A DNA stretch of 64,000 nucleotides, taken from NCBI RefSeq assembly GCF_019711515.1, contig NZ_JAIGNO010000008.1:1-64000 (forward strand), read 5' to 3'. Numbering within the stretch: position 1 is the first letter of the stretch; each line of letters opens with the position of its first letter. The notes beneath the pieces were generated by a model. That model had not been told where the DNA came from. It did no database searches and worked only from the letters and a program-made list of their open reading frames with translations. The DNA is from Qipengyuania qiaonensis (GTDB lineage Bacteria > Pseudomonadota > Alphaproteobacteria > Sphingomonadales > Sphingomonadaceae). Below, piece after piece: positions 1 to 64,000 of this stretch. The position numbers and the translations under genes are program-made.

Positions 1-77
1 CTTCGTCACTACGACGAAGCCCAAATCCTCCTTAAATCACAACCCCAAATCTGTGCCATAGGCGCTGACGGGGAACA
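1..77 (-). mobile_element. Left end of an IS3-family element, cut by window edge
   Basis: Read on the minus strand, the last 59 bases to the window edge match 51244-51302 (plus strand) at 52 of 59 positions. The shared block includes TTGGGCTTCGTCGTAGTG. At the second site the block is followed by a short ORF that starts MKPKRPRSKS, which I recall as the usual start of one group of IS3-family OrfA proteins. The likely outer end is the TGTTCCCC at about 77. The rest of the element lies outside the window. The 68-codon ORF at 9-215 (minus) runs through this end and is probably not a real gene. The boundary is approximate. Confidence 0.55.
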
Positions 78-249
78 GGCTTCTTCGGCCGGCGTCAGAG
101 AATGCCCCAACCAGCGCCGAATGACTGGGCAAAGCTCATTCGCCTCCGGATGCGCTTCCAGATCACAGCTCTTGCCCCTTAGCCGACAGGCCGCTTCCGC
201 GCTTTCCGGTTTCAAACCGGACCAGCCGCCAAGACCCTAATTGCGGACA

Positions 250-561
250 TCAACCGTATCGTGAAGAAGTGCCAGAAGCGGACACAGCCATTTCGAGCTT
301 TGGATATCTCTTAATCCAGTTTTTTGCGGATACGCGTTCGAAGAAAATCGGCAACTTCTCTTCCCGAAATGGTGGCCCAGGACGCAGTTGAAATGTGATT
401 AGATCTTCAAGCCCGAGTGGAGCGTTGACCTCGATTAAGCCTGTGCAATCAATCCGCACTGCGATCGCGGTTGCTGTCTCTGGCCAATATCTCATAGCTT
501 CGGCCACCGATTGGTAAGGTCTATCTGCATTTCGACCATGCATCCGCGCCTGATTTTTCAC
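250..561 (-). pseudogene. C-terminal fragment, nucleotidyltransferase-family (PF06042-like)
   Basis: An open frame of 103 codons begins at a GTG directly beside the IS target duplication, so it has no start signal of its own. The order of conserved-looking pieces (RMHGRNADRPY, AMRYWPETATAIAVRI, APLGLEDL, then a basic-aromatic tail ending near WIKRYPKL) resembles the C-terminal half of NTP_transf_6 (PF06042) nucleotidyltransferases. Those proteins are usually about 180-200 residues with catalytic Asp residues in the missing N-terminal half. The frame is continuous with the lipoprotein start at 1836-1985 if the IS and one copy of the 4-bp duplication are removed. The family call is from memory of the pattern and is moderate. 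The product should lack activity. Confidence 0.5.
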
Positions 562-565
562 AGAC
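562..565. repeat. Target-site duplication, left copy (AGAC)
   Basis: The 4-bp direct repeat AGAC lies immediately outside the terminal TGATGTGACCCCC of the IS and matches 1836-1839 on the other side. Four-base duplications are typical of the IS407-type group of the IS3 family. Confidence 0.8.
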
Positions 566-597
566 TGATGTGACCCCCAGCTTTCCTCCAGCTGGGA

Positions 598-1452
598 TTA
601 GAGCCGGGCGGTTGTTTTGCGCATCTGCGCGGTTGAAGCAATGGGCTGCGTAGCGGAGCCCGTAGGGCGTAGCGAAGCAGGCCATTGCTTATCCAGTTCG
701 GCGGCGAACGCCGCCGGGGTTGCGTAGCCAAGAGACGAGTGCGGTCGCTCCCGGTTGTAGTCATCGACCCATGCGGCGATCTCGACACGGGCCTGTGCCA
801 GGCTCATGAACAGCGTCTCGTTGAGCAGCTCGTCGCGCATCCGGCCATTGAAGCTCTCGACGTAGCCGTTCTGCATCGGTCTGCCCGGTGCGATGTAATG
901 CCACTCGACGCCCAACTCTCCGCACCATGCCAGCACGGCGTTGGAGGTTAGCTCGGTGCCGTTGTCGCTGACGATCATGCCCGGCTTGCCGCGCTGTTCG
1001 ATCAGCCGTGTCAGTTCGCGCACGACACGGCGGCCCGAGATCGAGGTGTCCGGCGCCGCTGCCAGGCACTCCCTCGTCACATCATCGACCACGTTGAGCA
1101 CGCGGAACCGGCGACCGGAGGCCATCTGGTCATGCACGAAGTCCAGGCTCCAGCGCTGGTTCGGCAAGGCGAGCACCGGAGCAGGTGCCCTCGTGCCGAC
1201 AGCACGCCTGCGGTTGCGTCGTCGTCTGACCGCGAGCCCTTCCTCCTTGTAGAGCCTCTGTGTCTTCTTCCGGTTGATCATGATCCCCTCCCGGCGCAGC
1301 AGGATATGTAGACGGCGATAGCCGAACCGGCGACGCTGGTTGGCCAGCTCGCGCAGCTTCTCACGCAGATCGGCATCATCGTCCCGCGTGGAACGGTAGC
1401 GCACGCTCTTGCGATCGGCATCGATGACACGGCACGCCCGCCGCTCGCTCAT
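598..1452 (-). CDS. IS3-family transposase OrfB (DDE integrase domain)
   Basis: The product is the catalytic part of the transposase, which cuts and joins IS ends. The N-terminal part has an HTH_21-like region ([20 protein letters not shown]). An rve integrase core follows with the three acidic residues in [17 protein letters not shown] and [11 protein letters not shown], then the usual [14 protein letters not shown] tail. The annotated ATG (MSERRACRV) is internal. Upstream the frame stays open to the end of orfA, so the working protein is probably an OrfAB fusion made by -1 frameshifting at the A AAA AAG stretch (minus strand, near 1509-1515). Confidence 0.93.
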
Positions 1453-1502
1453 CCCGTGGCAGGACTGGAGATGAGCAACAGCCTCCCGCTTCGCGACGGG
1501 CG

Positions 1503-1769
1503 TCAGAACTTTTTTGCCAGAAGATCCTTCAGTGCAGCCTGATCCAGCATCGCATCGGCCAGCAATCGCTTGAGCTTCGCGTTCTCGCTCTCCAGCTCCC
1601 TCAGTCGCCGGGCCTCGGACACCTCCAGCCCGCCATACTTCGATTTCCAGTTGTAGATCGTCGCTTCCGACACGCCATGTCGCCGCGCAAGGTCGGCGGT
1701 CTTCGCGCCCGCCTCGGCCTCCTTCAGCACGCCAATGATCTGCTCTTCCGTAAACCTCGTTCTCTTCAT
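1503..1769 (-). CDS. IS3-family OrfA (helix-turn-helix DNA-binding)
   Basis: This 88-residue protein begins [19 protein letters not shown], the standard start of IS3 OrfA proteins (HTH_Tnp_1). The helix-turn-helix is at about residues 20-45 ([20 protein letters not shown]). A leucine-zipper-like helix ([20 protein letters not shown]) follows for contact with OrfAB. The last sense codons GCA AAA AAG TTC hold the A6G slippery sequence. A -1 slip there enters the orfB frame as [11 protein letters not shown]. Confidence 0.92.
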
Positions 1770-1835
1770 CTTGTCCGTCCTTTTGTCAGGGCCGGACTCT
1801 AATCGAACTTGGGGGGAAATCAGGGGGTCACGTCA

Positions 1836-1839
1836 AGAC
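1836..1839. repeat. Target-site duplication, right copy (AGAC)
   Basis: The 4-bp repeat AGAC lies immediately after the outer end GGGGGTCACGTCA of the IS and matches 562-565. Confidence 0.8.
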
Positions 1840-1985
1840 GAGCGAGATGTGTCCAACTCATGATCAAGTTCTTTCGCTTTGTCCTCGATCTGCTCTTGCG
1901 CGGACTCGTATCGTTCGTCGAAGGTCGGCTCGTTTTCACACGCGGCGAGAGCAACGAGGGCGAGCAGGCCTGCTGAAGCGCGCAT
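1836..1985 (-). pseudogene. Small lipoprotein start, interrupted by the IS
   Basis: Fifty codons starting at ATG 1985 share one base with the tamB stop (TGATG), so translation is coupled to tamB. The product begins MRASAGLLALVALAACENEP: a short signal peptide with lipobox LAAC and Cys16 as the lipidation site. A charged, probably helical stretch (ESAQEQIEDKAKELDHEL) follows. The reading frame is cut at the AGAC duplication of the IS. With the IS removed it would continue in frame into 250-561. Where the original gene ended cannot be told from this sequence alone. Loss of the C-terminus may or may not affect the lipoprotein. Confidence 0.7.
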
Positions 1986-4900
1986 CAGTAGTTCTTCCGA
2001 TACCGGACATTGACGTTTGTTGCGCCTGAACCACCGGCCTGACTGAGGATCGACAGGAACGGCGTCAGGCTCACCTCGAGCTGCGTTGCGGTAAAGCCGC
2101 GCGCGTCGGTAATGAACTCGACGTAGATATCGTCGGTCAGATATTGTCCTGCGGCAAGCGATGTTCCACGACCGTTGGTATCATCGGGGCCGAGGATGCG
2201 GAGCCGGTCGACGCCCGTCGCAGAGCGCAGCTTCCCCAGTGGATTGAGCCCACCACCACTGCCACGGAGCGAATTCAGCGACGCAGCAAGCTGCACGGCC
2301 TGAATGGTGGACAGGTTGCCGATGGAACTCCCGAACAGGATACGAGAGACGATTTCATCCTGCGGCAGTCCAGGGACGCTGGAAAACGCAATTTGGGGGT
2401 CATAGGCACGACCGGATACGTTCACGTTGACCGTCACCTCCTCGATATCCTCGGTCGCCGTCAGGCGGATAACCGGATTGATCGTGCCGCCGCCCGTGAA
2501 GTCAACCCGACCTTCGCTTAACTCGAACGATCGTCCTGCGAAGCCGAGTGTTCCGCGTACCAGTTGGACGTCCCCGGATACGCGCGGCACGGTGCTAGTA
2601 CCACTCAAGCGCAGGTCGGCGCTCCATTCGGATTCGAGACCCATTCCCGACACATAGAGCTGCTCAGGTGCGCTCAGGGCGATGTCGAGCCGCAACTGGT
2701 CGAATAGTCCCGGCTGTGATTGGGCAGGTTCATCGCCAGTAATCCGCTTCGGACCGCGCGGCGGCTTGAAGCGCACGCCGGCAAGTTCCGGAACTTCGAC
2801 CGATCCTTGGCGAATTATCTCGTAGCGCGTCTCCGGCAAAGTAATTTCGCCTGACAGCAGTGCGGTCTGGCCCGCGGCCTTGGCCAAGCGCAGATTACCG
2901 GTAGCGGTGGCGGAAAGCGCATCGCTACGTGCCAGCCGCGCATCGTCCAGAGCCACTTCGACATTCATGGGATAGCCGCTTGCTTCTGCCAGGCTGACAT
3001 AACCTTGGGCAGCAACCGTTCCGTCACCCGCCGTCGCCGTCAGGCGCTCTATGGCGAAGCGGTCGCCGGTAAAACGACCATCGATAGCTATGTTCGACAG
3101 TCTCGTGCCATAAGTCTGGTTTTCGTATGTCAAATCGTTGGCGCGGACGATGCCGGCCAGTTGAGGACTTTGTACGCGGCCGGAAAAATCTGCTGCGACG
3201 CCGATCGGACCCGAAAGGCGCTGATCGGGCTGGCTGGCGAAGGAAAACAGCGTATCCGCCGGCCCATTATACCGGATCCCGCCGTCCAGCGGTGCTGCCA
3301 GCAGCCGCGTTGTCCAGCTGCCCGAACCCGGCGGCAGGGGCCTCAGGGAAGCGTTCAGACGTCCGATCACGCTGCCGCGGCGACGCATCACCGCGCGTGC
3401 TTCGCCACCATCCGGAAGAAGCTTGCCGACGAAATTGATATCGATGGGCTGGCTGACCGAAACCGCCGTGGTGCGGCTGAAATTGGCGATCTGCAACCGG
3501 GCATCGGCGCGCGGGAACGCAGACGTATTCGGTTGGTCGAAATCCAGGCTACCGGTCGCACGGCCGTTGATACCCAGACCGGGAACAAATGCTTCGATTA
3601 TCGTCAGGTCGAGCGAATCGAGGCGGCTCTGAACCTTGATTCCCTCTCCATAATTACCAGCGAGCCGGATATTGCCACGACCAAAATCGATGCGGGTGGG
3701 CAGTAACTCGTATCCATTCGCATTCGGAATGATGCGGGCCGGGCTAGTGGTCGCGAACTCGATCCCACGCACCCGGCCTTTCAGTGCAGTGCGCCACAGA
3801 TCAGGCTTCAGCTCGGCATTGGCAGCGATACGGAATGGCACACCGCTGACACCTTCAACCAGCACACGCGCGGTTCCGTTGCCATCGCGGTAGTCGATCT
3901 TGGCACGTGCTGCGGCGAGATCAAGACTGCCGAAGGTCGTTTGAGAAAGTTGCGCATCGGCAACGACATAGGGCTGATCGTACAGAATGATCCGTGCGTC
4001 GACGATGGCGGAGCCGATCGCAAGATTGGCAGGGCCGGGAAGCACGGTATTCCGGGCGCGCAGGTTTATCAGGGCCTGCTGATACTGTCCGGCTGCATCA
4101 AGGCGGACGATGCCCGCCAAGCCTTGGCCATCCGCATCGAGACGACCTGCAAATGGCCCCGCCGGTGTCTGCCGCAGCGATCCCGCAAACCCGATACCCG
4201 CGAGGTTGGCGTTGTTGATGTCAAGCGTTAGCTGGTTGCCCATACCGAGGACAACGTCGGCGGTCAGCGGGCCGTAATCGGTATCCCCGGTCGCGGCGAG
4301 ACGGTAGCCGTTCGGCGCCCCGGTAATATTGGCGCGGAGATTTGCCAGGCCGATACCCAGATCCGGCCTTTCAGCGGTCACCACGGCATCGGGATCGGTG
4401 AGCGTACCAGCCACCCGCACACCGATGCGTCCATAGGCATCGGTCATGCCGTTCGCATTGAGCGCCAGCCTTCCGTCGGGGGCGTAGAAACCGCTTCCGC
4501 CGGTGATGCGAGCGGCGGGCGCGCGCATGGAAAGGTTCGAGAAGCGGATTATCCCGTCAGGTCCGTAGCGAACGTCGGTCGCAGCAACAGCATTGCCGCC
4601 AAGAAAATCGCGTACCCCTTCGTTAAACAGGCTGGTGGAGCGTGCCCGTACGCGTCCTGCCAAGACGAAGCCACCATCCTGAGATTCAAGATCGACATCG
4701 GTTTCGATATTGAAAATGCCGACGCTTTCGACGCGGTAATTGTCGATCTTGCCGTCGATGGCCCCGGTGTAGAGCCCGGTTGAAGTGTCGGCGAGCAGGA
4801 TCAGGCCGGCATCGATCCGGTCCGAGCGGATACGCATGTTGTCCGACAGGATGCGGGTGCCGTCGATCGCGACATCGCCTGCAAGGCGGACATTGCGTAG

Positions 4901-6193
4901 CGTTCCCCCGGCAACGGTATCCAAGCCGACGATGCGCGAGACGCTTGCCTCCACCGGGATCATGATCCGATCGGCATTGACGGTTGCTTCGCCGCTGGCG
5001 CGCAGGTTTTCCAGACCCATATCGTTCATCACCAGGCGGGTGGCGTTGAGCGCGTATTCAACGCGCGGGGTCGCGAATTCGCCATTGAGCGTAAGCAGCG
5101 CGCGCAGGCCGCTGCCACGCAGGTTTTCGGCCATTGCCGAAGGTCTGAGCAACATGAAGGAGAGCGCCAGATCTTCGAAACTGTTGTCCGACAGATCGAC
5201 CAAGCCGTTCGTGTTCAGGCGGAAAGCGTCGCTGTTGAGATTGCCCGCCAGCGTTACGCGGCGCTCGTCCATGGCGGCGGACATCTGGACGTTCATGACT
5301 GGTCCGAGCAAAGCGGCGGTCGGCCCTTCGAACATACGTGCAATCCGCGTTGGCCCGCGGACGGCAAAGGTCCCATCCCGGGCGGTAATTTGCAAACGGG
5401 CGAGTTCGTTGCCTGCCAGGTTTGCGTCGAGCCTCCCGTTCCACGCTTCCCAGCTTCCCTGGCCGTCGAGCCGAATTCTCAATGGATCCGACAGACCCGC
5501 CATTGCAGCAAGGACGCCGTTACCGGGAGCGTTCAGATCGAGGTTCAGATCGAGCCGATTATCCTCCGGAACCGCGTCGACGACCAAGGCGATACGATCG
5601 CCCCCCGCGCGGTTCCGACCGGAAATGGTCTGGGCATCGAAGGTCGCATGAGCGCGTCCGTCGGCAATATGCGCCTTGCCGCCAAGTGAAGCCACGCGGA
5701 CCTCGCCGCTGACCGGGGCTTCAGCGACAAAGCGGTCGATGCGCAGCGTGCCGATATCGATATCGTAATCCGGCAGCAGCGGTTCTTCCGAAGGAGTTGT
5801 CTCGGCGAATTCGGGGAGCCGCTGCAAGGTTATCAGACGTGAGGTGAGCGAGCGGATGTCGATATGCCTGCCGATGAACGCAAAAGGGCGCCAGTCCATC
5901 CGGAGCTCGGGTGAAGTGAGGAACACGCCTTTCGGATCGGACAGCGACACGTCGTGCAGCACCATCTCGCCATATAGCGATCCGTCGATGCGCCCGACAT
6001 CGATCTCCATGCCGTTCTCAAATTCGAGCGCTGCGATCTGACTGGCGACGAACCGCTTGCCCGGAGCCGTGTTAAGGCCAAGCACCAGCGCTATGACGAG
6101 CACCATAAGGCTGGCGAGCACGACCCCGGTCCATTTCGCGATCTTGCGGGCGCGATGATGGCGCGAGCTGACCATGTCTGTTTCCTCGGCCAT
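1985..6193 (-). CDS. tamB: Translocation and assembly module inner-membrane protein TamB
   Basis: This very long protein (1402 residues) spans the periplasm and works with TamA in assembly of outer-membrane proteins, and in current models in lipid transport between membranes. One N-terminal membrane helix (about residues 17-40, WTGVVLASLMVLVIALVLGL) is followed by a beta-strand-rich AsmA-like body and a C-terminal TamB/DUF490 domain. That domain ends with LTDDIYVEF, LEVSLTPFLSIL and VNVRYRKNY. It starts at ATG 6193, overlapping the tamA stop by one base, so the two are made together. The length fits the family. No internal stop or frameshift was noticed. Confidence 0.93.
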   Translation of the reverse strand: MAEETDMVSSRHHRARKIAKWTGVVLASLMVLVIALVLGLNTAPGKRFVASQIAALEFENGMEIDVGRIDGSLYGEMVLHDVSLSDPKGVFLTSPELRMDWRPFAFIGRHIDIRSLTSRLITLQRLPEFAETTPSEEPLLPDYDIDIGTLRIDRFVAEAPVSGEVRVASLGGKAHIADGRAHATFDAQTISGRNRAGGDRIALVVDAVPEDNRLDLNLDLNAPGNGVLAAMAGLSDPLRIRLDGQGSWEAWNGRLDANLAGNELARLQITARDGTFAVRGPTRIARMFEGPTAALLGPVMNVQMSAAMDERRVTLAGNLNSDAFRLNTNGLVDLSDNSFEDLALSFMLLRPSAMAENLRGSGLRALLTLNGEFATPRVEYALNATRLVMNDMGLENLRASGEATVNADRIMIPVEASVSRIVGLDTVAGGTLRNVRLAGDVAIDGTRILSDNMRIRSDRIDAGLILLADTSTGLYTGAIDGKIDNYRVESVGIFNIETDVDLESQDGGFVLAGRVRARSTSLFNEGVRDFLGGNAVAATDVRYGPDGIIRFSNLSMRAPAARITGGSGFYAPDGRLALNANGMTDAYGRIGVRVAGTLTDPDAVVTAERPDLGIGLANLRANITGAPNGYRLAATGDTDYGPLTADVVLGMGNQLTLDINNANLAGIGFAGSLRQTPAGPFAGRLDADGQGLAGIVRLDAAGQYQQALINLRARNTVLPGPANLAIGSAIVDARIILYDQPYVVADAQLSQTTFGSLDLAAARAKIDYRDGNGTARVLVEGVSGVPFRIAANAELKPDLWRTALKGRVRGIEFATTSPARIIPNANGYELLPTRIDFGRGNIRLAGNYGEGIKVQSRLDSLDLTIIEAFVPGLGINGRATGSLDFDQPNTSAFPRADARLQIANFSRTTAVSVSQPIDINFVGKLLPDGGEARAVMRRRGSVIGRLNASLRPLPPGSGSWTTRLLAAPLDGGIRYNGPADTLFSFASQPDQRLSGPIGVAADFSGRVQSPQLAGIVRANDLTYENQTYGTRLSNIAIDGRFTGDRFAIERLTATAGDGTVAAQGYVSLAEASGYPMNVEVALDDARLARSDALSATATGNLRLAKAAGQTALLSGEITLPETRYEIIRQGSVEVPELAGVRFKPPRGPKRITGDEPAQSQPGLFDQLRLDIALSAPEQLYVSGMGLESEWSADLRLSGTSTVPRVSGDVQLVRGTLGFAGRSFELSEGRVDFTGGGTINPVIRLTATEDIEEVTVNVNVSGRAYDPQIAFSSVPGLPQDEIVSRILFGSSIGNLSTIQAVQLAASLNSLRGSGGGLNPLGKLRSATGVDRLRILGPDDTNGRGTSLAAGQYLTDDIYVEFITDARGFTATQLEVSLTPFLSILSQAGGSGATNVNVRYRKNY

Positions 6194-8538
6194 CAGAACG
6201 CCTGCCCAATAGAGACATAGACGGCAAACTTGCTCTCGCCTGCACGTCGGTCAAGCGGCATGGCCAGATCGATGCGCAAGGGGCCGAAATTGGTGTAGTA
6301 GCGCCCGCCGATGCCGGCACCGAAACGAAGATCGCTGAAATCCGGCAAAGAGTCTTCGTAAACCTGGCCGGCATCGACAAACCCGACGACGCCGAAATTA
6401 CCGAAACGATAACGGACCTCTGCCGCCGCTTCGTTGAGGCTGCGTCCGCCCAGCGGGCGGTAGATGAAGGGATCGGCTGTTTCATCCGGATCGTCCGGAT
6501 CGAAGTCGGGATTGTCGAGAATGACGCGCGGCCCAAGCTGCTGATAACCGAAGCCGCGGACCGATCCGCCGCCGCCGGCGTAGAAGCGCCGCGATGGGGC
6601 GAGATCGAAGCGATCGATGCCCTGAATGGTGCCCACTCTCACGCGGCCCGCGAGCGTTAGCGCATCGGTAGGCGAGAAATAGGCCGAACCGTCCAACCGC
6701 GCGCGAACGTATGGCGTAAATCCGTCCTGGAGTGATCCTTCCGGTTCGATGAGCGCCGTAACCTTGAAACCTTCGGTCGCGTCGAGAAGGCTGTTCGTAC
6801 GGTCAATCCCGATCTGACCGATCAGGCCGCCGATGAAGAACGTCCGCCGGTCAAGGTCCTGCAGCGTAAAATCGTAGTCCTGTTCATTGGTGCCGATCAG
6901 CTGGACGCCATAGGCATAGGTAAACGGCTTCTGCCAGATATTGGTTGAATCGTAGCTGATCAGTGCGGAAAGTCGTCCCGTGAAGGCCTCGTAGGCGTCG
7001 TAGTCGCTATGCAGCGCTTCCGCAGTCACCTGGAACGTGCGATCGCGCTGTCCGGCATTCGAGCGGCGGAAGGTCAGGCCCGCGCCCTGTTCCTGAGTTC
7101 CAGCAACACCGCGGGCTATCAGAGCTCCTTCGGGCGGGAACAGGTTGCGATGCGTCCAGCTGCCTTCGATACGGAAGCCCTGCCCGGTGCCGAAGCCGGC
7201 GCTTCCCGCTAGGGTCCGCGGCGGTCCGGCTTCCTGCTCGACGACTATCGTCGCGTATTCGGTGCCGTCGCCAGCCGGTTCGCCGCTCTGCTCAGGCAGC
7301 ACGGAGACAGTGTTGAACAGGCCGGTCGCGACCAACGCCTGCCGCAGATCGTCGACCATGCGGCTATCGTACAGTTCGCCGCTTTCGAACCGGGCGAGGA
7401 CTTCCACATGGTCGGCATCGAACGCGAGATTGCCGGTCGTCCGGATCTCGCCGAAGCGTGAGCGTGGACCGGTGGTGACTGGCAAGGTGTAGACCCCGTC
7501 GCCCGTTTCCTGATCGAGGAGGATGTCCCGCTGGCCAATCTCGGCGAAAGGATAGCCGTTTTCTGGAAGAGTGACCGCTACCTGCGCCTCTGCACCTTGC
7601 ACGCGTGCTGCAACGATCGGTTCGCCCACCTGCAACGCGAGATTGTCGCGGATCAATCCGGGAGGTTCGGTTCGATCGGCATCGATGATTATGTCGGAGA
7701 AGGTATAGCGGGACCCCGGGACGACTTCGATCACTGCAGTCAAAGGTTGCCCGTTGACTTCATTGGACCGATCTATCCGGGTGGCAGAGCGCGCCTCATA
7801 CCATCCTTCCGCTGCGAGAATGCGCTGCATAAGAGCGCTATCCTCGGTCAGCCTGGCGGATACCTGAGCGACATTGGCGGCTTCACCATCGCCATCTTCC
7901 AGCGCGGAGAGATCGTCGAACTGATCGCGAAGGCTTGATTCCGTTTCCTCGTCGGCCACCTCGAGCCCGTTAATCTGAACTGCGTAGGCGACCTCTATGA
8001 CTTCATCGTCATTCTCCTCCTGCGCGAACTCTACCGGCTCCACTTCAAACTGCTCAAGCGGAGGAAGCGGTGCTGTCAGTTCGGCGTCACGGATAGGCGC
8101 ATCGCCGATTTCCTCGGTCGTATCACCGTCGGCCAGCACCGGATCGCCGAGCGGTGCCGCTTGGCCCTCCGTCGGTTCCGCATCGGCTTGTTCGGACGCA
8201 ATCCGTCGCTCGAATTCCTCTATCGATTCAAGCGGCGCGTCGAGCGCAGGATCGCTAGAGGGGTCCAGGTCCGGTACCGTTTCTTCGAATTCCTCGTCGG
8301 TGATGACCGGGTCGATGACGGGCAGGTTGGCGTCGGAAGGAGGGGCGGGGACGTCCAATCCGGAGGCTTCGCTATCATTGATCTCGCTGTTCTGCGCTGC
8401 CGCGGGGTACGCAAGGAGCGCCATTGCCAAAGCGAAAATCGAGGAGGCGGACCGCTCGGCCCGGGCACGATTGCTCTGCAGCGGTGTTTGAACAACAAAC
8501 GAACTAGCGACGACCATAGAAAGCGACCCAAGGTGCAC
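6193..8538 (-). CDS. tamA: Outer-membrane assembly protein TamA (Omp85 family)
   Basis: The product is an outer-membrane barrel with periplasmic POTRA domains and is the partner of TamB. A signal peptide ends near YPAAAQNSE. POTRA-type segments follow (one near EVVPGSRYTFSDIIID, another near TTGPRSRFGEIRTTGNLAF). A C-terminal Omp85 barrel has RRFYAGGGGSVRGFGYQQLG and the expected terminal Phe (YVSIGQAF). Between the signal peptide and the first POTRA lies an acidic, low-complexity stretch of about 150 residues (many D, E, P). The listed start is GTG 8538. An ATG at 8517 is the alternative, and either gives a long n-region. It is divergent from the YihY-type gene at 8665. Confidence 0.9.
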   Translation of the reverse strand: MHLGSLSMVVASSFVVQTPLQSNRARAERSASSIFALAMALLAYPAAAQNSEINDSEASGLDVPAPPSDANLPVIDPVITDEEFEETVPDLDPSSDPALDAPLESIEEFERRIASEQADAEPTEGQAAPLGDPVLADGDTTEEIGDAPIRDAELTAPLPPLEQFEVEPVEFAQEENDDEVIEVAYAVQINGLEVADEETESSLRDQFDDLSALEDGDGEAANVAQVSARLTEDSALMQRILAAEGWYEARSATRIDRSNEVNGQPLTAVIEVVPGSRYTFSDIIIDADRTEPPGLIRDNLALQVGEPIVAARVQGAEAQVAVTLPENGYPFAEIGQRDILLDQETGDGVYTLPVTTGPRSRFGEIRTTGNLAFDADHVEVLARFESGELYDSRMVDDLRQALVATGLFNTVSVLPEQSGEPAGDGTEYATIVVEQEAGPPRTLAGSAGFGTGQGFRIEGSWTHRNLFPPEGALIARGVAGTQEQGAGLTFRRSNAGQRDRTFQVTAEALHSDYDAYEAFTGRLSALISYDSTNIWQKPFTYAYGVQLIGTNEQDYDFTLQDLDRRTFFIGGLIGQIGIDRTNSLLDATEGFKVTALIEPEGSLQDGFTPYVRARLDGSAYFSPTDALTLAGRVRVGTIQGIDRFDLAPSRRFYAGGGGSVRGFGYQQLGPRVILDNPDFDPDDPDETADPFIYRPLGGRSLNEAAAEVRYRFGNFGVVGFVDAGQVYEDSLPDFSDLRFGAGIGGRYYTNFGPLRIDLAMPLDRRAGESKFAVYVSIGQAF

Positions 8539-8664
8539 AACGAAGGACGAACCGGATCGTCGCCAAGCGGTCGGCAGGATACCAATGAAGTCGACAATCT
8601 CTCCCTCGGACCTGGTTCATCCCTCAAAGACCCGCCCGGCGCAACTGCAAAAAGCCCTTGGCAG

Positions 8665-9663
8665 ATGCCAAAAGCGGCTTGGAAACAGATTCTTAGGCGA
8701 GCGTGGACCATGTGGGGCTTTCACAACCTGTCGCTTTTGGGTGCTGGTGTGGCATTTTTTACCTTTCTTGCGCTTACCCCGCTCATCGCTGCGACGGTTA
8801 TGGTTTACGGACTGGTGGGTGATGTCGACACCGTGCAGAGGCAGATGCAAGCCATCATCGAAGTTGTTCCCCGCCAGGCAGCCGCCGTCATCGAAGACCA
8901 GCTCATGGGTGTGGTAACTGCCAATGCCGGAGTTACAGGACTGGCGTTAGTTATAGCTCTTGGCTTTGCTATTTACGGCGGGATGCGCGCGGCAAACGGG
9001 CTGATCGGTGCTCTCAACATCATCAATGAGGAACACGAAACACGTGGGATCATTTCGCTTACTTTTCGGGCCGCGGCGCTTACGCTGGCAGCGATCTTCG
9101 TCGCATTGACCGGCTTGATCAGCAGCGGAATGTTCGCGTGGCTGCAAACACAGGCAGGTGGTCTTTTCGGTGAAGCCGCGGAATTTGCGATCAAGTGCCT
9201 GACCTGGGTTGCATCCGTATTGCTCGGCAGCGCCGGCTTCGCACTCATAATGCGATATGGGCCGGACCGTGAGCCGGCTCGATGGCGCTGGCTGGCTGTC
9301 GGCGCCATGGTTGCGACACTGCTCTGGATCGCGGTTTCATTCGGGTTTTCGATCTATGTGGCTTATGTCAGCGATTACAACGCAACATACGGGTCGCTGT
9401 CTGCTATCGTGGTCTTTCTGATGTGGCTGTTTCTGTCCGCCTACGGGGTACTCGCGGGCGCCTTGCTGAACGCCGAGATCGAGCGTCAGACGACGGTCGA
9501 TACGACGACCGGTCCAGAATTACCGATTGGAGAGCGTGGCGCGGTTCTTGCCGATCTGGCAGAAGGCGGTCTTTCAATCAGGCAATGGATGGAAAAAGCA
9601 GAACGTCGTGCCGTCCGACGGCATCTGCGGTCCAGCATGTTCATATCGAAATCTAAAGTCTAA
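8665..9663 (+). CDS. YihY/virulence factor BrkB family membrane protein
   Basis: This is an integral inner-membrane protein of the YihY/BrkB family (old name RNase BN-like, a misnomer). Its cellular role is not established. The 332-residue product begins MPKAAWKQILRRAWTMWGFH. About six hydrophobic helices follow, including LLGAGVAFFTFLALTPLIAA, the Y-x-AYVSDYNATYGSLSAIV block and the LMWLFLSAYGVLAGALLNAE block, the last two being family hallmarks. The reading frame stays open far upstream into tamA antisense, but homology-like sequence begins only here, so ATG 8665 is preferred. A hydrophilic C-terminal tail is present. Confidence 0.88.
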   Translation: MPKAAWKQILRRAWTMWGFHNLSLLGAGVAFFTFLALTPLIAATVMVYGLVGDVDTVQRQMQAIIEVVPRQAAAVIEDQLMGVVTANAGVTGLALVIALGFAIYGGMRAANGLIGALNIINEEHETRGIISLTFRAAALTLAAIFVALTGLISSGMFAWLQTQAGGLFGEAAEFAIKCLTWVASVLLGSAGFALIMRYGPDREPARWRWLAVGAMVATLLWIAVSFGFSIYVAYVSDYNATYGSLSAIVVFLMWLFLSAYGVLAGALLNAEIERQTTVDTTTGPELPIGERGAVLADLAEGGLSIRQWMEKAERRAVRRHLRSSMFISKSKV

Positions 9664-10001
9664 GACATTCGAATAAGATGCATTGACCAATTGCAATCGC
9701 AGCGAGCCGGAACGGTAGCTGGTAAGTCAGCTCTGGGGCCGTGTATGGACGTCCCCTCGTTGACAAGGGTTTCCGGCGTTGAACTTTCTGCTGATTGAGG
9801 CGGCCATATGTCCAGAATTTGAATGTGGCGCTGCTGGCCACGGTGCCTTTCGCGCGAACCGGGTCCCGACCTATGGCACGCCACTGCAAACGCAACGGCT
9901 CCGAATGAGGTTTCCCGGTTTGGGAGTTTCAACCGGCTTTGCGCATCAACTCCTCCTCGCCCTTTCCAACATCGTCGGCGCGGCATCCCCGCGCCTGAAC
10001 T
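9664..10001. other. Gene-free stretch beside the IS110 remnant
   Basis: There are no convincing coding regions here. The minus-strand ORFs in this stretch lie just past the end of the decayed IS110 transposase and are probably the element's own 3' non-coding part. No terminal repeats could be fixed. Confidence 0.4.
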
Positions 10002-10283
10002 CTACGGCGCTATCTCCTGCGGGTAACGGTAGCGTTCGCCACTGGTCTCAAGCGCCCAGACCATGCGCGTGTTCTTGTTCGCCAGCGCGACGGCAAGGAC
10101 TTTTGCCGGTCGGCGAGCCAGCAGTTGAACGAGCCATGGCCAATTCGTGCCGTGCCGCTCGGTACAGCGGATCACGGCCATCGCTCCGACCACCAGTACC
10201 TAACTGCCGCTGGATTAGTTCCGTTTGGGTGCAAGATCGATCAAGGCTGCGAGGTCGCGACCGGTCTTGAACACAACCAGGTC
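10002..10283 (-). pseudogene. Decayed IS110-family transposase, C-terminal part
   Basis: Read on the minus strand, one frame gives FKTGRDLAALIDLAPKRN followed by a stop. About 30 bases on, the sequence continues as LVVGAMAVIRC and WPWLVQLLARRPAKVLAVAL, ending GERYRYPQEIAP. This order matches the transposase_20 (PF02371) region of IS110-family enzymes, in which a GRDLAA-x-GL-PRQNSSGGK block runs into RRLLVVGA. The middle (GGK to YLRR) is deleted, stop codons are present and no N-terminal DEDD domain is visible. This is an old, dead insertion. The element ends were not located. Confidence 0.75.
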
Positions 10284-10479
10284 GGCAACCTACGGACCAG
10301 TCACTTCTGGGCAAATATTATTAAAACAGGTAACGATCGGCTATCCGATTGCGTCTTTTTAGCCATAGCAGCCGCAAAACTGGATGACGTAAATCGTAGT
10401 GCCAGCGCAGAAGCCTCTGCCCGCGGCTTGGCGCGCGCATCTCGCATCGCGCCTCGGCGCTGGACAAAATAGCGCGCGG

Positions 10480-10740
10480 TTACCGCAGGTCGTTCAGATC
10501 ATCGATCAACGCCGCAATTTTCTCTACTGCTTCGCGCGTGGGCCCTTCATATCTAAGTGCGTCTTTGCGAACATAATCGCCAACCGACGGGTGGGCCATG
10601 TAACCGACCGCAGCAGCGCGATAAGCCATCATCGCCTGATGCAAGGCATCGAAACTAGTCGATTTGCCGTCTTTCGCCGCAATCGCCTTCTCAGCGACTG
10701 CCCGTGCACGACTGGCAAGATCGTCTAGACCCTCTTGCAT
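10480..10740 (-). CDS. Hypothetical protein, 86 residues, helical
   Basis: This small protein is rich in Ala and charged residues (MQEGLDDLASRARAVAEKAI at the start, EAVEKIAALIDDLNDLR at the end) and predicted mostly helical. There is no signal peptide, membrane helix or metal-binding motif. Codon use looks coding. It begins divergently from the response-regulator gene about 120 bp away, so a shared control region is possible. I do not recognise the family. Confidence 0.55.
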   Translation of the reverse strand: MQEGLDDLASRARAVAEKAIAAKDGKSTSFDALHQAMMAYRAAAVGYMAHPSVGDYVRKDALRYEGPTREAVEKIAALIDDLNDLR

Positions 10741-10861
10741 AGCCTTTACTCCTAGTTCGCCAATATGAATTCAGTTCACATTTGTGAGATTGTGCACAAA
10801 GGCAACACCGCTGACAATTATCGCGGAACACAGGGAACGAAACCCCTATGTCGATCGCTTG

Positions 10862-11281
10862 ATGTATCTCCGGGTCGCGTCGGTTGGCGGTACATATTTG
10901 ACTTCAAAGCCCACCATTCTGATCGTCGAAGACGAAGCGTTGATCCGTCTCTCCCTCATAGAAATCTTCGAGGATGCGGGTTTTGTCGTTCTGGATGCCG
11001 ATAGCGCATCGAGTGCTGAGAAAATGCTTGATGCAAAATCGGAATCCATCAGCATTTTATTGACAGATATCCGTCTCGGCGCTGGGCGAGACGGATGGGA
11101 CGTCGCGCGCCATGCAAGATCTAAACGAGAGGATTTGCCTATCGTATTCGTTTCTGGCGATAGCACCGATGACTGGAAGGACAGCGGGATCGAGCGAAGC
11201 GTTATGCTTGCCAAGCCGGTTCGCGACGATGATCTCTTAGGGGCGGTGAGCGAAGGCTTGGCCGGTGTAGGGCGCGCCTGA
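10862..11281 (+). CDS. Single-domain response regulator (receiver only)
   Basis: The product is a CheY-like receiver domain with no output domain. Visible are the acidic pocket (ILIVEDEALIRLSL), the phospho-acceptor Asp in LLTDIRLGAGRDGWD, the Ser after beta-4 (VFVSGDS) and the conserved Lys (MLAKPVRDDDL). Such proteins usually relay phosphate or bind a partner. No kinase gene is next to it. ATG 10862 gives MYLRVASVGGTYLTSKPTIL. An upstream ATG at 10784 is possible but adds unlikely sequence, and a TTG closer to the domain is another choice. Confidence 0.8.
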   Translation: MYLRVASVGGTYLTSKPTILIVEDEALIRLSLIEIFEDAGFVVLDADSASSAEKMLDAKSESISILLTDIRLGAGRDGWDVARHARSKREDLPIVFVSGDSTDDWKDSGIERSVMLAKPVRDDDLLGAVSEGLAGVGRA

Positions 11282-11488
11282 AGTTAGCTCCGAGGATTCG
11301 AAACCGACGGTCCGGTCTAGGCGGTAGGTGGCTAGAAGCGGTCATTCCGACTGGTTGTGACTTCTGTCTAAATGAGGTCGTCTGGGAAACCCAAACAATA
11401 TAGGAGTCACTCGATTAAAGCGCGGACAGCTTCCCATTTCAAATTTGCAGTTCTCGCGGCTCCCGAACCAGCCGGTCTACAGGGCAAA

Positions 11489-12094
11489 TCACACCACGGA
11501 ACAATTTCCTGGTCTGGTTTCCTTTCTGCTGTCTGCGAGGTACCATCGCGAAGCTTCCCCAGTCTGGGCGGCATTGTGATAGCAAACATCGGTTGCCCCC
11601 GATATAGGGTCTACGAGCACAGCCCACTGATGATCGTCGCAATTGTGCTGCTGGCACCCCCATGACCCGATCTTTCCCTGGTATCTTGAGATTGGCGCTG
11701 ATGGGCCGCCAGGCGACTGCATGGCGCGCAAAACTGTGGCGTCGGTTACGGTCTTGGCAATGCCGGCGGTAACCACTGGGTGATCGTGCCAAGTCACTCC
11801 GCCCACCGTCTCGAAAGGAAACTTGCCGACGAAGGCGACAAGGTCGCTGCCGGCGCTGGCAACTCCGGGCGACGGCGAAACCATGTTCTCGCCGATAGAG
11901 CCAGTCGTATGGAAATTGGTAGCATCTGACGAAACTTGCGCGACTTGTGTGTCATCAAGCACTCCGGCAGCTGGCTTCGGGTCGCCCTCGGCCTTTTCCT
12001 CCGGCGGAGCGCCACTGCTGCATGCAGCCAAGCAAACGGCAAAACTAGCCAATATCGCTGGATAGACATTCCTCCGCATCTTCGGTTTCTCCAT
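11489..12094 (-). CDS. Lipoprotein, possibly Ivy-like
   Basis: The product starts MEKPKMRRNVYPAILASFAV and carries a lipobox LAAC directly before SSGAPPEE, so it is a predicted lipoprotein of about 201 residues. A Pro/Glu-rich linker leads to a folded domain that ends with a cysteine-rich segment (GSWGCQQHNCDDHQWAVLV). The C-x3-H-x-C pattern recalls the CKPHDC loop of Ivy-type inhibitors of vertebrate lysozyme, but overall similarity could not be tested. I chose the start next to the signal peptide; the frame is open 23 codons further upstream. Confidence 0.65.
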   Translation of the reverse strand: MEKPKMRRNVYPAILASFAVCLAACSSGAPPEEKAEGDPKPAAGVLDDTQVAQVSSDATNFHTTGSIGENMVSPSPGVASAGSDLVAFVGKFPFETVGGVTWHDHPVVTAGIAKTVTDATVLRAMQSPGGPSAPISRYQGKIGSWGCQQHNCDDHQWAVLVDPISGATDVCYHNAAQTGEASRWYLADSRKETRPGNCSVV

Positions 12095-12518
12095 GATCGA
12101 TGCAACCCAAGAGATATTTAACAGACGGTTTCGTGCGCGACCAGATTTAGGTGTCTTCGGCAATTCGCCGAATATTTTCGTCCGAACTGACCACAGAGCT
12201 TGTCACAACAACTCGACTGAGGCGACAAAGCAAAGGCTTTCACAGCCGATTATGATGTGCGCGAAGCTCGCCTCATCTGGGAAGATTCTCTCACTGACGC
12301 AGTTCTGGCTAGTGCTACCCATTCATTGATCAATCAGGAACCTACAAGGCCATCAGCTCATGCTGCGCCCAGCGCTACAGCAGTCCACTGTGTTCACGAA
12401 TGCTCAAAGCAACCGCCCGCCCATTGCAACTCCGCAAGGCGCTATTGCGAGGCATTCGCGTTGACACGAGAGTGCGGCCCGCATAGTCGAATTGCAAACG
12501 ATTCGCAGGAAGGGCTGC
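12095..12518. other. Gene-free intergenic stretch upstream of TBDR
   Basis: No gene is recognised. It should hold the promoters of the minus-strand lipoprotein and the plus-strand TBDR. A partly symmetric motif, TTGCAAACGATTCGCA at about 12492, sits close to the TBDR start and might be a repressor site, but no known iron-regulator box was matched. Confidence 0.35.
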
Positions 12519-14576
12519 ATGAGGTCAACCATAATTTACGCTACCTTAGGCGCATTGCTATTACCGAGCATGGCGAACGCTCAAGAGAGCACGTCTGAAG
12601 CCGACGGCGACGAGGGGCGCGGCACGATCATCGTGATCGGCACAAGGGCCGAGCGCGAGCTGGTCGACACTCCCGATAGTGTTGTGGTGCTCAATGGCAA
12701 GGAGATCGAGGCGCGGCAGGCGGATCGCGTCGAGCAGTTGCTTGCGCAAACGCCGAATGTGCAACTTGGCTCGGGCGAACAAGGCCCGGCGATCCGTGGG
12801 CAGAATGCCACCGGCGTCTTGCAAGGAGCCGATGCCTTTCTCGGCGGCACCCGTCCGCGCGCGACCATTCGCCTCGACGGGCGCGACCTCGGTTTCAACG
12901 AGCTGATCTACGGCGCCACCGGGGTATGGGACGTGGATCGAGTGGAAATTTTCCGCACGCCGCAGACCACTACGCAGGGCCGCAATTCGATTGCCGGGGC
13001 GATCTTCATCCAGACCGCCGATCCCACCTATGAGTTCGAAGGGCGTGCCCGCGCGCTCGTCGGCAATTACGACACGCTGGGCCTGTCCGGCGTCGTTTCC
13101 GGCCCCATCGTGGCCGACCAGCTCGCCGCGCGTGTCGCGGTCGACTACCGCGAAAGCCGCGCGCAGACCGTGGTGCCAGATTTCATCGACGGTGTGGACG
13201 AACGGCGTGACGATTTCTTCAATGTACGCGCCAAATTGCTCGCCGAGCCGGAAGCTTTGCCGGGATTGCGATTGGAATTCATCTACGCCCACACCGACAC
13301 GGCTGCGCCGCAGGCCGACACGGTGCGCGAGCCATTCGAGGACCGTGCCAACCCCGAAGGCGGCGGCGGACTGTGGCGCACGGATACAGACTCGATAACT
13401 GCGGTTGTTCGGCAGGAACTTGGCGGCGATAGCAGTCTGGCGGTGACCACGTCCTATGGCGACAGTGTGATCCGCCGCCTTTCGCCGCCGGGCCAGGGCG
13501 TCGGGCGCATCGATGTCGAGGATTTCGCGATCGAGGTGATTGCCAGCAGGCGGCCGGCCGAAGGGATCGGCGGGGTTCTCGGCATTTCCTATCTGACGAC
13601 CAGCCAAACCGATTTCATCGACCTGACCGCCTTTCTGGGTAATGGCGATTTCACCGACGATCAGGAAAGCTACGGTATTTTCGGCGAGGTCGAAGTGACG
13701 CTTGCTCCGCGCTTCTCGATCACGCTGGGAGGGCGCTACCAGAACGACAGCCAGGATCGCGACGGATTTCTCGGAACATCGGACTTCGGCTTCACGGTCG
13801 ATTATGACCGCAGCTTCGATGCCTTCCTGCCCAAGGCGGCACTGACCTACGAACTGTCGGACGATGCCACCATCGGCCTGCTTGTCCAACGCGCCTACAA
13901 TCCCGGCGGGACCACGATCTCGTTCGAGACCGGTCAACAGGACACGTTCGGAAAGGAAACACTGTGGAACTATGAGGCGTTCTTGAAAGCAGCGTTGCTG
14001 GACGGACGCCTCCGGCTCGGCCTCAACTCCTTCTACGCCGACTTCGACAACGCGCAGCGCCCGCAGACTTTCGTCACCACGCGACCGGATGGCTCGGAAG
14101 TCGTGTCGGTCGAGATCGACAACGCGCCCGAGGCGCGCACCTATGGCCTGGAGGCCGAAGTCGATTTCTCGGTGACCCCGCGCTTCCGGTTGGGCTTTGG
14201 TATCGGCCTGCTCGATACCGAGATTACGCAGACGCTCGATCCTACCGATCCGATCCTCGGCAATGAATTCGAGCGTGCGCCCAAATTCAGCGCTGCTGCG
14301 TCTGTGAATTGGGAGCCGCTTGACCGCCTCAATCTCAATGCGCAGATTCGACATAATGCCGGCTACTTCAGCGACGACGCGAATACGCGCGCGCTTGCGA
14401 TTGGCGACACGACCGTAGTCGACGCACGGGTGTCCTATGGCTTGGGTCCGCTAACCCTTTTCGCTTATGGTCGCAACCTACTCGACGAGTTCTACCTGAC
14501 TCAGCTCTACACACCCGATTTCGGATCGCTCGGCGAACCTCAAGAGTATGGTGTCGGAGTCGAGGCGCGGTTCTGA
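12519..14576 (+). CDS. TonB-dependent outer-membrane receptor
   Basis: This is a probable siderophore or metal-chelate importer of the outer membrane (685 residues). The signal peptide MRSTIIYATLGALLLPSMANA is followed by a TonB-box region (TIIVIGTRAERELVDTPDSV), a plug domain (residues about 45-160, QADRVEQLLAQTPNVQLGSG and VDRVEIFRTPQTTTQGRNSI) and a beta-barrel ending in Phe (GVGVEARF). The frame is open to 12492, but ATG 12519 fits the signal peptide. The stop shares one base with the start of the PepSY gene, which points to ligand uptake linked to inner-membrane reduction or transport, as seen with PiuB-type neighbours. Confidence 0.92.
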   Translation: MRSTIIYATLGALLLPSMANAQESTSEADGDEGRGTIIVIGTRAERELVDTPDSVVVLNGKEIEARQADRVEQLLAQTPNVQLGSGEQGPAIRGQNATGVLQGADAFLGGTRPRATIRLDGRDLGFNELIYGATGVWDVDRVEIFRTPQTTTQGRNSIAGAIFIQTADPTYEFEGRARALVGNYDTLGLSGVVSGPIVADQLAARVAVDYRESRAQTVVPDFIDGVDERRDDFFNVRAKLLAEPEALPGLRLEFIYAHTDTAAPQADTVREPFEDRANPEGGGGLWRTDTDSITAVVRQELGGDSSLAVTTSYGDSVIRRLSPPGQGVGRIDVEDFAIEVIASRRPAEGIGGVLGISYLTTSQTDFIDLTAFLGNGDFTDDQESYGIFGEVEVTLAPRFSITLGGRYQNDSQDRDGFLGTSDFGFTVDYDRSFDAFLPKAALTYELSDDATIGLLVQRAYNPGGTTISFETGQQDTFGKETLWNYEAFLKAALLDGRLRLGLNSFYADFDNAQRPQTFVTTRPDGSEVVSVEIDNAPEARTYGLEAEVDFSVTPRFRLGFGIGLLDTEITQTLDPTDPILGNEFERAPKFSAAASVNWEPLDRLNLNAQIRHNAGYFSDDANTRALAIGDTTVVDARVSYGLGPLTLFAYGRNLLDEFYLTQLYTPDFGSLGEPQEYGVGVEARF

Positions 14577-15724
14577 TGTCCGTGCGCCGCTTCCTGCGCC
14601 TGACGCATGGCTGGATCGGGTCGGTGCTCGCATTATTCATCGTGCTCGTGGCGGGAACTGGCGCGAGCCTGGCTTTCATGAGCGAGATGTTTTTGGCGCA
14701 ATATGGCGAGGTGCTGGAGGCGGAAGCGCCCGCTCCTGACGCCAGGCCTGTCGATATCGACGCGCTGTTCGCCTCGGCTCAGGAAGCACGGGGCGATGCC
14801 TTCACGCCGATGGGCCTGCTCATGCCGCATACGCGTGTGCCGAAGGTCGAAACTGCAATGGTCTTCGGCATGGAGGACGGCGGCGATCCGGATTATCCAA
14901 TGATGGTCAGCGTCGATCCGTGGACCGGCGAGACAAAGGGCGCCTTTTCCCTTGGCGATGCTTTTGGCCATGACATGATCGATTTCCACTACGAGCTGAC
15001 GATGGGACAGGCCGGGGCCACCTTCGTAGCCCTGCTCGGCCTTCTCCTCTTGGGTTTCGCGCTGACCGGCTTGTGGCTTTGGTGGCCGCGCAAGGGATCG
15101 GTCTGGAAGAAGGCACGTGCGCCTAGCCTCAAGGGCAAGGCGTCGATGCAACTCTTCTCGCTCCATGGCTGGCTCGGGGTCTGGGCCGCATTGTTGGTCG
15201 TCGTGTTCGGTCTCAGCGGCACCGCAACCGCGCGCCCGGACTGGTTCGGGCCGGCGCTAGCCGATGCCGACGCGCTGGAACCGGTCGGAGCAGAGTGGAA
15301 GCGGCTATGCGATGGCGCAGTCTCGCCCGGAATGGCAGCGGCGAATGCTCTGACGCGGCTTCCTGGACGTGAGGTCTCGACTATCTATCTCGTTCCGAAC
15401 GAGCCAATCCACGTGTTCCTGCGTGGTCGCAACGACCTCAACCGTATGGAAGGCGATGCCATCTATTGGCAACATCCGACATGCGCTGGAACTGGCAAAG
15501 CTATCCATGTGGCTGCAACTGGAATTCCAACGCAGCTGGGCAACATGATGCTCTCGCTCCATGGCGGCTATGTGTTTGGCCCTGTATTGGGGCCGATCCT
15601 GGTTTTGTTGACGGGTTTGTCTCTCGTGTTTTTCAGCGTCAGTGGCGTGATCGTGTTCTTCACGCGCACTCTGAGAGGCAAGCGTCGAACACCCAGTCAG
15701 CCGGATTGGTTTCCCGCCGAATAG
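14576..15724 (+). CDS. PepSY-associated transmembrane protein (PiuB-like)
   Basis: This inner-membrane protein (382 residues) has the PepSY_TM architecture: helix 1 at RFLRLTHGWIGSVLALFIVL, helix 2 around GLLLLGFALTGLWLWWP, helix 3 at LHGWLGVWAALLVVVFGLSG and helix 4 near GPILVLLTGLSLVFFSVSGVI. His residues next to helices (THGW, LHGW, LHGGY) are typical and may bind heme or support electron transfer. Family members occur beside siderophore receptors and are proposed to reduce ferric chelates. Start and upstream TBDR stop overlap (TGATG). Confidence 0.88.
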   Translation: MSVRRFLRLTHGWIGSVLALFIVLVAGTGASLAFMSEMFLAQYGEVLEAEAPAPDARPVDIDALFASAQEARGDAFTPMGLLMPHTRVPKVETAMVFGMEDGGDPDYPMMVSVDPWTGETKGAFSLGDAFGHDMIDFHYELTMGQAGATFVALLGLLLLGFALTGLWLWWPRKGSVWKKARAPSLKGKASMQLFSLHGWLGVWAALLVVVFGLSGTATARPDWFGPALADADALEPVGAEWKRLCDGAVSPGMAAANALTRLPGREVSTIYLVPNEPIHVFLRGRNDLNRMEGDAIYWQHPTCAGTGKAIHVAATGIPTQLGNMMLSLHGGYVFGPVLGPILVLLTGLSLVFFSVSGVIVFFTRTLRGKRRTPSQPDWFPAE

Positions 15725-16385
15725 CTCGCGAAAAATGCCGCAAGATCGTCGCTTGCCGCTGTGATACTTTGAGCCAACATGTTGAAGGCGCGGCAGCGGA
15801 ATGGAAACTCAAATATATCAAATCGAACGTCGGCCTCGGGCTAAACCGATTACAATCGAATGACCATATTTGGGGCGCGTAGCTGTCATCGACGCCAGTC
15901 TTAACGAACGACCGCTTTCGGGAAAAAACCGCAAGCATTCGAATGACCGAGATGAGGGCGCAAAGCGGCCGTTGCCTTTGATGACAAAGCATCGGATATC
16001 GGGAAAGGTGGGTTGAAGGCGCAACTGGTCGAAATGCAGGGCGTCATCGAAGCCTCAATCTGCAAGCATCCTGACCTAAGGGTAAAAAGCTTGGGCAAAG
16101 CGGGGTACTTGTGAGGGTATTACATCAATGTCTGGTCAAATGGAATCAATATTTCCATAGACTTAGCATGCTAGATCGAATCCCTCCTGCTCCGCCACCT
16201 GGTCTGGGTTCTTTGCAAGATTTGCGGCCGGGCCTCCTGAAGCCCGCAATTCCGCCGCGTTCTGCGACGCTCTCCGGTGGCGGCGGCGAGCCAGAATGGG
16301 AAAGGGCATTGCACTCAGGCCACATGGCTTCGACGAGGAGCGACATCTCGAACCGAGTAACGCCAGCCAGCCATTCCGTCGGCTC
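15725..16385. other. Gene-free stretch between convergent genes
   Basis: This 660 bp lies between the PepSY gene and the convergent PLP-enzyme gene. Only short overlapping ORFs without recognisable motifs are present, and their codon use does not look coding. No clear terminator or repeat was found. Confidence 0.4.
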
Positions 16386-17675
16386 CTATGCAAACATGGA
16401 GCGCTCGGCCTGAATGGCAGCGACCAGACGATCGAGATCGTCCTCTGTATTGAACAGTGCTGGCGTAACCCGCATGACCGCGCCCGAGGCAAGACCTGCT
16501 TTCGCAACGACCAGAACCCTGTGTCGCTTTGCGAACAGACTTTGCACCCGTTTCGCCTGCTCCAAGTTCTTTTGTCCGGGAAGGCGAAATGCGCCGATGA
16601 CCGCGTAGCGATCGCGGTCGTCGGGTTGGACTATCTCGAGGCCGGGAATGTCCTGGATCCCTGCCACCCAACGATCGCGCAGACCGCGCAGATAAGCTAG
16701 CTTGCGCTCCGGACCGAGATCGTGATGCTGCGCGACAGCTTGCGGAACCGTCAGCCGGGCGGCGAAGTCGATCGTTCCGGTGGGCACGCGGGCGCGGATG
16801 TCGTCGGGATCGCGGATGCGGTTGCCGAGCCAGGGCGCGATGTCCGCTTTGCGCTCTTCACGGATGTAGATCGCCCCGGTGCCCAACGGAGCCGCGAGCC
16901 ATTTGTGGAGCGAGAAGCCCATGAAATCGACGCCCATCGTTTCGACATCGACTGGCAACAGACCGACTGATTGCGCGGCGTCAAGAATGATGTCGATCCC
17001 GCGCGCCTTTGCCATCGTGGCGATTTCCCGGACCGGCATTGTCAGGCCGTTACGGTTTGATACATGGGTGAGCAGCAACAGCTTGAGGCGCGGCGTTTCG
17101 CGGAACAAGCGCTCGTAGGTTTCGAGAATAGTGGCTGTTGTGGAGGGCTCGGGCATCGTAATCCGCTTGAGCTTGGCGTCCCGCGTCACTGCGAGATGCT
17201 CCATGGCGTACTGCATTTCATCGTAGTCTACGTCGGCCATGGCGATGGCATCGCCAGCTTTGAGCGGCGCGTAATTCACGATCAAGCCGTAGAGCGCTTC
17301 GGTTCCACCAGCACAAAGGGCGATCTCGTCCGGCGAGGCTCCGATCAGCGTGGCGGCCGCATCGGTCGCTGGCTGCAAGCGTTCGTCTCGCGACAGACCA
17401 GGCAAAGCGCTGCGCAGAAAGACCGAGTGATGACTGTTCACCCATTCGGTATTCTCGCGATAGAGCGCCCGCGTCGCGCGGGTCATCGCACCGTAATAGG
17501 CCGCATCGAGGCTGACGATGGACCTGTCGATATCGTAGAGATCGGTAAACGGTCCCGCGCCCGGCGAGATAGCAGGCATCCGCGCTTTAATTTCCCCGGG
17601 CATCATGGCCGCTGCGGGCACGGCCGCCCCTGCAGCAAGCACCGTCCGGCGACTGATTGCTCTTTCATTCGACAT
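16386..17675 (-). CDS. Tat-exported class V aminotransferase-fold PLP enzyme
   Basis: This 429-residue protein has the twin-arginine signal MSNERAISRRTVLAAGAAVP, so it is probably folded with cofactor and exported to the periplasm. The fold is class V aminotransferase/isopenicillin N epimerase-like. ALCAGGTEALYGL binds phosphate, Asp232 in DIILDAAQSVG contacts the pyridine nitrogen, and Lys258 in FSLHKWLAAPLGTG forms the Schiff base. The substrate is unknown; epimerase, cysteine desulfurase-like and lyase activities all occur in the family. It is divergent from the TBDR at 17795 with 119 bp between starts, so the two may serve one imported compound. Confidence 0.88.
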   Translation of the reverse strand: MSNERAISRRTVLAAGAAVPAAAMMPGEIKARMPAISPGAGPFTDLYDIDRSIVSLDAAYYGAMTRATRALYRENTEWVNSHHSVFLRSALPGLSRDERLQPATDAAATLIGASPDEIALCAGGTEALYGLIVNYAPLKAGDAIAMADVDYDEMQYAMEHLAVTRDAKLKRITMPEPSTTATILETYERLFRETPRLKLLLLTHVSNRNGLTMPVREIATMAKARGIDIILDAAQSVGLLPVDVETMGVDFMGFSLHKWLAAPLGTGAIYIREERKADIAPWLGNRIRDPDDIRARVPTGTIDFAARLTVPQAVAQHHDLGPERKLAYLRGLRDRWVAGIQDIPGLEIVQPDDRDRYAVIGAFRLPGQKNLEQAKRVQSLFAKRHRVLVVAKAGLASGAVMRVTPALFNTEDDLDRLVAAIQAERSMFA

Positions 17676-17794
17676 CGATTGCACCACCCTTTCGTCTACG
17701 AAACACAGGCACTGCCCGTGAGACGAATTGCTCCTTGATTAACGTTCGAGGCTCTGCTTTGGGCACGTTACATCATTACATCAAGGGTATTCTC

Positions 17795-20437
17795 ATGCGT
17801 TTCCGCTTGTCGTTTTTCGCTGCCATGGCGGGCAGCACCGCTATAGTTTCCCCGGCGTTCGCGCAGCAGGGTCTGCCGGAAGAACCGACATCCGATCCGG
17901 TCGAGATCGGTGTCGATGACGGTATCGCCGACCAGGAAGCCATTATCGTTACCGGCACGCGATTTCAGCCGCGCACCGCCACGCAATCGGCGGTGCCGGT
18001 CGACGCGATCTCGCGCGAGAGCCTGCAGCAGGGCGGCCGGGTGGATCTGCTGGACCAATTGCGGACCCAGGTGCCAAGCTTCTCGTTCCCGCGGCCTTTG
18101 GGGTCGGGTGTTGGCGATTATATTCTGCAGCCTTCACTCCGCGGGCTTGGACCAGGTGAACTTCTCGTTCTCGTAAACGGCAAGCGCCGTCACACCACGG
18201 CGGACCTCAACGCCAGCAACGGCATCGGCCGCGGCGACGTGGCGGTCGATCTGAACGCGATCCCGACGCTTGCGTTGTCTCAGGCGGAGGTGCTGCGTGA
18301 TGGCGCCGCCGCGCAATACGGTTCGGATGCCATTTCAGGTGTGATCAATCTCATTCTTGATCGGTCCGTCGGCACGCGTGCCATGGCAACTTACGGGATT
18401 ACCGAAAGGGGCGATGGCGAATACTACGAGGCCTCCGTTTCATCCGGTATCGACCTCGGCAACGATGCCGTGCTGCGGCTGACTGCGAGCTATCTGGACC
18501 GGGAAGGAACGAACCGGTCCGATCCCGATACGCGCCAGCAATATTTCGGCACGGATGCGGTCGGACAGCCGACCGCCATTTCCGGGAATTTCGGGTCGGG
18601 CACAGGGCTGACGCCGTCGAACGGAACGCTGGACCCGCGCGAAGCGACATTCGATCGCAACGTCTTCCGGTTCGGCGATCAGCCTTTCACCAATGCCCAG
18701 TTCTTCGCGAACTTCGTGGCGCCCGCCTCCGATACGGTCGAGGTCTACGCGTTCGGCGGATATAATCGGCTAGAGGGCGACATCGAGTATTTTTTTAGGC
18801 GGCCTGGTCAGAACGAAACCATCCGCGCTTTCTATCCCGATGGCTTCCGGCCACGCTTGGACAGCCGGATAGAGAACTTTTCGGCAGCTTTCGGTTTGCG
18901 TGGCGAGGATCTCGCGGGCTTTGGCTGGGACCTCTCGACGGTCTACGGGGTCAATACGCAGGACCTGTTCTACGAGAATAGCGCCAATGTGTCGCTCGGC
19001 CTTGATTCTCCGACCCGTTTCTATCGTCTCGGGGCGGATTTCTACCAATGGACGTCGAACCTCGATCTTACGCGCGACATCTTTATCGGGGACGGATCGC
19101 CGGTTCAGCTCGCTTTCGGCGCCGAATATCGTGAGGAAGATTATCGTCTGTTCTCAGGCGATATCGACGGGTTCCGCAATGGCGGCGTGCCCATTCTCGA
19201 CGGCCCCAGTGCGGGCAGTCCTGCCCCGATCGGTGCACAGCCCGGACCGACGGCCGGCCCCGATGACCGAGCCTCGATCGGTCGCAACAGCAAGGCCGTG
19301 TATGCCGAGGTTCAGAAGGTATTCTTCGATCGCCTCCTGCTTCAGGGCGCAGTCCGCTACGAGGATTTCTCCGACTTCGGCAATACCACAAATTACAAGG
19401 CGGCCGGGCGTTTCGAGATCGGCGGCGGGCTTGCGGTTCGGGCATCCTACAACACGGCCTTTCGTGCACCGGCTCTTGCGCAGTCCGGATACAACGCTTC
19501 GAACACGCTTATTCTGAACGGACAGCAGGCGGTCGTGCGCGTTGCCGCGGTAGGCAGTCCGGCAGCGCGACTGGCGGGTGCACAACCGTTGCGGCCGGAG
19601 AAGTCGGAGAACATTTCTGCCGGCGTCGTATTCGAAAGCGGCGCATTCTCTGCAACGGTCGATGCCTATCGCATCGATCTGAATGACCGCATTGCGATCT
19701 CGTCCACGTTCCAGGATCAACGAATAACGGATTTCCTCGCGGCGAACGGACAGGCGGGGTTCGGAGCGATCTCCTTCATTACCAATGCGGTCGATACCAT
19801 CACCGAGGGCATCGACGTGGTGATGAACTATCGCCACCAGTTCGCGGATTCGAGCGAGCTGACAGCGACGCTTGCCGGCAATTACAATACCACGGAGTTT
19901 GACCGCATTGCCGATACGCCGGCGCCCCTAGCGGCATTGGGTGTGACGACGCCGCTGTTCGATCTGACGCAGCAATTACGCTTCTCCGACAGCCTTCCGC
20001 GAAGTAAGGTAACGCTCGATCTCAATTACATTAGCGGACCGCTGAGCATCGGGGTGCAGAACACCCGGTTCGGTGAGGTCTCGACCGTTGCGCTGACAAA
20101 CCGCACGCCTGCGCAAATCGTTGCATTGACGCCCGGTTACGATGTCGAGCTGGTGCCGGTCGCAGGAAGCGCGAATTCGGACATCATCCAGACATTCGGT
20201 GCGAAGATCCTGACCGACGTCCAGCTAGGCTATGCGCTCACTCCCGCCCTCAGATTGACGGCGGGTGTCCGCAACGTGTTCGATGTCTATCCGGACGAGA
20301 ACATCCGGTCGTCGGTAGAGAGCGTTGCGGAAGGCACGAACGGCGCGGATGCTTCGGGGACCCAGCCCTACAACGCGATCTCGCCCTTCGGTTTCAACGG
20401 CCGCACCTACTTTGTGCGGCTAGGTCTGGATTTCTGA
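17795..20437 (+). CDS. TonB-dependent receptor (large, 880 residues)
   Basis: This is an outer-membrane importer. The signal peptide MRFRLSFFAAMAGSTAIVSP ends near AFAQQG. A TonB-box-like EAIIVTGTRFQPRTATQS leads into the plug (QGGRVDLLDQLRTQVPSFSF, LVLVNGKRRH, VEVLRDGAAAQYGSDAISGV). The last block is typical of the receptor group annotated as vitamin B12/catecholate or CirA/BtuB-like, but the ligand cannot be told. The barrel ends GRTYFVRLGLDF. ATG 17795 was chosen because the upstream 46 codons are not signal-like. The 3' end overlaps the convergent oxidoreductase gene by 18 bp. Confidence 0.92.
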   Translation: MRFRLSFFAAMAGSTAIVSPAFAQQGLPEEPTSDPVEIGVDDGIADQEAIIVTGTRFQPRTATQSAVPVDAISRESLQQGGRVDLLDQLRTQVPSFSFPRPLGSGVGDYILQPSLRGLGPGELLVLVNGKRRHTTADLNASNGIGRGDVAVDLNAIPTLALSQAEVLRDGAAAQYGSDAISGVINLILDRSVGTRAMATYGITERGDGEYYEASVSSGIDLGNDAVLRLTASYLDREGTNRSDPDTRQQYFGTDAVGQPTAISGNFGSGTGLTPSNGTLDPREATFDRNVFRFGDQPFTNAQFFANFVAPASDTVEVYAFGGYNRLEGDIEYFFRRPGQNETIRAFYPDGFRPRLDSRIENFSAAFGLRGEDLAGFGWDLSTVYGVNTQDLFYENSANVSLGLDSPTRFYRLGADFYQWTSNLDLTRDIFIGDGSPVQLAFGAEYREEDYRLFSGDIDGFRNGGVPILDGPSAGSPAPIGAQPGPTAGPDDRASIGRNSKAVYAEVQKVFFDRLLLQGAVRYEDFSDFGNTTNYKAAGRFEIGGGLAVRASYNTAFRAPALAQSGYNASNTLILNGQQAVVRVAAVGSPAARLAGAQPLRPEKSENISAGVVFESGAFSATVDAYRIDLNDRIAISSTFQDQRITDFLAANGQAGFGAISFITNAVDTITEGIDVVMNYRHQFADSSELTATLAGNYNTTEFDRIADTPAPLAALGVTTPLFDLTQQLRFSDSLPRSKVTLDLNYISGPLSIGVQNTRFGEVSTVALTNRTPAQIVALTPGYDVELVPVAGSANSDIIQTFGAKILTDVQLGYALTPALRLTAGVRNVFDVYPDENIRSSVESVAEGTNGADASGTQPYNAISPFGFNGRTYFVRLGLDF

Positions 20438-21145
20438 TGGAGCGGAGGGAGCATGCCCAGCGCCGCTTGCCATCGGCGGCCGGTCAAGTGCTTCCGATCG
20501 CGGACCACGCTCGGAGGTATCGACCTCGTCACCCGCGTGGGCGAGGTATACGCGTTGCTGGATCCGATCTGCCCTCTGCGTCCGCGCGGAAAAGGATGAC
20601 AATGCGCGGCGATATTCGCGTCCGGCCTCGCTAAGTCCATCATAATCGAGTAGATCTGCGCCATAGACAAGGAAGGGCTCTTGCCAGTCCATTGCGAAGC
20701 GGTTGGCGGAGGCGCGCAGCGGCGCGAGAAGCTCCATGACACTGAAGCGATTGCGTCCTTCCGGTCGATAGGTAGCCTCTTCGGCGCCCATTGTTGCTGC
20801 AATCATGATGGGCTTTCCGGCAAGGCCGACGCCCTCGGTATCCTGGTGCAGATATCCCATTCTGGTCAGGACCGTGTCCTGCCATTGCTTCATCAGCACG
20901 GGGGTCGAATACCATTGCATCGGGAATTGCAGGACGATGCCATCGGCGTCGAGAAGGCGGGCTGCCTCCCGGGCGCCGTCGCGTTCCATCTGAATTCCTT
21001 TTGGGTATAGAGCACTCATGTCAGTGATCGAAGTATAAGGCAGGCTCGCGGCAGACTGTGCCATCGCGGCATTGACCTTCGACCGTTCGAGGTTCGGGTG
21101 AAAAAGCAGGATCAGGATTGTCGGTTGGCGGTGTTCTATCGGCAT
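20420..21145 (-). CDS. Flavodoxin-fold NAD(P)H:quinone oxidoreductase
   Basis: The product is a Flavodoxin_2 (PF02525) protein of the KefF/MdaB type, expected to bind FMN or FAD and carry out two-electron reduction of quinones or nitro compounds in the cytoplasm. Visible blocks are ILILLFHPNLERSKVNAAM (phosphate-binding start), VLQFPMQWYSTPVLMKQWQD (substrate/flavin loop) and the RMGYLHQDTEGVGLAGK region. The last 45 or so residues (from about RTQRADRIQQ) look like a low-complexity extension running over the end of the TBDR gene. It is divergent from the LysR gene at 21252, whose operator lies between. Confidence 0.87.
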   Translation of the reverse strand: MPIEHRQPTILILLFHPNLERSKVNAAMAQSAASLPYTSITDMSALYPKGIQMERDGAREAARLLDADGIVLQFPMQWYSTPVLMKQWQDTVLTRMGYLHQDTEGVGLAGKPIMIAATMGAEEATYRPEGRNRFSVMELLAPLRASANRFAMDWQEPFLVYGADLLDYDGLSEAGREYRRALSSFSARTQRADRIQQRVYLAHAGDEVDTSERGPRSEALDRPPMASGAGHAPSAPSEIQT

Positions 21146-21222
21146 GTTTCAACTCGGTTGGCGTTCGTTGCACTACGGGTGTCAAACTAGGATGTGGCAA
21201 GCGACAAATTATCCTTCCAATC

Positions 21223-21245
21223 GATAATCATTATGAACTATTATC
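21223..21245. promoter_or_regulatory. LysR-type operator, T-N11-A dyad
   Basis: A perfect inverted repeat GATAAT-N11-ATTATC gives the classical T-N11-A LysR binding motif. A further ATTATC at 21208-21213 forms a second dyad with the same left arm. The site sits between two divergent genes and 6 bp before the LysR start, as expected for autoregulation and control of the oxidoreductase gene. Confidence 0.65.
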
Positions 21246-21251
21246 CACGGC

Positions 21252-22151
21252 ATGAATTTGCGATCGGTAGATATGAACCTGCTCGTCATTCTTGACGCGC
21301 TTCTCGACGAGCAACATGTCGGTCGCGCAGGTGAGCGTGTCGGTCTTTCGCAGCCAGCCATGTCGGCAGCGCTTCAGCGTTGTCGCGTTCTCTTCAGGGA
21401 TGAACTGCTCGAGCGAACCCGCGGTAACATGCGCCCGACACCCAGAGGCCTCAGTCTCCGCCAACCTCTCAAGGAACTGCTCGCGGCGGCCGAATACGTT
21501 ATCGACCCGCCCACGCTGCCAATCGGCGAGGTCGAAGCAACGCTGAGGCTCACGATGTCCGATCTATCGGCTCTCCTTTTGCTGGAGCAATTGCTCGCCG
21601 AGCTTGCCGTATCGGCTCCTCGCATAGACATCGTGCTGCAACCGTGGAACGGAGCAGATGGAGCCTGCCAGGCGCTCAAAGAGGGTGCCACCGATATTGC
21701 GGTCTCGATAATCGATACCGGGGACGAGGATTTGTGCCGCGAAACGCTGAGTGAAGAGACCTATGTTGTCGCAATGCGCGAAGATCATCCCGCAGCGCGC
21801 GATTTCGCGATCGAGCGATGGCTCGCTTTCCCCCACATCGTTGTTTCGGGTCGGGGGAATGCGCGGACATCATTGGATCGCGATCTTGCGGAACGCGGTC
21901 TGAGGCGACGAACCGGTGTCGTGGTTCCCACTTTCGGTTTGGTGGTGCCCCTACTGCGCTGCACCCACATGATCGCCATGGTGCCCAAAAGACTGGTCAG
22001 CGGCACAGCCGGACTCGCAATTTTCCAGCCACCCATTGCCGTGGAAAGCATAAGATTATCACTGGCATGGCATCGTCGCCGCAGAAGCGATCCGGTCGTG
22101 CGTCACGTCGCCAGCAGTCTCGCGGCCAGCTCGCGTCAACCGGCTAGCTGA
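21252..22151 (+). CDS. LysR-family transcriptional regulator
   Basis: This 299-residue regulator has an N-terminal winged helix-turn-helix (MNLRSVDMNLLVILDALLDE, then VGRAGERVGLSQPAMSAALQ) and a C-terminal effector-binding domain (LRLTMSDLSALLLLEQLLAE onward). The N-terminus resembles NodD/NahR/LinR-type regulators that sense aromatic compounds. It is divergent from the flavodoxin-fold oxidoreductase and probably controls it in response to a quinone or nitroaromatic signal; the ligand is inference. Confidence 0.9.
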   Translation: MNLRSVDMNLLVILDALLDEQHVGRAGERVGLSQPAMSAALQRCRVLFRDELLERTRGNMRPTPRGLSLRQPLKELLAAAEYVIDPPTLPIGEVEATLRLTMSDLSALLLLEQLLAELAVSAPRIDIVLQPWNGADGACQALKEGATDIAVSIIDTGDEDLCRETLSEETYVVAMREDHPAARDFAIERWLAFPHIVVSGRGNARTSLDRDLAERGLRRRTGVVVPTFGLVVPLLRCTHMIAMVPKRLVSGTAGLAIFQPPIAVESIRLSLAWHRRRRSDPVVRHVASSLAASSRQPAS

Positions 22152-22334
22152 TCACACTGAAATCGGCACGGCGTGCCCCCCGGAATGCCATTTCGGGGGA
22201 TATTCGTAGGCTCATCAAGAAAGTCTGGGCCGCCATGTTCAGGCAATCTTTGCCTTTCAGTTGAGCGCGAACAGCGCATCATGCGGGGTCGGCGAATGGC
22301 TCGGCCTGCGATGTGCCAACTGAAAGGACGAATC

Positions 22335-22640
22335 ATGCCCCCACACCTGAGAAACAAGATCCTTCGACCCGTTAAGAGCTTCGGGCTTTTGGCGCTGCTT
22401 GGCGTCTCTGTTGCTGCCTGCTCGGCGGACAGCGGCGACCTGAGAAGTGCCGCGGCTGCAAATCTTGCCAGTGAAACTGCCCTCAATGCGCAGATCATGT
22501 CCGATCGCGCGCGCGCCCAGCGATGCGATCGCGACCCGAGCCGGAAGGAGTGCCCCCGCATCGACCGTGAGCAGGCCGAGCGCGATCGCGCATGGCGCTG
22601 CGATCGCGATCCGGATCATCGCGAGTGTCGTCGCCGCTAA
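22335..22640 (+). CDS. Small lipoprotein with CDRD-x5-C repeats
   Basis: The start at ATG 22335 is supported by a GAAAGGA ribosome site. The signal peptide (RPVKSFGLLALLGVSVAAC) has lipobox VAAC. The mature part, about 75 residues, is very basic and ends with two near-copies of a motif: RCDRDPSRKECPR and RCDRDPDHRECRR. The paired cysteines in each copy could form disulfides in the periplasm. The family is not recognised. It is followed by a strong hairpin terminator at 22711, so it is probably a single-gene unit. Confidence 0.75.
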   Translation: MPPHLRNKILRPVKSFGLLALLGVSVAACSADSGDLRSAAAANLASETALNAQIMSDRARAQRCDRDPSRKECPRIDREQAERDRAWRCDRDPDHRECRRR

Positions 22641-22710
22641 TTGAAACGGTAGCCGCCGTTTCCTAGGCGGTTCTCAACGTCGCCGATGCGCCGGGAAAGG
22701 TCAGGCAGCC

Positions 22711-22745
22711 GGGGGAGCGGCAAGTTCGCTCCCCCATTTGTTTGC
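22711..22745 (+). terminator. Rho-independent terminator
   Basis: A perfect 9-bp stem, GGGGGAGCG with CGCTCCCCC, has a 7-base loop and a T-rich tail (ATTTGTTT). It lies 70 bp after the small lipoprotein gene. The strongest hairpin noticed in the window. Confidence 0.7.
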
Positions 22746-22837
22746 ATTCGTGACCGACCTGGGATCGCAAAGCGAAACAGTCGGGTTATGGCACGGCGAC
22801 GTACGCGCCGACCTATGTATTGTTCGGAGCGAGCGTG

Positions 22838-23542
22838 ATGAACACACCGAGGCAGGTCACAATGGTCCTCGATAACTGGCAAAGTCCCGGCAGGCCGGGT
22901 TGGGCCAGCATCGGAGTGGGCCTCGCAACCTTCGCGATCGCTCTGAGCATCGTTGCCCTGGCAATGGGATATCTGGCAGACGGTCTGCCGATTTGGCAGG
23001 GCGTGATTGGATCCTATGGCGGCGCCATCGCCGGTCTTTGCGGATTCGCCGCCGCGTACGCGGTGCGACGCACCCCTTCCGATCAGTTCGGCATCGTCGC
23101 CAGCCGCCTGCTCTGGTATGCCATCGCGGCAGGTCTCGCCATCGCTGCCTATGGCCTGAGTCTGCTGATCATCGATCTTAATGCAGTCGTGACAGGTCAG
23201 GTCGATCAATCCCAAGCGGTTCTTCATGAGGCAGTGCGCGGCGGAGCAGTCCCATTCTTGCTCGCAGTTCTTGGAGGCGCTATTTTGACCCCATTGGGAG
23301 AAGAGCTCCTCTTCCGCGGCGTTATTGCCAACGCCCTCAACAAATATGGCGTCTGGGCGGGGGTCGGTCTGAGTTCCGTTATCTTTGGCCTTGCCCATGG
23401 CACCGGCGTGATCCTGTGGGTAGCAATCATGGTCGGCCTGATCTCCGGCGCCCTGTTTCGCAAGACAGGATCTGTTTGGCCCTCGGTCCTTCTCCATGCT
23501 GTCTACAATGGTCTGCACTCGGTCGAGTGGCTAATTTTCTGA
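22838..23542 (+). CDS. CPBP family intramembrane metalloprotease
   Basis: This multi-spanning membrane protein (234 residues) has the CAAX protease/bacteriocin-processing signature. TPLGEELLFRGVI carries the paired Glu and Arg, VIFGLAHG the first His and LLHAVYNGLHS the second His. Family members cut membrane-embedded substrates or act in bacteriocin self-immunity; the substrate here is unknown. ATG 22838 (MNTPRQV) is preferred over 22820. A long ORF on the opposite strand (22637-23518) is its shadow. Confidence 0.88.
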   Translation: MNTPRQVTMVLDNWQSPGRPGWASIGVGLATFAIALSIVALAMGYLADGLPIWQGVIGSYGGAIAGLCGFAAAYAVRRTPSDQFGIVASRLLWYAIAAGLAIAAYGLSLLIIDLNAVVTGQVDQSQAVLHEAVRGGAVPFLLAVLGGAILTPLGEELLFRGVIANALNKYGVWAGVGLSSVIFGLAHGTGVILWVAIMVGLISGALFRKTGSVWPSVLLHAVYNGLHSVEWLIF

Positions 23543-23570
23543 AACAAGCGGGCTTTTGCGCCGAACAACT

Positions 23571-23717
23571 TCAAGCGCGCACTTCTCGTTTAAAGAAATA
23601 ATGGACAACGAAGTGAGCGGGAGAAACGACCGCTACCAGTTCCCATCCCTCGGCGCCGAGGCTGTCGAATTCGTCAGGCTTGAGTGTTTGTTCGACGACT
23701 TTGTATTCCCATTTCAT
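23571..23717 (-). CDS. Small DUF4177-like protein, 48 residues
   Basis: This short gene has a good ribosome site (AAGGAG, 8 bases before ATG 23717). The product begins MKWEYKVVEQTLKPDEFDSL, then GAEGWELVAVV, and ends FFKREVRA. A beta-strand followed by the LGAEGWELV turn and a final FKR strand is the layout of DUF4177 proteins, which are small and of unknown function. It is complete and lies between the convergent CPBP gene and the histidine-kinase gene on its own strand. Confidence 0.75.
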   Translation of the reverse strand: MKWEYKVVEQTLKPDEFDSLGAEGWELVAVVSPAHFVVHYFFKREVRA

Positions 23718-23862
23718 TCGATCTTCTCCTTAAAGCGCTGCGAGCGGCCAATTTGCCTTGGCTTGGGGACCTGACCGGCAATCATGGCCGCCAGCTTTCA
23801 TGATGGCAGGAGGTAATCAGGCGAAGATTGCGCGAACATTGCCGGGCGCGAAACGTGAAGAG

Positions 23863-25218
23863 CTAGTCGGCGCCTCCAGATGCCGCCTCGGATATCCGGG
23901 TCTGATCGGCCCCCAGCCTGACACGCACAATCGTACCCCCTGTGGCCGTATCGCGAATGGCCACGGAACCCCCGTGGCGAGTGACAACCTCCCGCACAAG
24001 ATTCAAGCCCAGACCACTGCCGAAGTTGGACGGGCGCAACCGGTAGAAAGGTTCAAACACACGTTCGCGCTCATCCGGCGGAATGCCGGAGCCGTCGTCC
24101 TCGATCTCGAACCCCGAATCCGTCACGCGCGCGACGACATGCCGTCCACCATGCTCGGCGGCATTCTGCACAAGGTTCATGACCACCCGTTCGATGGCTG
24201 AGGGATCGCCAAGGTACTGCTTGTTCGCCAGAACCTCGACTTCGATCGTCTTTCCTTTGGCAATGATGATCGGCGCCAGTTCAGCAGCCACCTTGCGGAC
24301 AAGCGATACAAGGTCGAAGCGCTCCTGTTGCTGGTGGTTCTCCATGCGCTGAAGGTCGAGCAATTGCTCCGCGAGGGTCGCAAGGCGCTGAATGTCGCTG
24401 GCCAGCGCGCGGGTCTTATGGTCTTCTGCGCTCTCCACCTTGCTGAGCAACACCGCAATAGGCGTGCGCAGCTCGTGCGCTGCGTATCCAAAAAAGCGCT
24501 TTTGCCTCTCATGCGCCTCATCCAGTCGTCGTAAGGCTGCATTGACTGCACTGACAAGCGGCGCAATTTCCCGAGGAGCATAGTCCTCGCTGAGGTAGCG
24601 TCCTCGTGTGTGCGCATCGATGGTCGATGCTTCGTGCGCGATGCGATGGACACCTGCGAGCGATCGCCGCACGATCCAGGGCGTGACCAGAAACGAGGTT
24701 AGTGCCAGCAGCACGAAAATGGGCAAGACGATGACGTTCGAAGCAAGGGCAACTGTGAGGTTCAGGTTCGAAAGCGCGCCATGCCCCATGATCGTGAGAT
24801 CGCCGATATCGGTTGCCTGTCTTCTCACGACTGCAGCTAGGTCATAGGGCGGTTGCCGGTCACGTAATTGAGCAAAAGACAAATCGCTCAGTCGCCCGGT
24901 GAACGATACGTAGTGCTGCGGCACCGTCCCGAAGCTTACGCTGCGCCCACTATCATCTTCCGCCACGAACCATAATTGCGGTGTCTGTGAGCGCAATTCG
25001 GCCAGTTCAGGTGTCATCACGACCGAGAGCTGCCCGTCGTCGCTGCGCTCAATCGCGCTGGCTATGATGGGAATGATCTGTTCATCGGTGTATGGACCAC
25101 CGCTGTCGAAGCGGATTGCAATGGCAGTGATGATCGCGAAGGAGGCGAGCAGAATCAGAAAATTGACCGCCAAGGGGTAGATGATCAGTGGCCGTCTGAG
25201 CGAGGGAGATCTATTCAT
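23863..25218 (-). CDS. Sensor histidine kinase
   Basis: This inner-membrane kinase (451 residues) has an N-terminal helix (about 12-35), a periplasmic sensor region, a second helix (VIVLPIFVLLALTSFLV) and a HAMP-like linker. The dimerisation box is GYAAHELRTPIAVLL with the phospho-accepting His. The ATP-binding boxes are N (MNLVQNAAEHGG), G1 (IEDDGSGIP), F (VFEPFYR) and G2 (GSGLGLNLV). It overlaps its response regulator by 4 bp (ATGA) and follows it, the usual order for an OmpR-type pair. The signal is unknown. Confidence 0.92.
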   Translation of the reverse strand: MNRSPSLRRPLIIYPLAVNFLILLASFAIITAIAIRFDSGGPYTDEQIIPIIASAIERSDDGQLSVVMTPELAELRSQTPQLWFVAEDDSGRSVSFGTVPQHYVSFTGRLSDLSFAQLRDRQPPYDLAAVVRRQATDIGDLTIMGHGALSNLNLTVALASNVIVLPIFVLLALTSFLVTPWIVRRSLAGVHRIAHEASTIDAHTRGRYLSEDYAPREIAPLVSAVNAALRRLDEAHERQKRFFGYAAHELRTPIAVLLSKVESAEDHKTRALASDIQRLATLAEQLLDLQRMENHQQQERFDLVSLVRKVAAELAPIIIAKGKTIEVEVLANKQYLGDPSAIERVVMNLVQNAAEHGGRHVVARVTDSGFEIEDDGSGIPPDERERVFEPFYRLRPSNFGSGLGLNLVREVVTRHGGSVAIRDTATGGTIVRVRLGADQTRISEAASGGAD

Positions 25219-25889
25219 GCTGGCTCGCGAAGCAAATAGCCGACGCCCCTGATTGCGTGGATTTCGACACCCGCTGCGGATCTGTTCAATTTTTTTCGCA
25301 GCCGCGAGATATGCGAGTCCAGCGTATTGGACTGTACATCGTCATCGAAGCCGAACACGGCTTGCTCGAGCGTTTCACGCAGCACTGTTCTGTCCCCACG
25401 TCTCATCAGCGCGGCAAGAACACGCAGTTCACGACGCGGGAGATCCAGGCGTACTCCGCGTATTTCGACCTCTTCATTCGCTGGATAGAAAACCACTGAA
25501 CCCGCCCGAATTTCGGCAGCATCCAGTTCGGTCGGACGACGACGGACGGCACGGATGCGGGCAAGCAGTTCATTGAGGGCAAAGGGCTTTACAAGATAAT
25601 CGTCCGCACCTTCATCAAGCCCGGCCACACGCTCGGCCACCTCACCCCATGCACTTAACACGATGATATGGGTTCCGGCATTTTTGGCTCGCAGCGCCGG
25701 AATGAGCGACAGGCCGTCGCCATCCGGCAGCTTTCTATCCAGAAGCACCAGATCGAATACTGCCAACAGGCTGGCCTCTCGCGCCGTCGCAAGCCGGTCG
25801 ACATGATCGACAATAAACCGCTCCTTTCTCAAGGCGGTACACACGGACTCGGCGAGGCCGGGCTCGTCTTCGATAAGCAAAATTCTCAC
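25215..25889 (-). CDS. OmpR/PhoB-family response regulator
   Basis: The receiver domain has LLIEDEPG, phospho-acceptor Asp51 (LVLLDRKLPDGDG), the Ser in IIVLSAWGE and a conserved Lys in YLVKPFALNEL. It is followed by a winged-helix DNA-binding domain (DLPRRELRVLAALMRRG, TLDSHISRLRKKLN, IRGVGYLLREPA). At 224 residues its length is typical. It is the first gene of the regulator-kinase operon. Confidence 0.93.
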   Translation of the reverse strand: MRILLIEDEPGLAESVCTALRKERFIVDHVDRLATAREASLLAVFDLVLLDRKLPDGDGLSLIPALRAKNAGTHIIVLSAWGEVAERVAGLDEGADDYLVKPFALNELLARIRAVRRRPTELDAAEIRAGSVVFYPANEEVEIRGVRLDLPRRELRVLAALMRRGDRTVLRETLEQAVFGFDDDVQSNTLDSHISRLRKKLNRSAAGVEIHAIRGVGYLLREPA

Positions 25890-26611
25890 TGCGTTTCCCG
25901 ATGCGTCAGAGCGCGTAAATGCGCGAGGCGAGTTGCATTCAATCCTTAGTAACAGCAGTGTTGACGAAGCGATCCCTCGCGCACTGCAGTTTAGGTCAGG
26001 TCAGTTTTCAAACGCTGCCCAAATTGTTGATCACCTGGGTCTTTTCAGCCCAAAAATTGCATGTGCTGGCGCATCTGGTCACTTGAAAATTGCCGAGGAG
26101 CGTGTCGGCGAATATTCAGATCAGCAGTCCGGCGCCCTTCTCGGCGATGTCGCCTTTGCTGTTGAGAGGCATGCGAAGAAAAATGGCCGCTCGGTGGTCG
26201 TGGATTATTGCGGGCAAGGGATTGGTCGCGAGATGCACGAGGAGCCACACGCCCTCAATTTCGGTCGTATCGGCAGTGTTTTGGCTTCTTGAAGCCATGG
26301 TCCTCACTATAGAACCCATGGGCAACGCAGGCCGACGGCAGGTGGTGACCGACAGCGATGGCTGGAATGTCAGAACACGTGACGGCAGCCTTTCCGCCCA
26401 ATTCGAGCACACCAAAGCAGTGACTGATGCAGGCTTCAAAATGTCGACGTTGAAAGAGCGCGAGACCCTACCAGCTTTAGTACGTGGCAGAAGATCCGAG
26501 CTGCGCGCTGCATTGTGGGGTGTGCGCTTCTAAGCGCCTTGTCATCATCAAGCGTGAGGCGAACGCGCCCACCTTTGCGACGAACAGAGATTTCTCAGGT
26601 TGAACGAACAG
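25890..26611. other. Long stretch without recognised gene
   Basis: About 720 bp lie between two regulator genes read away from each other. ORFs of about 100-150 codons exist on both strands (for example 25933-26292 plus and 26116-26439 minus), but none shows a known motif or a convincing start. The stretch may hold remnants of a lost gene or a non-coding RNA; nothing can be supported. Confidence 0.35.
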
Positions 26612-27223
26612 ATGAGCTTTACCGACAGTGATCAGGCGCGCCTTGCTGTATCCCGCCACGCCGCGGAGCTGTTCTGGAAAAATGGCGTCGGTCGAACCAC
26701 CGGTGATGCAATTGCGGCGGCGGCGGGCCTGTCCACGCGCACGATATGGCGATATTTCCGATCGAAAGAGGCCTGTATCGAACCGCTGCTGCTCGCAACA
26801 GAACTGGCCTTCGTCACCATGTTGCGGAAGTGGCCGAGAGATCAATCGATCGAGGCTTGTCTGGGCGTCGGAATGCCCACTCTGGTCGAGACCGAACAGC
26901 AGCTTCGCGATGCCGTCGCAGCGGCGCGGATCGTGTCGATCCTGCCGCGCGAGCCAGCGCTGCGTTCGGCCTGGCTGATGGCCTGTCATCAATCGGAGGC
27001 AACCCTGGCGGAGATCGTCGCGGAGCGGCTCGGCGTCGCACCCTGCCTTGAAATTCGAATCTGTTCTGCCTCCATTATGGCGGCGCTCCGCGTCGTCGAC
27101 GAATATATCAGCTCGTCGGCGATAAACCACGGAAAGACATTTACCATGAAGCAGACGAGCGACCTTCTGGCCTCGGCGTTCCGTACAACCGACACGCTCT
27201 CGATCTGCGACCCGGTGACCTGA
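26612..27223 (+). CDS. TetR/AcrR-family transcriptional regulator
   Basis: The product is about 203 residues. The N-terminal helix-turn-helix is complete (RHAAELFWKNGVGRTTGDAI, then AAGLSTRTIWRYFRSKEACI). The C-terminal ligand-binding part is helical without a recognisable subgroup. It lies 60 bp upstream of the prolyl oligopeptidase gene on the same strand and may control it. ATG 26612 is chosen; a TTG at 26600 is possible. Confidence 0.88.
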   Translation: MSFTDSDQARLAVSRHAAELFWKNGVGRTTGDAIAAAAGLSTRTIWRYFRSKEACIEPLLLATELAFVTMLRKWPRDQSIEACLGVGMPTLVETEQQLRDAVAAARIVSILPREPALRSAWLMACHQSEATLAEIVAERLGVAPCLEIRICSASIMAALRVVDEYISSSAINHGKTFTMKQTSDLLASAFRTTDTLSICDPVT

Positions 27224-27283
27224 ACAGCAAGTGCGCGCGCTTGTCAGAGATCGGGTTTCGAACCGCAAACCAACGAGGATGAG

Positions 27284-29488
27284 ATGTTCCCGACCAATCG
27301 CATTCACAAGGCGGATCGCAAGACAGCGCACCGCGACCCGCGATATACCTCGCTTCGGCGATGGCCAATCCGCAATACGCTCGGGCCTGTACTGCTCGTG
27401 CTTCCGGCGCTTCTCGGCGGCTGCGCTACAGGAAACTCGCCTATGACCATTCATGAAACCAAACGCGGCAGTGCCGTTGAGGATCACTTCGGCGTGGCTA
27501 TCGCCGATCCTTATCGCTGGCTCGAGGCGGATATGCGCCGCGATCCGGAGGTCGCCGCCTGGGTCGAGAAGCAGGACAGTGCAGCCCGTACCTATCTTGA
27601 AGAACTCCCTAGCCGCGACGTATTCCGCTCCCGGTTGGCCGCGCTCTATAACCACGAGCGGGTGACGCCGCCGCAAAAGGAAGGCGGGCGCTATTTCTTC
27701 ACGCGCGACCCGGCTGGCGATGAGCCGATGCGCCTGATCATGCGCGAGAAGCTTGACGGCGAGGACCGTGTCCTTGTCGATCCGCGAGACTGGGCCCAAA
27801 CCGGCGCCGGGGCGCTAGCCGAATGGTCCGCATCCCCCGATGGCAAATATGTCGCCTTTGGCCTGCAGCAGGGCGGAACCGACTGGCGAACCATTCGCAT
27901 CGTAAATGTCGATAGCGGCGATCCCCTTGCCGAAAAGCTGTCCTGGGCCCGTTCCACACTGATTGCGTGGAGCGGCGACGGTCGCGGTTTCTTCTATTCC
28001 CGCCTGCCCGAACCCGAAGAAGGCGAAGAGCTCAGTGCATCTTTTGCAGGCCACGCGGTTTACTATCATGAACTGGGCACACCTCAGTCCGCCGATCGCC
28101 GGATTTTCTCGCATCCCAATCTGCCCAGTGTGCTCGATGTGGTCGGGAACGGCCGCTACGCAATCATCTACACGTCGGCCGTGTCAGGGGGCAATGGTCT
28201 CAGCGTCATCGATCTCGAGAAGCACCCGTGGAAACCGCAAACCCTGGTAAAGAGGGTCGACAAACCATGGGTCGTGATGGGCAGTGCAGGCTCCAAGCTA
28301 TTCCTCAATACTAAGGAAGGCGCCGAGCGTGGTCGGATAGTTACAGTCGATCTTGCCGAAGAAGAGCCGACCTTTCGCGAGATCGTCGCTGAGGACGCGG
28401 CTGTGCTCGCAAGCGCCTCTATCGTCGGGGAGCGGATCGTGGCGGTCTATCGCGTCGATGCGAAGTCCGAAGTACGGCGGTTCCGGCTCGATGGAGCGCC
28501 CGACGGCAGGATGGACCTTCCCGGTATTGGCAGCGCAGGGGTGTTCTCAGGCGAGCCGGGCGATCCCGAAGCCTTTTTCACCTTCACTGCACACGATGTG
28601 CCCTGGTCGGTCTATCGCTACGATGTTGCCACCAACCGGGTTGCCCCCTGGTCTGTTCCCCGGACCGCCTTCGATCTCGACAAGGTCAAGGTGGAGCAGG
28701 TCTTCTACCCTTCGAAGGACGGGACGCGCGTGCCGATGTTCATCATCCGGCGCAAGGACGTGGCAGGACCGGTGCCGACCATCCTCTACGCCTATGGCGG
28801 TTACGGGATCTCCATGGTGCCCTACTACTCGCCGGACGTGATGGCATGGGTCGAGCAGGGTGGGGCCTACGCCATCGCGAACATCCGGGGCGGCGGTGAA
28901 TATGGAGCCGCCTGGCACGATGCAGGCCGGCTCGGCAACAAGCAAAACAGCTTCGACGATTTTATTGCCGCCGGTGAGTTCCTCAAGGCGCAGAGGATCG
29001 CCTCGACGGACGGGCTGGTCGCGCAGGGGGAGTCGAACGGCGCCTTGATCGTGAGCGCTGCCGTAAACCAGCGCCCCGATCTGTTTGCCGCGGCCCTGCC
29101 CGGTGTGGGCCACTACGACATGCTGCGTTTTGCCCGGTTCACGGGCGGCAAGCTGTTCATCAACGAGGTCGGCGACCCGTCCGTGGAAGCCGATTTTCGA
29201 ACAATCATCGCTTATTCACCGCTGCACAACATCCGCCCCGATCGCCCTTATCCGGCAATGCTCGTGACCACTGCGGACGAAGATACCCGTGTGGCGCCAC
29301 CCCATTCGTTCAAGTACGTCGCGGCACTGCAGCACCTCGTCCAACCCACGAAGCCAATCCTTTTACGTGTTGCACGCGGTGCGGGCCATGGTGCCGGAAC
29401 CCCGCAGGACAAGGCCATTGCCGAGGTCGCCGACCGCTGGGCCTTTGCTGCCCACTGGACGAAGCTGCATGTAGACGATCGCCCCTGA
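27284..29488 (+). CDS. S9 prolyl oligopeptidase, probable lipoprotein
   Basis: This serine peptidase cuts short peptides after proline. The N-terminus holds a long n-region then a lipoprotein signal (LLVLPALLGGCATG), so the enzyme is probably anchored facing the periplasm. A beta-propeller domain (about residues 120-450) caps the alpha/beta hydrolase domain. The catalytic Ser is in VAQGESNGALIV (Ser584 from this start), Asp in TTADEDTRVAPPHSF and His in ARGAGHGAGTP. The oxyanion region YAYGGYGISM is typical. A later start inside the n-region is possible. Confidence 0.92.
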   Translation: MFPTNRIHKADRKTAHRDPRYTSLRRWPIRNTLGPVLLVLPALLGGCATGNSPMTIHETKRGSAVEDHFGVAIADPYRWLEADMRRDPEVAAWVEKQDSAARTYLEELPSRDVFRSRLAALYNHERVTPPQKEGGRYFFTRDPAGDEPMRLIMREKLDGEDRVLVDPRDWAQTGAGALAEWSASPDGKYVAFGLQQGGTDWRTIRIVNVDSGDPLAEKLSWARSTLIAWSGDGRGFFYSRLPEPEEGEELSASFAGHAVYYHELGTPQSADRRIFSHPNLPSVLDVVGNGRYAIIYTSAVSGGNGLSVIDLEKHPWKPQTLVKRVDKPWVVMGSAGSKLFLNTKEGAERGRIVTVDLAEEEPTFREIVAEDAAVLASASIVGERIVAVYRVDAKSEVRRFRLDGAPDGRMDLPGIGSAGVFSGEPGDPEAFFTFTAHDVPWSVYRYDVATNRVAPWSVPRTAFDLDKVKVEQVFYPSKDGTRVPMFIIRRKDVAGPVPTILYAYGGYGISMVPYYSPDVMAWVEQGGAYAIANIRGGGEYGAAWHDAGRLGNKQNSFDDFIAAGEFLKAQRIASTDGLVAQGESNGALIVSAAVNQRPDLFAAALPGVGHYDMLRFARFTGGKLFINEVGDPSVEADFRTIIAYSPLHNIRPDRPYPAMLVTTADEDTRVAPPHSFKYVAALQHLVQPTKPILLRVARGAGHGAGTPQDKAIAEVADRWAFAAHWTKLHVDDRP

Positions 29489-29514
29489 ACCGTCATGTTC
29501 GTCTGAGAGGAGCC

Positions 29515-30561
29515 ATGTTCACGCAATCTGCGAGTACCACCAAACCCATTTTGACCGACGGTTCCATGGTCGGTTCAATGAAAGAATGCAGAGTTATGTC
29601 AGTCAAGAGTGAGAGTTGGTTTTTGCGGCCCGACGAGATTGTTAGAACATCTCGGGTGCCACCTGGCGTCGAATACCATCGTGTGTACGCGGGTGAAAAG
29701 CGACGGTTCGGCCGCGGGATCGTTGCGATTTTCCTTCTGTTTGCCGGGCTCATTGTCTTCGGGCAGGCGTGCCTCGCCGCCGCCTCTGCAATCGACAGTC
29801 AGCTATTGGGACGGACGGGCTTCACGCCCCTGCAGTTCGCTGCCGGGGCGCTCTCTCTCGCTCTTCTGATTCCGTACAGCATGCTTCTCCAGCGCTGGCT
29901 TTATGGAGTCCCGGCGCGCTCATTGCATTCCGTCGCCGGCTGCTTCCGGTTCGGCGTTTTCGGCCGTGCATTGCTCGTTTTCGGTCCCTTGGTCCTTATT
30001 GTCATGTCCGTCGGCTTTTTCGCGCCCGATGACAGAATCCCTTGGGGCACCGCGGATCTCATAGCATTTTTCGTCATCGGCATGACGCTTACACCGCTGG
30101 CGGCCGCTGGCGAGGAATACGGTGTTCGTGGCCTCATGTTCCGCGTTGTTGGCAGCTGGACACGCGGTTCGCTTTCCGGCGCAATCCTCGGCATCACGCT
30201 TACGACGGTTCTTTTCTCGCTCTTCCACGGCAGTCTCGACCCATACATTCTGGGCTCATATCTCGTACTCTTCGGCGCGATGGCGATCATAACCTGGAGA
30301 ACGGGAGGCCTTGAGGTCGCTGTCGTGCTGCATGGCGTCTACAATGTCAGCGCTATTGTCCTGGCGACAACGCTCCACCTCGACCTTCGAGGCGACCTCA
30401 GCAGCCGCGGCGAGATTGTCGGTACACCCGTCAACCTCGTGCCAAGTGCAGGGCTCGCGGTCATCACCGCCATTATCTGGTGGACGACACGCAAATCCGG
30501 ACCAGCACGGACGCCGGCGATTTCAAGCGAACAGAACGTAGCGGTCGGCTCCCGTTCCTGA
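29515..30561 (+). CDS. CPBP family intramembrane metalloprotease
   Basis: This is the second CPBP protein of the window (348 residues from this start). Several membrane helices surround the signature: AAAGEEYGVRGLMF (Glu-Glu and Arg), TVLFSLFHGS (first His) and VVLHGVYNVSA (second His). The listed ATG follows a GAGAGGAG ribosome site. A later ATG at 29596 (MSVKSESWFL) is also plausible. It lies 26 bp after the prolyl oligopeptidase gene and may be in one operon with it. Confidence 0.85.
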   Translation: MFTQSASTTKPILTDGSMVGSMKECRVMSVKSESWFLRPDEIVRTSRVPPGVEYHRVYAGEKRRFGRGIVAIFLLFAGLIVFGQACLAAASAIDSQLLGRTGFTPLQFAAGALSLALLIPYSMLLQRWLYGVPARSLHSVAGCFRFGVFGRALLVFGPLVLIVMSVGFFAPDDRIPWGTADLIAFFVIGMTLTPLAAAGEEYGVRGLMFRVVGSWTRGSLSGAILGITLTTVLFSLFHGSLDPYILGSYLVLFGAMAIITWRTGGLEVAVVLHGVYNVSAIVLATTLHLDLRGDLSSRGEIVGTPVNLVPSAGLAVITAIIWWTTRKSGPARTPAISSEQNVAVGSRS

Positions 30562-30772
30562 GAAAGTAGAGCCACTTGGAGCAAGCCGACGAACCTGAAT
30601 GGACCAAAATCACTGGCTGGGTCCCACCTGCGCAATTCGATCATGCGTTCTGCGAAAGGGTGCAGAGTTCGCTACATACGAGCTCCCATGGGCCTCGTAG
30701 CAACGGTACATCAACTTCGGCTGGCAGATTGCGCACGAACGGTTTGTTGAACAACACAAGGCGGATCGATCA

Positions 30773-31759
30773 TTGACTGATATCGAACGTAATGCACACA
30801 TACCGGTGCGCACGATACCTCCTCCGAGATCGATTAGCGGCGAAGCGCGACTGGCACTTTCGCGCCTTGTAGGGGAGGACGGCACATCAGTGAACGCGCA
30901 GTACCAGATGCCGGAGCCCGATGACTTTGACGGGTGGATGGCAGTCAAGAGTGCTGCTGACGCACATTACGCGGCTGCACTCAAGAGTGTGGCAGGCAGT
31001 CTGCGGTCCGAAGTCGAGACTATTGCGGTCGATCAGGCCACGATCCATGTCGCGAGGCCTTCGTCTCCCTTCGATGAGCGCGGCGCACTGATAGACCTTC
31101 ATGGCGGTGCGCTTGTCTTCGGCGGCGGAGAAGCCTGCCTGACGAGCGCGCGTCGACAAGCCGACCGACACAATCTGCGATGCTATGGTGTCGATTACCG
31201 AATGCCACCCGAGCATCCTTTTCCCGCCGCGCTTGACGACTGTGTAGCAGCATATCGCCATGTCCTGGAGCACCACGCGGCGGAACGTATAGTGATTTGT
31301 GGCAGATCAGCAGGCGGGAACCTCGCCGCCGCGATGCTCTTGCGAGCGAAGGCGGAAGGCTTGCCGATGCCCCGGGGGCTGACGCTGTTATCGCCTCAAG
31401 TCGACCTGACCGAATCCGGCGACAGTTTCCAGACCAACCGGATGGTGGATCTTGTGCTCCCGCGCTCCTTGATGTCGAACAACCTGCTCTACGCGAACGG
31501 TGCGGATCTTGCCGACCCCTATCTCTCCCCGCTCTTCGGAGATCTGCAGGACTTCCCTCCGGTATTTTTGCAGACCGGTACGCGCGACCTGTTCCTGTCG
31601 AACACGGTCCGCATGCATCGGGCGTTCTTGAACGCCGGAGTCGATGCGGCGCTACACGTATTCGAGGCGATGCCCCATGGCGGTTTTATGGGCGGAACGC
31701 CGGAAGACCAGGAGATCGAAGCAGAACTCGGCAAGTTCATTGCCGCTGTTTTCGAATGA
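30773..31759 (+). CDS. Alpha/beta hydrolase, hormone-sensitive-lipase type
   Basis: This is an esterase of the alpha/beta hydrolase-3 family (328 residues, no signal peptide, TTG start). The oxyanion motif is IDLHGGALVFGGGE, the nucleophile Ser179 in VICGRSAGGNLAAA, the acid in TGTRDLFLSNTV and the His in MPHGGFMGG. It probably acts on short-chain esters in the cytoplasm. The substrate is unknown. Confidence 0.88.
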   Translation: MTDIERNAHIPVRTIPPPRSISGEARLALSRLVGEDGTSVNAQYQMPEPDDFDGWMAVKSAADAHYAAALKSVAGSLRSEVETIAVDQATIHVARPSSPFDERGALIDLHGGALVFGGGEACLTSARRQADRHNLRCYGVDYRMPPEHPFPAALDDCVAAYRHVLEHHAAERIVICGRSAGGNLAAAMLLRAKAEGLPMPRGLTLLSPQVDLTESGDSFQTNRMVDLVLPRSLMSNNLLYANGADLADPYLSPLFGDLQDFPPVFLQTGTRDLFLSNTVRMHRAFLNAGVDAALHVFEAMPHGGFMGGTPEDQEIEAELGKFIAAVFE

Positions 31760-32081
31760 GGCGAATGACGGCGCGCGAGCAACCGAAGGCCATGGATGTT
31801 CATCTTTGTAGAACTCCATCAAAGCAATCGAGTCCCGTATGCCACCCCGATGCGCGGTAGTTTGCGGGCCGAATTGTCCGTTTTTTGAGGTGTCCATCAA
31901 TTACTCGGGTCGAACTGTGAAGGACCTCGGTCATACCGGTCGACGAAGCGCCAGCGAGAACAGATTTTCGCTAGTTCCATGCAGGAGGGGGGTGGCCATC
32001 AGGCGACGTCGGTCAATTTCGCCTCCAGGGATGGAAAGGCGAAGCCCTTCCATCCCCATTTCCACTGCTTTGCAGCACCAC
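31760..32081. other. Gene-free stretch between convergent hydrolase genes
   Basis: This 320 bp lies between two convergent genes. Only short, motif-free ORFs are present. No clear hairpin terminator was found. Confidence 0.35.
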
Positions 32082-32942
32082 TCATTCGGGCCCGGCGCAG
32101 GAAAACTCGGACACGATGGCGGCAATTTCGCGGGCATGCGTCTCAAGCGCGAAATGTCCGGCGTCGAGCAGATGGACTTGAGCATTGGGAAGATCCCGCT
32201 TGAAGGCGTCTGCCCCCGGCGGGATGAAGGCAGGATCGTGTCGCCCCCACACAGCCAGTAAAGGAGGCTGCTCCTCGCGGAAGTAATTCTGAAAGTCGGG
32301 ATAAAGCGCTACGTTGCTTTTGTAATCGCCAATCAGATCGAGCTGCCTCTCCTCGGCTCCCGGCCTTGCCATGTAAGCGATGTCCAACTCGTAGCCATCC
32401 GGCGCCAGGCGGTTCTTTCGAGCGCCTGTACCGTATTGCCATTCTCGAATCGTTTCAGGAGCGAGTGATGGCCGACACGCTTCACGTGTTTCCGGGGTCG
32501 GATTGCGCCAGTACTCTTCCCACGGACCCCATTCGTCGCTGAAGCCTTCGACATACGCATTGCCATTCTGGGTGATAATGGCTTCGATCTTCTCGGGATA
32601 GCGCATAGCGAGCCGGAAACCGATCGGGGCGCCATAATCGAAGACGTATAGGGAAAAGCGATCGAGCGCGAGATTCGCGCAGAATCCCTCGACGATCCGG
32701 GTCAAATTCTCGAAGCTGTAAACGAATTCACGCCCGTCTGGCACCAGCGTCTGCCCAAAGCCGACAAGATCTGGCGCGATCAGGCGGAAGTCTTTTTCCA
32801 GCAAGGGAATCAAGTCGCGAAACATGTGGCTTGCACTAGGAAAACCGTGCAGCAGCAGCAGGACCGGTTTGTCCTGCGAACCGGCTTCCCGGTAGAAAAC
32901 ATCGATTCCGTCGACAGTGGTTGTTTTGTAGCGTGTGCTCAT
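32082..32942 (-). CDS. Alpha/beta hydrolase with Asp nucleophile
   Basis: This 286-residue enzyme resembles haloalkane dehalogenases and epoxide hydrolases. HGFPSASHMFRDLIP holds the oxyanion loop, Asp102 in SLYVFDYGAPIGFR takes the place of the usual Ser nucleophile, and LLDAGHFALETH carries the catalytic His. An Asp nucleophile points to attack on a C-halogen or epoxide carbon; the actual substrate is unknown. ATG 32942 (MSTRYKT) is preferred over 32954. It is divergent from a LysR gene that probably controls it. Confidence 0.87.
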   Translation of the reverse strand: MSTRYKTTTVDGIDVFYREAGSQDKPVLLLLHGFPSASHMFRDLIPLLEKDFRLIAPDLVGFGQTLVPDGREFVYSFENLTRIVEGFCANLALDRFSLYVFDYGAPIGFRLAMRYPEKIEAIITQNGNAYVEGFSDEWGPWEEYWRNPTPETREACRPSLAPETIREWQYGTGARKNRLAPDGYELDIAYMARPGAEERQLDLIGDYKSNVALYPDFQNYFREEQPPLLAVWGRHDPAFIPPGADAFKRDLPNAQVHLLDAGHFALETHAREIAAIVSEFSCAGPE

Positions 32943-32991
32943 CTGAAGCTCCATTCTCGTTCAGTCGGCACCTCATTTGATGATTTCCTTA

Positions 32992-33017
32992 TTTCAGATA
33001 AGGAGACAATCCTGAAA
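32992..33017. promoter_or_regulatory. Inverted repeat, possible LysR operator
   Basis: TTTCAG and CTGAAA, 14 bases apart, lie between the divergent hydrolase and LysR genes, about 30 bp from the LysR start. The symmetry and place fit a regulator site, but the spacing is not the canonical T-N11-A. Confidence 0.4.
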
Positions 33018-33046
33018 TGCCTCGTTGCATCAACTGAAAGGCTGCC

Positions 33047-33925
33047 ATGGACCGGATCGCAGCGATGCGCATTTTCGGGGCGATCGATCCCGACAGCTCC
33101 CTTGCGGCAACTGCGCGCACCCTCGGCATTTCGCCAGCTACCGTATCCCGTGCTGTGACGCTCCTTGAGAATGAGGCTGGCGAAGTCCTGCTCGAACGTT
33201 CGACACGACACTTGTCTTTCACCAGCAAGGGACGCGAACATCAGTCGGCCTATGCCGAAATCGTGGCTCGCCTGGATAGCCTTGCTCGGCGCGAGCCGGA
33301 GGGCGCGCTATCCGGTAATGTTGCCATTACTGCCCCAGAGCTCTTCGGCCGTCTCGTCGTGGTGCCTGCGCTTCATTCGCTTAGGCTGGCGAACCCCGAA
33401 CTGCGTATCAGACTCCTCCTCCAAAACCGTCTGAGCGATCTGATCGGGGAAGGTATCGATCTGGCGATCCGCATCGCGAAAGCACCGGATGCGAACCTGC
33501 AACTGATCAAGGTGGGGCAGGTTCGCCGCGTGACCTGCGCTTCGCCTGATTACATCGAGCGCGCCGGGGAACCGCGGAGTCCCGACGAGTTGAAAAACCA
33601 TCTTTGCATCGGATTGAACGGTGCCGGTTTCGACGAACAATGGCATTTCAACTATAACGGTCGACCGCGTTCCCAGAGAATTCAATGCAGCATGACAACC
33701 AACAATGCGGCGGCGTCGATCTGCATCGCCGAAATGGGTGGTGGCATCATCCAGGCCCTCTCTTACCAGGTCACCTCCCAGCTAGAGCATGGGCTGCTGC
33801 AGCCCGTTCTGGGCAAATATGCTGCGCCGCCGCTCGACGTGCAGATCGTGCATCGCCATAACCCACCAAACCCGAGAAGCGTAAGGCGGGTTGCCGAACA
33901 TCTTGGCAAGAGCATGGCGATCTAA
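33047..33925 (+). CDS. LysR-family transcriptional regulator
   Basis: This 292-residue regulator starts MDRIAAMRIFGAIDPDSSLA. The helix-turn-helix (AATARTLGISPATVSRAVTL) and the LERSTRHLSFTSKG wing are typical of the CrgA-like subgroup, as is the substrate-binding domain start (GNVAITAPELFGRLVVVPAL). It is divergent from the dehalogenase-like hydrolase at 32082-32942 and the likely regulator of that gene. Confidence 0.9.
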   Translation: MDRIAAMRIFGAIDPDSSLAATARTLGISPATVSRAVTLLENEAGEVLLERSTRHLSFTSKGREHQSAYAEIVARLDSLARREPEGALSGNVAITAPELFGRLVVVPALHSLRLANPELRIRLLLQNRLSDLIGEGIDLAIRIAKAPDANLQLIKVGQVRRVTCASPDYIERAGEPRSPDELKNHLCIGLNGAGFDEQWHFNYNGRPRSQRIQCSMTTNNAAASICIAEMGGGIIQALSYQVTSQLEHGLLQPVLGKYAAPPLDVQIVHRHNPPNPRSVRRVAEHLGKSMAI

Positions 33926-34421
33926 GGGCCGGTTGAACAACCGACCGCCAAAGAGGTGGTCGCGACAACAGGATAGGGCAAGTTAGTCTATGAGAGCTCT
34001 TCTCGACGCGCGCCGAAGCCGCGTCAGTATTTGAGCTTAGCGAGGCGTTGCTCGATTCATGCGTTCACGAGGCCGCGGGTATTCCGCGACATTCACTGAC
34101 AATTCTTCGCCGTCGATCGCTGTCATAGCTGGGGTCGGCTGGGAGCGATCGAGCAGGCGCTCGATCTGCTGGCCAACGCGCTCTTCAGTGTCTGGACGAT
34201 AACGCGAAACCCAGTCTGCCCTTGCTGTTGTGCACTGCCTATGACTTTCGGCAAAGGCCTGCCTTACGGAACAGGCAACACCGAACGCCCGCTTTCCGAT
34301 TGTGTCTGTGGGAGCTGCGACTGGTCGGGCACACAGGGCAAGATGCCAACCTGTAGTGGTTCCGGTTTTCGGCAATTGTTAGCTGGGCCGAAAATCCATG
34401 GAACGATACGAAGGGAATTCT
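33926..34421. other. Stretch without recognised gene
   Basis: About 500 bp. A minus-strand ORF of 112 codons (34037-34375) is the longest open frame. Its product has no known motif and no convincing ribosome site, so it is not called a gene. Confidence 0.35.
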
Positions 34422-35396
34422 ATGATCAAACTTGCCACCATAGCGACCTGTGCGAGCGTGCTGGCTTATTCCGCCGGCGCGACGCCAGCGGCGGAGGTGC
34501 CGATCGAGGCGCAGGGACCGGACGGCTCGCTGTCGGGGACGATGCTACGCAGCTCAGAGGGCGAAGAAGCGGTCGCTTTAATTATTCCCGGTTCCGGCCC
34601 GACTGACAGGGATGGAAACAACCCCATGGGGGTCAAGGCATCGAGTTACCGCCTGCTGGCAGAAGGGCTTGCGGCACAGGGCATCACGACCGTCCGCATC
34701 GATAAGCGTGGCATGTTTGGCAGTGCCGCAGCGGTCTCCGACCCCAATGCCGTGACCATCGCCGATTACGTGTCCGACACCGCATCATGGGTACGCGAGA
34801 TACGCGAGCAAACCGGAGCATCCTGCGTCTGGCTGATTGGCCATAGCGAGGGCGGGCTTGTTTCGCTTGCTGCAGCCCAAGAGGTCGACGGTCTGTGTGG
34901 CCTCGTGCTTGTCGCCGCTCCCGGCAAGCCTATGGGCGAGATGATCAGGGAACAGCTTCGTGCCAACCCTGCAAACACGTCCCTGATCCCGGCAGCGGAT
35001 GCCGCGATCGATAGTCTGACTTCCGGCGAGAAGGTTGATGCCCCGTCCCTGCCGCAACCGTTGCTGCCCCTGTTCAGTCCGACGGTGCAGGAATATCTGA
35101 TCAGCGCATTTGCGCTTGACCCGGCCGAACTGTCGGCGCGTGTCGACCTGCCGATGCTGATAGTACAGGGGGGCAAGGACCTGCAGGTACCGATTGAAGA
35201 CGCGAAAAGACTGAAATCGGCCAATCCTGCTGCCATGATCGAGATATTGCCTGACGCCAATCACGTGCTGAAGGACGTCTCGGGCAACGATCCGGCTGAC
35301 AACCTCGCCACCTATGGAGAGGCGGACCTTCCTATTTCAGAAGAAATTGTCACGATCATCGCAAACTTCACCCGAAGCCGAGGCCCGGCGCTCTGA
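34422..35396 (+). CDS. Exported alpha/beta hydrolase (serine type)
   Basis: This 324-residue protein has a signal peptide (MIKLATIATCASVLAYSAGA). The hydrolase domain has LIIPGSGPTDRDGNNP, the nucleophile elbow WLIGHSEGGLVSLAAA, an acid near LPMLIVQGGKDLQVP and a His in PDANHVLKD. The GSGPTDRDGN motif is usual in periplasmic peptidase/esterase-like hydrolases of this fold. The substrate is unknown. A hairpin terminator overlaps the stop codon. Confidence 0.87.
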   Translation: MIKLATIATCASVLAYSAGATPAAEVPIEAQGPDGSLSGTMLRSSEGEEAVALIIPGSGPTDRDGNNPMGVKASSYRLLAEGLAAQGITTVRIDKRGMFGSAAAVSDPNAVTIADYVSDTASWVREIREQTGASCVWLIGHSEGGLVSLAAAQEVDGLCGLVLVAAPGKPMGEMIREQLRANPANTSLIPAADAAIDSLTSGEKVDAPSLPQPLLPLFSPTVQEYLISAFALDPAELSARVDLPMLIVQGGKDLQVPIEDAKRLKSANPAAMIEILPDANHVLKDVSGNDPADNLATYGEADLPISEEIVTIIANFTRSRGPAL

Positions 35397-35415
35397 TGCG
35401 CCGGGATCAAGTTTC
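35383..35415 (+). terminator. Hairpin terminator overlapping the stop codon
   Basis: A perfect 8-bp stem, CCCGGCGC with GCGCCGGG, has a 6-base loop that contains the stop codon TGA of the hydrolase gene. It is followed by ATCAAGTTTCTTTC, a moderate T-tract. Confidence 0.55.
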
Positions 35416-35775
35416 TTTCGACCTGACGGTGCGATTTGCCAAGCTTGGGGCCGCGCAGATGGAGCACTGGAGCTAGAATCGCGACGATCGAGTGTCGATT
35501 TGCTTAGGACAACCAGCAAAAACGTCATTCCCTCCTACTTATCTACTCATAAATCATTGAAATAGAGAAATTATTGAATCTGAAAAAAGCCGCGCCGTCC
35601 GGCTCTCGAATCCAGATGCCGGATGATCTGGGTGTTCTTCTCTACCGCCTTTTCGCTGGTATCGAAAAACAGGTTCCGGGGGGTAGGGCGTTCTCGCGTT
35701 CCGCTCGAAGCGGACTGCAAACTGTCACTTTCGGCTCGTATCCGGCGCGCGGAAACACGCTGATGGGGTGCGCAA
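35416..35775. other. Upstream region of the sigma-factor operon
   Basis: About 360 bp without a supported gene. It is expected to hold the promoter of the sigma/anti-sigma operon. The first half is AT-rich (around 35520-35580). No promoter could be assigned with confidence. Confidence 0.35.
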
Positions 35776-36366
35776 ATGTCATGGCTTCGTCCGATCGACC
35801 AATGGTTTGCCGACCAGGTCTTTGTCTATCGAGCAAAGCACCGCGCCTATGCCCTGAGACTGACGCGCGACGGCGACGAGGCTGAGGATCTGGTGCAGGA
35901 GGCCTACGCCCGGCTGTTCCGCCTGTCCAACTGGGCCGAGATCGCCAATCCCAATGCGTTTACCTTGCGTATCATTCACAATGAAGCGGTCGAGCGCTTC
36001 CGCAAGGCTCAGGTGGTGCAGCTTGACCGGTCGCTTTCGCTACAGGCGCTGGAGCCGGTCGACGAGCAGCCTCTGCCCGATCGCGTGGCCATTGCGCGGC
36101 AAGATCTGAATCGCATGGCAGGCTATCTGGAGAGGCTGCCCCCTCGCTGCCGCGAAGCCGTGTGTCTGCGAAAAATCGACAATCTTTCACCCCGCGAAGT
36201 AGCGGCAAAGATGGACATTTCCGTCTCGACCTTGGAGAAACATTTGTCCAAGGGTCTTCGTCTGCTTGCCAAATGGCGGTACGCCGATGGTTCTGACACT
36301 GAAGAAACACGCGTAACGGAATCCGTCGGCGAATGTCGCAAGATGCGAAAGCAGGGGATGAAATAG
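35776..36366 (+). CDS. ECF sigma factor, FecI type
   Basis: This extracytoplasmic-function sigma factor (196 residues) directs RNA polymerase to the cassette's own promoters. The region 2 core is visible (YALRLTRDGDEAEDLVQEAY, then ARLFRLSNWAEIANPNAF), as is region 4 (LERLPPRCREAVCLRKIDNL, then SPREVAAKMDISVSTLEKHL). The gene overlaps fecR-like 36333 by 34 bp, so both are made together and the anti-sigma factor is held in a fixed ratio. The downstream TBDR with an STN domain completes a FecA-FecR-FecI type signalling chain. Confidence 0.92.
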   Translation: MSWLRPIDQWFADQVFVYRAKHRAYALRLTRDGDEAEDLVQEAYARLFRLSNWAEIANPNAFTLRIIHNEAVERFRKAQVVQLDRSLSLQALEPVDEQPLPDRVAIARQDLNRMAGYLERLPPRCREAVCLRKIDNLSPREVAAKMDISVSTLEKHLSKGLRLLAKWRYADGSDTEETRVTESVGECRKMRKQGMK

Positions 36367-37301
36367 CGGAGGCCGCCGCCGACTGGCTGGTCCGGCTGGA
36401 TACCGGCTCGGCCGATCCCGTCGCGTTCGAGGCATGGCGCAGCAGCGATCCGCGTCATGCATCCGTCTTTGCTCAAATGGCCGCCACCTGGAAGCGGATC
36501 GGCGATTTGCGCTGGGCTTCGACGGACGATGACGCTGTCGGTCCTTCAGCGATGGAGGCAATCGAGCCCGAACTGCCGCGACGAGGCATAGATCGGCGCG
36601 CAGCAATTACAGGTCTTGCCGCCAGCATTGCCGCCATTGCGACCGGTGCCGGGTTCTGGATGCATATGCGGCGCGAAACCGCCACCACCGCTATTGGCGA
36701 ACGGCGCGTCGTACGATTGCCGGGCGGCGCACTTGCTAGTCTTAACACAGCCACGGAAATCGCGTGGCGCATGGGCGAAACGCTCGAAATCTGGATCGAG
36801 AGCGGTGAAGCGGCGTTCAGGCTGGCGGGCAAAGGCGCGGTGGGTGCGGTACTGTATGCCGCCACGATGCGTGCAGAGCTTGCCGGTGGCAGCTACAATG
36901 TTCGGCTGTTCGAACAAGGTCCCCGCTTTGCCGTGATGGCGGGCAGTGCTGCGGTCAGCGCCGCCGGTGGCTTCACGGATATGTTGCATGCCAACGAGGT
37001 GCTTACCGCCAGCGCATCCGGCTTTCTGACTCTGCCGCTCGCCAGCGAGGAACTCGCGCAAACCGGTGCATGGCAGCGCGGCGAGATCATCTTCGACGGA
37101 ATGGAATTGTCGGCCGCTTTGGATGAGTTCAATCGCTACTTGGCCGAGCCGATCCGGCTGGGCGATCCAGCAATCGGCGCGATCCGGTTGGGGGGGCGGT
37201 TCCGCACCGACGATCCATCCGGCTTTCTGCAAAGCCTGTATGACGGTTTCGGTATCGCCAGCCGTCGGAGCGATACAGCCATTCTGCTCTACCAAAAATA
37301 A
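36333..37301 (+). CDS. FecR-type anti-sigma/sigma regulator
   Basis: This inner-membrane protein (322 residues) passes a signal from the receptor to the sigma factor. The N-terminal cytoplasmic domain is DUF4880-like (AADWLVRLDTGSADPVAFEA, FEAWRSSDPRH). A membrane segment follows at about residues 90-108 (AAITGLAASIAAIATGAGFW). The periplasmic FecR domain starts near GERRVVRLPGGALASLNTAT, and the C-terminal part (LSAALDEFNRYLAEPIRLGD) is the region that meets the receptor STN domain. The length is normal and no defects were seen. Confidence 0.92.
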   Translation: MSQDAKAGDEIAEAAADWLVRLDTGSADPVAFEAWRSSDPRHASVFAQMAATWKRIGDLRWASTDDDAVGPSAMEAIEPELPRRGIDRRAAITGLAASIAAIATGAGFWMHMRRETATTAIGERRVVRLPGGALASLNTATEIAWRMGETLEIWIESGEAAFRLAGKGAVGAVLYAATMRAELAGGSYNVRLFEQGPRFAVMAGSAAVSAAGGFTDMLHANEVLTASASGFLTLPLASEELAQTGAWQRGEIIFDGMELSAALDEFNRYLAEPIRLGDPAIGAIRLGGRFRTDDPSGFLQSLYDGFGIASRRSDTAILLYQK

Positions 37302-37535
37302 AAACCGCCGCGATTTGGAGCTTTAGCGCTCTATTCCGCAGCTCTTCGTAAAAATTCTGCACCTTCGATGGCGGAATTTTCGCTCTCCTCCGTCTTGGGA
37401 TCAGAGTGTTCAAAGATGGGCTCGGCAATGCCGCCAACCGGTACGCACGCAGCGAAGCGTGAGCGATGCCGGACGCGGCGAGGTCGTGCCCGAAGCAAGA
37501 GCGCTCGCAAACGGATTTCACCTCATGGGGGTATT

Positions 37536-40043
37536 ATGAAGAAGCAGTTGATCGCGGCTTCGGCCATCTCTCTCGCAACGGCATTGGCGGCGCCCGCCAT
37601 GGCACAGGATGCCACCGACACGGACAGAGAGCAGGAAGCAAGCGAAGCCGAAGGCCAGCGCGGCGGCGGCTTCGACGAAATCATCGTCACCGGCCGGGCC
37701 GGCACCAGCGAATTGCGCAAAGCCGAAGCAAGCTATGCCGTCACCACACTGAGCGATGAGGCATTGCGTATCACCAATCCCGCGTCCGCTGCGGAAACTT
37801 TCAAACTGGTCCCGGGCTTCTGGGTCGAATCTTCGGGCGGCGAGGGGTCGAACAATGTCCGTGCGCGCGGTATCCCAACCGATGGTTATTCCTCGGTTGC
37901 GTTGCAGGAAAACGGCATTTCGGTGCAGTATGACGGTGGCCTCGGCTATCTGAACGCCGACCAGTCGTTCCGCTTCGACGAAACCATCGCGCGAGTCGAA
38001 GCCGTGCGCGGTGGCCCGGCATCGATCTATGCGCCCAACGCGCCGGGCGGTGTCGTCAACTTCATCACGCGCAAGGGCAGCGACAATCCGGGCGGCCTCG
38101 TAAAATACACCTGGGGCGATTATGGATTGAACCGCGTCGATGCCTATTACGGCACCAGCCTCGACGACAACTGGGGTGTTTTCGTCGGCGGCTTCTATCG
38201 TGAAAGCGATGGTATGCGTGACATGGGGTTCAAAGCCGAGAAGGGCGGCCAGATCCGCGGCACCATCGACTACGACGACGGTCGCAACAGCTTTGCGCTC
38301 GACGTCAAGCATATCGAGGACAAGGTGCCTTTCTATCTGCCCGTCCCGCTGACCTATGATGAGAACGGCGATATCGCCGACGTGCCGGGTTTCGATTCGC
38401 GCTCGGACACGCTGGCGGGCGGCGACACGACACGCATCGACATCCTGAATGTCGGCCAGCCTTACGATTTCGACTTGACCGAGGGCTCGCACACTCAGCT
38501 GACGCAGGTCACCCTGACCGGTGCGTTGGCCTTGAGCGATGTCGTGAGGCTGGAATCGAAGACGCGATACAAGAATGCGGATATGCTGCGCAATGCCGTG
38601 TTCCCAACCGGCAACGTCACGCCAATCGACGATTATCTCGCCTCGCTGTCGGGGGCGCTGGCAGCGTTTCCGGGTGCGACCGGGCTGCAGGCCCAGTATG
38701 TCAGCGACGGTGAAGTGTTGACCTCATCCACGAATGGCAATGGTCTCGTTATCGGCGGCAATCTGTTGTCGGTTTCTGTACCGATCGACGAAATCATTGC
38801 CGACAACCGTCTCGTCGCCGAAGTCGAAGCAGGCGGCACGCATAACCTTGCGCTGGGGATTACGTATGGCAGCGCGGATTACCGGTTCGACCGCTATATG
38901 GGCACATCGCTGCTCGACGTGCAGGGCAACGCTCGATTGGTTGACGTCGTCGCCCTGGATGCCAACGGCGATGTCTTCGGTTCGGTTACGGACGGCGGCT
39001 TTCTGCGTTATGGCTCGATCTACGACAACGTCTCAATTGGTGCGGAAAACGTGGCGATCTATGGCGGTGACGAGTGGCAGATTACGCCCGAGCTGCGTGT
39101 GGACGCCGCGGCGCGTTGGGAGAAGATAAATATCAAGGGCTTGGTCGCCCAGAAGTCGACCGTAAGTCTAGGTGACGACAGCACGCTGGCCGACGATAAT
39201 GTCCTGACTGGTAACGGTGTTTTCACCCCAGTCGACCGGTCGTTCGACGACTGGGGCTGGACCGTCGGGGTGAACTATCAGTTCTCGCGCTATGCGGGCG
39301 TGTTTGCACGCTATACCGATACATTCCGCCTGCCGAGTGCGGGCGAATACAACGGAAATCCGACGCGTACCGACCAACGTTCGGTACCGATCAAGATGGC
39401 CGAGCTGGGCGTCAAATATGGCAGTTCCGTCTTCAACCTGTTTGCCACTGCCTTCTATTCGAAGTTCGAAGGTGTCAGCTTCACCAATTACCGCTTCAAC
39501 GAGGAAACGAACCAGTACGACGATCCGCAGGTCGTGATCGCCGATACCGAGACGTTCGGCGTCGAACTGGAAGCTCTGGTGAAACCTGCCGAGTTCTTCG
39601 ATTTCGCGCTGCAGGCGACATGGCAGGATCCGCAGTACAAGGGGTTCACCTATACCGATCAGGCTGGCAATGTGGTCGACTATGACGGTAATCAGCTGAT
39701 CCGCGTACCCAAGCTGGCATTGCGTGCGGTGCCAGGGATCAACCTGTTCGACGGTCGCTTGCGCGCCGAACTTGAAGTGGAGCACTATACCAAGCGCTAT
39801 CCCGATATTGCGAACAACCAGACGCTTCCCTCTTATACGCTGCTGAACATCAATGCGCGCGGCGAGGTGACCAACAATATCATCCTTGGCCTCAACATCA
39901 CGAACTTGACCAACGAACTGGGCCTGACCGAGGGCAATCCGAGAGCCGGTTCGTTCGACGCCGGCGATGCCAATGCGGAATATTTCCTTGCCCGCCCGGT
40001 GTTCGGCCGTACGGTTCGCGCATCGTTGAGCTTCATGTTCTGA
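37536..40043 (+). CDS. TonB-dependent receptor (no STN domain)
   Basis: This outer-membrane importer has 835 residues. The signal peptide MKKQLIAASAISLATALAAP ends at AMAQDATD. The plug has EIIVTGRAGTSELRKAEASY, PGFWVESSGGEGSNNVRARG and RVEAVRGGPASIYAPNAPGG. The barrel ends VRASLSFMF. It is a close paralogue of the receptor at 41662, sharing long blocks in the plug and barrel, but lacks that protein's N-terminal signalling domain. The start follows a GGGGG ribosome site at 37527. It shares one base (TGATG) with the following PHP-hydrolase gene. Confidence 0.93.
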   Translation: MKKQLIAASAISLATALAAPAMAQDATDTDREQEASEAEGQRGGGFDEIIVTGRAGTSELRKAEASYAVTTLSDEALRITNPASAAETFKLVPGFWVESSGGEGSNNVRARGIPTDGYSSVALQENGISVQYDGGLGYLNADQSFRFDETIARVEAVRGGPASIYAPNAPGGVVNFITRKGSDNPGGLVKYTWGDYGLNRVDAYYGTSLDDNWGVFVGGFYRESDGMRDMGFKAEKGGQIRGTIDYDDGRNSFALDVKHIEDKVPFYLPVPLTYDENGDIADVPGFDSRSDTLAGGDTTRIDILNVGQPYDFDLTEGSHTQLTQVTLTGALALSDVVRLESKTRYKNADMLRNAVFPTGNVTPIDDYLASLSGALAAFPGATGLQAQYVSDGEVLTSSTNGNGLVIGGNLLSVSVPIDEIIADNRLVAEVEAGGTHNLALGITYGSADYRFDRYMGTSLLDVQGNARLVDVVALDANGDVFGSVTDGGFLRYGSIYDNVSIGAENVAIYGGDEWQITPELRVDAAARWEKINIKGLVAQKSTVSLGDDSTLADDNVLTGNGVFTPVDRSFDDWGWTVGVNYQFSRYAGVFARYTDTFRLPSAGEYNGNPTRTDQRSVPIKMAELGVKYGSSVFNLFATAFYSKFEGVSFTNYRFNEETNQYDDPQVVIADTETFGVELEALVKPAEFFDFALQATWQDPQYKGFTYTDQAGNVVDYDGNQLIRVPKLALRAVPGINLFDGRLRAELEVEHYTKRYPDIANNQTLPSYTLLNINARGEVTNNIILGLNITNLTNELGLTEGNPRAGSFDAGDANAEYFLARPVFGRTVRASLSFMF

Positions 40044-41608
40044 TGCGCAATCGCTTTGGAAGAAGAGTGCCGTTCTTCAGAGCGGCACTCGTGCTCAGTG
40101 AATTGATGCTTGGAGCGCTGCCGATCCTGATCGGCAGCGCTCTGGCCCCGGCAGCGATTTTCGCGCAATCGCCGGAGCAAGAAAAAACGCTTCCCGCGCG
40201 CGAAGCCGATTTGCAGCTTACCGGCACAATCGAGGGTGCCGACCACCAAAGCTACAAGCGGGCAGCATTCAACGTGCCCAAGGGTGTGGACCGGTTGGTC
40301 GTTGCCTTCGACTACGATGGTCGCGAAGAAAAAACCGTTATCGACCTCGGCATAGAAGACATGCATGGGTTCCGCGGGGCAAGCGGGGGCAACAAACCGC
40401 GATTCACCATTGCGCGCAGTGACGCGACACCGTCCTATTTGCCGGGCCCGATCGATGCGGGTGAATGGGCGCTGGCCCTGGCAATTCCAAATATACGGCA
40501 GGGCGTGACGGCACGGTGGCATGCAAGAATCTGGTTCCTGCGCGGAGCCGAGGCGCAAATGCCGCCATCCCCTACTGCCGGACGCGGACCAGGATGGTAT
40601 CGCGGCGATCTGCACATGCATACAGGCCACAGCGACGGTTCCTGCGACAGCCTTGCCGGTCGCCGCGTGCCTTGCCCGCTGTTCCGCACCGTCGAAACGG
40701 CCAAGGCACGCAGGCTCGATTTCATTTCCATCACCGAACACAACACCACCAGCCACGCGAGCGCCCTGTTCGAAGCGCAGAACTATTTCGACGATATGCT
40801 GCTGATCCCGGGGCGCGAGATCACTACGTTTTTCGGCCATTTCAACATCTTCGGTATCACCAGCCCGATCGATTTTCGCATTACCGAGGGCGGCGAGATC
40901 AGTTTCAACTCGATTGCCGACCGAGTTCACGAACTGGACGGGATCGTATCGATCAACCATCCCGGCCTACCCAGTGGAGAAATCTGTATGGGCTGTGGCT
41001 GGACCATGGACGATGTCGATTACGCCAAGGTCGATGCGATGGAACTGGTGAACGGGTCCTCGCTGGCATCGACGGATCGCGATGCGGAAGGATCGATTTC
41101 GGCCATTCCGTTCTGGACGAAGCGCCTGGAGGATGGGTTCGCCTTGACGCCGCTGGGCGGCAGCGACAATCATGATCCCGATGTACGAGAGCTGGGTGCG
41201 ATCGGACATACGCTTACCGTGATCGAGGCGCGGGATCTGACGCCGCAGGCGCTGTTCGACGGGATTCGCCATGGCCGCAGTTTCGTTGTGGTCGATCCAT
41301 CCGTCGCTCCACTACATCTCGACTTTTCGGCTACCGGAGAAGGTAGGACCGCGCGCATGGGCGGGACGTTGCAACTCAATGGACCGCTGGTACGGGTGAT
41401 GCCCGATGTGCAGGCCCCGGAGGGCAGCACGATCGAGGTCTATGACGGCTCACGCCTGATCGCGGACCTGCCGCTGGCCAATGCCGCTGGCGGCGTTGAA
41501 GTCGAACTCGCTTCCGGACACCATCCGGTTCATCTGCGGATCAGATCCGCGTCTGGTGCCTTGCTGGCTGTCGGCAATGCGCTACGGATCGAGACCGGAG
41601 AGCGCTAG
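40043..41608 (+). CDS. Exported PHP-domain metallohydrolase, CehA/McbA-like
   Basis: This 521-residue protein has a long signal peptide ending near APAAIFAQSPEQ, an N-terminal beta-domain and a PHP (polymerase and histidinol phosphatase) catalytic domain. The metal ligands are visible: GDLHMHTGHSDGSC, ISITEHNTTSHAS, GREITTFFGHFNIF, SINHPG and GGSDNHDPD. PHP enzymes of the CehA/McbA type hydrolyse phosphoesters or carbamates with bound Mn, Fe or Zn. Export and the position between two receptors suggest that it processes the imported ligand in the periplasm. The substrate is unknown. Confidence 0.9.
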   Translation: MRNRFGRRVPFFRAALVLSELMLGALPILIGSALAPAAIFAQSPEQEKTLPAREADLQLTGTIEGADHQSYKRAAFNVPKGVDRLVVAFDYDGREEKTVIDLGIEDMHGFRGASGGNKPRFTIARSDATPSYLPGPIDAGEWALALAIPNIRQGVTARWHARIWFLRGAEAQMPPSPTAGRGPGWYRGDLHMHTGHSDGSCDSLAGRRVPCPLFRTVETAKARRLDFISITEHNTTSHASALFEAQNYFDDMLLIPGREITTFFGHFNIFGITSPIDFRITEGGEISFNSIADRVHELDGIVSINHPGLPSGEICMGCGWTMDDVDYAKVDAMELVNGSSLASTDRDAEGSISAIPFWTKRLEDGFALTPLGGSDNHDPDVRELGAIGHTLTVIEARDLTPQALFDGIRHGRSFVVVDPSVAPLHLDFSATGEGRTARMGGTLQLNGPLVRVMPDVQAPEGSTIEVYDGSRLIADLPLANAAGGVEVELASGHHPVHLRIRSASGALLAVGNALRIETGER

Positions 41609-41661
41609 GGCAGTCAGCCTGCTGACACGATAGTGACCAAATGGCGGGCTAGAGCCGTGTT

Positions 41662-44475
41662 ATGTTTGGCCCAGTACGCACTGCGCTGCGTGCCCTTTCC
41701 CCAGCCTATGTTCTTGCCTTTGGCGTGCAGCTCTGGATGGGCTTCGCGCTGTGCGCTATTCCATCGACGGTCCATGCGCGGGAAAGCCAGCGTACATTCG
41801 ATGTACCGGCTGACGATTTGGCCGACGCACTTCAGCAATTTGCGCGGCAGGCCGGCGTGCAGATCCTGTTCCCCTATGATGCCGCAAAGGGAAAGCGCAG
41901 CCGCGCGCTGAAGGGCCGGATGACAGTGGCGGCAGCGCTGGAGCGACTCTTGGCGGGGCAGGGACTGTCCATGGCGACCCATGATGCGCGACGGATAACC
42001 CTGCGCGCGGTTGCAGCGCGACAAGCCGCCAAACCCCGCGCGACACCAAGGTCTGCCCGATTGCCGTCGCCATCGGCAGATCCCCCTTCTCCAGCAGAAC
42101 CGCTCGAGATCGTAGTGACGGGCCGTGCCGTCGACTCGCCGATCGCGGCCAGTAAAATGAGCTACGCTTTAACGTCTATCTCGCGAGAGCGTCTGGATTT
42201 CACCGCGCCGCCTTCCACTGCGTCGTTGTTCCGGCAAGTTCCCGGTTTTTGGGTCGAATCGTCCGGCGGAGAGGCGGGAAACAATGTCCGTTCGCGCGGT
42301 ATACCGACCGACGGATTTTCGGCAGTCGCCTTTGCGGAAAACGGCATTGCGGTTCAGTATGATGGTGCACTTGGTTATCTAAATACCGACCAGTCTTTCC
42401 GCATCGACGATACGATCGCGCGCGTCGAAGTCGTGCGCGGTGGTCCTGCAAGCCTGTTCATGCCCAACGCGCCCGGCGGCGTAGCCAACTTTATAACCCG
42501 ATCGGGACTCGACGAACAGGGTGGGCGCGTTACGCTCACGGGCGGCGATCGCGGCTATGCGCGGCTCGATGGCTATCAAGCGCTGCGGCTTTCGGACGAA
42601 TGGGGGCTGGTAGCCGGTGGTTTCTATCGCCGTGACGGCGGACGCAGATTGCCCGGCTATACCGCCGACAGCGGTGGGCAGCTGCGCGTGGCACTCGATC
42701 ATCGCAGCGGAGGGAACAGCTTGTCGCTAGATGTCCGCCATCTGGACGACCGCGTGACATTTTACCTGCCCGTACCTCTCGGTCTGGGAGACGACGGCCT
42801 GCCCGAAGCAATCGCGGGGTTCGATCCCCTGCGCGATTCACTTGCTGGTCCGGAGACGCTGAAAGTCCCGCTTTACGACGGCCTCGTACCGACCGTTTTC
42901 GACCTTTCCAAGGGAACGCATACGCGTTTGACCGCGATCACGCTGCGCGGAACGCTGGACCTTGGTGGCGGCAGCGAATGGCATGGCGCGCTGCGCTGGC
43001 GCGATAGCGCCACGACGCGCAATGCCCTGTTCCCAACCGGCGCCCCGATGACGGGGGAAGATTACCTCGCCTCGATCGAGGGCCAGATGCGAGAAGCCTT
43101 TCCCGATCTCGAACAACTGGCACTGAAATATGTATCGGATGACGCGGCATTTTCGGAATCCGCGAATGCATTGCTCACGGGTGCCAACCTGCTGGCCGTC
43201 TCCGTTCCGCTAGATGAGGTGCTCGCCGAAACCAAGCTGACGTCTACCCTGTGGGGTGCCGGCCAGCATGATGTCGCACTGAGTATCGGTGTGGCGCATT
43301 ATGCATATAGCTTTGACCGCTATATGGGCACTGCATTGCTGGAAGTCGCGGACGAGGCGCGATTGATCGATGCAGTCGCGCTGGATGTGTTAGGGGATGT
43401 GACGGGCCGCTATACCGATAGCGGCATACAACGCTACGGCTCGATTTTCGACTCTGCGCGGATGGCCGTCGATGCGCTGGCAGTGCATGCATCCGACGAA
43501 TGGCAGATATCTTCGGCGGCACGCGTCGATTTCGGAATGCGCTGGGAAGTGAACCGGATCGACGGCGAGGTGGCTGGGCAGGCAGCCATCGACCTCGGCG
43601 ATCCATCGACCCTGGCCGACGACCAGCTGCTTGGTCCCGATGGTACCTCCATTCCCATTCGGCGCCGCGACACCGGCTTCGGATGGTCGGTCGGCGGCAA
43701 CTACACACTGTCACCCGATCTGGGTGTGTTCGCACGGTACACGCGCAGCTTTCGCCTGCCCAGCGCGAGCAACTTCAATACCGCCCCGCTGCGCACCGAC
43801 CAAGAAACAGTGCCAATCACCATGGCCGAGCTGGGGGTGAACTACGTTGCCGAATCGTTGAGTCTGTCGGCCACTGTATTTGGCACTCGTTTCAAGCGCC
43901 TACCCTTCAGCGATTTCCGCTTCGATACAGCCACAAACGCCTATGTCGAGCGGACCGAGATCGCCGATACACGAACCATCGGGGTGGAACTGGAGGCACT
44001 CTGGCGTCCTACCGGTGTATTCGATCTGGCGGTTCAGGCGACGCTGCAGGATGGGCGCTATCGCAATTTCGCCTTTACCCAGATTCTGGACGATGCACCG
44101 GTGCTGTGCGATTATTCGGGCAATCGGCTCATTCGCGTGCCACGCCTGTCTCTGCGCGCGGTGCCGCGTGTCGCCTTGCTGAATGACCGACTGAAGATCG
44201 CGCTGACCGGCGAGTATTTTTCTCGCCGTTACAGCGATATCGCCAATACGCAGCCATTGCCCGCATATACGCTGATCGGTCTGAACATTGGCGCACTGCT
44301 GACCGACCGGATCACCCTGGCTGCGCATGTCACCAATCTAACCAACGCATTGGGACTAACCGAAGGCAATCCGCGCAATGGCTCTTTCGATCTCGACGCG
44401 AATGCTGGCGGCTATCTCTACGCGCGTCCAGAATTTGCCCGCGCACTACGGGTTGAGCTAGCTTTAGCTTTCTAA
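41662..44475 (+). CDS. TonB-dependent transducer with STN domain
   Basis: This 937-residue outer-membrane receptor signals as well as imports. After the signal peptide (MFGPVRTALRALSPAYVLAF) comes a secretin/TonB N-terminal (STN) domain at about residues 37-95 (RTFDVPADDLADALQQFARQ, QILFPYDAAKGKRSRALKG), the part that contacts FecR. A Pro/Ala-rich linker leads to the plug (EIVVTGRAVDSPIAASKMSY, PGFWVESSGGEAGNNVRSRG) and a barrel ending ALRVELALAF. It is paralogous to the receptor at 37536. The operon order sigma, anti-sigma, receptor, hydrolase, transducer is unusual. Confidence 0.93.
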   Translation: MFGPVRTALRALSPAYVLAFGVQLWMGFALCAIPSTVHARESQRTFDVPADDLADALQQFARQAGVQILFPYDAAKGKRSRALKGRMTVAAALERLLAGQGLSMATHDARRITLRAVAARQAAKPRATPRSARLPSPSADPPSPAEPLEIVVTGRAVDSPIAASKMSYALTSISRERLDFTAPPSTASLFRQVPGFWVESSGGEAGNNVRSRGIPTDGFSAVAFAENGIAVQYDGALGYLNTDQSFRIDDTIARVEVVRGGPASLFMPNAPGGVANFITRSGLDEQGGRVTLTGGDRGYARLDGYQALRLSDEWGLVAGGFYRRDGGRRLPGYTADSGGQLRVALDHRSGGNSLSLDVRHLDDRVTFYLPVPLGLGDDGLPEAIAGFDPLRDSLAGPETLKVPLYDGLVPTVFDLSKGTHTRLTAITLRGTLDLGGGSEWHGALRWRDSATTRNALFPTGAPMTGEDYLASIEGQMREAFPDLEQLALKYVSDDAAFSESANALLTGANLLAVSVPLDEVLAETKLTSTLWGAGQHDVALSIGVAHYAYSFDRYMGTALLEVADEARLIDAVALDVLGDVTGRYTDSGIQRYGSIFDSARMAVDALAVHASDEWQISSAARVDFGMRWEVNRIDGEVAGQAAIDLGDPSTLADDQLLGPDGTSIPIRRRDTGFGWSVGGNYTLSPDLGVFARYTRSFRLPSASNFNTAPLRTDQETVPITMAELGVNYVAESLSLSATVFGTRFKRLPFSDFRFDTATNAYVERTEIADTRTIGVELEALWRPTGVFDLAVQATLQDGRYRNFAFTQILDDAPVLCDYSGNRLIRVPRLSLRAVPRVALLNDRLKIALTGEYFSRRYSDIANTQPLPAYTLIGLNIGALLTDRITLAAHVTNLTNALGLTEGNPRNGSFDLDANAGGYLYARPEFARALRVELALAF

Positions 44476-44713
44476 CTGTCGAGCTTGAAAGTGCCGGGAG
44501 GTAGTGCAGATGCGCCTCGTTACGACCCGTCAGTGGCTCTGCTCCGCATAACGGCACCGGCCCATGGCCCGGTAGATATTGCTGTTGAGCGAGCCTCTGA
44601 CCCCCTGGCTAGCGGTGAAGAGATGGCGGTGGATATGCCTCGCGTGGCTTCGATTGTGGCGCTCCCGGGGATTGCCGAGTGCGCGGACAAAGCGAGGATG
44701 CTAATCCGGACGC

Positions 44714-45178
44714 ATGAAGCATCGATCGTCAAACCAGCTTACGTCTGAACCAGAGTCATCAACCCAAACTAGTTCGCCGGCTGAAGTGTCTCCGGTAATT
44801 GTGTACGATGGTCATTGCGTGCTGTGCTCGGCGAATGCACGGTTCGTGCTCAAGCACGACCGGCAGGGGCGTTTTCGGCTTGCCGCTATGCAGGGACCGG
44901 CAGGTGCGGCCCTGATGAGACGCGTCGGGGTCGACCCAGACGATCCCGATACGCTGATCGTCGTCGATGGTATGCGCGTGCTCCGCGATAGCAACGCGGT
45001 ACTGGCGATCTGGGCGGGGCTGGGTTGGCCGTGGCGTGTCTCGACCGTGTTCCAGCTCATCCCGCGCGCGCTGCGCGACTTCGTCTACCGTCTGATCGCT
45101 CGCAACCGCTATCGCCTGTTCGGCTGGCGCGAACAGTGTTTTGTGCCCGATGCACGCTGGCAGGACCGTATCCTGTGA
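44714..45178 (+). CDS. DCC-family thiol-disulfide oxidoreductase (DUF393)
   Basis: The product is 154 residues with the family signature VIVYDGHCVLCSANARFVLK (the D-x2-C-x2-C motif) and the later RNRYRLFGWREQCFVPD block. Such proteins are thought to exchange thiols and disulfides, but their function is not settled. The first 25 residues are Ser/Thr-rich. Its stop overlaps the GTG start of the following defective gene (GTGA), so the two formed a coupled pair. Confidence 0.87.
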   Translation: MKHRSSNQLTSEPESSTQTSSPAEVSPVIVYDGHCVLCSANARFVLKHDRQGRFRLAAMQGPAGAALMRRVGVDPDDPDTLIVVDGMRVLRDSNAVLAIWAGLGWPWRVSTVFQLIPRALRDFVYRLIARNRYRLFGWREQCFVPDARWQDRIL

Positions 45179-45384
45179 GCCTTATTCTCGTGCTCGGCGG
45201 CTATGGCGGTTTTGGCGGGCGGATCAGCCGCAGATTGAGCGACGCCGGGCATGAGGTCGTGGTCGCCGGCCGCTCTCTGGCGCGGGAATGGGAGGAGGGC
45301 GGCGTGTTACACTTCGACGTTCCGATCGCGCTGCCGTCGGTGCGGCGCATCGTGCATTATCGGGGGGTGCTGAGACCGGCATAG
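45175..45384 (+). pseudogene. NAD(P)-binding saccharopine-dehydrogenase-like gene, internally deleted
   Basis: A GTG start overlaps the DCC gene stop. The first 25 codons form a Rossmann start (ILVLGGYGGFGGRISRRLSD, then VVVAGRSLA). The frame then passes directly into LHFDVPIALPSVRRIVHYRG, which resembles the C-terminal end of the DUF4166 domain found in full-length proteins of this kind (about 500-600 residues) next to DCC genes. The product of 69 residues therefore looks like the two ends of one gene joined in frame after loss of the middle. Confidence 0.6.
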
Positions 45385-46000
45385 TGGCGGTTTAGAGGCT
45401 GGAAGCGAAGTAACCACTTCCAGACCGCACGTCTCAACGCCGACTTTGGTCTCGCGACCGATTGCTGTCGCGCAACGCCGCTCCGCCAATCTGCTGAAGG
45501 CAACATGAAGAAGAGCCAATCTTGGACGAAGGCTTCGTCCCATCATCTGATGTCTCACTGCGTATTCATGTCAGCCAGATCCCGATTATAGCATGGCAAA
45601 TCGCCAGCTTGGCATTCGCGCACCAAACCCTTGCGGTATCGACCAATAGGAGTGGCTATGCCTATCTGGATCAGTCTGCTCACACCGGGCCGCCCTGCCA
45701 TCGCGCCGGTCCCGCATGTTGCGGACGCGACCATCAAGGTGGCCAATGCCATCGTTATGCCCACAAGGTTTCTCCCGGCGGTCGCAGCGGTCCCCCTGCG
45801 AGCCGAATTTCTGCCTGTCGCAAGCCACCGGACAAGCTGCGCGTTTGCAAAAAAGCGCGCCTCGCTCGCGGCGTTCTTGCGGCAGGAGATGGGCGCCGGA
45901 CAGGTGACCGGTTCCCACAATGATGGGCGAACACGGATAACGAAATCGTGCTTTTCGTTCGCCCCGTATGGCTCTACAGGGCCGGCACTCAGGCCTGCCA
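45385..46000. other. Stretch without recognised gene
   Basis: This 616 bp lies before the response-regulator gene. ORFs of 130-150 codons are open on both strands, typical of GC-rich non-coding DNA; none has a recognisable motif. Confidence 0.35.
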
Positions 46001-46726
46001 ATGCAATTCAACGAACGCATCTATGAAATCGCGCTTGTCGAGGATGACGGCGCCCTTCGCACATTGCTGACTCGGCATATCCGACAGAGCGGGTTCCCTA
46101 TTCGAGGCTATGCGACCGCGGCGGAATTCCGCGCGTCGGCGGAGCGATACGATCTGGTCATCCTAGACGTCATGCTTCCCGGCACGAGCGGCCTTGATCT
46201 GTGCCGATGGCTACGTCAGCGAAGCACCGTGCCGATCATCTTCATCAGCGCGCGCTCGAGCCATACGGACCGCATAGTGGGGCTTGAGCTAGGGGCCGAC
46301 GATTATCTCGTCAAACCGGTCGATCCAGGCGAATTGGTCGCGCGCATCCGCTCGGTCCTTCGGCGACATGAACAGCCAGCCGGCCGCGACACGCAGGACC
46401 ATTCGGCGATCGCGCGGTTCGATGGCTGGCAGATTGATCGGCGCCGTCGAGAGCTGTTTGCTCCGGACGGTGGACGCCTATCGATCTCGGAGGCAGAATT
46501 CGATCTCTTGAACGTGCTGGTGGACATGCCGCAGCGCGTGATCGGCAGGAACACGCTTCTAGAACATTCTCGCGACCGCCTGCCGGGACGCGATAGCGGC
46601 GATCGCAGCGTCGATGTCTTGGTCAGCCGGTTGCGGCGCAAGCTCGGTTCGGTCGAAGGGGGGCGCGAACTTATCCGCACCGTCCGCGGTGTCGGCTACG
46701 TTTTCACCGGGCAAGTCGAACGGTGA
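46001..46726 (+). CDS. OmpR-family response regulator
   Basis: The receiver has ALVEDDGALR, phospho-acceptor Asp56 (LVILDVMLPGTSGL), IIFISARSS and a conserved Lys in DDYLVKPVDPGEL. The winged helix (SISEAEFDLLNVLVDMP, DVLVSRLRRKLGS, RTVRGVGYVFTGQ) is complete. ATG 46001 (MQFNERIYE) is preferred; the frame is open to 45968. The stop overlaps the kinase start (GTGA). Confidence 0.92.
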   Translation: MQFNERIYEIALVEDDGALRTLLTRHIRQSGFPIRGYATAAEFRASAERYDLVILDVMLPGTSGLDLCRWLRQRSTVPIIFISARSSHTDRIVGLELGADDYLVKPVDPGELVARIRSVLRRHEQPAGRDTQDHSAIARFDGWQIDRRRRELFAPDGGRLSISEAEFDLLNVLVDMPQRVIGRNTLLEHSRDRLPGRDSGDRSVDVLVSRLRRKLGSVEGGRELIRTVRGVGYVFTGQVER

Positions 46727-48072
46727 TCGGTCGCGGCCGGCTCTGGCCGAAAGGGTTCACGGGCCGTGTCACGCTGGTCCTGGCGCTGGCCGTACTCGTG
46801 CAGTTCCTGGCCGGAAGTCTCCTGATGGGCGCCGGCGAAACCCACATCCAGCGCCAGCATCTTGGCAAACGGATCGCCGAGCAGCTGTTGATCGCAAAAC
46901 GGGTCGTGGAGGCCGTTGCACCGTCCGACCGTGTACCGTTGCTCACAAGCTTTTCGACCATACATCTACAAATGTGGCTCGTCGAAGGGGAGCCCGAGAT
47001 CGGCCCAGGCATCGAATCCGACGCCAGCGAAATCGCCCAATCGATCATGCTCTGGGAGCCGGAACTTGGCGATCATTCCCTGCGCCTGGCTCTGGTCCGC
47101 AGGTCTCCGCTCGATCTCGATCGCCATCTAAAGGGAGCCCTCGAAATAGACGAGGGTGTCTGGATCGCGTTCGAGGCGAACGAACCGGTGGCCGGCTGGA
47201 CTGCACTGATCGGGACATCGATACGGGTCGGCATCGTGGCGCTTCTGGTCCTCGGATCGGCAGCGGTGCTCGTGCGAACTCTGAGCGCGCCGCTCAGACG
47301 CTTGTCCTCAGATGCACAATTGATCGGTACGTCCGCGCGCATTTCGTTCGACGAGCAGTCCGGACCGCTTGAATTGCGCCAGGTGTCTCACGCGCTCAAC
47401 TCGATGCAGGACCGCATTGAGGGCGTCATGAACCAGCGCACGCAGGCCCTGATGGCCGTCGGTCACGATCTGCGCACGCCGCTTGCCCGGTTGCGGCTTC
47501 GGATCGGTGCGATCAGTGATGAGCAGGACTGTGCAGAGGCTCGCGCAGACATCGATCAAATGACTAGGATGCTGCAGGAACTGCTCGATTTCTTCGAGAC
47601 CGGCGATTTGCAGAAGGATTACCAGCCGACCGATCTGTCCAGCCTGTGTCAGACCATTGGAGAGAAATTTGACGATCTGGGGTTCGACGTCCGCTACCGG
47701 GGACCCGAACGGGCGATTGTTGATGCGCTGCACGGTTCTCTGACCAGAGCGATCGAAAACCTAGCCGACAATGCCGTGAAGTACGGAAGGGATCCGACGA
47801 TAAGCCTCGCCCTAAATGGCGGTTGCGCAATCATCGCCGTGGAGGATCGAGGTCCCGGGATACCTTGGGCGGACATGAGGCGCGTGATGCAACCGTTCGA
47901 AAGGCTCGATACCGCCCGGTCCGATCGCTATCCCGGCATGGGCTTGGGACTGAGCATCGTGGTCAACGTAGCGGAAGCTCATGGCGGAAGGCTCGAGCTG
48001 TCAAGGCTGGAACCAACGGGTCTGCGCGCCGCCCTCATCATACCGCGAAAACAGCCACCGGAAAAACTTTGA
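46723..48072 (+). CDS. Sensor histidine kinase, EnvZ-like
   Basis: This 449-residue kinase has a GTG start. Two membrane helices (about 16-36, RVTLVLALAVLVQFLAGSLL, and 166-186, VGIVALLVLGSAAVLV) enclose a periplasmic sensor domain. HAMP is followed by AVGHDLRTPLARLRLRIG with the active His. ATPase boxes N (IENLADNAVKYG), G1 (VEDRGPGIP) and G2 (GMGLGLSIV) are present. The gene ends 85 bp before the first carbonic-anhydrase gene, so the pair may control the bicarbonate-related genes that follow. Confidence 0.92.
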   Translation: MIGRGRLWPKGFTGRVTLVLALAVLVQFLAGSLLMGAGETHIQRQHLGKRIAEQLLIAKRVVEAVAPSDRVPLLTSFSTIHLQMWLVEGEPEIGPGIESDASEIAQSIMLWEPELGDHSLRLALVRRSPLDLDRHLKGALEIDEGVWIAFEANEPVAGWTALIGTSIRVGIVALLVLGSAAVLVRTLSAPLRRLSSDAQLIGTSARISFDEQSGPLELRQVSHALNSMQDRIEGVMNQRTQALMAVGHDLRTPLARLRLRIGAISDEQDCAEARADIDQMTRMLQELLDFFETGDLQKDYQPTDLSSLCQTIGEKFDDLGFDVRYRGPERAIVDALHGSLTRAIENLADNAVKYGRDPTISLALNGGCAIIAVEDRGPGIPWADMRRVMQPFERLDTARSDRYPGMGLGLSIVVNVAEAHGGRLELSRLEPTGLRAALIIPRKQPPEKL

Positions 48073-48157
48073 AATAAAGTGAGCATCTTGCGGAAACGCG
48101 CGGATCAGATTGTGCACTGCGACAAAGGGCCATCGGCCTGCAACCAAGGAGTGCACC

Positions 48158-48841
48158 ATGAAACGATTGATGGAAGGCGTCACGCGGTTCCGCGAGGATA
48201 TCTATCCCGAACACGAGGAGAACCTGCGAACCCTCGGACGCGAAGGACAGAATCCGAAGACGCTGATGATCAGCTGTTCGGACAGCCGCGTCGTTCCTGA
48301 ACTGATCACCCAATCGCTTCCCGGCGACCTCTTCGTGATCCGGAATGCAGGCAACATCGTGCCGCCGTGGCAGGCGATCAACGGCGGTGTGACCTCGACC
48401 ATCGAATACGCGGTGGTAGGGCTCGGGGTGACGGACATCGTGATCTGCGGGCATGCGGATTGCGGCGCGATGAAGGCGCATTTCGCACCCGCCGGCGCGC
48501 TCGACGCCATGCCGTCCGTCAAGGCATGGATCGGCCATTCCACCGCCGCGCGCGACATTGTCCACGCCTGTTGCGAGGGCGTCGGCGAACAGGACAAACT
48601 CGATCGGCTGGTGGAAGAAAACGTTATCCTTCAACTAGTGCATCTGCGCAGTCACCCGTCCGTTGCCGCCGCGCTCGCCAGCGGTAAGCTGAGGCTGCAC
48701 GGCTGGGTGTTCGATATCGAAAGCGGTTCAATCCGTGCGCTTGATGGCAGCACCGGCCGGTTCGCCGCCTTGGGCGAAGGAGGCGATCCGCCTGTCGCCG
48801 ACGCCCGCTCAGAGCCTGCCGCACAAAAAGAAGCGGCCTAA
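48158..48841 (+). CDS. Beta-class carbonic anhydrase
   Basis: The enzyme interconverts CO2 and bicarbonate. The 227-residue product has all zinc and catalytic residues: ISCSDSRVVPE (Cys40, Asp42, Arg44) and ICGHADCGAMKA (His and Cys). The ATG follows an AAGGAG ribosome site. A Pro/Ala-rich tail of about 25 residues extends beyond the domain. It is first in the order anhydrase, SulP transporter, anhydrase-like protein. Confidence 0.92.
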   Translation: MKRLMEGVTRFREDIYPEHEENLRTLGREGQNPKTLMISCSDSRVVPELITQSLPGDLFVIRNAGNIVPPWQAINGGVTSTIEYAVVGLGVTDIVICGHADCGAMKAHFAPAGALDAMPSVKAWIGHSTAARDIVHACCEGVGEQDKLDRLVEENVILQLVHLRSHPSVAAALASGKLRLHGWVFDIESGSIRALDGSTGRFAALGEGGDPPVADARSEPAAQKEAA

Positions 48842-48854
48842 GCCCCTCGCTTTT

Positions 48855-48896
48855 GAGCCGGTGCGTTGTTCGCAGGAGAACCCGCCGCGCCGGCTC
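48855..48896 (+). terminator. Hairpin between anhydrase and transporter genes
   Basis: GAGCCGG and CCGGCTC pair across a 28-base loop that can form further GC pairs. AACCTTCTTTCT follows. It could act as a partial terminator setting lower expression of the downstream genes, or as an mRNA-stabilising hairpin. Confidence 0.35.
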
Positions 48897-48982
48897 AACC
48901 TTCTTTCTACCGCAGACGATTGCTGCCGGTCGGAATGGCTCGGCACGCGCTCAAATACTCGAATGCATGCAAAGGAATCGAC

Positions 48983-50563
48983 GTGATTGAGAAAACGACA
49001 TTCTTGTCCTCGCTGGGCAAGGATATCCCCGCATCGATCGTTGTGGCGTTGGTGGCCCTGCCACTGTGTCTCGGCATCGCCCTGGCATCCGGCGCTCCGC
49101 TCTTTTCGGGTCTGATCGCCGGTATCGTCGGCGGCATCGTGGTCGGCACCCTGTCCAAGTCGCAGTTGTCGGTTAGCGGGCCTGCGGCAGGCCTGACCGT
49201 CATCGTGCTCGATGCCTTGGAGGTCCTTCCTAGCTGGGAGGTCTTCTTGCTCGCGGTGGCCCTGTCCGGCCTAATCCAGGTGGCGCTGTTCTTCACCCGG
49301 TCGGGCACGCTTTCGGAATTCGTTCCCAGTTCTGTCATCACCGGCATGCTGGCGGCTATCGGCCTAATATTGATACTCAAGCAGATCCCCCATGCCCTCG
49401 GCTACGACGGCGATTTCCAAGGCAGCCTCAGCTTCCTCCAGCCCGATGGGCTCAACACGCTTTCCGCGTTGTTCTACGCTGCGCGGGACTTCTTCCTTCC
49501 AGGGCCGATGCTGATCGCCCTGATATCGCTCTGTTTCCTGTTCTGGTGGGATGCGAAAAAACCGAAAGACGGCCCGTTGCGGCTACTTCCTGGCCCGTTG
49601 GTCGTGGTGATCTTTGGCGTTCTGGCCAACGAGGCCTTCAGGCTGTTTGCACCAGCGCTCGCCATCGAACCGAGCCACTTGGTACAGGTTCCAATGGCCG
49701 GTTCGCTGGGCGAGTTCGTGGGCCAGTTCCGCACGCCTGACTTTAGCGCCATCGGCATGGCGGATGTGTGGATCGTGGCTCTCACGCTAGCGATCGTCGC
49801 GAGCCTCGAATCCCTGCTCTGTGTCAAAGCGGTTGACGAGCTAGATCCTCGCCGCCGGACGACCGACAAGAATCATGAGTTATTGGCGCAGGGCGGAGGC
49901 AACTTCCTTTCTGGGCTGATCGGCGGTCTTCCGCTCACTTCGGTCATCGTGCGCTCCTCAGCCAATGTCGCGGCAGGGGCCGAAACGAAGAGTTCCGCTA
50001 TCCTCCACGGCTTTTGGCTTTTGCTCAGCGTGCTACTGGTCCCCGCGCTGTTGAACCTGATCCCGCTCGCGGCTCTTGCCGCGATCCTGGTCCAGGTCGG
50101 CTACAAGCTCAACACGCCTGAACTCTACCTTCGGCGTTGGCAGCAGGGATGGCACCAGTTCGTGCCCTTCATCGCGACGATCTCTGCGATCCTGTTCACG
50201 GACTTGCTGCGCGGCATCATCATCGGCCTCTCCATTGGCTTTGTCTTTGTCGTCGCGCGCAATTTTCGCACTGCGGTCAGCGTGGCGAACGACGATGCGT
50301 TCTGGTTGGTCAGCGCCAGGCGCAACCTCTATTTCATCCACAAATACGAACTGCAAAAATCGCTCGGCAAGGTGCCGGATGGCGCCAGCGTAGTGATCGA
50401 TCTCGAGCGGGCGGAGTTCGTCGATCCTGACAATGTCGACATCATCAACAGCTTCGCGCGTAACGCGAAATTTCGTGACATCACGTTGAGTATCCGGGGC
50501 GATATCGACCACCTCGACGCCGTGCGGCTCGATGCTCCACGAAAGAAGGTTGCTTACGCATGA
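48983..50563 (+). CDS. SulP-family anion transporter (bicarbonate or sulfate)
   Basis: This 526-residue inner-membrane transporter of the SulP/SLC26 family has the start GTG 48983 supported by AAAGGA. About 10-12 helices begin with DIPASIVVALVALPLCLGIA, and LIAGIVGGIVVGTLSKSQLS and SGPAAGLTVIVL are family blocks. A C-terminal STAS-like domain follows (ASVVIDLERAEFVDPDNVDI). Members that sit beside carbonic-anhydrase genes are generally thought to import bicarbonate. Its stop overlaps the next gene by 4 bp (ATGA). Confidence 0.92.
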   Translation: MIEKTTFLSSLGKDIPASIVVALVALPLCLGIALASGAPLFSGLIAGIVGGIVVGTLSKSQLSVSGPAAGLTVIVLDALEVLPSWEVFLLAVALSGLIQVALFFTRSGTLSEFVPSSVITGMLAAIGLILILKQIPHALGYDGDFQGSLSFLQPDGLNTLSALFYAARDFFLPGPMLIALISLCFLFWWDAKKPKDGPLRLLPGPLVVVIFGVLANEAFRLFAPALAIEPSHLVQVPMAGSLGEFVGQFRTPDFSAIGMADVWIVALTLAIVASLESLLCVKAVDELDPRRRTTDKNHELLAQGGGNFLSGLIGGLPLTSVIVRSSANVAAGAETKSSAILHGFWLLLSVLLVPALLNLIPLAALAAILVQVGYKLNTPELYLRRWQQGWHQFVPFIATISAILFTDLLRGIIIGLSIGFVFVVARNFRTAVSVANDDAFWLVSARRNLYFIHKYELQKSLGKVPDGASVVIDLERAEFVDPDNVDIINSFARNAKFRDITLSIRGDIDHLDAVRLDAPRKKVAYA

Positions 50564-51258
50564 AAACCATCCGCGAACTGATTCTGTCGAACAAGACGTG
50601 GTCTGCAGAGATGCGGGAGCGCAAGAAGGACTACTTCGCGCAGCAAACGTCTGGTCAATCGCCCGAGATTATGTGGATCGGCGGATCGGACAGCCGCGTG
50701 TCGCCACAGCACATAACGCAGACCCGCCCTGGTGAGTTGTTCATTCACCGAAATCTCGCCAACCTTGTTTATCAGGATGACGACAATCTTATGGCGGATC
50801 TCCAGCACGCGATCGAGGACTTCAAGGTCGCGCATATCATCCTTTGCGGCCATTACGGATGCAGCGGTCTCCAAACGGCGATGACGGATGGTGGGTCCGG
50901 TCACGTGCGTTCGTGGCTTTTGGCAGCGCGAGAGGTTTTCGCCATGCATCGCGCGGAGCTCGAGGCGATCGACGATCGGGTGCAACGGCAGGACCGAATG
51001 GCCGAACTTAACGTGCGCGAACAATTGGTCCGCCTGGCGAACACCGACACCGTCCGTTCCGCCTTCGAACGGGGGCAAGATCTGACATTGCATGGCTGGG
51101 TCTACGATTTGCGCAGCGGGCTCTTGGCTGAGCTGTTGGAAATCGACCCGACCGGGCAACTGTCAGAAATCGCTGTGCAGGATTTGGAAGAGAAAGCAAA
51201 ACGTAAGGCGGGCGGACACGCTGCCTTGTCCCCGCCAGCACTGATGGCACAGGTTTGA
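50560..51258 (+). CDS. Can-type carbonic-anhydrase homologue lacking zinc ligand Cys42
   Basis: This 232-residue protein lines up without gaps in its first 100 residues with E. coli Can as I recall it. Asp44, Arg46, His98 and Cys101 are kept (GGSDSRV and CGHYGCSG), but position 42, normally the zinc-binding Cys of the C-x-D-x-R motif, is Gly (codon GGA). Activity as a normal anhydrase is therefore doubtful. The gene is translationally coupled to the SulP transporter, so a regulatory or structural role is possible. The last ten or so residues (SPPALMAQV) seem to come from an IS remnant, which supplies the stop codon. Confidence 0.88.
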   Translation: MKTIRELILSNKTWSAEMRERKKDYFAQQTSGQSPEIMWIGGSDSRVSPQHITQTRPGELFIHRNLANLVYQDDDNLMADLQHAIEDFKVAHIILCGHYGCSGLQTAMTDGGSGHVRSWLLAAREVFAMHRAELEAIDDRVQRQDRMAELNVREQLVRLANTDTVRSAFERGQDLTLHGWVYDLRSGLLAELLEIDPTGQLSEIAVQDLEEKAKRKAGGHAALSPPALMAQV

Positions 51259-51406
51259 GGTCATGATTTAAGGTGGAATTGGGCTTCGTCGTAGTGCCGA
51301 AGGTACAAAGATGAAGCCCAAACGCCCAAGGTCCAAATCGCTTGCCGGGCAGGCGAAAGAATTTCCCCGCCCGCTCGCCCTCAGCATAACCGACGAATTC
51401 TGCTGA
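51226..51406 (+). mobile_element. IS3-family left-end remnant with truncated orfA
   Basis: Positions 51244-51302 match the element end at the window start (minus strand) at 52 of 59 bases; weaker similarity reaches back to about 51226, inside the anhydrase gene. An ATG at 51311 opens a 31-codon frame starting MKPKRPRSKSLAGQ, like IS3 OrfA N-termini, and then diverges after about 51350. The rest of the IS is missing. Between 51407 and 51588 no gene is recognised, though one frame before 51510 reads SEIFKPAFESLFSPTRPDL, perhaps another gene's tail. Confidence 0.55.
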
Positions 51407-51588
51407 ATGTTTTGACGACGGACAGACTTGAGCGAAATCTTCAAGCCCGCTTTCGAGAGCCTGTTCAGTCCGACGCGGCCTGATCTGGAAAATCGCGAAA
51501 CCGCATAATGGTCATTTATCAACCTGGCCGTTTGCCCGGCGCGTAGTTGGGGCAATCAGTAGTTCTCGCGGTGCCGAGTCGAGCCAAC

Positions 51589-53478
51589 TTAGAGGCTGAC
51601 ATCGATAAAGCTGAGATGGGGCTCGTAGTCTGTCACCGCACAAGAATACCTGATGGATGCATCGTCATTTTCGTCGACTAGAGTGAAGCCCAGTCTTGTG
51701 TAGAAATCGGACACCATACCGTTCCGGTCCGTAGGGATGTAAAGCGCTTGGATTTCTTCGATTCTCGCTTGCGCGGCGGCTTCGAACAGGTTGTTCATCA
51801 CGGTCTGCTCGACACCTCGTTCTAACACACGACATGACTGCAGCCATGTGTCGATGGACCAGGCATTGTCATCTCTTCGCACGATCACCACACCGATCAT
51901 GCCGTGCTGAGCAAACTTGTCTTCTAGGCGAACCTGCCATCCTATCAGGCCCGGATCGTCCTCCATTCTCCTGACCTCATCTTCGCTGTAGCGCCGTGTG
52001 GTCAGATTGAATTGATTGGATTTGTTGATCAACTGAGCGATGCGGCTACGCCCGGCTTCGTCGAACGGCGCGATCGTCATGCGCATTTCGAGTGAAGTTA
52101 GGTAATCCTCGTAGTTCCCGATTTTGGCTCGAATTTCGGCAGCCGCTGCCCGCCCGCCATAGCTCTCTGCCCGAGAAACATCCTCCTTGTTCAGAGGAAG
52201 ATGATCGAACAGGCCCGATTGGGCGATCCGTTCGATGTAGAAAGACGGATCGTCGCCGATTTCCACCGTCGAAACGAGAGGCAACTCCTGCCTTACCCGT
52301 TCGCGTTCGGCGGCATTGTCGTCGACGAATACGAAGGACTCGAGACCTAGACTGAGCGTTTCGGCTATCGTTTTGATATTCGTAGCCTTGTCGCTCCAGT
52401 TCGCTTGAAACACGGCGACATGGTCTTCCTTAAGAACCATCTCGGTATGCTTGCGAAATGGCTCGCGGGCGATTTCATCGGTGTTCTTCGAACATACGGC
52501 CAGCACTACACCGCGTTCGCGCAAGCTCAGGACAAAATTCTGAAATGCGACAAACGCTTCTCCCTCAGGCGAATTCTGGCCCAGCCTGATCCCAGCGAGA
52601 CCGTCGTCGCCGATAACGCCGCCCCACAACGTGTTGTCGAGATCAAGAACAAGGCCGCGCGCTGCCTTCCCTTTCATCGCTGCCAACAAAGCGGCAATAT
52701 TGTCGGCGGCCAAGGGACACACATCAACACTGAAAGGTATCTTGGCCGCGTGGTAGCGGACGGGATCGAGCCAGGTTTCCAGTCCAACCCGGCTAGCCAG
52801 CGCCGCTTGATCCCATATTAGCCAGCGACCCTCCCTGGCGCCTTCTGCGAGCAAAAGGTTGATGCGATGCCGGAAGCGCGCGGATGTGCCGGGTGTTGCC
52901 AGTTCCGACGATGAGACCTGTAGAGCCCCAGGAAGAGTACCAAATATTGCTTGGCAGCCCGATTTCTCTTGAGCGGCGGCGGCTAAGGCAGCGACAAGGT
53001 TCGCTGCATCCGCAAGCGCTTCGTCTTCGGCAGCTTGATCGAGCATCGGTCGCTTGCTTGCAAACGCGCTTTCATCGAGCACTACCAGCAGCGCATCCAG
53101 AGAACGACCAAAACAGTTGGCAGGCGAGTAGCCAAAACTTGCGACGCTGTCGTAGGGTGCCTCTACCGAAGATATTTTGAGACCCCGGGCCAAGCCAGAG
53201 GCGGCCAGTGGATCAGGAAGATAGCTCAGCGTACGATTGCCAAGAAGTCCGATGGTTACCGGCGTAAATGAGGAACCCGTTAGACCCGCCTTATCCAGTT
53301 TTTTGGCAAGGCGCTCGATCCGCAATTGTTCGCGCATACCCAATTGCTGGTTGGCCAAAGTCTTGAGCGCGACATAATCCGGCTCGCGACCGTCTGCGAA
53401 TACACCTTCGATATCGGTGAGCCGTTCGGCCCAGTCCTGCGCCAAAGGAGGTCGCCAGGGAAAATTGCCGACCGTCAT
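51589..53478 (-). CDS. FkbH-like HAD-IIIC protein
   Basis: This 629-residue protein starts MTVGNFPWRPPL. An N-terminal region of about 265 residues (SGNH-like in this family) is followed by the HAD-IIIC domain with LVLDLDNTLWGGVIGDDG (Asp279, Asp281), VLAVCSKNTDEIA and FVFVDDNAAER. A C-terminal GNAT-like region holds INKSNQFNLTTRRYSE and MVSDFYTRLGF. Family proteins such as FkbH take 1,3-bisphosphoglycerate, remove phosphate and load the glyceryl group on an acyl carrier protein. The start overlaps the ACP stop by 4 bp (ATGA), so the two are direct partners. Confidence 0.92.
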   Translation of the reverse strand: MTVGNFPWRPPLAQDWAERLTDIEGVFADGREPDYVALKTLANQQLGMREQLRIERLAKKLDKAGLTGSSFTPVTIGLLGNRTLSYLPDPLAASGLARGLKISSVEAPYDSVASFGYSPANCFGRSLDALLVVLDESAFASKRPMLDQAAEDEALADAANLVAALAAAAQEKSGCQAIFGTLPGALQVSSSELATPGTSARFRHRINLLLAEGAREGRWLIWDQAALASRVGLETWLDPVRYHAAKIPFSVDVCPLAADNIAALLAAMKGKAARGLVLDLDNTLWGGVIGDDGLAGIRLGQNSPEGEAFVAFQNFVLSLRERGVVLAVCSKNTDEIAREPFRKHTEMVLKEDHVAVFQANWSDKATNIKTIAETLSLGLESFVFVDDNAAERERVRQELPLVSTVEIGDDPSFYIERIAQSGLFDHLPLNKEDVSRAESYGGRAAAAEIRAKIGNYEDYLTSLEMRMTIAPFDEAGRSRIAQLINKSNQFNLTTRRYSEDEVRRMEDDPGLIGWQVRLEDKFAQHGMIGVVIVRRDDNAWSIDTWLQSCRVLERGVEQTVMNNLFEAAAQARIEEIQALYIPTDRNGMVSDFYTRLGFTLVDENDDASIRYSCAVTDYEPHLSFIDVSL

Positions 53479-53720
53479 CCGCTCTGTTTCGCAGCCGCTC
53501 TGACGAGATCTCCGAGGTTCTTGAAACTCTGCATTTCGGACGTGCCGAAATGAACGCCCAGTTCCATCTCGATCATGACCATCAACCGGACATGCGAAAG
53601 GCTGTCCCACTGAGCCACATCGTTTGCGGTTGTTTCCATGGTGACGGGACCGTCATATTCATCGAACAGGTCCCGGATGATTTCGGTGACCTTGTCGAGA
53701 ATGGCTTGGTGTTCTGACAT
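53475..53720 (-). CDS. Acyl carrier protein
   Basis: This carrier protein has 81 residues. The phosphopantetheine attachment Ser40 is in QWDSLSHVRL. Acidic helices follow (MIEMELGVHF). The start at ATG 53720 (MSEHQAILDK) excludes an upstream extension of 39 codons that lies in the end of the previous gene. It is probably loaded by the overlapping FkbH-like protein. A distinct small ACP next to MBOAT and SGNH genes recalls DltC. Confidence 0.92.
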   Translation of the reverse strand: MSEHQAILDKVTEIIRDLFDEYDGPVTMETTANDVAQWDSLSHVRLMVMIEMELGVHFGTSEMQSFKNLGDLVRAAAKQSG

Positions 53721-53745
53721 GTTTTCAATCCTTCTAGTCGGCTGA

Positions 53746-54966
53746 CTATGAGGTGCTCGAATTCGATCGCGTGTTTTCGGATGGTTCCGTGGCGGTCGCG
53801 CGACCCAGATAGCTGTTTGTGAGGCGATAATTTTCAACTGCGGAGCGAATGGCTCTTTCGTGGGTCGGAAAGTTGTCGCGGGTCAAGCGACCGGTTCCGG
53901 TCGTTGTAGCAGTAACAAACCTGCGCAGGATTGCAGGGTCGTACACATGTCCGACCTCACGAAAATTGGCGAGGTCGCCGGCTACGGCGGGATCGTCGTC
54001 AAAAGCGAAGATGTTCACATGTGGCAGGTCGCCGACGGCATTCACAAGGCAGCGCCGCGCGATCATCTGTTCGTCGAGCAGGGTTGGGCTGATATCGTTT
54101 CGACGGACATAGTAAAAGGCATAGGAGGCGATGGGGATCATTATGTCCACCTTGACTCCTCTGTCGGAGAGCGCCCTCACATCCGGGACGAGTTGATCGT
54201 TTATGGCATGAAAACTGGCGCAATCCCTGCCGCTCGAAGCCCCGATCTCCGTTCGATGGCGCTCGACCAATCGCGCGATCTTGGTCATTTCCGACGGATG
54301 CTGAAAGCCCTCATACATCTTATCGACATAGGTTTTGTAGGTCGCATCGTCCGGATTGCTGTACGATAGATTGCCGCCCAGTATATCGAATGCTTTTCGG
54401 ATGGTGGGGAAGTTCACCATACGAAGGTCGTTGGTGATATCGCTATCATAGAGAAACGCCGGAAAGCTGCGATTGGTGACTTCGGGGTCTTGAATGTATG
54501 TCCAATCGAATGTCAGGATCACATGCTGGATCGTCGGATTTGCAACCAGCCGATCGAGAACCAGATCCCGGTCGCGAGGTCGGGGACCACCATAGCTGAG
54601 ATTTGCAACATGGGCGTCTGGGCCGAGAACACCCTTCATGTATTCTGGCGTGTACATCGCGGTTACCGAACTTCCCACGAGGAACGTGTTGTAGGCCGGA
54701 TCCTTGGCCGCAACATCGATCCAGTCGATAACCAAGTCTCTGGGTGTGTCACCTCGTTCTATGCGCGGTTCGGCGCCCCAGCTGTAGATGTTGTGGGGAT
54801 CGACCGCGATTACGATGGCTGCAAGCGACAGATAAATGACTGTGATAAGAGACGCCGCCAAGATCATCGGGCGTGTCGACCGCCAGCGAATCGCGGATAG
54901 AGAGGCCTTGACGGGGGCTCGCGCCCCAGGTGGCGCAAAATTCGCTGACAGGATCGGTTTCGTCAT
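53746..54966 (-). CDS. Membrane-anchored SGNH-like protein (DltD/AlgX-like role)
   Basis: This 406-residue protein has one N-terminal membrane helix (about residues 34-55, MILAASLITVIYLSLAAIVI) and a large extracytoplasmic part. NTFLVGSSVTAMY holds the candidate catalytic Ser of an SGNH fold (Ser99 or Ser100), and a late FREVGHVYDPAIL block fits the Asp/His end of such folds. NLSYGGPRP is a likely oxyanion segment. Its gene starts 4 bp after the MBOAT stop and lies 25 bp before the ACP gene. In MBOAT systems (AlgI with AlgJ/AlgX, DltB with DltD) such proteins move the acyl group on to the polymer. Assignment rests on motifs and context. Confidence 0.8.
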   Translation of the reverse strand: MTKPILSANFAPPGARAPVKASLSAIRWRSTRPMILAASLITVIYLSLAAIVIAVDPHNIYSWGAEPRIERGDTPRDLVIDWIDVAAKDPAYNTFLVGSSVTAMYTPEYMKGVLGPDAHVANLSYGGPRPRDRDLVLDRLVANPTIQHVILTFDWTYIQDPEVTNRSFPAFLYDSDITNDLRMVNFPTIRKAFDILGGNLSYSNPDDATYKTYVDKMYEGFQHPSEMTKIARLVERHRTEIGASSGRDCASFHAINDQLVPDVRALSDRGVKVDIMIPIASYAFYYVRRNDISPTLLDEQMIARRCLVNAVGDLPHVNIFAFDDDPAVAGDLANFREVGHVYDPAILRRFVTATTTGTGRLTRDNFPTHERAIRSAVENYRLTNSYLGRATATEPSENTRSNSSTS

Positions 54967-54970
54967 GCCG

Positions 54971-56539
54971 TCAGAATCCCTGATAGAGGAAAGGCGGCTG
55001 GCGGGACACGTAATAAAGCGAAGCGATGACCAGTATGGAAATATAGCTCGCTTGTACCCAGCCCGGACGCCAGAGGCCACGTAGGAACGCCGGCCCGTAA
55101 CTCTTGTTTTCGTAGGTCATGATGGCAGGCCGGTATCGCCGCATGATCTCGACGCTGTTCGGGCAGAGGTAGATGATCGAAAATGCCACCGTCAGCATCA
55201 CTACGGGCTCGCGCATGTTAAAAAGCGAACGAGCGTCGATCGCGGTGCCGAACATCTGCGAAAACAGATGAAAACCGCCGCTCACGCTTTCCGAACGGAA
55301 CATGGCCAGGCTGAGCAGAAGCGGCAAGAAAAACACCGCTCGCTCGATAAACCCGAGGATGATCGGGGACGCCGTCTTCTTGACTGCCTTGTACCATTTT
55401 GTCGCCCGGACTTCCGTCTCAAGAGCGTACCAGAAACCGTGCATGAGTCCGAAGACGCAGAAAGTCCACAAGGCTCCGTGCCAAAGGCCGATGATCTGAA
55501 AATTGATCAACATCGGCAGCCATAAGCTGAGGAGATGCGCCGGAACCGGGGCAAGTCGATTGAACATGCTGTAGCGCGTTCCGGCGACCGACAGGGGAGT
55601 ATAGAGGAACCGGGCAATTACTCGCGTGAGGGTCATGTGCCAGCGACGATAGTAGTCGATGATTCCGTTCGCTTTGAACGGCGAGAAGAAGTTTATGGGG
55701 TAACGCAATCCGAACATGCGCGCGAGACCCAGTGCCATGTCCGAATAGCCGGAAAAGTCGAAATAGAGCTGGCCCATGTAAGCCAGCGCACCAATCCACG
55801 CCTGGAGCGGGTGAATTTCGGCGCCCACGTGAGCGGCGCCGAAAACGATATCGACTGTAGGCGCCAGATTGTCGGCAATAACGACCTTCTTGAACATGCC
55901 GATCGATATGAAGCTCAGCCCGACAGCGAGATCGATAGGGTTCAGGCGAAGGAACCGTTTGGACTGTATCTGAGGGTTGAACTCGCTGAGATAGGTAATC
56001 GGTCCGATTATGAGCTGCGGGAAGAAGCTTACGAATGCGCCATATCTGCCGAAAGCCGAGCATATGGATTTCGTCGAGCCCAACCCGCCGAGGAACTGGG
56101 CGACGTTTTTCTCGCGTGCATAGGCGTCTGCCAGAAAGGCGGCGCCTTGGAACGTATAGAAGGAAATGCCCGCGGGAATTGCGATCCCGGCGATATCAAC
56201 CATAATACCGGCGCTTGGACCGAAAAGAAGAGTTATAATCTTGTACTTGAAGTAACACAGGGATATTATATTATAAGCTTGGCCAGCTAGATAAATCTTC
56301 CTTCTGTTTTTATTGTCATCTCCGATAATAGTGATTGCTGCCGCGACGGAAAAATTAACGACAAGTGCTAATATTAACAAAATGGCAGATGCTATTCCAT
56401 AGGGAATATAAAATACTACAGAGGAAATGAAAAGTACGGCCAGAGCATAATTCTTACCGAAGAAATATGCAATCATATAGAATGCAATCAAGGAGATCGG
56501 TAGAAATGCAAACAGAAATAGAGGGTCGGTAAATATCAA
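54971..56539 (-). CDS. MBOAT family O-acyltransferase (AlgI/DltB-like)
   Basis: This 522-residue integral membrane protein moves acyl groups across the inner membrane. Family blocks are GISFYTFQGAAFLADAY, SFFPQLIIGPI, LYFDFSGYSDMALGLARMFG, YYRRWHMTLTRVIARFLYTP and the catalytic His354 in IIGLWHGALWTF, with another His at GLMHGFWYALE. It is the first gene of a four-gene operon. The N-terminal third is clearly more AT-rich than the surroundings, a sign of transfer that is common in surface-polysaccharide loci. Confidence 0.93.
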   Translation of the reverse strand: MIFTDPLFLFAFLPISLIAFYMIAYFFGKNYALAVLFISSVVFYIPYGIASAILLILALVVNFSVAAAITIIGDDNKNRRKIYLAGQAYNIISLCYFKYKIITLLFGPSAGIMVDIAGIAIPAGISFYTFQGAAFLADAYAREKNVAQFLGGLGSTKSICSAFGRYGAFVSFFPQLIIGPITYLSEFNPQIQSKRFLRLNPIDLAVGLSFISIGMFKKVVIADNLAPTVDIVFGAAHVGAEIHPLQAWIGALAYMGQLYFDFSGYSDMALGLARMFGLRYPINFFSPFKANGIIDYYRRWHMTLTRVIARFLYTPLSVAGTRYSMFNRLAPVPAHLLSLWLPMLINFQIIGLWHGALWTFCVFGLMHGFWYALETEVRATKWYKAVKKTASPIILGFIERAVFFLPLLLSLAMFRSESVSGGFHLFSQMFGTAIDARSLFNMREPVVMLTVAFSIIYLCPNSVEIMRRYRPAIMTYENKSYGPAFLRGLWRPGWVQASYISILVIASLYYVSRQPPFLYQGF

Positions 56540-56583
56540 ATCTTCATCCCTTCAACATTGATATTTACACAATCTGTTTTTGC

Positions 56584-56796
56584 CTATGCCATTGCCCGGC
56601 GCGCGCCGAACCTTTCAAGATCTGGTGCAACGAGTTGCCAAATTTGCTCCGTTAGAAAAAGAGGGCATTGGTATATCCTTGCGCCCGCAATGAGATGCCG
56701 GAAATCAAAGTGGTTACTGCGAAGGGGTGCTTGAACGATCGCAGCCATTCGTTCACTCAAGTTGTCGCGCCGGTGGATTTCCGCTCCGCAGGGCAT
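56584..56796 (-). pseudogene. Possible C-terminal fragment of a sulfotransferase-like gene
   Basis: This 70-codon minus-strand ORF reads HRRDNLSERMAAIVQAPLRS, then SNHFDFRHLIAGARIYQCPL, and ends QIWQLVAPDLERFGARRAMA. The pattern suggests the tail of a sulfotransferase-type protein, but this is weak. The 56540-56896 gap holds nothing else recognisable apart from the likely promoters of the divergent MBOAT and sulfotransferase genes. Confidence 0.3.
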
Positions 56797-56896
56797 GTCA
56801 AAGACTTCGCCAAGTGTGAGACCGCCTCTAGCTGTGCGATTTGATGGCGTGTTTCGCTACCCGTTCCAGCGCATCAACCAGAGGTGCCAGCAGCCA

Positions 56897-57736
56897 ATGC
56901 AGCTAAGTGACATCGATTTTGTTATCATTGGTGCCGCAAAGTCGGCAACGACTTGGCTCCAAACACAATTGCAGTCGGATCCGGCGGTTTATATGCCGGA
57001 CCCGGAGCTCCACTATTTCTCAAGGGAGTATGATCGGGGGCGGGATTGGTATTTGTCGCAGTTCAGCGAGGAGGGGGCCGGTAGGACTGTTGGCGAGAAA
57101 TCCAATTCCTACCTCTATGTGCCCGAAGCGGCTGCCCGTCTCCATCGCGATCTGCCCCAAGTGAAGCTGATCGCGCAGTTGCGCAATCCTGTCGAGCGGG
57201 CATATTCAAGCTACTGTATGCTGTTCAGGCGCGGCGAAGTGAGCGCCGATATCGAGTCATATCTCAATCCTTCACTAAGCGAAAATATGCAGATCCTCGG
57301 TTCGGGGAGCTTCGCGTCTCACCTGCAATCCTTTATCGATCTCTTCGGCCGACAACGACTTCTTATCCTGTTTTTCGAAGGGGTTTCGGAAGCTCCCGAG
57401 GCGCAGATATCGCGGGTCCGTGCCCATTTGGGCTTGCCGCCGCGTGCTCTGGCACGAGAGGGGCAAGGAAAAGTAAAAGACAAGGCTGCGCCGCTCGTGC
57501 CCGCCGGATTGCGCAAGCGACTTGCATGGATGAAGCCGGTGGTTCGCCCCCTGCGTGGGACCGCGCCGTTCGAAGCTGCCCGGGGGCTGATCGCGCGCAA
57601 GACGGAGTACCCCCAGCTGACAGAGGACCTCAGAAAGCGGCTAGATGAATATTATGGCCCTTCTGTCGAGGCACTCGAGCAGATAAGCGGCCAGTCTCTT
57701 CGTCACTGGTATGGGCGGGCGGATAGCGCCAATTAG
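56897..57736 (+). CDS. Sulfotransferase domain protein
   Basis: This PAPS-dependent sulfotransferase has 279 residues from ATG 56897 (MQLSDIDFVIIGAAKSATTW). The 5'-phosphosulfate loop is IIGAAKSATTWLQTQL and the 3'-phosphate site is LIAQLRNPVERAYSSYCMLF. The frame is open to 56762, but homology-like sequence begins at the chosen start. The fold is that of heparan N-sulfotransferase-like enzymes that modify glycans or lipids; here the likely acceptor is the surface polysaccharide. Confidence 0.9.
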   Translation: MQLSDIDFVIIGAAKSATTWLQTQLQSDPAVYMPDPELHYFSREYDRGRDWYLSQFSEEGAGRTVGEKSNSYLYVPEAAARLHRDLPQVKLIAQLRNPVERAYSSYCMLFRRGEVSADIESYLNPSLSENMQILGSGSFASHLQSFIDLFGRQRLLILFFEGVSEAPEAQISRVRAHLGLPPRALAREGQGKVKDKAAPLVPAGLRKRLAWMKPVVRPLRGTAPFEAARGLIARKTEYPQLTEDLRKRLDEYYGPSVEALEQISGQSLRHWYGRADSAN

Positions 57737-58179
57737 GGTTGGTTCACCGGCCTGGCGGTGTGCAGGCTGTCCAGTGCCGATGCCCGTTTCCGCCACCCAA
57801 GCCGCCCGCTAGGCCAGAAGGCGCGGTTGCGATGGTCAATGTGGGTAAGCGCTCAAAGCGGGTTTCGTGCAGACCCAATTGGTCGGCAGGAAAGTCAAAT
57901 ATGGGCTAACCGATTATTCCAACTGCGCTACGGCACACCGTCTGGTAGTTCGCACGACGAAGGCCTCGACGGTAGTGAAGAGGTCACCAAGCCAATGGGT
58001 CTCGGCGGCGCCGCCGCAGCAATTTTCGACTGGCATCGAGGCCTGTTTTCAAGTTTTGCCAGCGGATTGAACGGTGCTCGGATACCATTAGGGGGTATCG
58101 AATATCACTACGGGACCAAGGTTGCTGGCAGGCACTCAAACGCCGAGGCGAATAATCATCAAGAGGGCTATTACGTAAC
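57737..58179. other. Stretch without recognised gene
   Basis: This 443 bp lies between the sulfotransferase and pyruvyl-transferase genes. A 141-codon ORF on the plus strand (57758-58183) has no motif and poor coding character. The last 100 bases grow AT-rich towards the next gene. Confidence 0.35.
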
Positions 58180-59394
58180 ATGAAAAATTTCGTAATAACT
58201 GGCATACAGATGAGAAACAAAGGCTCTCAGGCGATGTTTCTATCGTTATATTACGGCCTGAAATCTCTATTTGAGAACTGCAATGTAGTCGGGTTCGCCA
58301 ATAAATACGACCAACCGGAGCAATATTCGTTCAATTTGCTCCCCTATGACGACTACACGCGACTCGTGTTCAAATACCGGTTGAACAGCGTGCCACTGTT
58401 GGCTCCGCTAGTGACAACCCTAGCCTCAGTCTCGAGGAAGACCGACAAGTGGAATGGCCAGATCGCCAAGATGGAGAAAGCCTTACAAGAGGCAGATGCG
58501 ATTCTGGATGCAAGCGGATACACGCTCGGCTCCGGGTGGGGCAAAGGAGGCGGCAGGCTGCTGCTGCAAACGATAAAGATCGCCAAACGCTACAACAAGC
58601 CGATAATATTGATGCCGCAAAGCTTTGGGCCATTCGACTGGGGCGAGGAGGACGACGCGGAATTCCTCAAAGAGGTGAAAGAGGAATTGAGCTATTGCAC
58701 GAAGATCTACGCTCGCGAGATCGAGGGTTATAAGTGCCTGAAGTCGCTGGGTCTGGATAATGTCGAATTATCTGCGGACATGGTCATTCGGGAGAAAGCC
58801 TTTCCCAAAGCCAGCGACATTCATGCATCATATGAAGAAGAAGTAGATTATCCTTCTCCAGGGTCCATCGGCTTCATCATCAACGAGAATGTATTCAGGA
58901 TCGGAGACCCCGATGCGGTGCTCGACCTGTATGCACGCATACTGAATAAGCTGGTGGACGACGGTGAGAAGGTTTGCATTCTGAATACATCCACCGCCGA
59001 TATACACCTTGTTGAAAGCGTTCTCGACAAAGTCAAAAACAGAGACAAGGTGAGAATAATATCCGGAGAATATTCAAGCCCGGAGCTGATCGATATCATC
59101 GGTCGATTCAAGTATGTCGTCGCCTCACGTTACCACTCCGTCGTATTCGCTTACAGGAGCGGTGTTCCTGCAATCATACTCGGTTGGGCCAGCAAATATA
59201 TCGATCTGGCGGCACACTTTCAGCAGCAGGATAATGTGTTCGATATCAGGGAGCCAGGTGTCGATCGGATCATCGAACGGATCGACCAGATGGGCGCGAA
59301 GTACGCAGAAGAATCACAGAACATAAAAGACTGTCTGGAAAATATGCAGACCACATCTGTGGTGCAGCAAGCTGTGAGCGCATTGGAGGCGTGA
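58180..59394 (+). CDS. Polysaccharide pyruvyl transferase family protein
   Basis: This 404-residue enzyme (PF04230) moves pyruvate from phosphoenolpyruvate to a sugar, giving a charged ketal. MKNFVITGIQMRNKGSQAMF is the family's nucleotide-type start (G-x(4)-N-x-G). Other blocks are IILMPQSFGPF, IYAREIEGYKCLKSLGL and YVVASRYHSVVFAYRSGVPA with the conserved Arg/His, and ILGWASKY. The gene has lower GC content and Lys-rich codon use compared with its neighbours, which suggests transfer. Confidence 0.9.
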   Translation: MKNFVITGIQMRNKGSQAMFLSLYYGLKSLFENCNVVGFANKYDQPEQYSFNLLPYDDYTRLVFKYRLNSVPLLAPLVTTLASVSRKTDKWNGQIAKMEKALQEADAILDASGYTLGSGWGKGGGRLLLQTIKIAKRYNKPIILMPQSFGPFDWGEEDDAEFLKEVKEELSYCTKIYAREIEGYKCLKSLGLDNVELSADMVIREKAFPKASDIHASYEEEVDYPSPGSIGFIINENVFRIGDPDAVLDLYARILNKLVDDGEKVCILNTSTADIHLVESVLDKVKNRDKVRIISGEYSSPELIDIIGRFKYVVASRYHSVVFAYRSGVPAIILGWASKYIDLAAHFQQQDNVFDIREPGVDRIIERIDQMGAKYAEESQNIKDCLENMQTTSVVQQAVSALEA

Positions 59395-59534
59395 CATTTC
59401 TTGGCGACAGTCAACGGCATGCGAAGTCGTTTGCAGGACCTCGAGTCTCATATGACTGATATCGCAACGATCCTATGCGCTAACGATGCGCTGCCAAACC
59501 CCAGGAAAGATATACCTATGGAGGCCGTCTGGCG

Positions 59535-60668
59535 ATGAAACCGCTCGTGAACAAAATCCTACCCGAGGACCAGCGCGATCAACTTCGCGACGCCCGACTC
59601 TTCTTTAATGCATCGGGGGTGAGACGATTGGCCAGATCGGCGCAGACCGCCGGTTTGAGGTTCGCGTCGCAGGTCAAGCCACTGGCGTCCGCGTACTATT
59701 CTTTGCTGTCGCGCCAGTTTCAGCGAGAGGAACGCGCGGTCCTGCTCGGGCTCGCGAAGTACCACGCGGAGCTTCAAGAGGACGATGCCAACATCTTCCT
59801 GATGCGCAGAAACGTCCATCGGCTGGAAAAAGGGCTGTTGATGCGTCCCCGACGCCCGGTGTTTGCGAAGGAATATATTCTCGAAACGGTCAACGTATAT
59901 CGCAAGATTGTTGCGGAGCCTGTGCGCTCCGGCGAGCGTGTCGCGGAGTCGTTGATCTGGGCGTACGACGTACTCGGCGAATATTTCAGAGCTGTAGCCG
60001 CTGACCCGGTACTCGATCACGCGCGCGAGATTTTCGGGCAATGTCCGGTCCCTGACGGCAGTGGCGAGGGAGCGGGGAACAGGGTTCCTTACAAGCGCAA
60101 CCTTGATGAACACCCGGTCTCCTTCGGGCAGCTGGAGCGGCTGGCCGTCAAGCGGCGATCGGTAAGGTGGTTCGAGCAGAAGCCCGTGCCCCGCGAATTG
60201 CTGGACAAAGCCTTCACGGTGGCCGGACTGTCGCCGAGCGCCTGTAACCGGCAACCTTACCGGTTCCTCGTTTTCGACGACCCGGAGATGGTCGCAACGG
60301 TGGCGGGGGTGCCGGGAGGGACCGCTGGCTTCAAGCATAACATTCCGGTGATGGTGGCAGTCTTGGGCACCTTGGATGCGTTCTACAGCGAACGTGATCG
60401 GCACGTACCTTACATCGACGGTTCCCTTGCCGCGATGTCATTTGCCTACGCGCTGGAAACCCTCGGTCTAAGCTCCTGCATATTCAACTGGCCGGATATC
60501 GAGAAACGCGAGAAGATGGCGGAGAGGGTCCTGGGCTTGAAGGGATACGAGCGTCCCGTGTTCTTCATGGGAGTAGGCTACCCAGACCCCGACGCTATGG
60601 TCGCGTACTCCCAGAAACGCCCGCTCGATGTCATGCGCGTGTACAACCCCCCAATCAACCCGTTCTGA
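59535..60668 (+). CDS. Nitroreductase-family protein with N-terminal extension
   Basis: This 377-residue protein has a GGAGG ribosome site 10 bases before the ATG. The C-terminal half (from about residue 200) is a nitroreductase fold that binds FMN: AVKRRSVRWFEQKPVPRELL, AGLSPSACNRQPYRFLVFDD and YIDGSLAAMSFAYALETLGL. The first 190 residues are helical and not recognised. Nitroreductase genes of this kind occur in polysaccharide clusters next to pyruvyl transferases; the reaction is not known. Confidence 0.87.
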   Translation: MKPLVNKILPEDQRDQLRDARLFFNASGVRRLARSAQTAGLRFASQVKPLASAYYSLLSRQFQREERAVLLGLAKYHAELQEDDANIFLMRRNVHRLEKGLLMRPRRPVFAKEYILETVNVYRKIVAEPVRSGERVAESLIWAYDVLGEYFRAVAADPVLDHAREIFGQCPVPDGSGEGAGNRVPYKRNLDEHPVSFGQLERLAVKRRSVRWFEQKPVPRELLDKAFTVAGLSPSACNRQPYRFLVFDDPEMVATVAGVPGGTAGFKHNIPVMVAVLGTLDAFYSERDRHVPYIDGSLAAMSFAYALETLGLSSCIFNWPDIEKREKMAERVLGLKGYERPVFFMGVGYPDPDAMVAYSQKRPLDVMRVYNPPINPF

Positions 60669-60782
60669 GCCTTTACGATACGGTCGATGGCCATTGCTTA
60701 GCCTTGGCTATCCAACTTTAGGCCCCTTGAATTACCCATATTTGCACTCGCGTAGCGCGGTGCCTGGCGTAAGCTTGTAGGC

Positions 60783-62726
60783 ATGTGCGGAATTGCGGGC
60801 TTCGTAGATTTTTCTGGAAAATTGCAGGTCGACCCGGCGCGCTTGCTGGACGAGATGCGCGATACGCTGCTCCATCGTGGACCCGATGCGGGCGGATCGG
60901 CAGTGGAGGCAGAGGGGCGGGTTGGGCTCGGCCATCGCCGCCTCTCGATCATCGACCTGTCCGAAACCGGGGCGCAGCCGATGGAGTCTGCTTCCGGACG
61001 CTATGCCATCGTCTTCAATGGCGAGATCTACAATTTCCAGGCTATCCGTACCGAGCTGATGGCGTTGGGGGCGACCTTTCGCGGAACGTCCGATACCGAA
61101 GTTCTGCTTGAGGCGATCGAGCGCTTTGGCTTGGTCGCGGCGCTCCAGCGGGCCAATGGTATGTTCGCGCTGGCGCTCTTTGACCGGAAGAAAAAGGAAG
61201 TTGCATTCGCGCGTGATCGGCTGGGCAAGAAGCCGCTTTATATCGGCTTAGCCGGGGGCTCGCTGGCGTTCGGATCGGAACTGAAGGCGCTGCGCCGCCA
61301 TCCGCTGTTCACGAAGCTGGAAATCGACCGACAGGCCGCTGCACATTTCGCTCGGCTTGGCTATATCCCCGCACCGCTCTCGATCTACAAGAACGTCGGC
61401 AAGCTGCCGCCGGCGAGCTACATCGTCCTCCCGCTCGAGGGGAAAGAACCGGGCCTGGAGGTCATCCGGGCGGAAACCCGCGCATACTGGAGCATGCATT
61501 CCGCCGCCCAAGACGGGATCGAGAGGCGGTTTCAGGATGAGGCCGAGGCGCTTGATGCGCTTGAGGAGCGATTGGGAGTTGCGGTCGAGCAGCGGCTGGT
61601 ATCCGACGTGCCGGTTGGCGCCTTCCTCTCGGGCGGCGTCGATTCAAGCCTTGTCTGTGCGCTGATGCAGGAACGACTTAGCGGCAATGCGAAGACCTAT
61701 ACGGTTGGGTTCGCCGAAAGTGAGTTCGACGAGACAGCGGATGCGGCTGAGCTTGCCGCGCATATTGGATCGCAGCATACGGAGCTTCCGCTCAACCCGA
61801 GCGCAGCGCTCGATTCCGTCGGCGAGATGCAGCAGATATTCGATGAGCCCTTCGCGGACCCTTCGCAAATCCCCTCACTGCTCATTTCTCGGCTCATCCG
61901 ATCCGAAGTAACCGTTGCCATCTCGGGCGACGGGGGCGACGAGTTTTTCGGCGGCTACAAGCGCTATCCGCGCATGCTGGCGATGGAACGGCTGGCGCAG
62001 CGGGTGCCCGATGCACTGCGGCATGCGGCGAAAGCCACGCCGTTTTGGTTGCTCGACGCCGGCGCCAAGGCAGGCCGTTTACTCAGGCCTGGAGGGCGCG
62101 CCGAGGAGCTAAGCGGTGATCGGGCGGAAAAGATCGTTGAAATCGTTGCTCAACCTGACTTCCGTCACCGCTACGAACACTTCAATTCGCAGTGGATCCC
62201 CCCGCACGGATCGCCCCCTAGCCCTTTCACCGCGGTAGAGCTTCCCGAGGGTCTCGGTCAACTTGAGCAGATGATGTTCCTCGATGCGATCTGTTACCTG
62301 CCAGACGATGTTCTGGTGAAGGTCGATCGGACATCGATGGCCACCAGTCTGGAAGTTCGTTCTCCACTGCTCGACTACGAATTGATCTCCACTGCCTGGC
62401 GTATGCCCGACAGTCTGCGAATGCCAGATGGTACGACAGGGAAGATTGCCCTGCGTAAACTACTCGCGCGGCGTGTGCCCGAGCACATGATCGACCGTCC
62501 AAAACGCGGCTTTGGAGTGCCGCTGAACGAATGGCTGCGGGGCCCGCTACGCGAACTTGCGGAGGATCACCTGAACCCCGGAAAGATGGAAGCGCTCGGC
62601 TACTTCGATAGCCAGGCGGTCAGCAAGCGTTGGGTCGAACACCTTTCGGGCCGCCGCAACTGGGGCTTCCATCTGTGGAGCTGTATCTGCTTTAGCATGT
62701 GGCACCGTCAATGGATGACCGCTTGA
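60783..62726 (+). CDS. asnB: Asparagine synthase (glutamine-hydrolysing)
   Basis: This 647-residue amidotransferase has an N-terminal glutaminase with nucleophile Cys2 (MCGIAGFVDFSG), LLHRGPDAGG and VFNGEIYNF. The ATP-pyrophosphatase part has GAFLSGGVDSSLVCALM and AISGDGGDEFFGGY. Paralogues in surface-polysaccharide loci are thought to amidate uronic acids or acyl groups rather than make free asparagine. Its end lies 8 bp from the end of the convergent flippase gene. Confidence 0.9.
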   Translation: MCGIAGFVDFSGKLQVDPARLLDEMRDTLLHRGPDAGGSAVEAEGRVGLGHRRLSIIDLSETGAQPMESASGRYAIVFNGEIYNFQAIRTELMALGATFRGTSDTEVLLEAIERFGLVAALQRANGMFALALFDRKKKEVAFARDRLGKKPLYIGLAGGSLAFGSELKALRRHPLFTKLEIDRQAAAHFARLGYIPAPLSIYKNVGKLPPASYIVLPLEGKEPGLEVIRAETRAYWSMHSAAQDGIERRFQDEAEALDALEERLGVAVEQRLVSDVPVGAFLSGGVDSSLVCALMQERLSGNAKTYTVGFAESEFDETADAAELAAHIGSQHTELPLNPSAALDSVGEMQQIFDEPFADPSQIPSLLISRLIRSEVTVAISGDGGDEFFGGYKRYPRMLAMERLAQRVPDALRHAAKATPFWLLDAGAKAGRLLRPGGRAEELSGDRAEKIVEIVAQPDFRHRYEHFNSQWIPPHGSPPSPFTAVELPEGLGQLEQMMFLDAICYLPDDVLVKVDRTSMATSLEVRSPLLDYELISTAWRMPDSLRMPDGTTGKIALRKLLARRVPEHMIDRPKRGFGVPLNEWLRGPLRELAEDHLNPGKMEALGYFDSQAVSKRWVEHLSGRRNWGFHLWSCICFSMWHRQWMTA

Positions 62727-62734
62727 ACGACTTC

Positions 62735-64000
62735 TCAGGTCAGTTCCACGGCGTCCTCGGAAGAAGCTTGCCGATTTAAGTTCCTCCACATCCAGACGTC
62801 GAGCAGAACGGCGGTAAGGATGCCGAAGCCGATATGCGCAAAGCTTGCTCCGATCGCGCCGTATATGGGTATCGCGTAAAACGCGATTCCAAGGAAAAGT
62901 ACGGTCGAACATGTTGCCGTCATCAGCACATATTGCGGACAGTTCATGGCCAACAAAGCGGAGCGCGCCGGGGCGGAATGCATGATGAGAAAGACCGCCA
63001 CCAGATGTGCCATGAGGATCGTATAAGCAGGTGCAAATTCGGCTCCGAATGCAAGCAACACCAGCGGTTTGCCGATCACTGCGGCGACGACCAGGATACT
63101 TCCCATGATCAGCGCGAGAAGGCCTTGTATGCTGACAACGGTCTTGCGGAATTGCCGCTTTATCTTGCCCGCCCACATTCTCGCAAGATCGGGGTATACG
63201 ACCATCTGGATCATCTCGCCGCAGGCCATGGCCACCTTCGCCATTCGCTTGGCGATATGGTAGAAACCCGCCGCCTCGGAGCTGTCGGTCAGCGCGCCGA
63301 CGATCAGTGTGTCCGCCTCATGCGTGATCGTTCGCAGGGCGCTAGAGGCATTCGTGGTGAAGGCGAAGCCAAGAAAGCCCGGGAAGTCCTGGATCAGATT
63401 GCCCACGCGCGCCCGCAGAGGCGAAGGGGTGCCATCGCGTGAGAGCTGGCGAAAGGCGACAAAGTTATACAGCAGCGCGTCGACCACTTGGGAGATGGTC
63501 CAGACCCAGACGAAGGTCATTAACCCGCTGCCGGCCCAGTAGAATATAGCTGCCAGGAGCAGACGCAGAAACCCGGCAATGAACACTATATATGCCATTG
63601 TCCGGAACATGCCCGCCATCCGCATCACGGCCGACGACATCCCGCGCAGGTTGAGCGCGATGGCGACGGCGTAGATTGCTACGAGCGGGAGCATCTCTCG
63701 AGGGAAATCGAAGTAGGACGTCAGAACAAAGGCGACGATCACCGAAAGCAACGCGGCAACCAGCGCGCCCGCTATGTCGAGAATTAAGCCGAACAGGTAG
63801 AGTCTCGATAGTCGCTCGGGATCGCTCGTTCCTTCCTCTGTCGCAGCAAAGCGCACGAGTGGCTGCCACGATTCGAAGCGCACGATCCGTTCGCAAACGC
63901 GCCCGACCGCCAACGTCATTGCGAGGATGCCAAACGCCTCGGGGCCGAGCGCACGAGTGGCGAACGCAATGCTGCCGATCATCACGAAGGCATTGCCGAC
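62735..64000 (-). CDS. Oligosaccharide flippase (Wzx-type), 5' end outside window
   Basis: This multi-spanning membrane protein of the polysaccharide biosynthesis/MOP superfamily moves lipid-linked repeat units to the outer face of the inner membrane. Helices include FATRALGPEAFGILAMTLAV (family start), VALLSVIVAFVLTSYF-like and GKPLVLLAFGAEFAPAYTIL. The frame stays open to the window edge, so the true start (one more helix) lies beyond 64000. The C-terminal end is complete. Confidence 0.85.
   Translation of the reverse strand, partial: VGNAFVMIGSIAFATRALGPEAFGILAMTLAVGRVCERIVRFESWQPLVRFAATEEGTSDPERLSRLYLFGLILDIAGALVAALLSVIVAFVLTSYFDFPREMLPLVAIYAVAIALNLRGMSSAVMRMAGMFRTMAYIVFIAGFLRLLLAAIFYWAGSGLMTFVWVWTISQVVDALLYNFVAFRQLSRDGTPSPLRARVGNLIQDFPGFLGFAFTTNASSALRTITHEADTLIVGALTDSSEAAGFYHIAKRMAKVAMACGEMIQMVVYPDLARMWAGKIKRQFRKTVVSIQGLLALIMGSILVVAAVIGKPLVLLAFGAEFAPAYTILMAHLVAVFLIMHSAPARSALLAMNCPQYVLMTATCSTVLFLGIAFYAIPIYGAIGASFAHIGFGILTAVLLDVWMWRNLNRQASSEDAVELT

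Follow-up and report, generated by a model that had tools for sequence, protein, structure and literature searches.

A candidate trans-envelope acylation operon with an FkbH-type protein in the place of DltA in Qipengyuania qiaonensis

We describe here a four-gene operon of Q. qiaonensis that probably specifies a glycolysis-fed pathway for acylation across the cell envelope, in which an FkbH-type protein, an acyl carrier protein (ACP), an MBOAT O-acyltransferase and an SGNH protein would act in succession. The operon lies in the window, the 64,000-nucleotide stretch of contig NZ_JAIGNO010000008.1 that was analysed. The module is a hybrid, with a Dlt-like carrier protein, a PatA-like fused shuttle, and FkbH instead of DltA. 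We lean towards the view that it represents a widespread class of envelope acylation that has gone unrecognised. Instead of ATP with a ligase, or an acyl-CoA, the acyl phosphate of 1,3-bisphosphoglycerate would power O-glycerylation of surface glycans by way of the ACP, an MBOAT tyrosine and an SGNH serine. Different MBOAT lineages would have taken up FkbH-ACP cassettes, and the shuttle tyrosine would be either fused to the MBOAT or carried on a DltX-like microprotein.

The genes for the MBOAT, the SGNH protein, the ACP and the FkbH protein follow one another as a tight minus-strand operon, an arrangement that the initial annotation had proposed and that the open reading frame positions and family matches confirm, coordinates included. 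The MBOAT gene (54971..56539, TTG start) encodes a DltB/PatA-like protein of 522 residues (PF03062, 1.2e-15). The SGNH-fold acyltransferase (53746..54966, 406 residues), assigned by fold, has an N-terminal anchor and a likely nucleophile, Ser100, in a GSS motif. The ACP (53475..53720, 81 residues; PF00550, 3.4e-4) has its phosphopantetheine site at Ser40 in a WDSL motif (codon 53601-53603), and the fourth gene (51589..53478) encodes an FkbH-type HAD-IIIC/GNAT-like protein, a predicted glyceryl-ACP synthase. A carrier protein, a DltB-like MBOAT and a DltD-like SGNH protein are found together in this operon, and the earlier assignment of the first three genes as counterparts of DltB, DltD and DltC is borne out by a DltB fold, an SGNH fold with DltD as its first match, and an ACP family match. 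No DltA ligase is present among the four operon genes. An FkbH-type protein stands where DltA would, as had been proposed, with a TIGR01686 score far over the cut-off. A plain dlt operon was rejected, since the operon has no ligase and the DltB model stays below its cut-off. In scans for promoters and terminators, hits did not clearly outnumber those in shuffled sequences.

The FkbH protein scores 289 bits against TIGR01686, for which the curated cut-off is 146.65. Its DLDNT motif is encoded at 52630-52644 and Cys549 at 51832-51834, both on the minus strand. Asp279, Asp281 and Thr283 of the DxDxT motif are invariant in 89/89 close rows, as are Ser330, Lys331, Asn332 and Cys549. A cysteine serves as the glyceryl carrier in FkbH proteins. 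Neither cysteine considered is diagnostic of the module: Cys329 is variable, being kept in 42 of 57 MBOAT-linked rows, and Cys549 also occurs in 17/17 distant FkbHs. The sole solved relative found is BF1531 of Bacteroides fragilis (PDB 3SLR, 2.6e-54), listed as an uncharacterized protein, which shares the N-terminal part and HAD domain of the window protein, but the match stops before the C-terminal GNAT-like part. A stand-alone ACP adjoins FkbH in the window and in 19 of 20 close family loci, and the ACP relatives keep the DS motif.

The MBOAT is related in sequence to DltB (6BUG, 9.8e-21, phmmer), and its predicted model (pLDDT 85.8) has DltB as its best Foldseek match (5.9e-10). The window match to TIGR04091 falls below the cut-off of that model. 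His354 of a WHG motif is invariant in both alignments (15/15 and 22/22 rows). The protein ends in a FLYQGF motif (54974..54991, minus strand) that the initial annotation overlooked and that, from residue conservation and likeness to PatA, carries a putative acyl-shuttle residue, Tyr519. Phe517, Tyr519 and Phe522 are invariant in 15/15 rows, and Tyr519 and Phe522 in 22/22 rows of the larger alignment; the final five residues of the model, covering most of FLYQGF, have pLDDT below 50. A C-terminal motif of this kind has been shown to bear the acyl-tyrosine in PatA, and Dlt keeps its tyrosine shuttle motif, FxYxxF, on DltX, according to passages of PMC12148441. The window has no separate DltX microprotein by its open reading frame list or by motif scan, the motif being fused to the MBOAT instead. 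The Dlt-like relay originally proposed thus stands as regards an FkbH loader in the place of DltA and is corrected as regards mechanism, the position of the shuttle tyrosine on the MBOAT making it a Dlt/PatA hybrid.

The ending [FVIL]xYxxF is present in 56 of 60 FkbH-linked MBOATs: 1/1 in the window, 17/17 in the family and 38/42 in the named loci, which are the top 80 out of at least 587. Each of the four tail-less cases (L072, L121, L140 and L145) has a one-TM DltX-like microprotein with the same ending near the module, and separate shuttle microproteins were found only in these four among the module loci scanned. The scan covered 140 loci with duplicates counted, or 4.82 million strand-bases, and returned 77 such open reading frame ends, comprising 72 MBOAT C-termini, the 4 microproteins and 1 other (L167).

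The SGNH protein gave no useful match in Pfam or PDB sequence searches, and naming it by that route was dropped in favor of its fold. Its model, of middling confidence, adopts an SGNH fold, and Foldseek ranks DltD first among the matches, but at low TM-score. Ser100 and His340 are invariant across 7 aligned rows, and the DxxH acid is Glu337 in the window and Asp in the aligned relatives. Among MBOAT-linked loci (the named ones drawn from the top 80 out of at least 587), only 35 of 60 carry a strict SGNH signature; an anchored open reading frame is present in 55 of 62 rows, with the same limit on the named loci.

From the family to which it belongs, the FkbH protein would take the acyl group of 1,3-bisphosphoglycerate, strip the phosphate and charge the phosphopantetheine arm of the ACP with D-glyceryl. 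By analogy with PatA and DltB/DltX, and with the relevant residues conserved, the MBOAT would then use His354 to shift the glyceryl group from the ACP to its own tail Tyr519 on the periplasmic side. Finally, the anchored SGNH protein would accept the group on Ser100 and transfer it, as an ester, to a hydroxyl on a glycan outside the cell; the likeliest such glycan is the product of the adjoining sulfotransferase/pyruvyltransferase/flippase cluster.

That cluster opens with a divergent sulfotransferase gene (56762..57736, plus strand; PF13469, 5.9e-14), and continues with a polysaccharide pyruvyl transferase (58180..59394, plus strand; PF04230, 1.7e-35), an asparagine-synthase-like amidotransferase nearest to the XrtA/PEP-CTERM exopolysaccharide type (60783..62726, plus strand; TIGR03108, 532 bits, under the cut-off of 816.9) and a polysaccharide flippase-like protein (62735..63985, minus strand; PF13440, 6.5e-17); glycosyltransferase genes lie further along the same contig. 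Judged from these neighbors, the acceptor is most likely a surface polysaccharide. There is a smaller but appreciable chance that the acceptor is not exopolysaccharide but LPS, a different envelope lipid or a glycan on a protein, a reading that draws on the closest solved chain to the ACP, 2LML (6.2e-15), which comes from an LPS region of Geobacter metallireducens (GmACP3), and that sits poorly with the sulfotransferase, pyruvyltransferase and flippase genes beside the window module. The related operon on pSymB of Sinorhizobium meliloti (67% identity) likewise speaks for an exported polysaccharide, being located near capsule-export genes annotated RkpR, KpsF and ABC transporter.

The cargo is probably a glycerate-derived acyl group, as suggested by the FkbH family and by likeness to the FkbHs of tetronate operons. 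The FkbHs of three KASIII-FkbH-ACP operons (L174, L175 and L178) share with the module clade 28 of the 43 residues that separate it from distant FkbHs; in a tree from which L062, L065, L131 and L132 were also dropped, the tetronate FkbHs form a fork without resolved placement, outside the module clade. It is rather unlikely that the relay runs as described with a cargo other than plain glyceryl, such as lactyl, phosphoglyceryl or a later-modified glyceryl group. For suomilide, FkbH domains are proposed to supply a glycerate unit that later steps methylate and sulfate (passages of PMC10143770), and methyltransferase genes lie near two MBOAT-free FkbHs (L089 and L123), but neither a methyltransferase nor an oxidoreductase is encoded by the four genes of the window operon, and the module-like tetronate FkbHs are proposed, in passages of PMC7489565, to make plain glyceryl-ACP. 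In the relay with plain glyceryl, 1,3-bisphosphoglycerate would yield D-glyceryl. Acyl transferases for gellan are the subject of patents. Gellan bears L-glyceryl (PMC9737242, in part), and a 2015 review names only one acetyltransferase as verified for gellan acylation (passages of PMC4443731). D-glyceryl derived from 1,3-bisphosphoglycerate does not match L-glyceryl in any simple way, so we treat gellan as a test case and make no claim about it.

The co-conservation of the four genes, advanced with the initial annotation, found favor on a wider survey. ACP and MBOAT genes are near 16 of 20 close family FkbHs and 0 of 17 distant ones (Fisher 6e-7), and near FkbH in 39 of 77 named loci spanning seven phyla; the 77 are what is left of the top 80 out of at least 587 once duplicates (L108, L115 and L118) are removed, and so are not a census. 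An ACP is present in 65 of these 77 loci. Conversely, 16/17 FkbH-linked MBOAT loci of the family have an ACP, compared with 0/19 related FkbH-free MBOAT loci, of which L153, L155 and L158 are short and end at contig ends. A broader ACP model gives 19/20 close FkbH loci, 0/17 distant and 0/19 FkbH-free MBOAT loci; it recovers the ACPs annotated at L174 and L175, both part of its training set, which the first model missed. One further row set left out L033, L034, L045, L046, L108, L115, L117, L118, L126, L136, L144 and L147.

The MBOAT, ACP and FkbH genes occur in four orders over 56 loci (named loci again from the top 80 out of at least 587). A single clade of FkbH-linked MBOATs is rejected at p-AU 0.026, a weak result from a quick tree with long branches, and the FkbH-linked MBOATs may, on this weak evidence, represent at least two lineages. 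The labels in this tree come from whole loci at any distance or strand, so that L083, L099, L110, L117, L131 and L144 are included although the locus count places no MBOAT on the same strand within 4.5 kb of their FkbH; L033, L034, L044, L103, L108, L115, L133 and L158 were dropped. The four gene orders and the two or more MBOAT lineages together argue for functional linkage of the module genes. Judged by gene content, FkbH-ACP pairs also serve other transferases, since in 35 of 77 named loci (from the top 80 out of at least 587) no MBOAT lies on the same strand within 4.5 kb, and the close family FkbHs L047 and L051 are on long contigs with no MBOAT there. It is improbable that the operon does two jobs, with MBOAT and SGNH protein O-acetylating a polysaccharide from acetyl-CoA in PatA style and FkbH and ACP feeding glyceryl to a cytoplasmic transferase: 26 of those 35 loci do carry an FkbH-ACP pair and non-Dlt MBOAT-SGNH pairs are described as acyl-CoA users (passages of PMC12148441), but the ACP tracks FkbH in the MBOAT loci as given above, and the linkage is kept through the four gene orders and more than one MBOAT lineage. 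FkbH and MBOAT are absent from 4/4 congeners examined, so the module is a dispensable acquisition.

The proposed relay resembles Dlt (DltA/B/C/D/X) in having a carrier protein, an MBOAT and an anchored SGNH protein in a single operon, in its first Foldseek matches, DltB and DltD, and in the FxYxxF tyrosine motif (PMC12148441, in part). It differs in having FkbH for DltA and no separate DltX in the window, in its predicted glyceryl rather than D-Ala cargo, and in its proposed use of an acyl phosphate where Dlt relies on ATP and a ligase. With PatA/PatB and AlgI-type systems it shares extra C-terminal MBOAT helices ending in FxYxxF and an SGNH partner, but passages of PMC12148441 describe these as acyl-CoA users without a carrier protein, whereas the module operon holds an ACP and its loader. 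The glyceryl-ACP cassettes of tetronate and methoxymalonate polyketides likewise place FkbH beside a stand-alone ACP; the proposed recipient of glyceryl-ACP in those pathways is a FabH-like enzyme or dehydrogenases (passages of PMC7489565), whereas in the module it would be the MBOAT.

Among the open-licence papers listed by our searches, we found no description of an FkbH-MBOAT module and none that deals with the module of S. meliloti. FkbH and MBOAT are both mentioned in passages of PMC10143770, the subject of which is aeruginosins. A 2025 mechanism paper states, in the passages available, that non-Dlt MBOAT/SGNH pathways lack a carrier protein (PMC12148441). The module, seen in seven phyla, is a counter-example to that rule as worded there. 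It is also a concrete genetic candidate for the origin of glycerate esters on bacterial polysaccharides, and one that is testable in a model bacterium, because S. meliloti carries the operon.

The four minus-strand open reading frames that the initial annotation took for a Dlt-like module with an FkbH-type loading enzyme are present in the window: MBOAT (54971-56539), SGNH-like protein (53746-54966), acyl carrier protein (ACP; 53475-53720) and FkbH (51589-53478), with spacings of 4 bp and 25 bp and a 4-bp overlap. Family scans return MBOAT, PP-binding and FkbH for the first, third and fourth of these, and no Pfam or NCBIfam match for the SGNH protein. The Q. qiaonensis genome (3.39 Mb, 33 contigs) has a single FkbH match and a single MBOAT match.

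The Dlt-like reading was held to depend on the genes being conserved together in relatives. Among 298 family genomes, 38 have FkbH matches (the window's own included), and regions were fetched around 37 matches, 20 closer to the window's FkbH and 17 distant. With linkage defined as an ACP within 1.5 kb and an MBOAT within 4.5 kb of FkbH on the same strand, the closer FkbHs have an ACP in 19/20 cases, an MBOAT in 17/20 and both in 16/20, whilst neither gene accompanies any of the 17 distant FkbHs by the same criteria (Fisher 6e-7 for ACP plus MBOAT). As a reverse control, a profile search for MBOAT matched 79 of the 298 genomes; of 20 loci fetched, 19 are without FkbH, and the twentieth (L170) carries the remainder of an FkbH gene cut in another locus of the same genome (L046). 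No ACP is present at the 19 FkbH-free loci, three of which are short, and a broader ACP model likewise finds none there or at the distant FkbHs. The ACP is thus the distinguishing part of the module. The C-terminal [FVIL]xYxxF tail motif ends all 17 MBOATs linked to closer FkbHs. Since FxYxxF also ends 18/19 FkbH-free MBOATs (the remaining one, L158, is cut by the contig end), the tail is general to MBOAT-SGNH systems.

Beyond the family, the 77 named-genome loci (the best 80 of at least 587, less three duplicates) include 65 with ACP, 42 with MBOAT and 39 with both, and the tail motif is present in 38/42 of these MBOATs. The loci with both come from seven phyla: Pseudomonadota, Acidobacteriota, Nitrospinota, Vulcanimicrobiota, Planctomycetota, Bacillota and Verrucomicrobiota. 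Gene order along the strand varies across the 56 window, family and named loci with all three genes: ACP-FkbH-MBOAT (29), MBOAT-FkbH-ACP (10), MBOAT-ACP-FkbH (9) and FkbH-ACP-MBOAT (8). A strict SGNH signature occurs in 35/60 MBOAT-linked loci, and a looser listing finds an anchored ORF in 55/62 rows (two of them duplicates). FkbH-ACP pairs with no MBOAT in reach (L109, L111, L113, L114, L119, L124 and others, many from Acetobacteraceae and Rhodospirillales) probably supply the same acyl-ACP to another transferase.

The closest relatives are in Sinorhizobium glycinis (67%; among the best 80 of at least 587 loci) and on S. meliloti pSymB, where FkbH is found at 60-80% identity in 39 plasmid records. 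SGNH protein matches occur in 40 records, all Sinorhizobium. Strain ml66 has the order MBOAT, SGNH, ACP, HAD, with ABC transporter, RkpR export and KpsF genes following within 10 kb, and the S. meliloti MBOAT ends in FLYQGF, as does that of the window. The SGNH gene is annotated as a TonB-dependent receptor, which looks wrong given that the S. meliloti protein (L172, 13412-14641) is 49% identical to the window SGNH over 363 residues. The FkbH match is split in two in 6/39 records, one with an insertion element annotated at the split; strain 1021 is among the six (L171, 21206-23268, read in two frames, whether by genuine mutation or because of a sequencing error), and the Rm2011 record has one piece.

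Mapped on the FkbH tree, MBOAT linkage shows 15 changes versus 35 with shuffled labels, and so is clustered without being fixed. The MBOAT tree has the members linked to FkbH in two or more separate places; a single clade for them was rejected (p 0.026), though this tree includes long branches.

Three loci (L174, L175, L178) are KASIII-FkbH-ACP operons, a gene set resembling the glycerate-utilisation operon described in PMC7489565. Their FkbHs group together and branch, at an unresolved fork, outside the module clade of 89 rows. At 28 of the 43 columns separating MBOAT-linked from distant rows, at least two of these three tetronate-type FkbHs carry the module residue, which supports, but does not prove, the prediction that the module FkbH loads glyceryl on the ACP.

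The tail-less MBOATs of four loci, 403-404 residues long, each have alongside a candidate one-TM microprotein ending in xxYxxF, as a DltX would look: 38 residues ending IAYQQF just after FkbH (L072, 10852-10968), 34 ending FVYTGF overlapping the MBOAT stop (L121, 6364-6468), 33 ending LVYERF overlapping the called MBOAT ORF at its 5' end (L140, 11725-11826), and 40 or 65 by start choice, ending IAYQQF at 10799 (L145). Scanning 140 loci, some of them duplicates, gives 77 such ORF ends: 72 MBOAT C-termini, these four and one in L167. The microproteins support a Tyr shuttle step, by which the acyl group would pass from ACP through MBOAT to SGNH.

The operon lies at the edge of a stretch with 52-56% G+C, whereas most of the remaining window has 57-62%. 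Window positions 54001-60000 have 52-55% against 56-62% elsewhere, and FkbH and MBOAT have no match in four other genomes of the genus; together these suggest that the polysaccharide island was acquired. Next to the operon lies a divergent sulfotransferase gene, followed by genes for a pyruvyltransferase, a nitroreductase-like protein, an XrtA-type amidotransferase and a flippase, with glycosyltransferases, a formyltransferase and PseB/PseC-like enzymes further along the contig. Elsewhere in the window, a SulP-family transporter between two carbonic anhydrases (Pro_CA; 48110-51258) is a possible bicarbonate uptake set, and an ECF sigma factor and FecR-like regulator precede two TonB-dependent receptors flanking a CehA/McbA metallohydrolase (35776-44475). 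Given the neighbouring polysaccharide genes, the acceptor is most likely an exported polysaccharide.

The gene set, the protein folds, residue conservation, gene linkage and the control results are established, whereas the glyceryl cargo, the direction of transfer and the acceptor are inferred. The Dlt-like reading with an FkbH loader is supported, and the shuttle motif is the main addition to it. The module is a variant of MBOAT-SGNH acylation.
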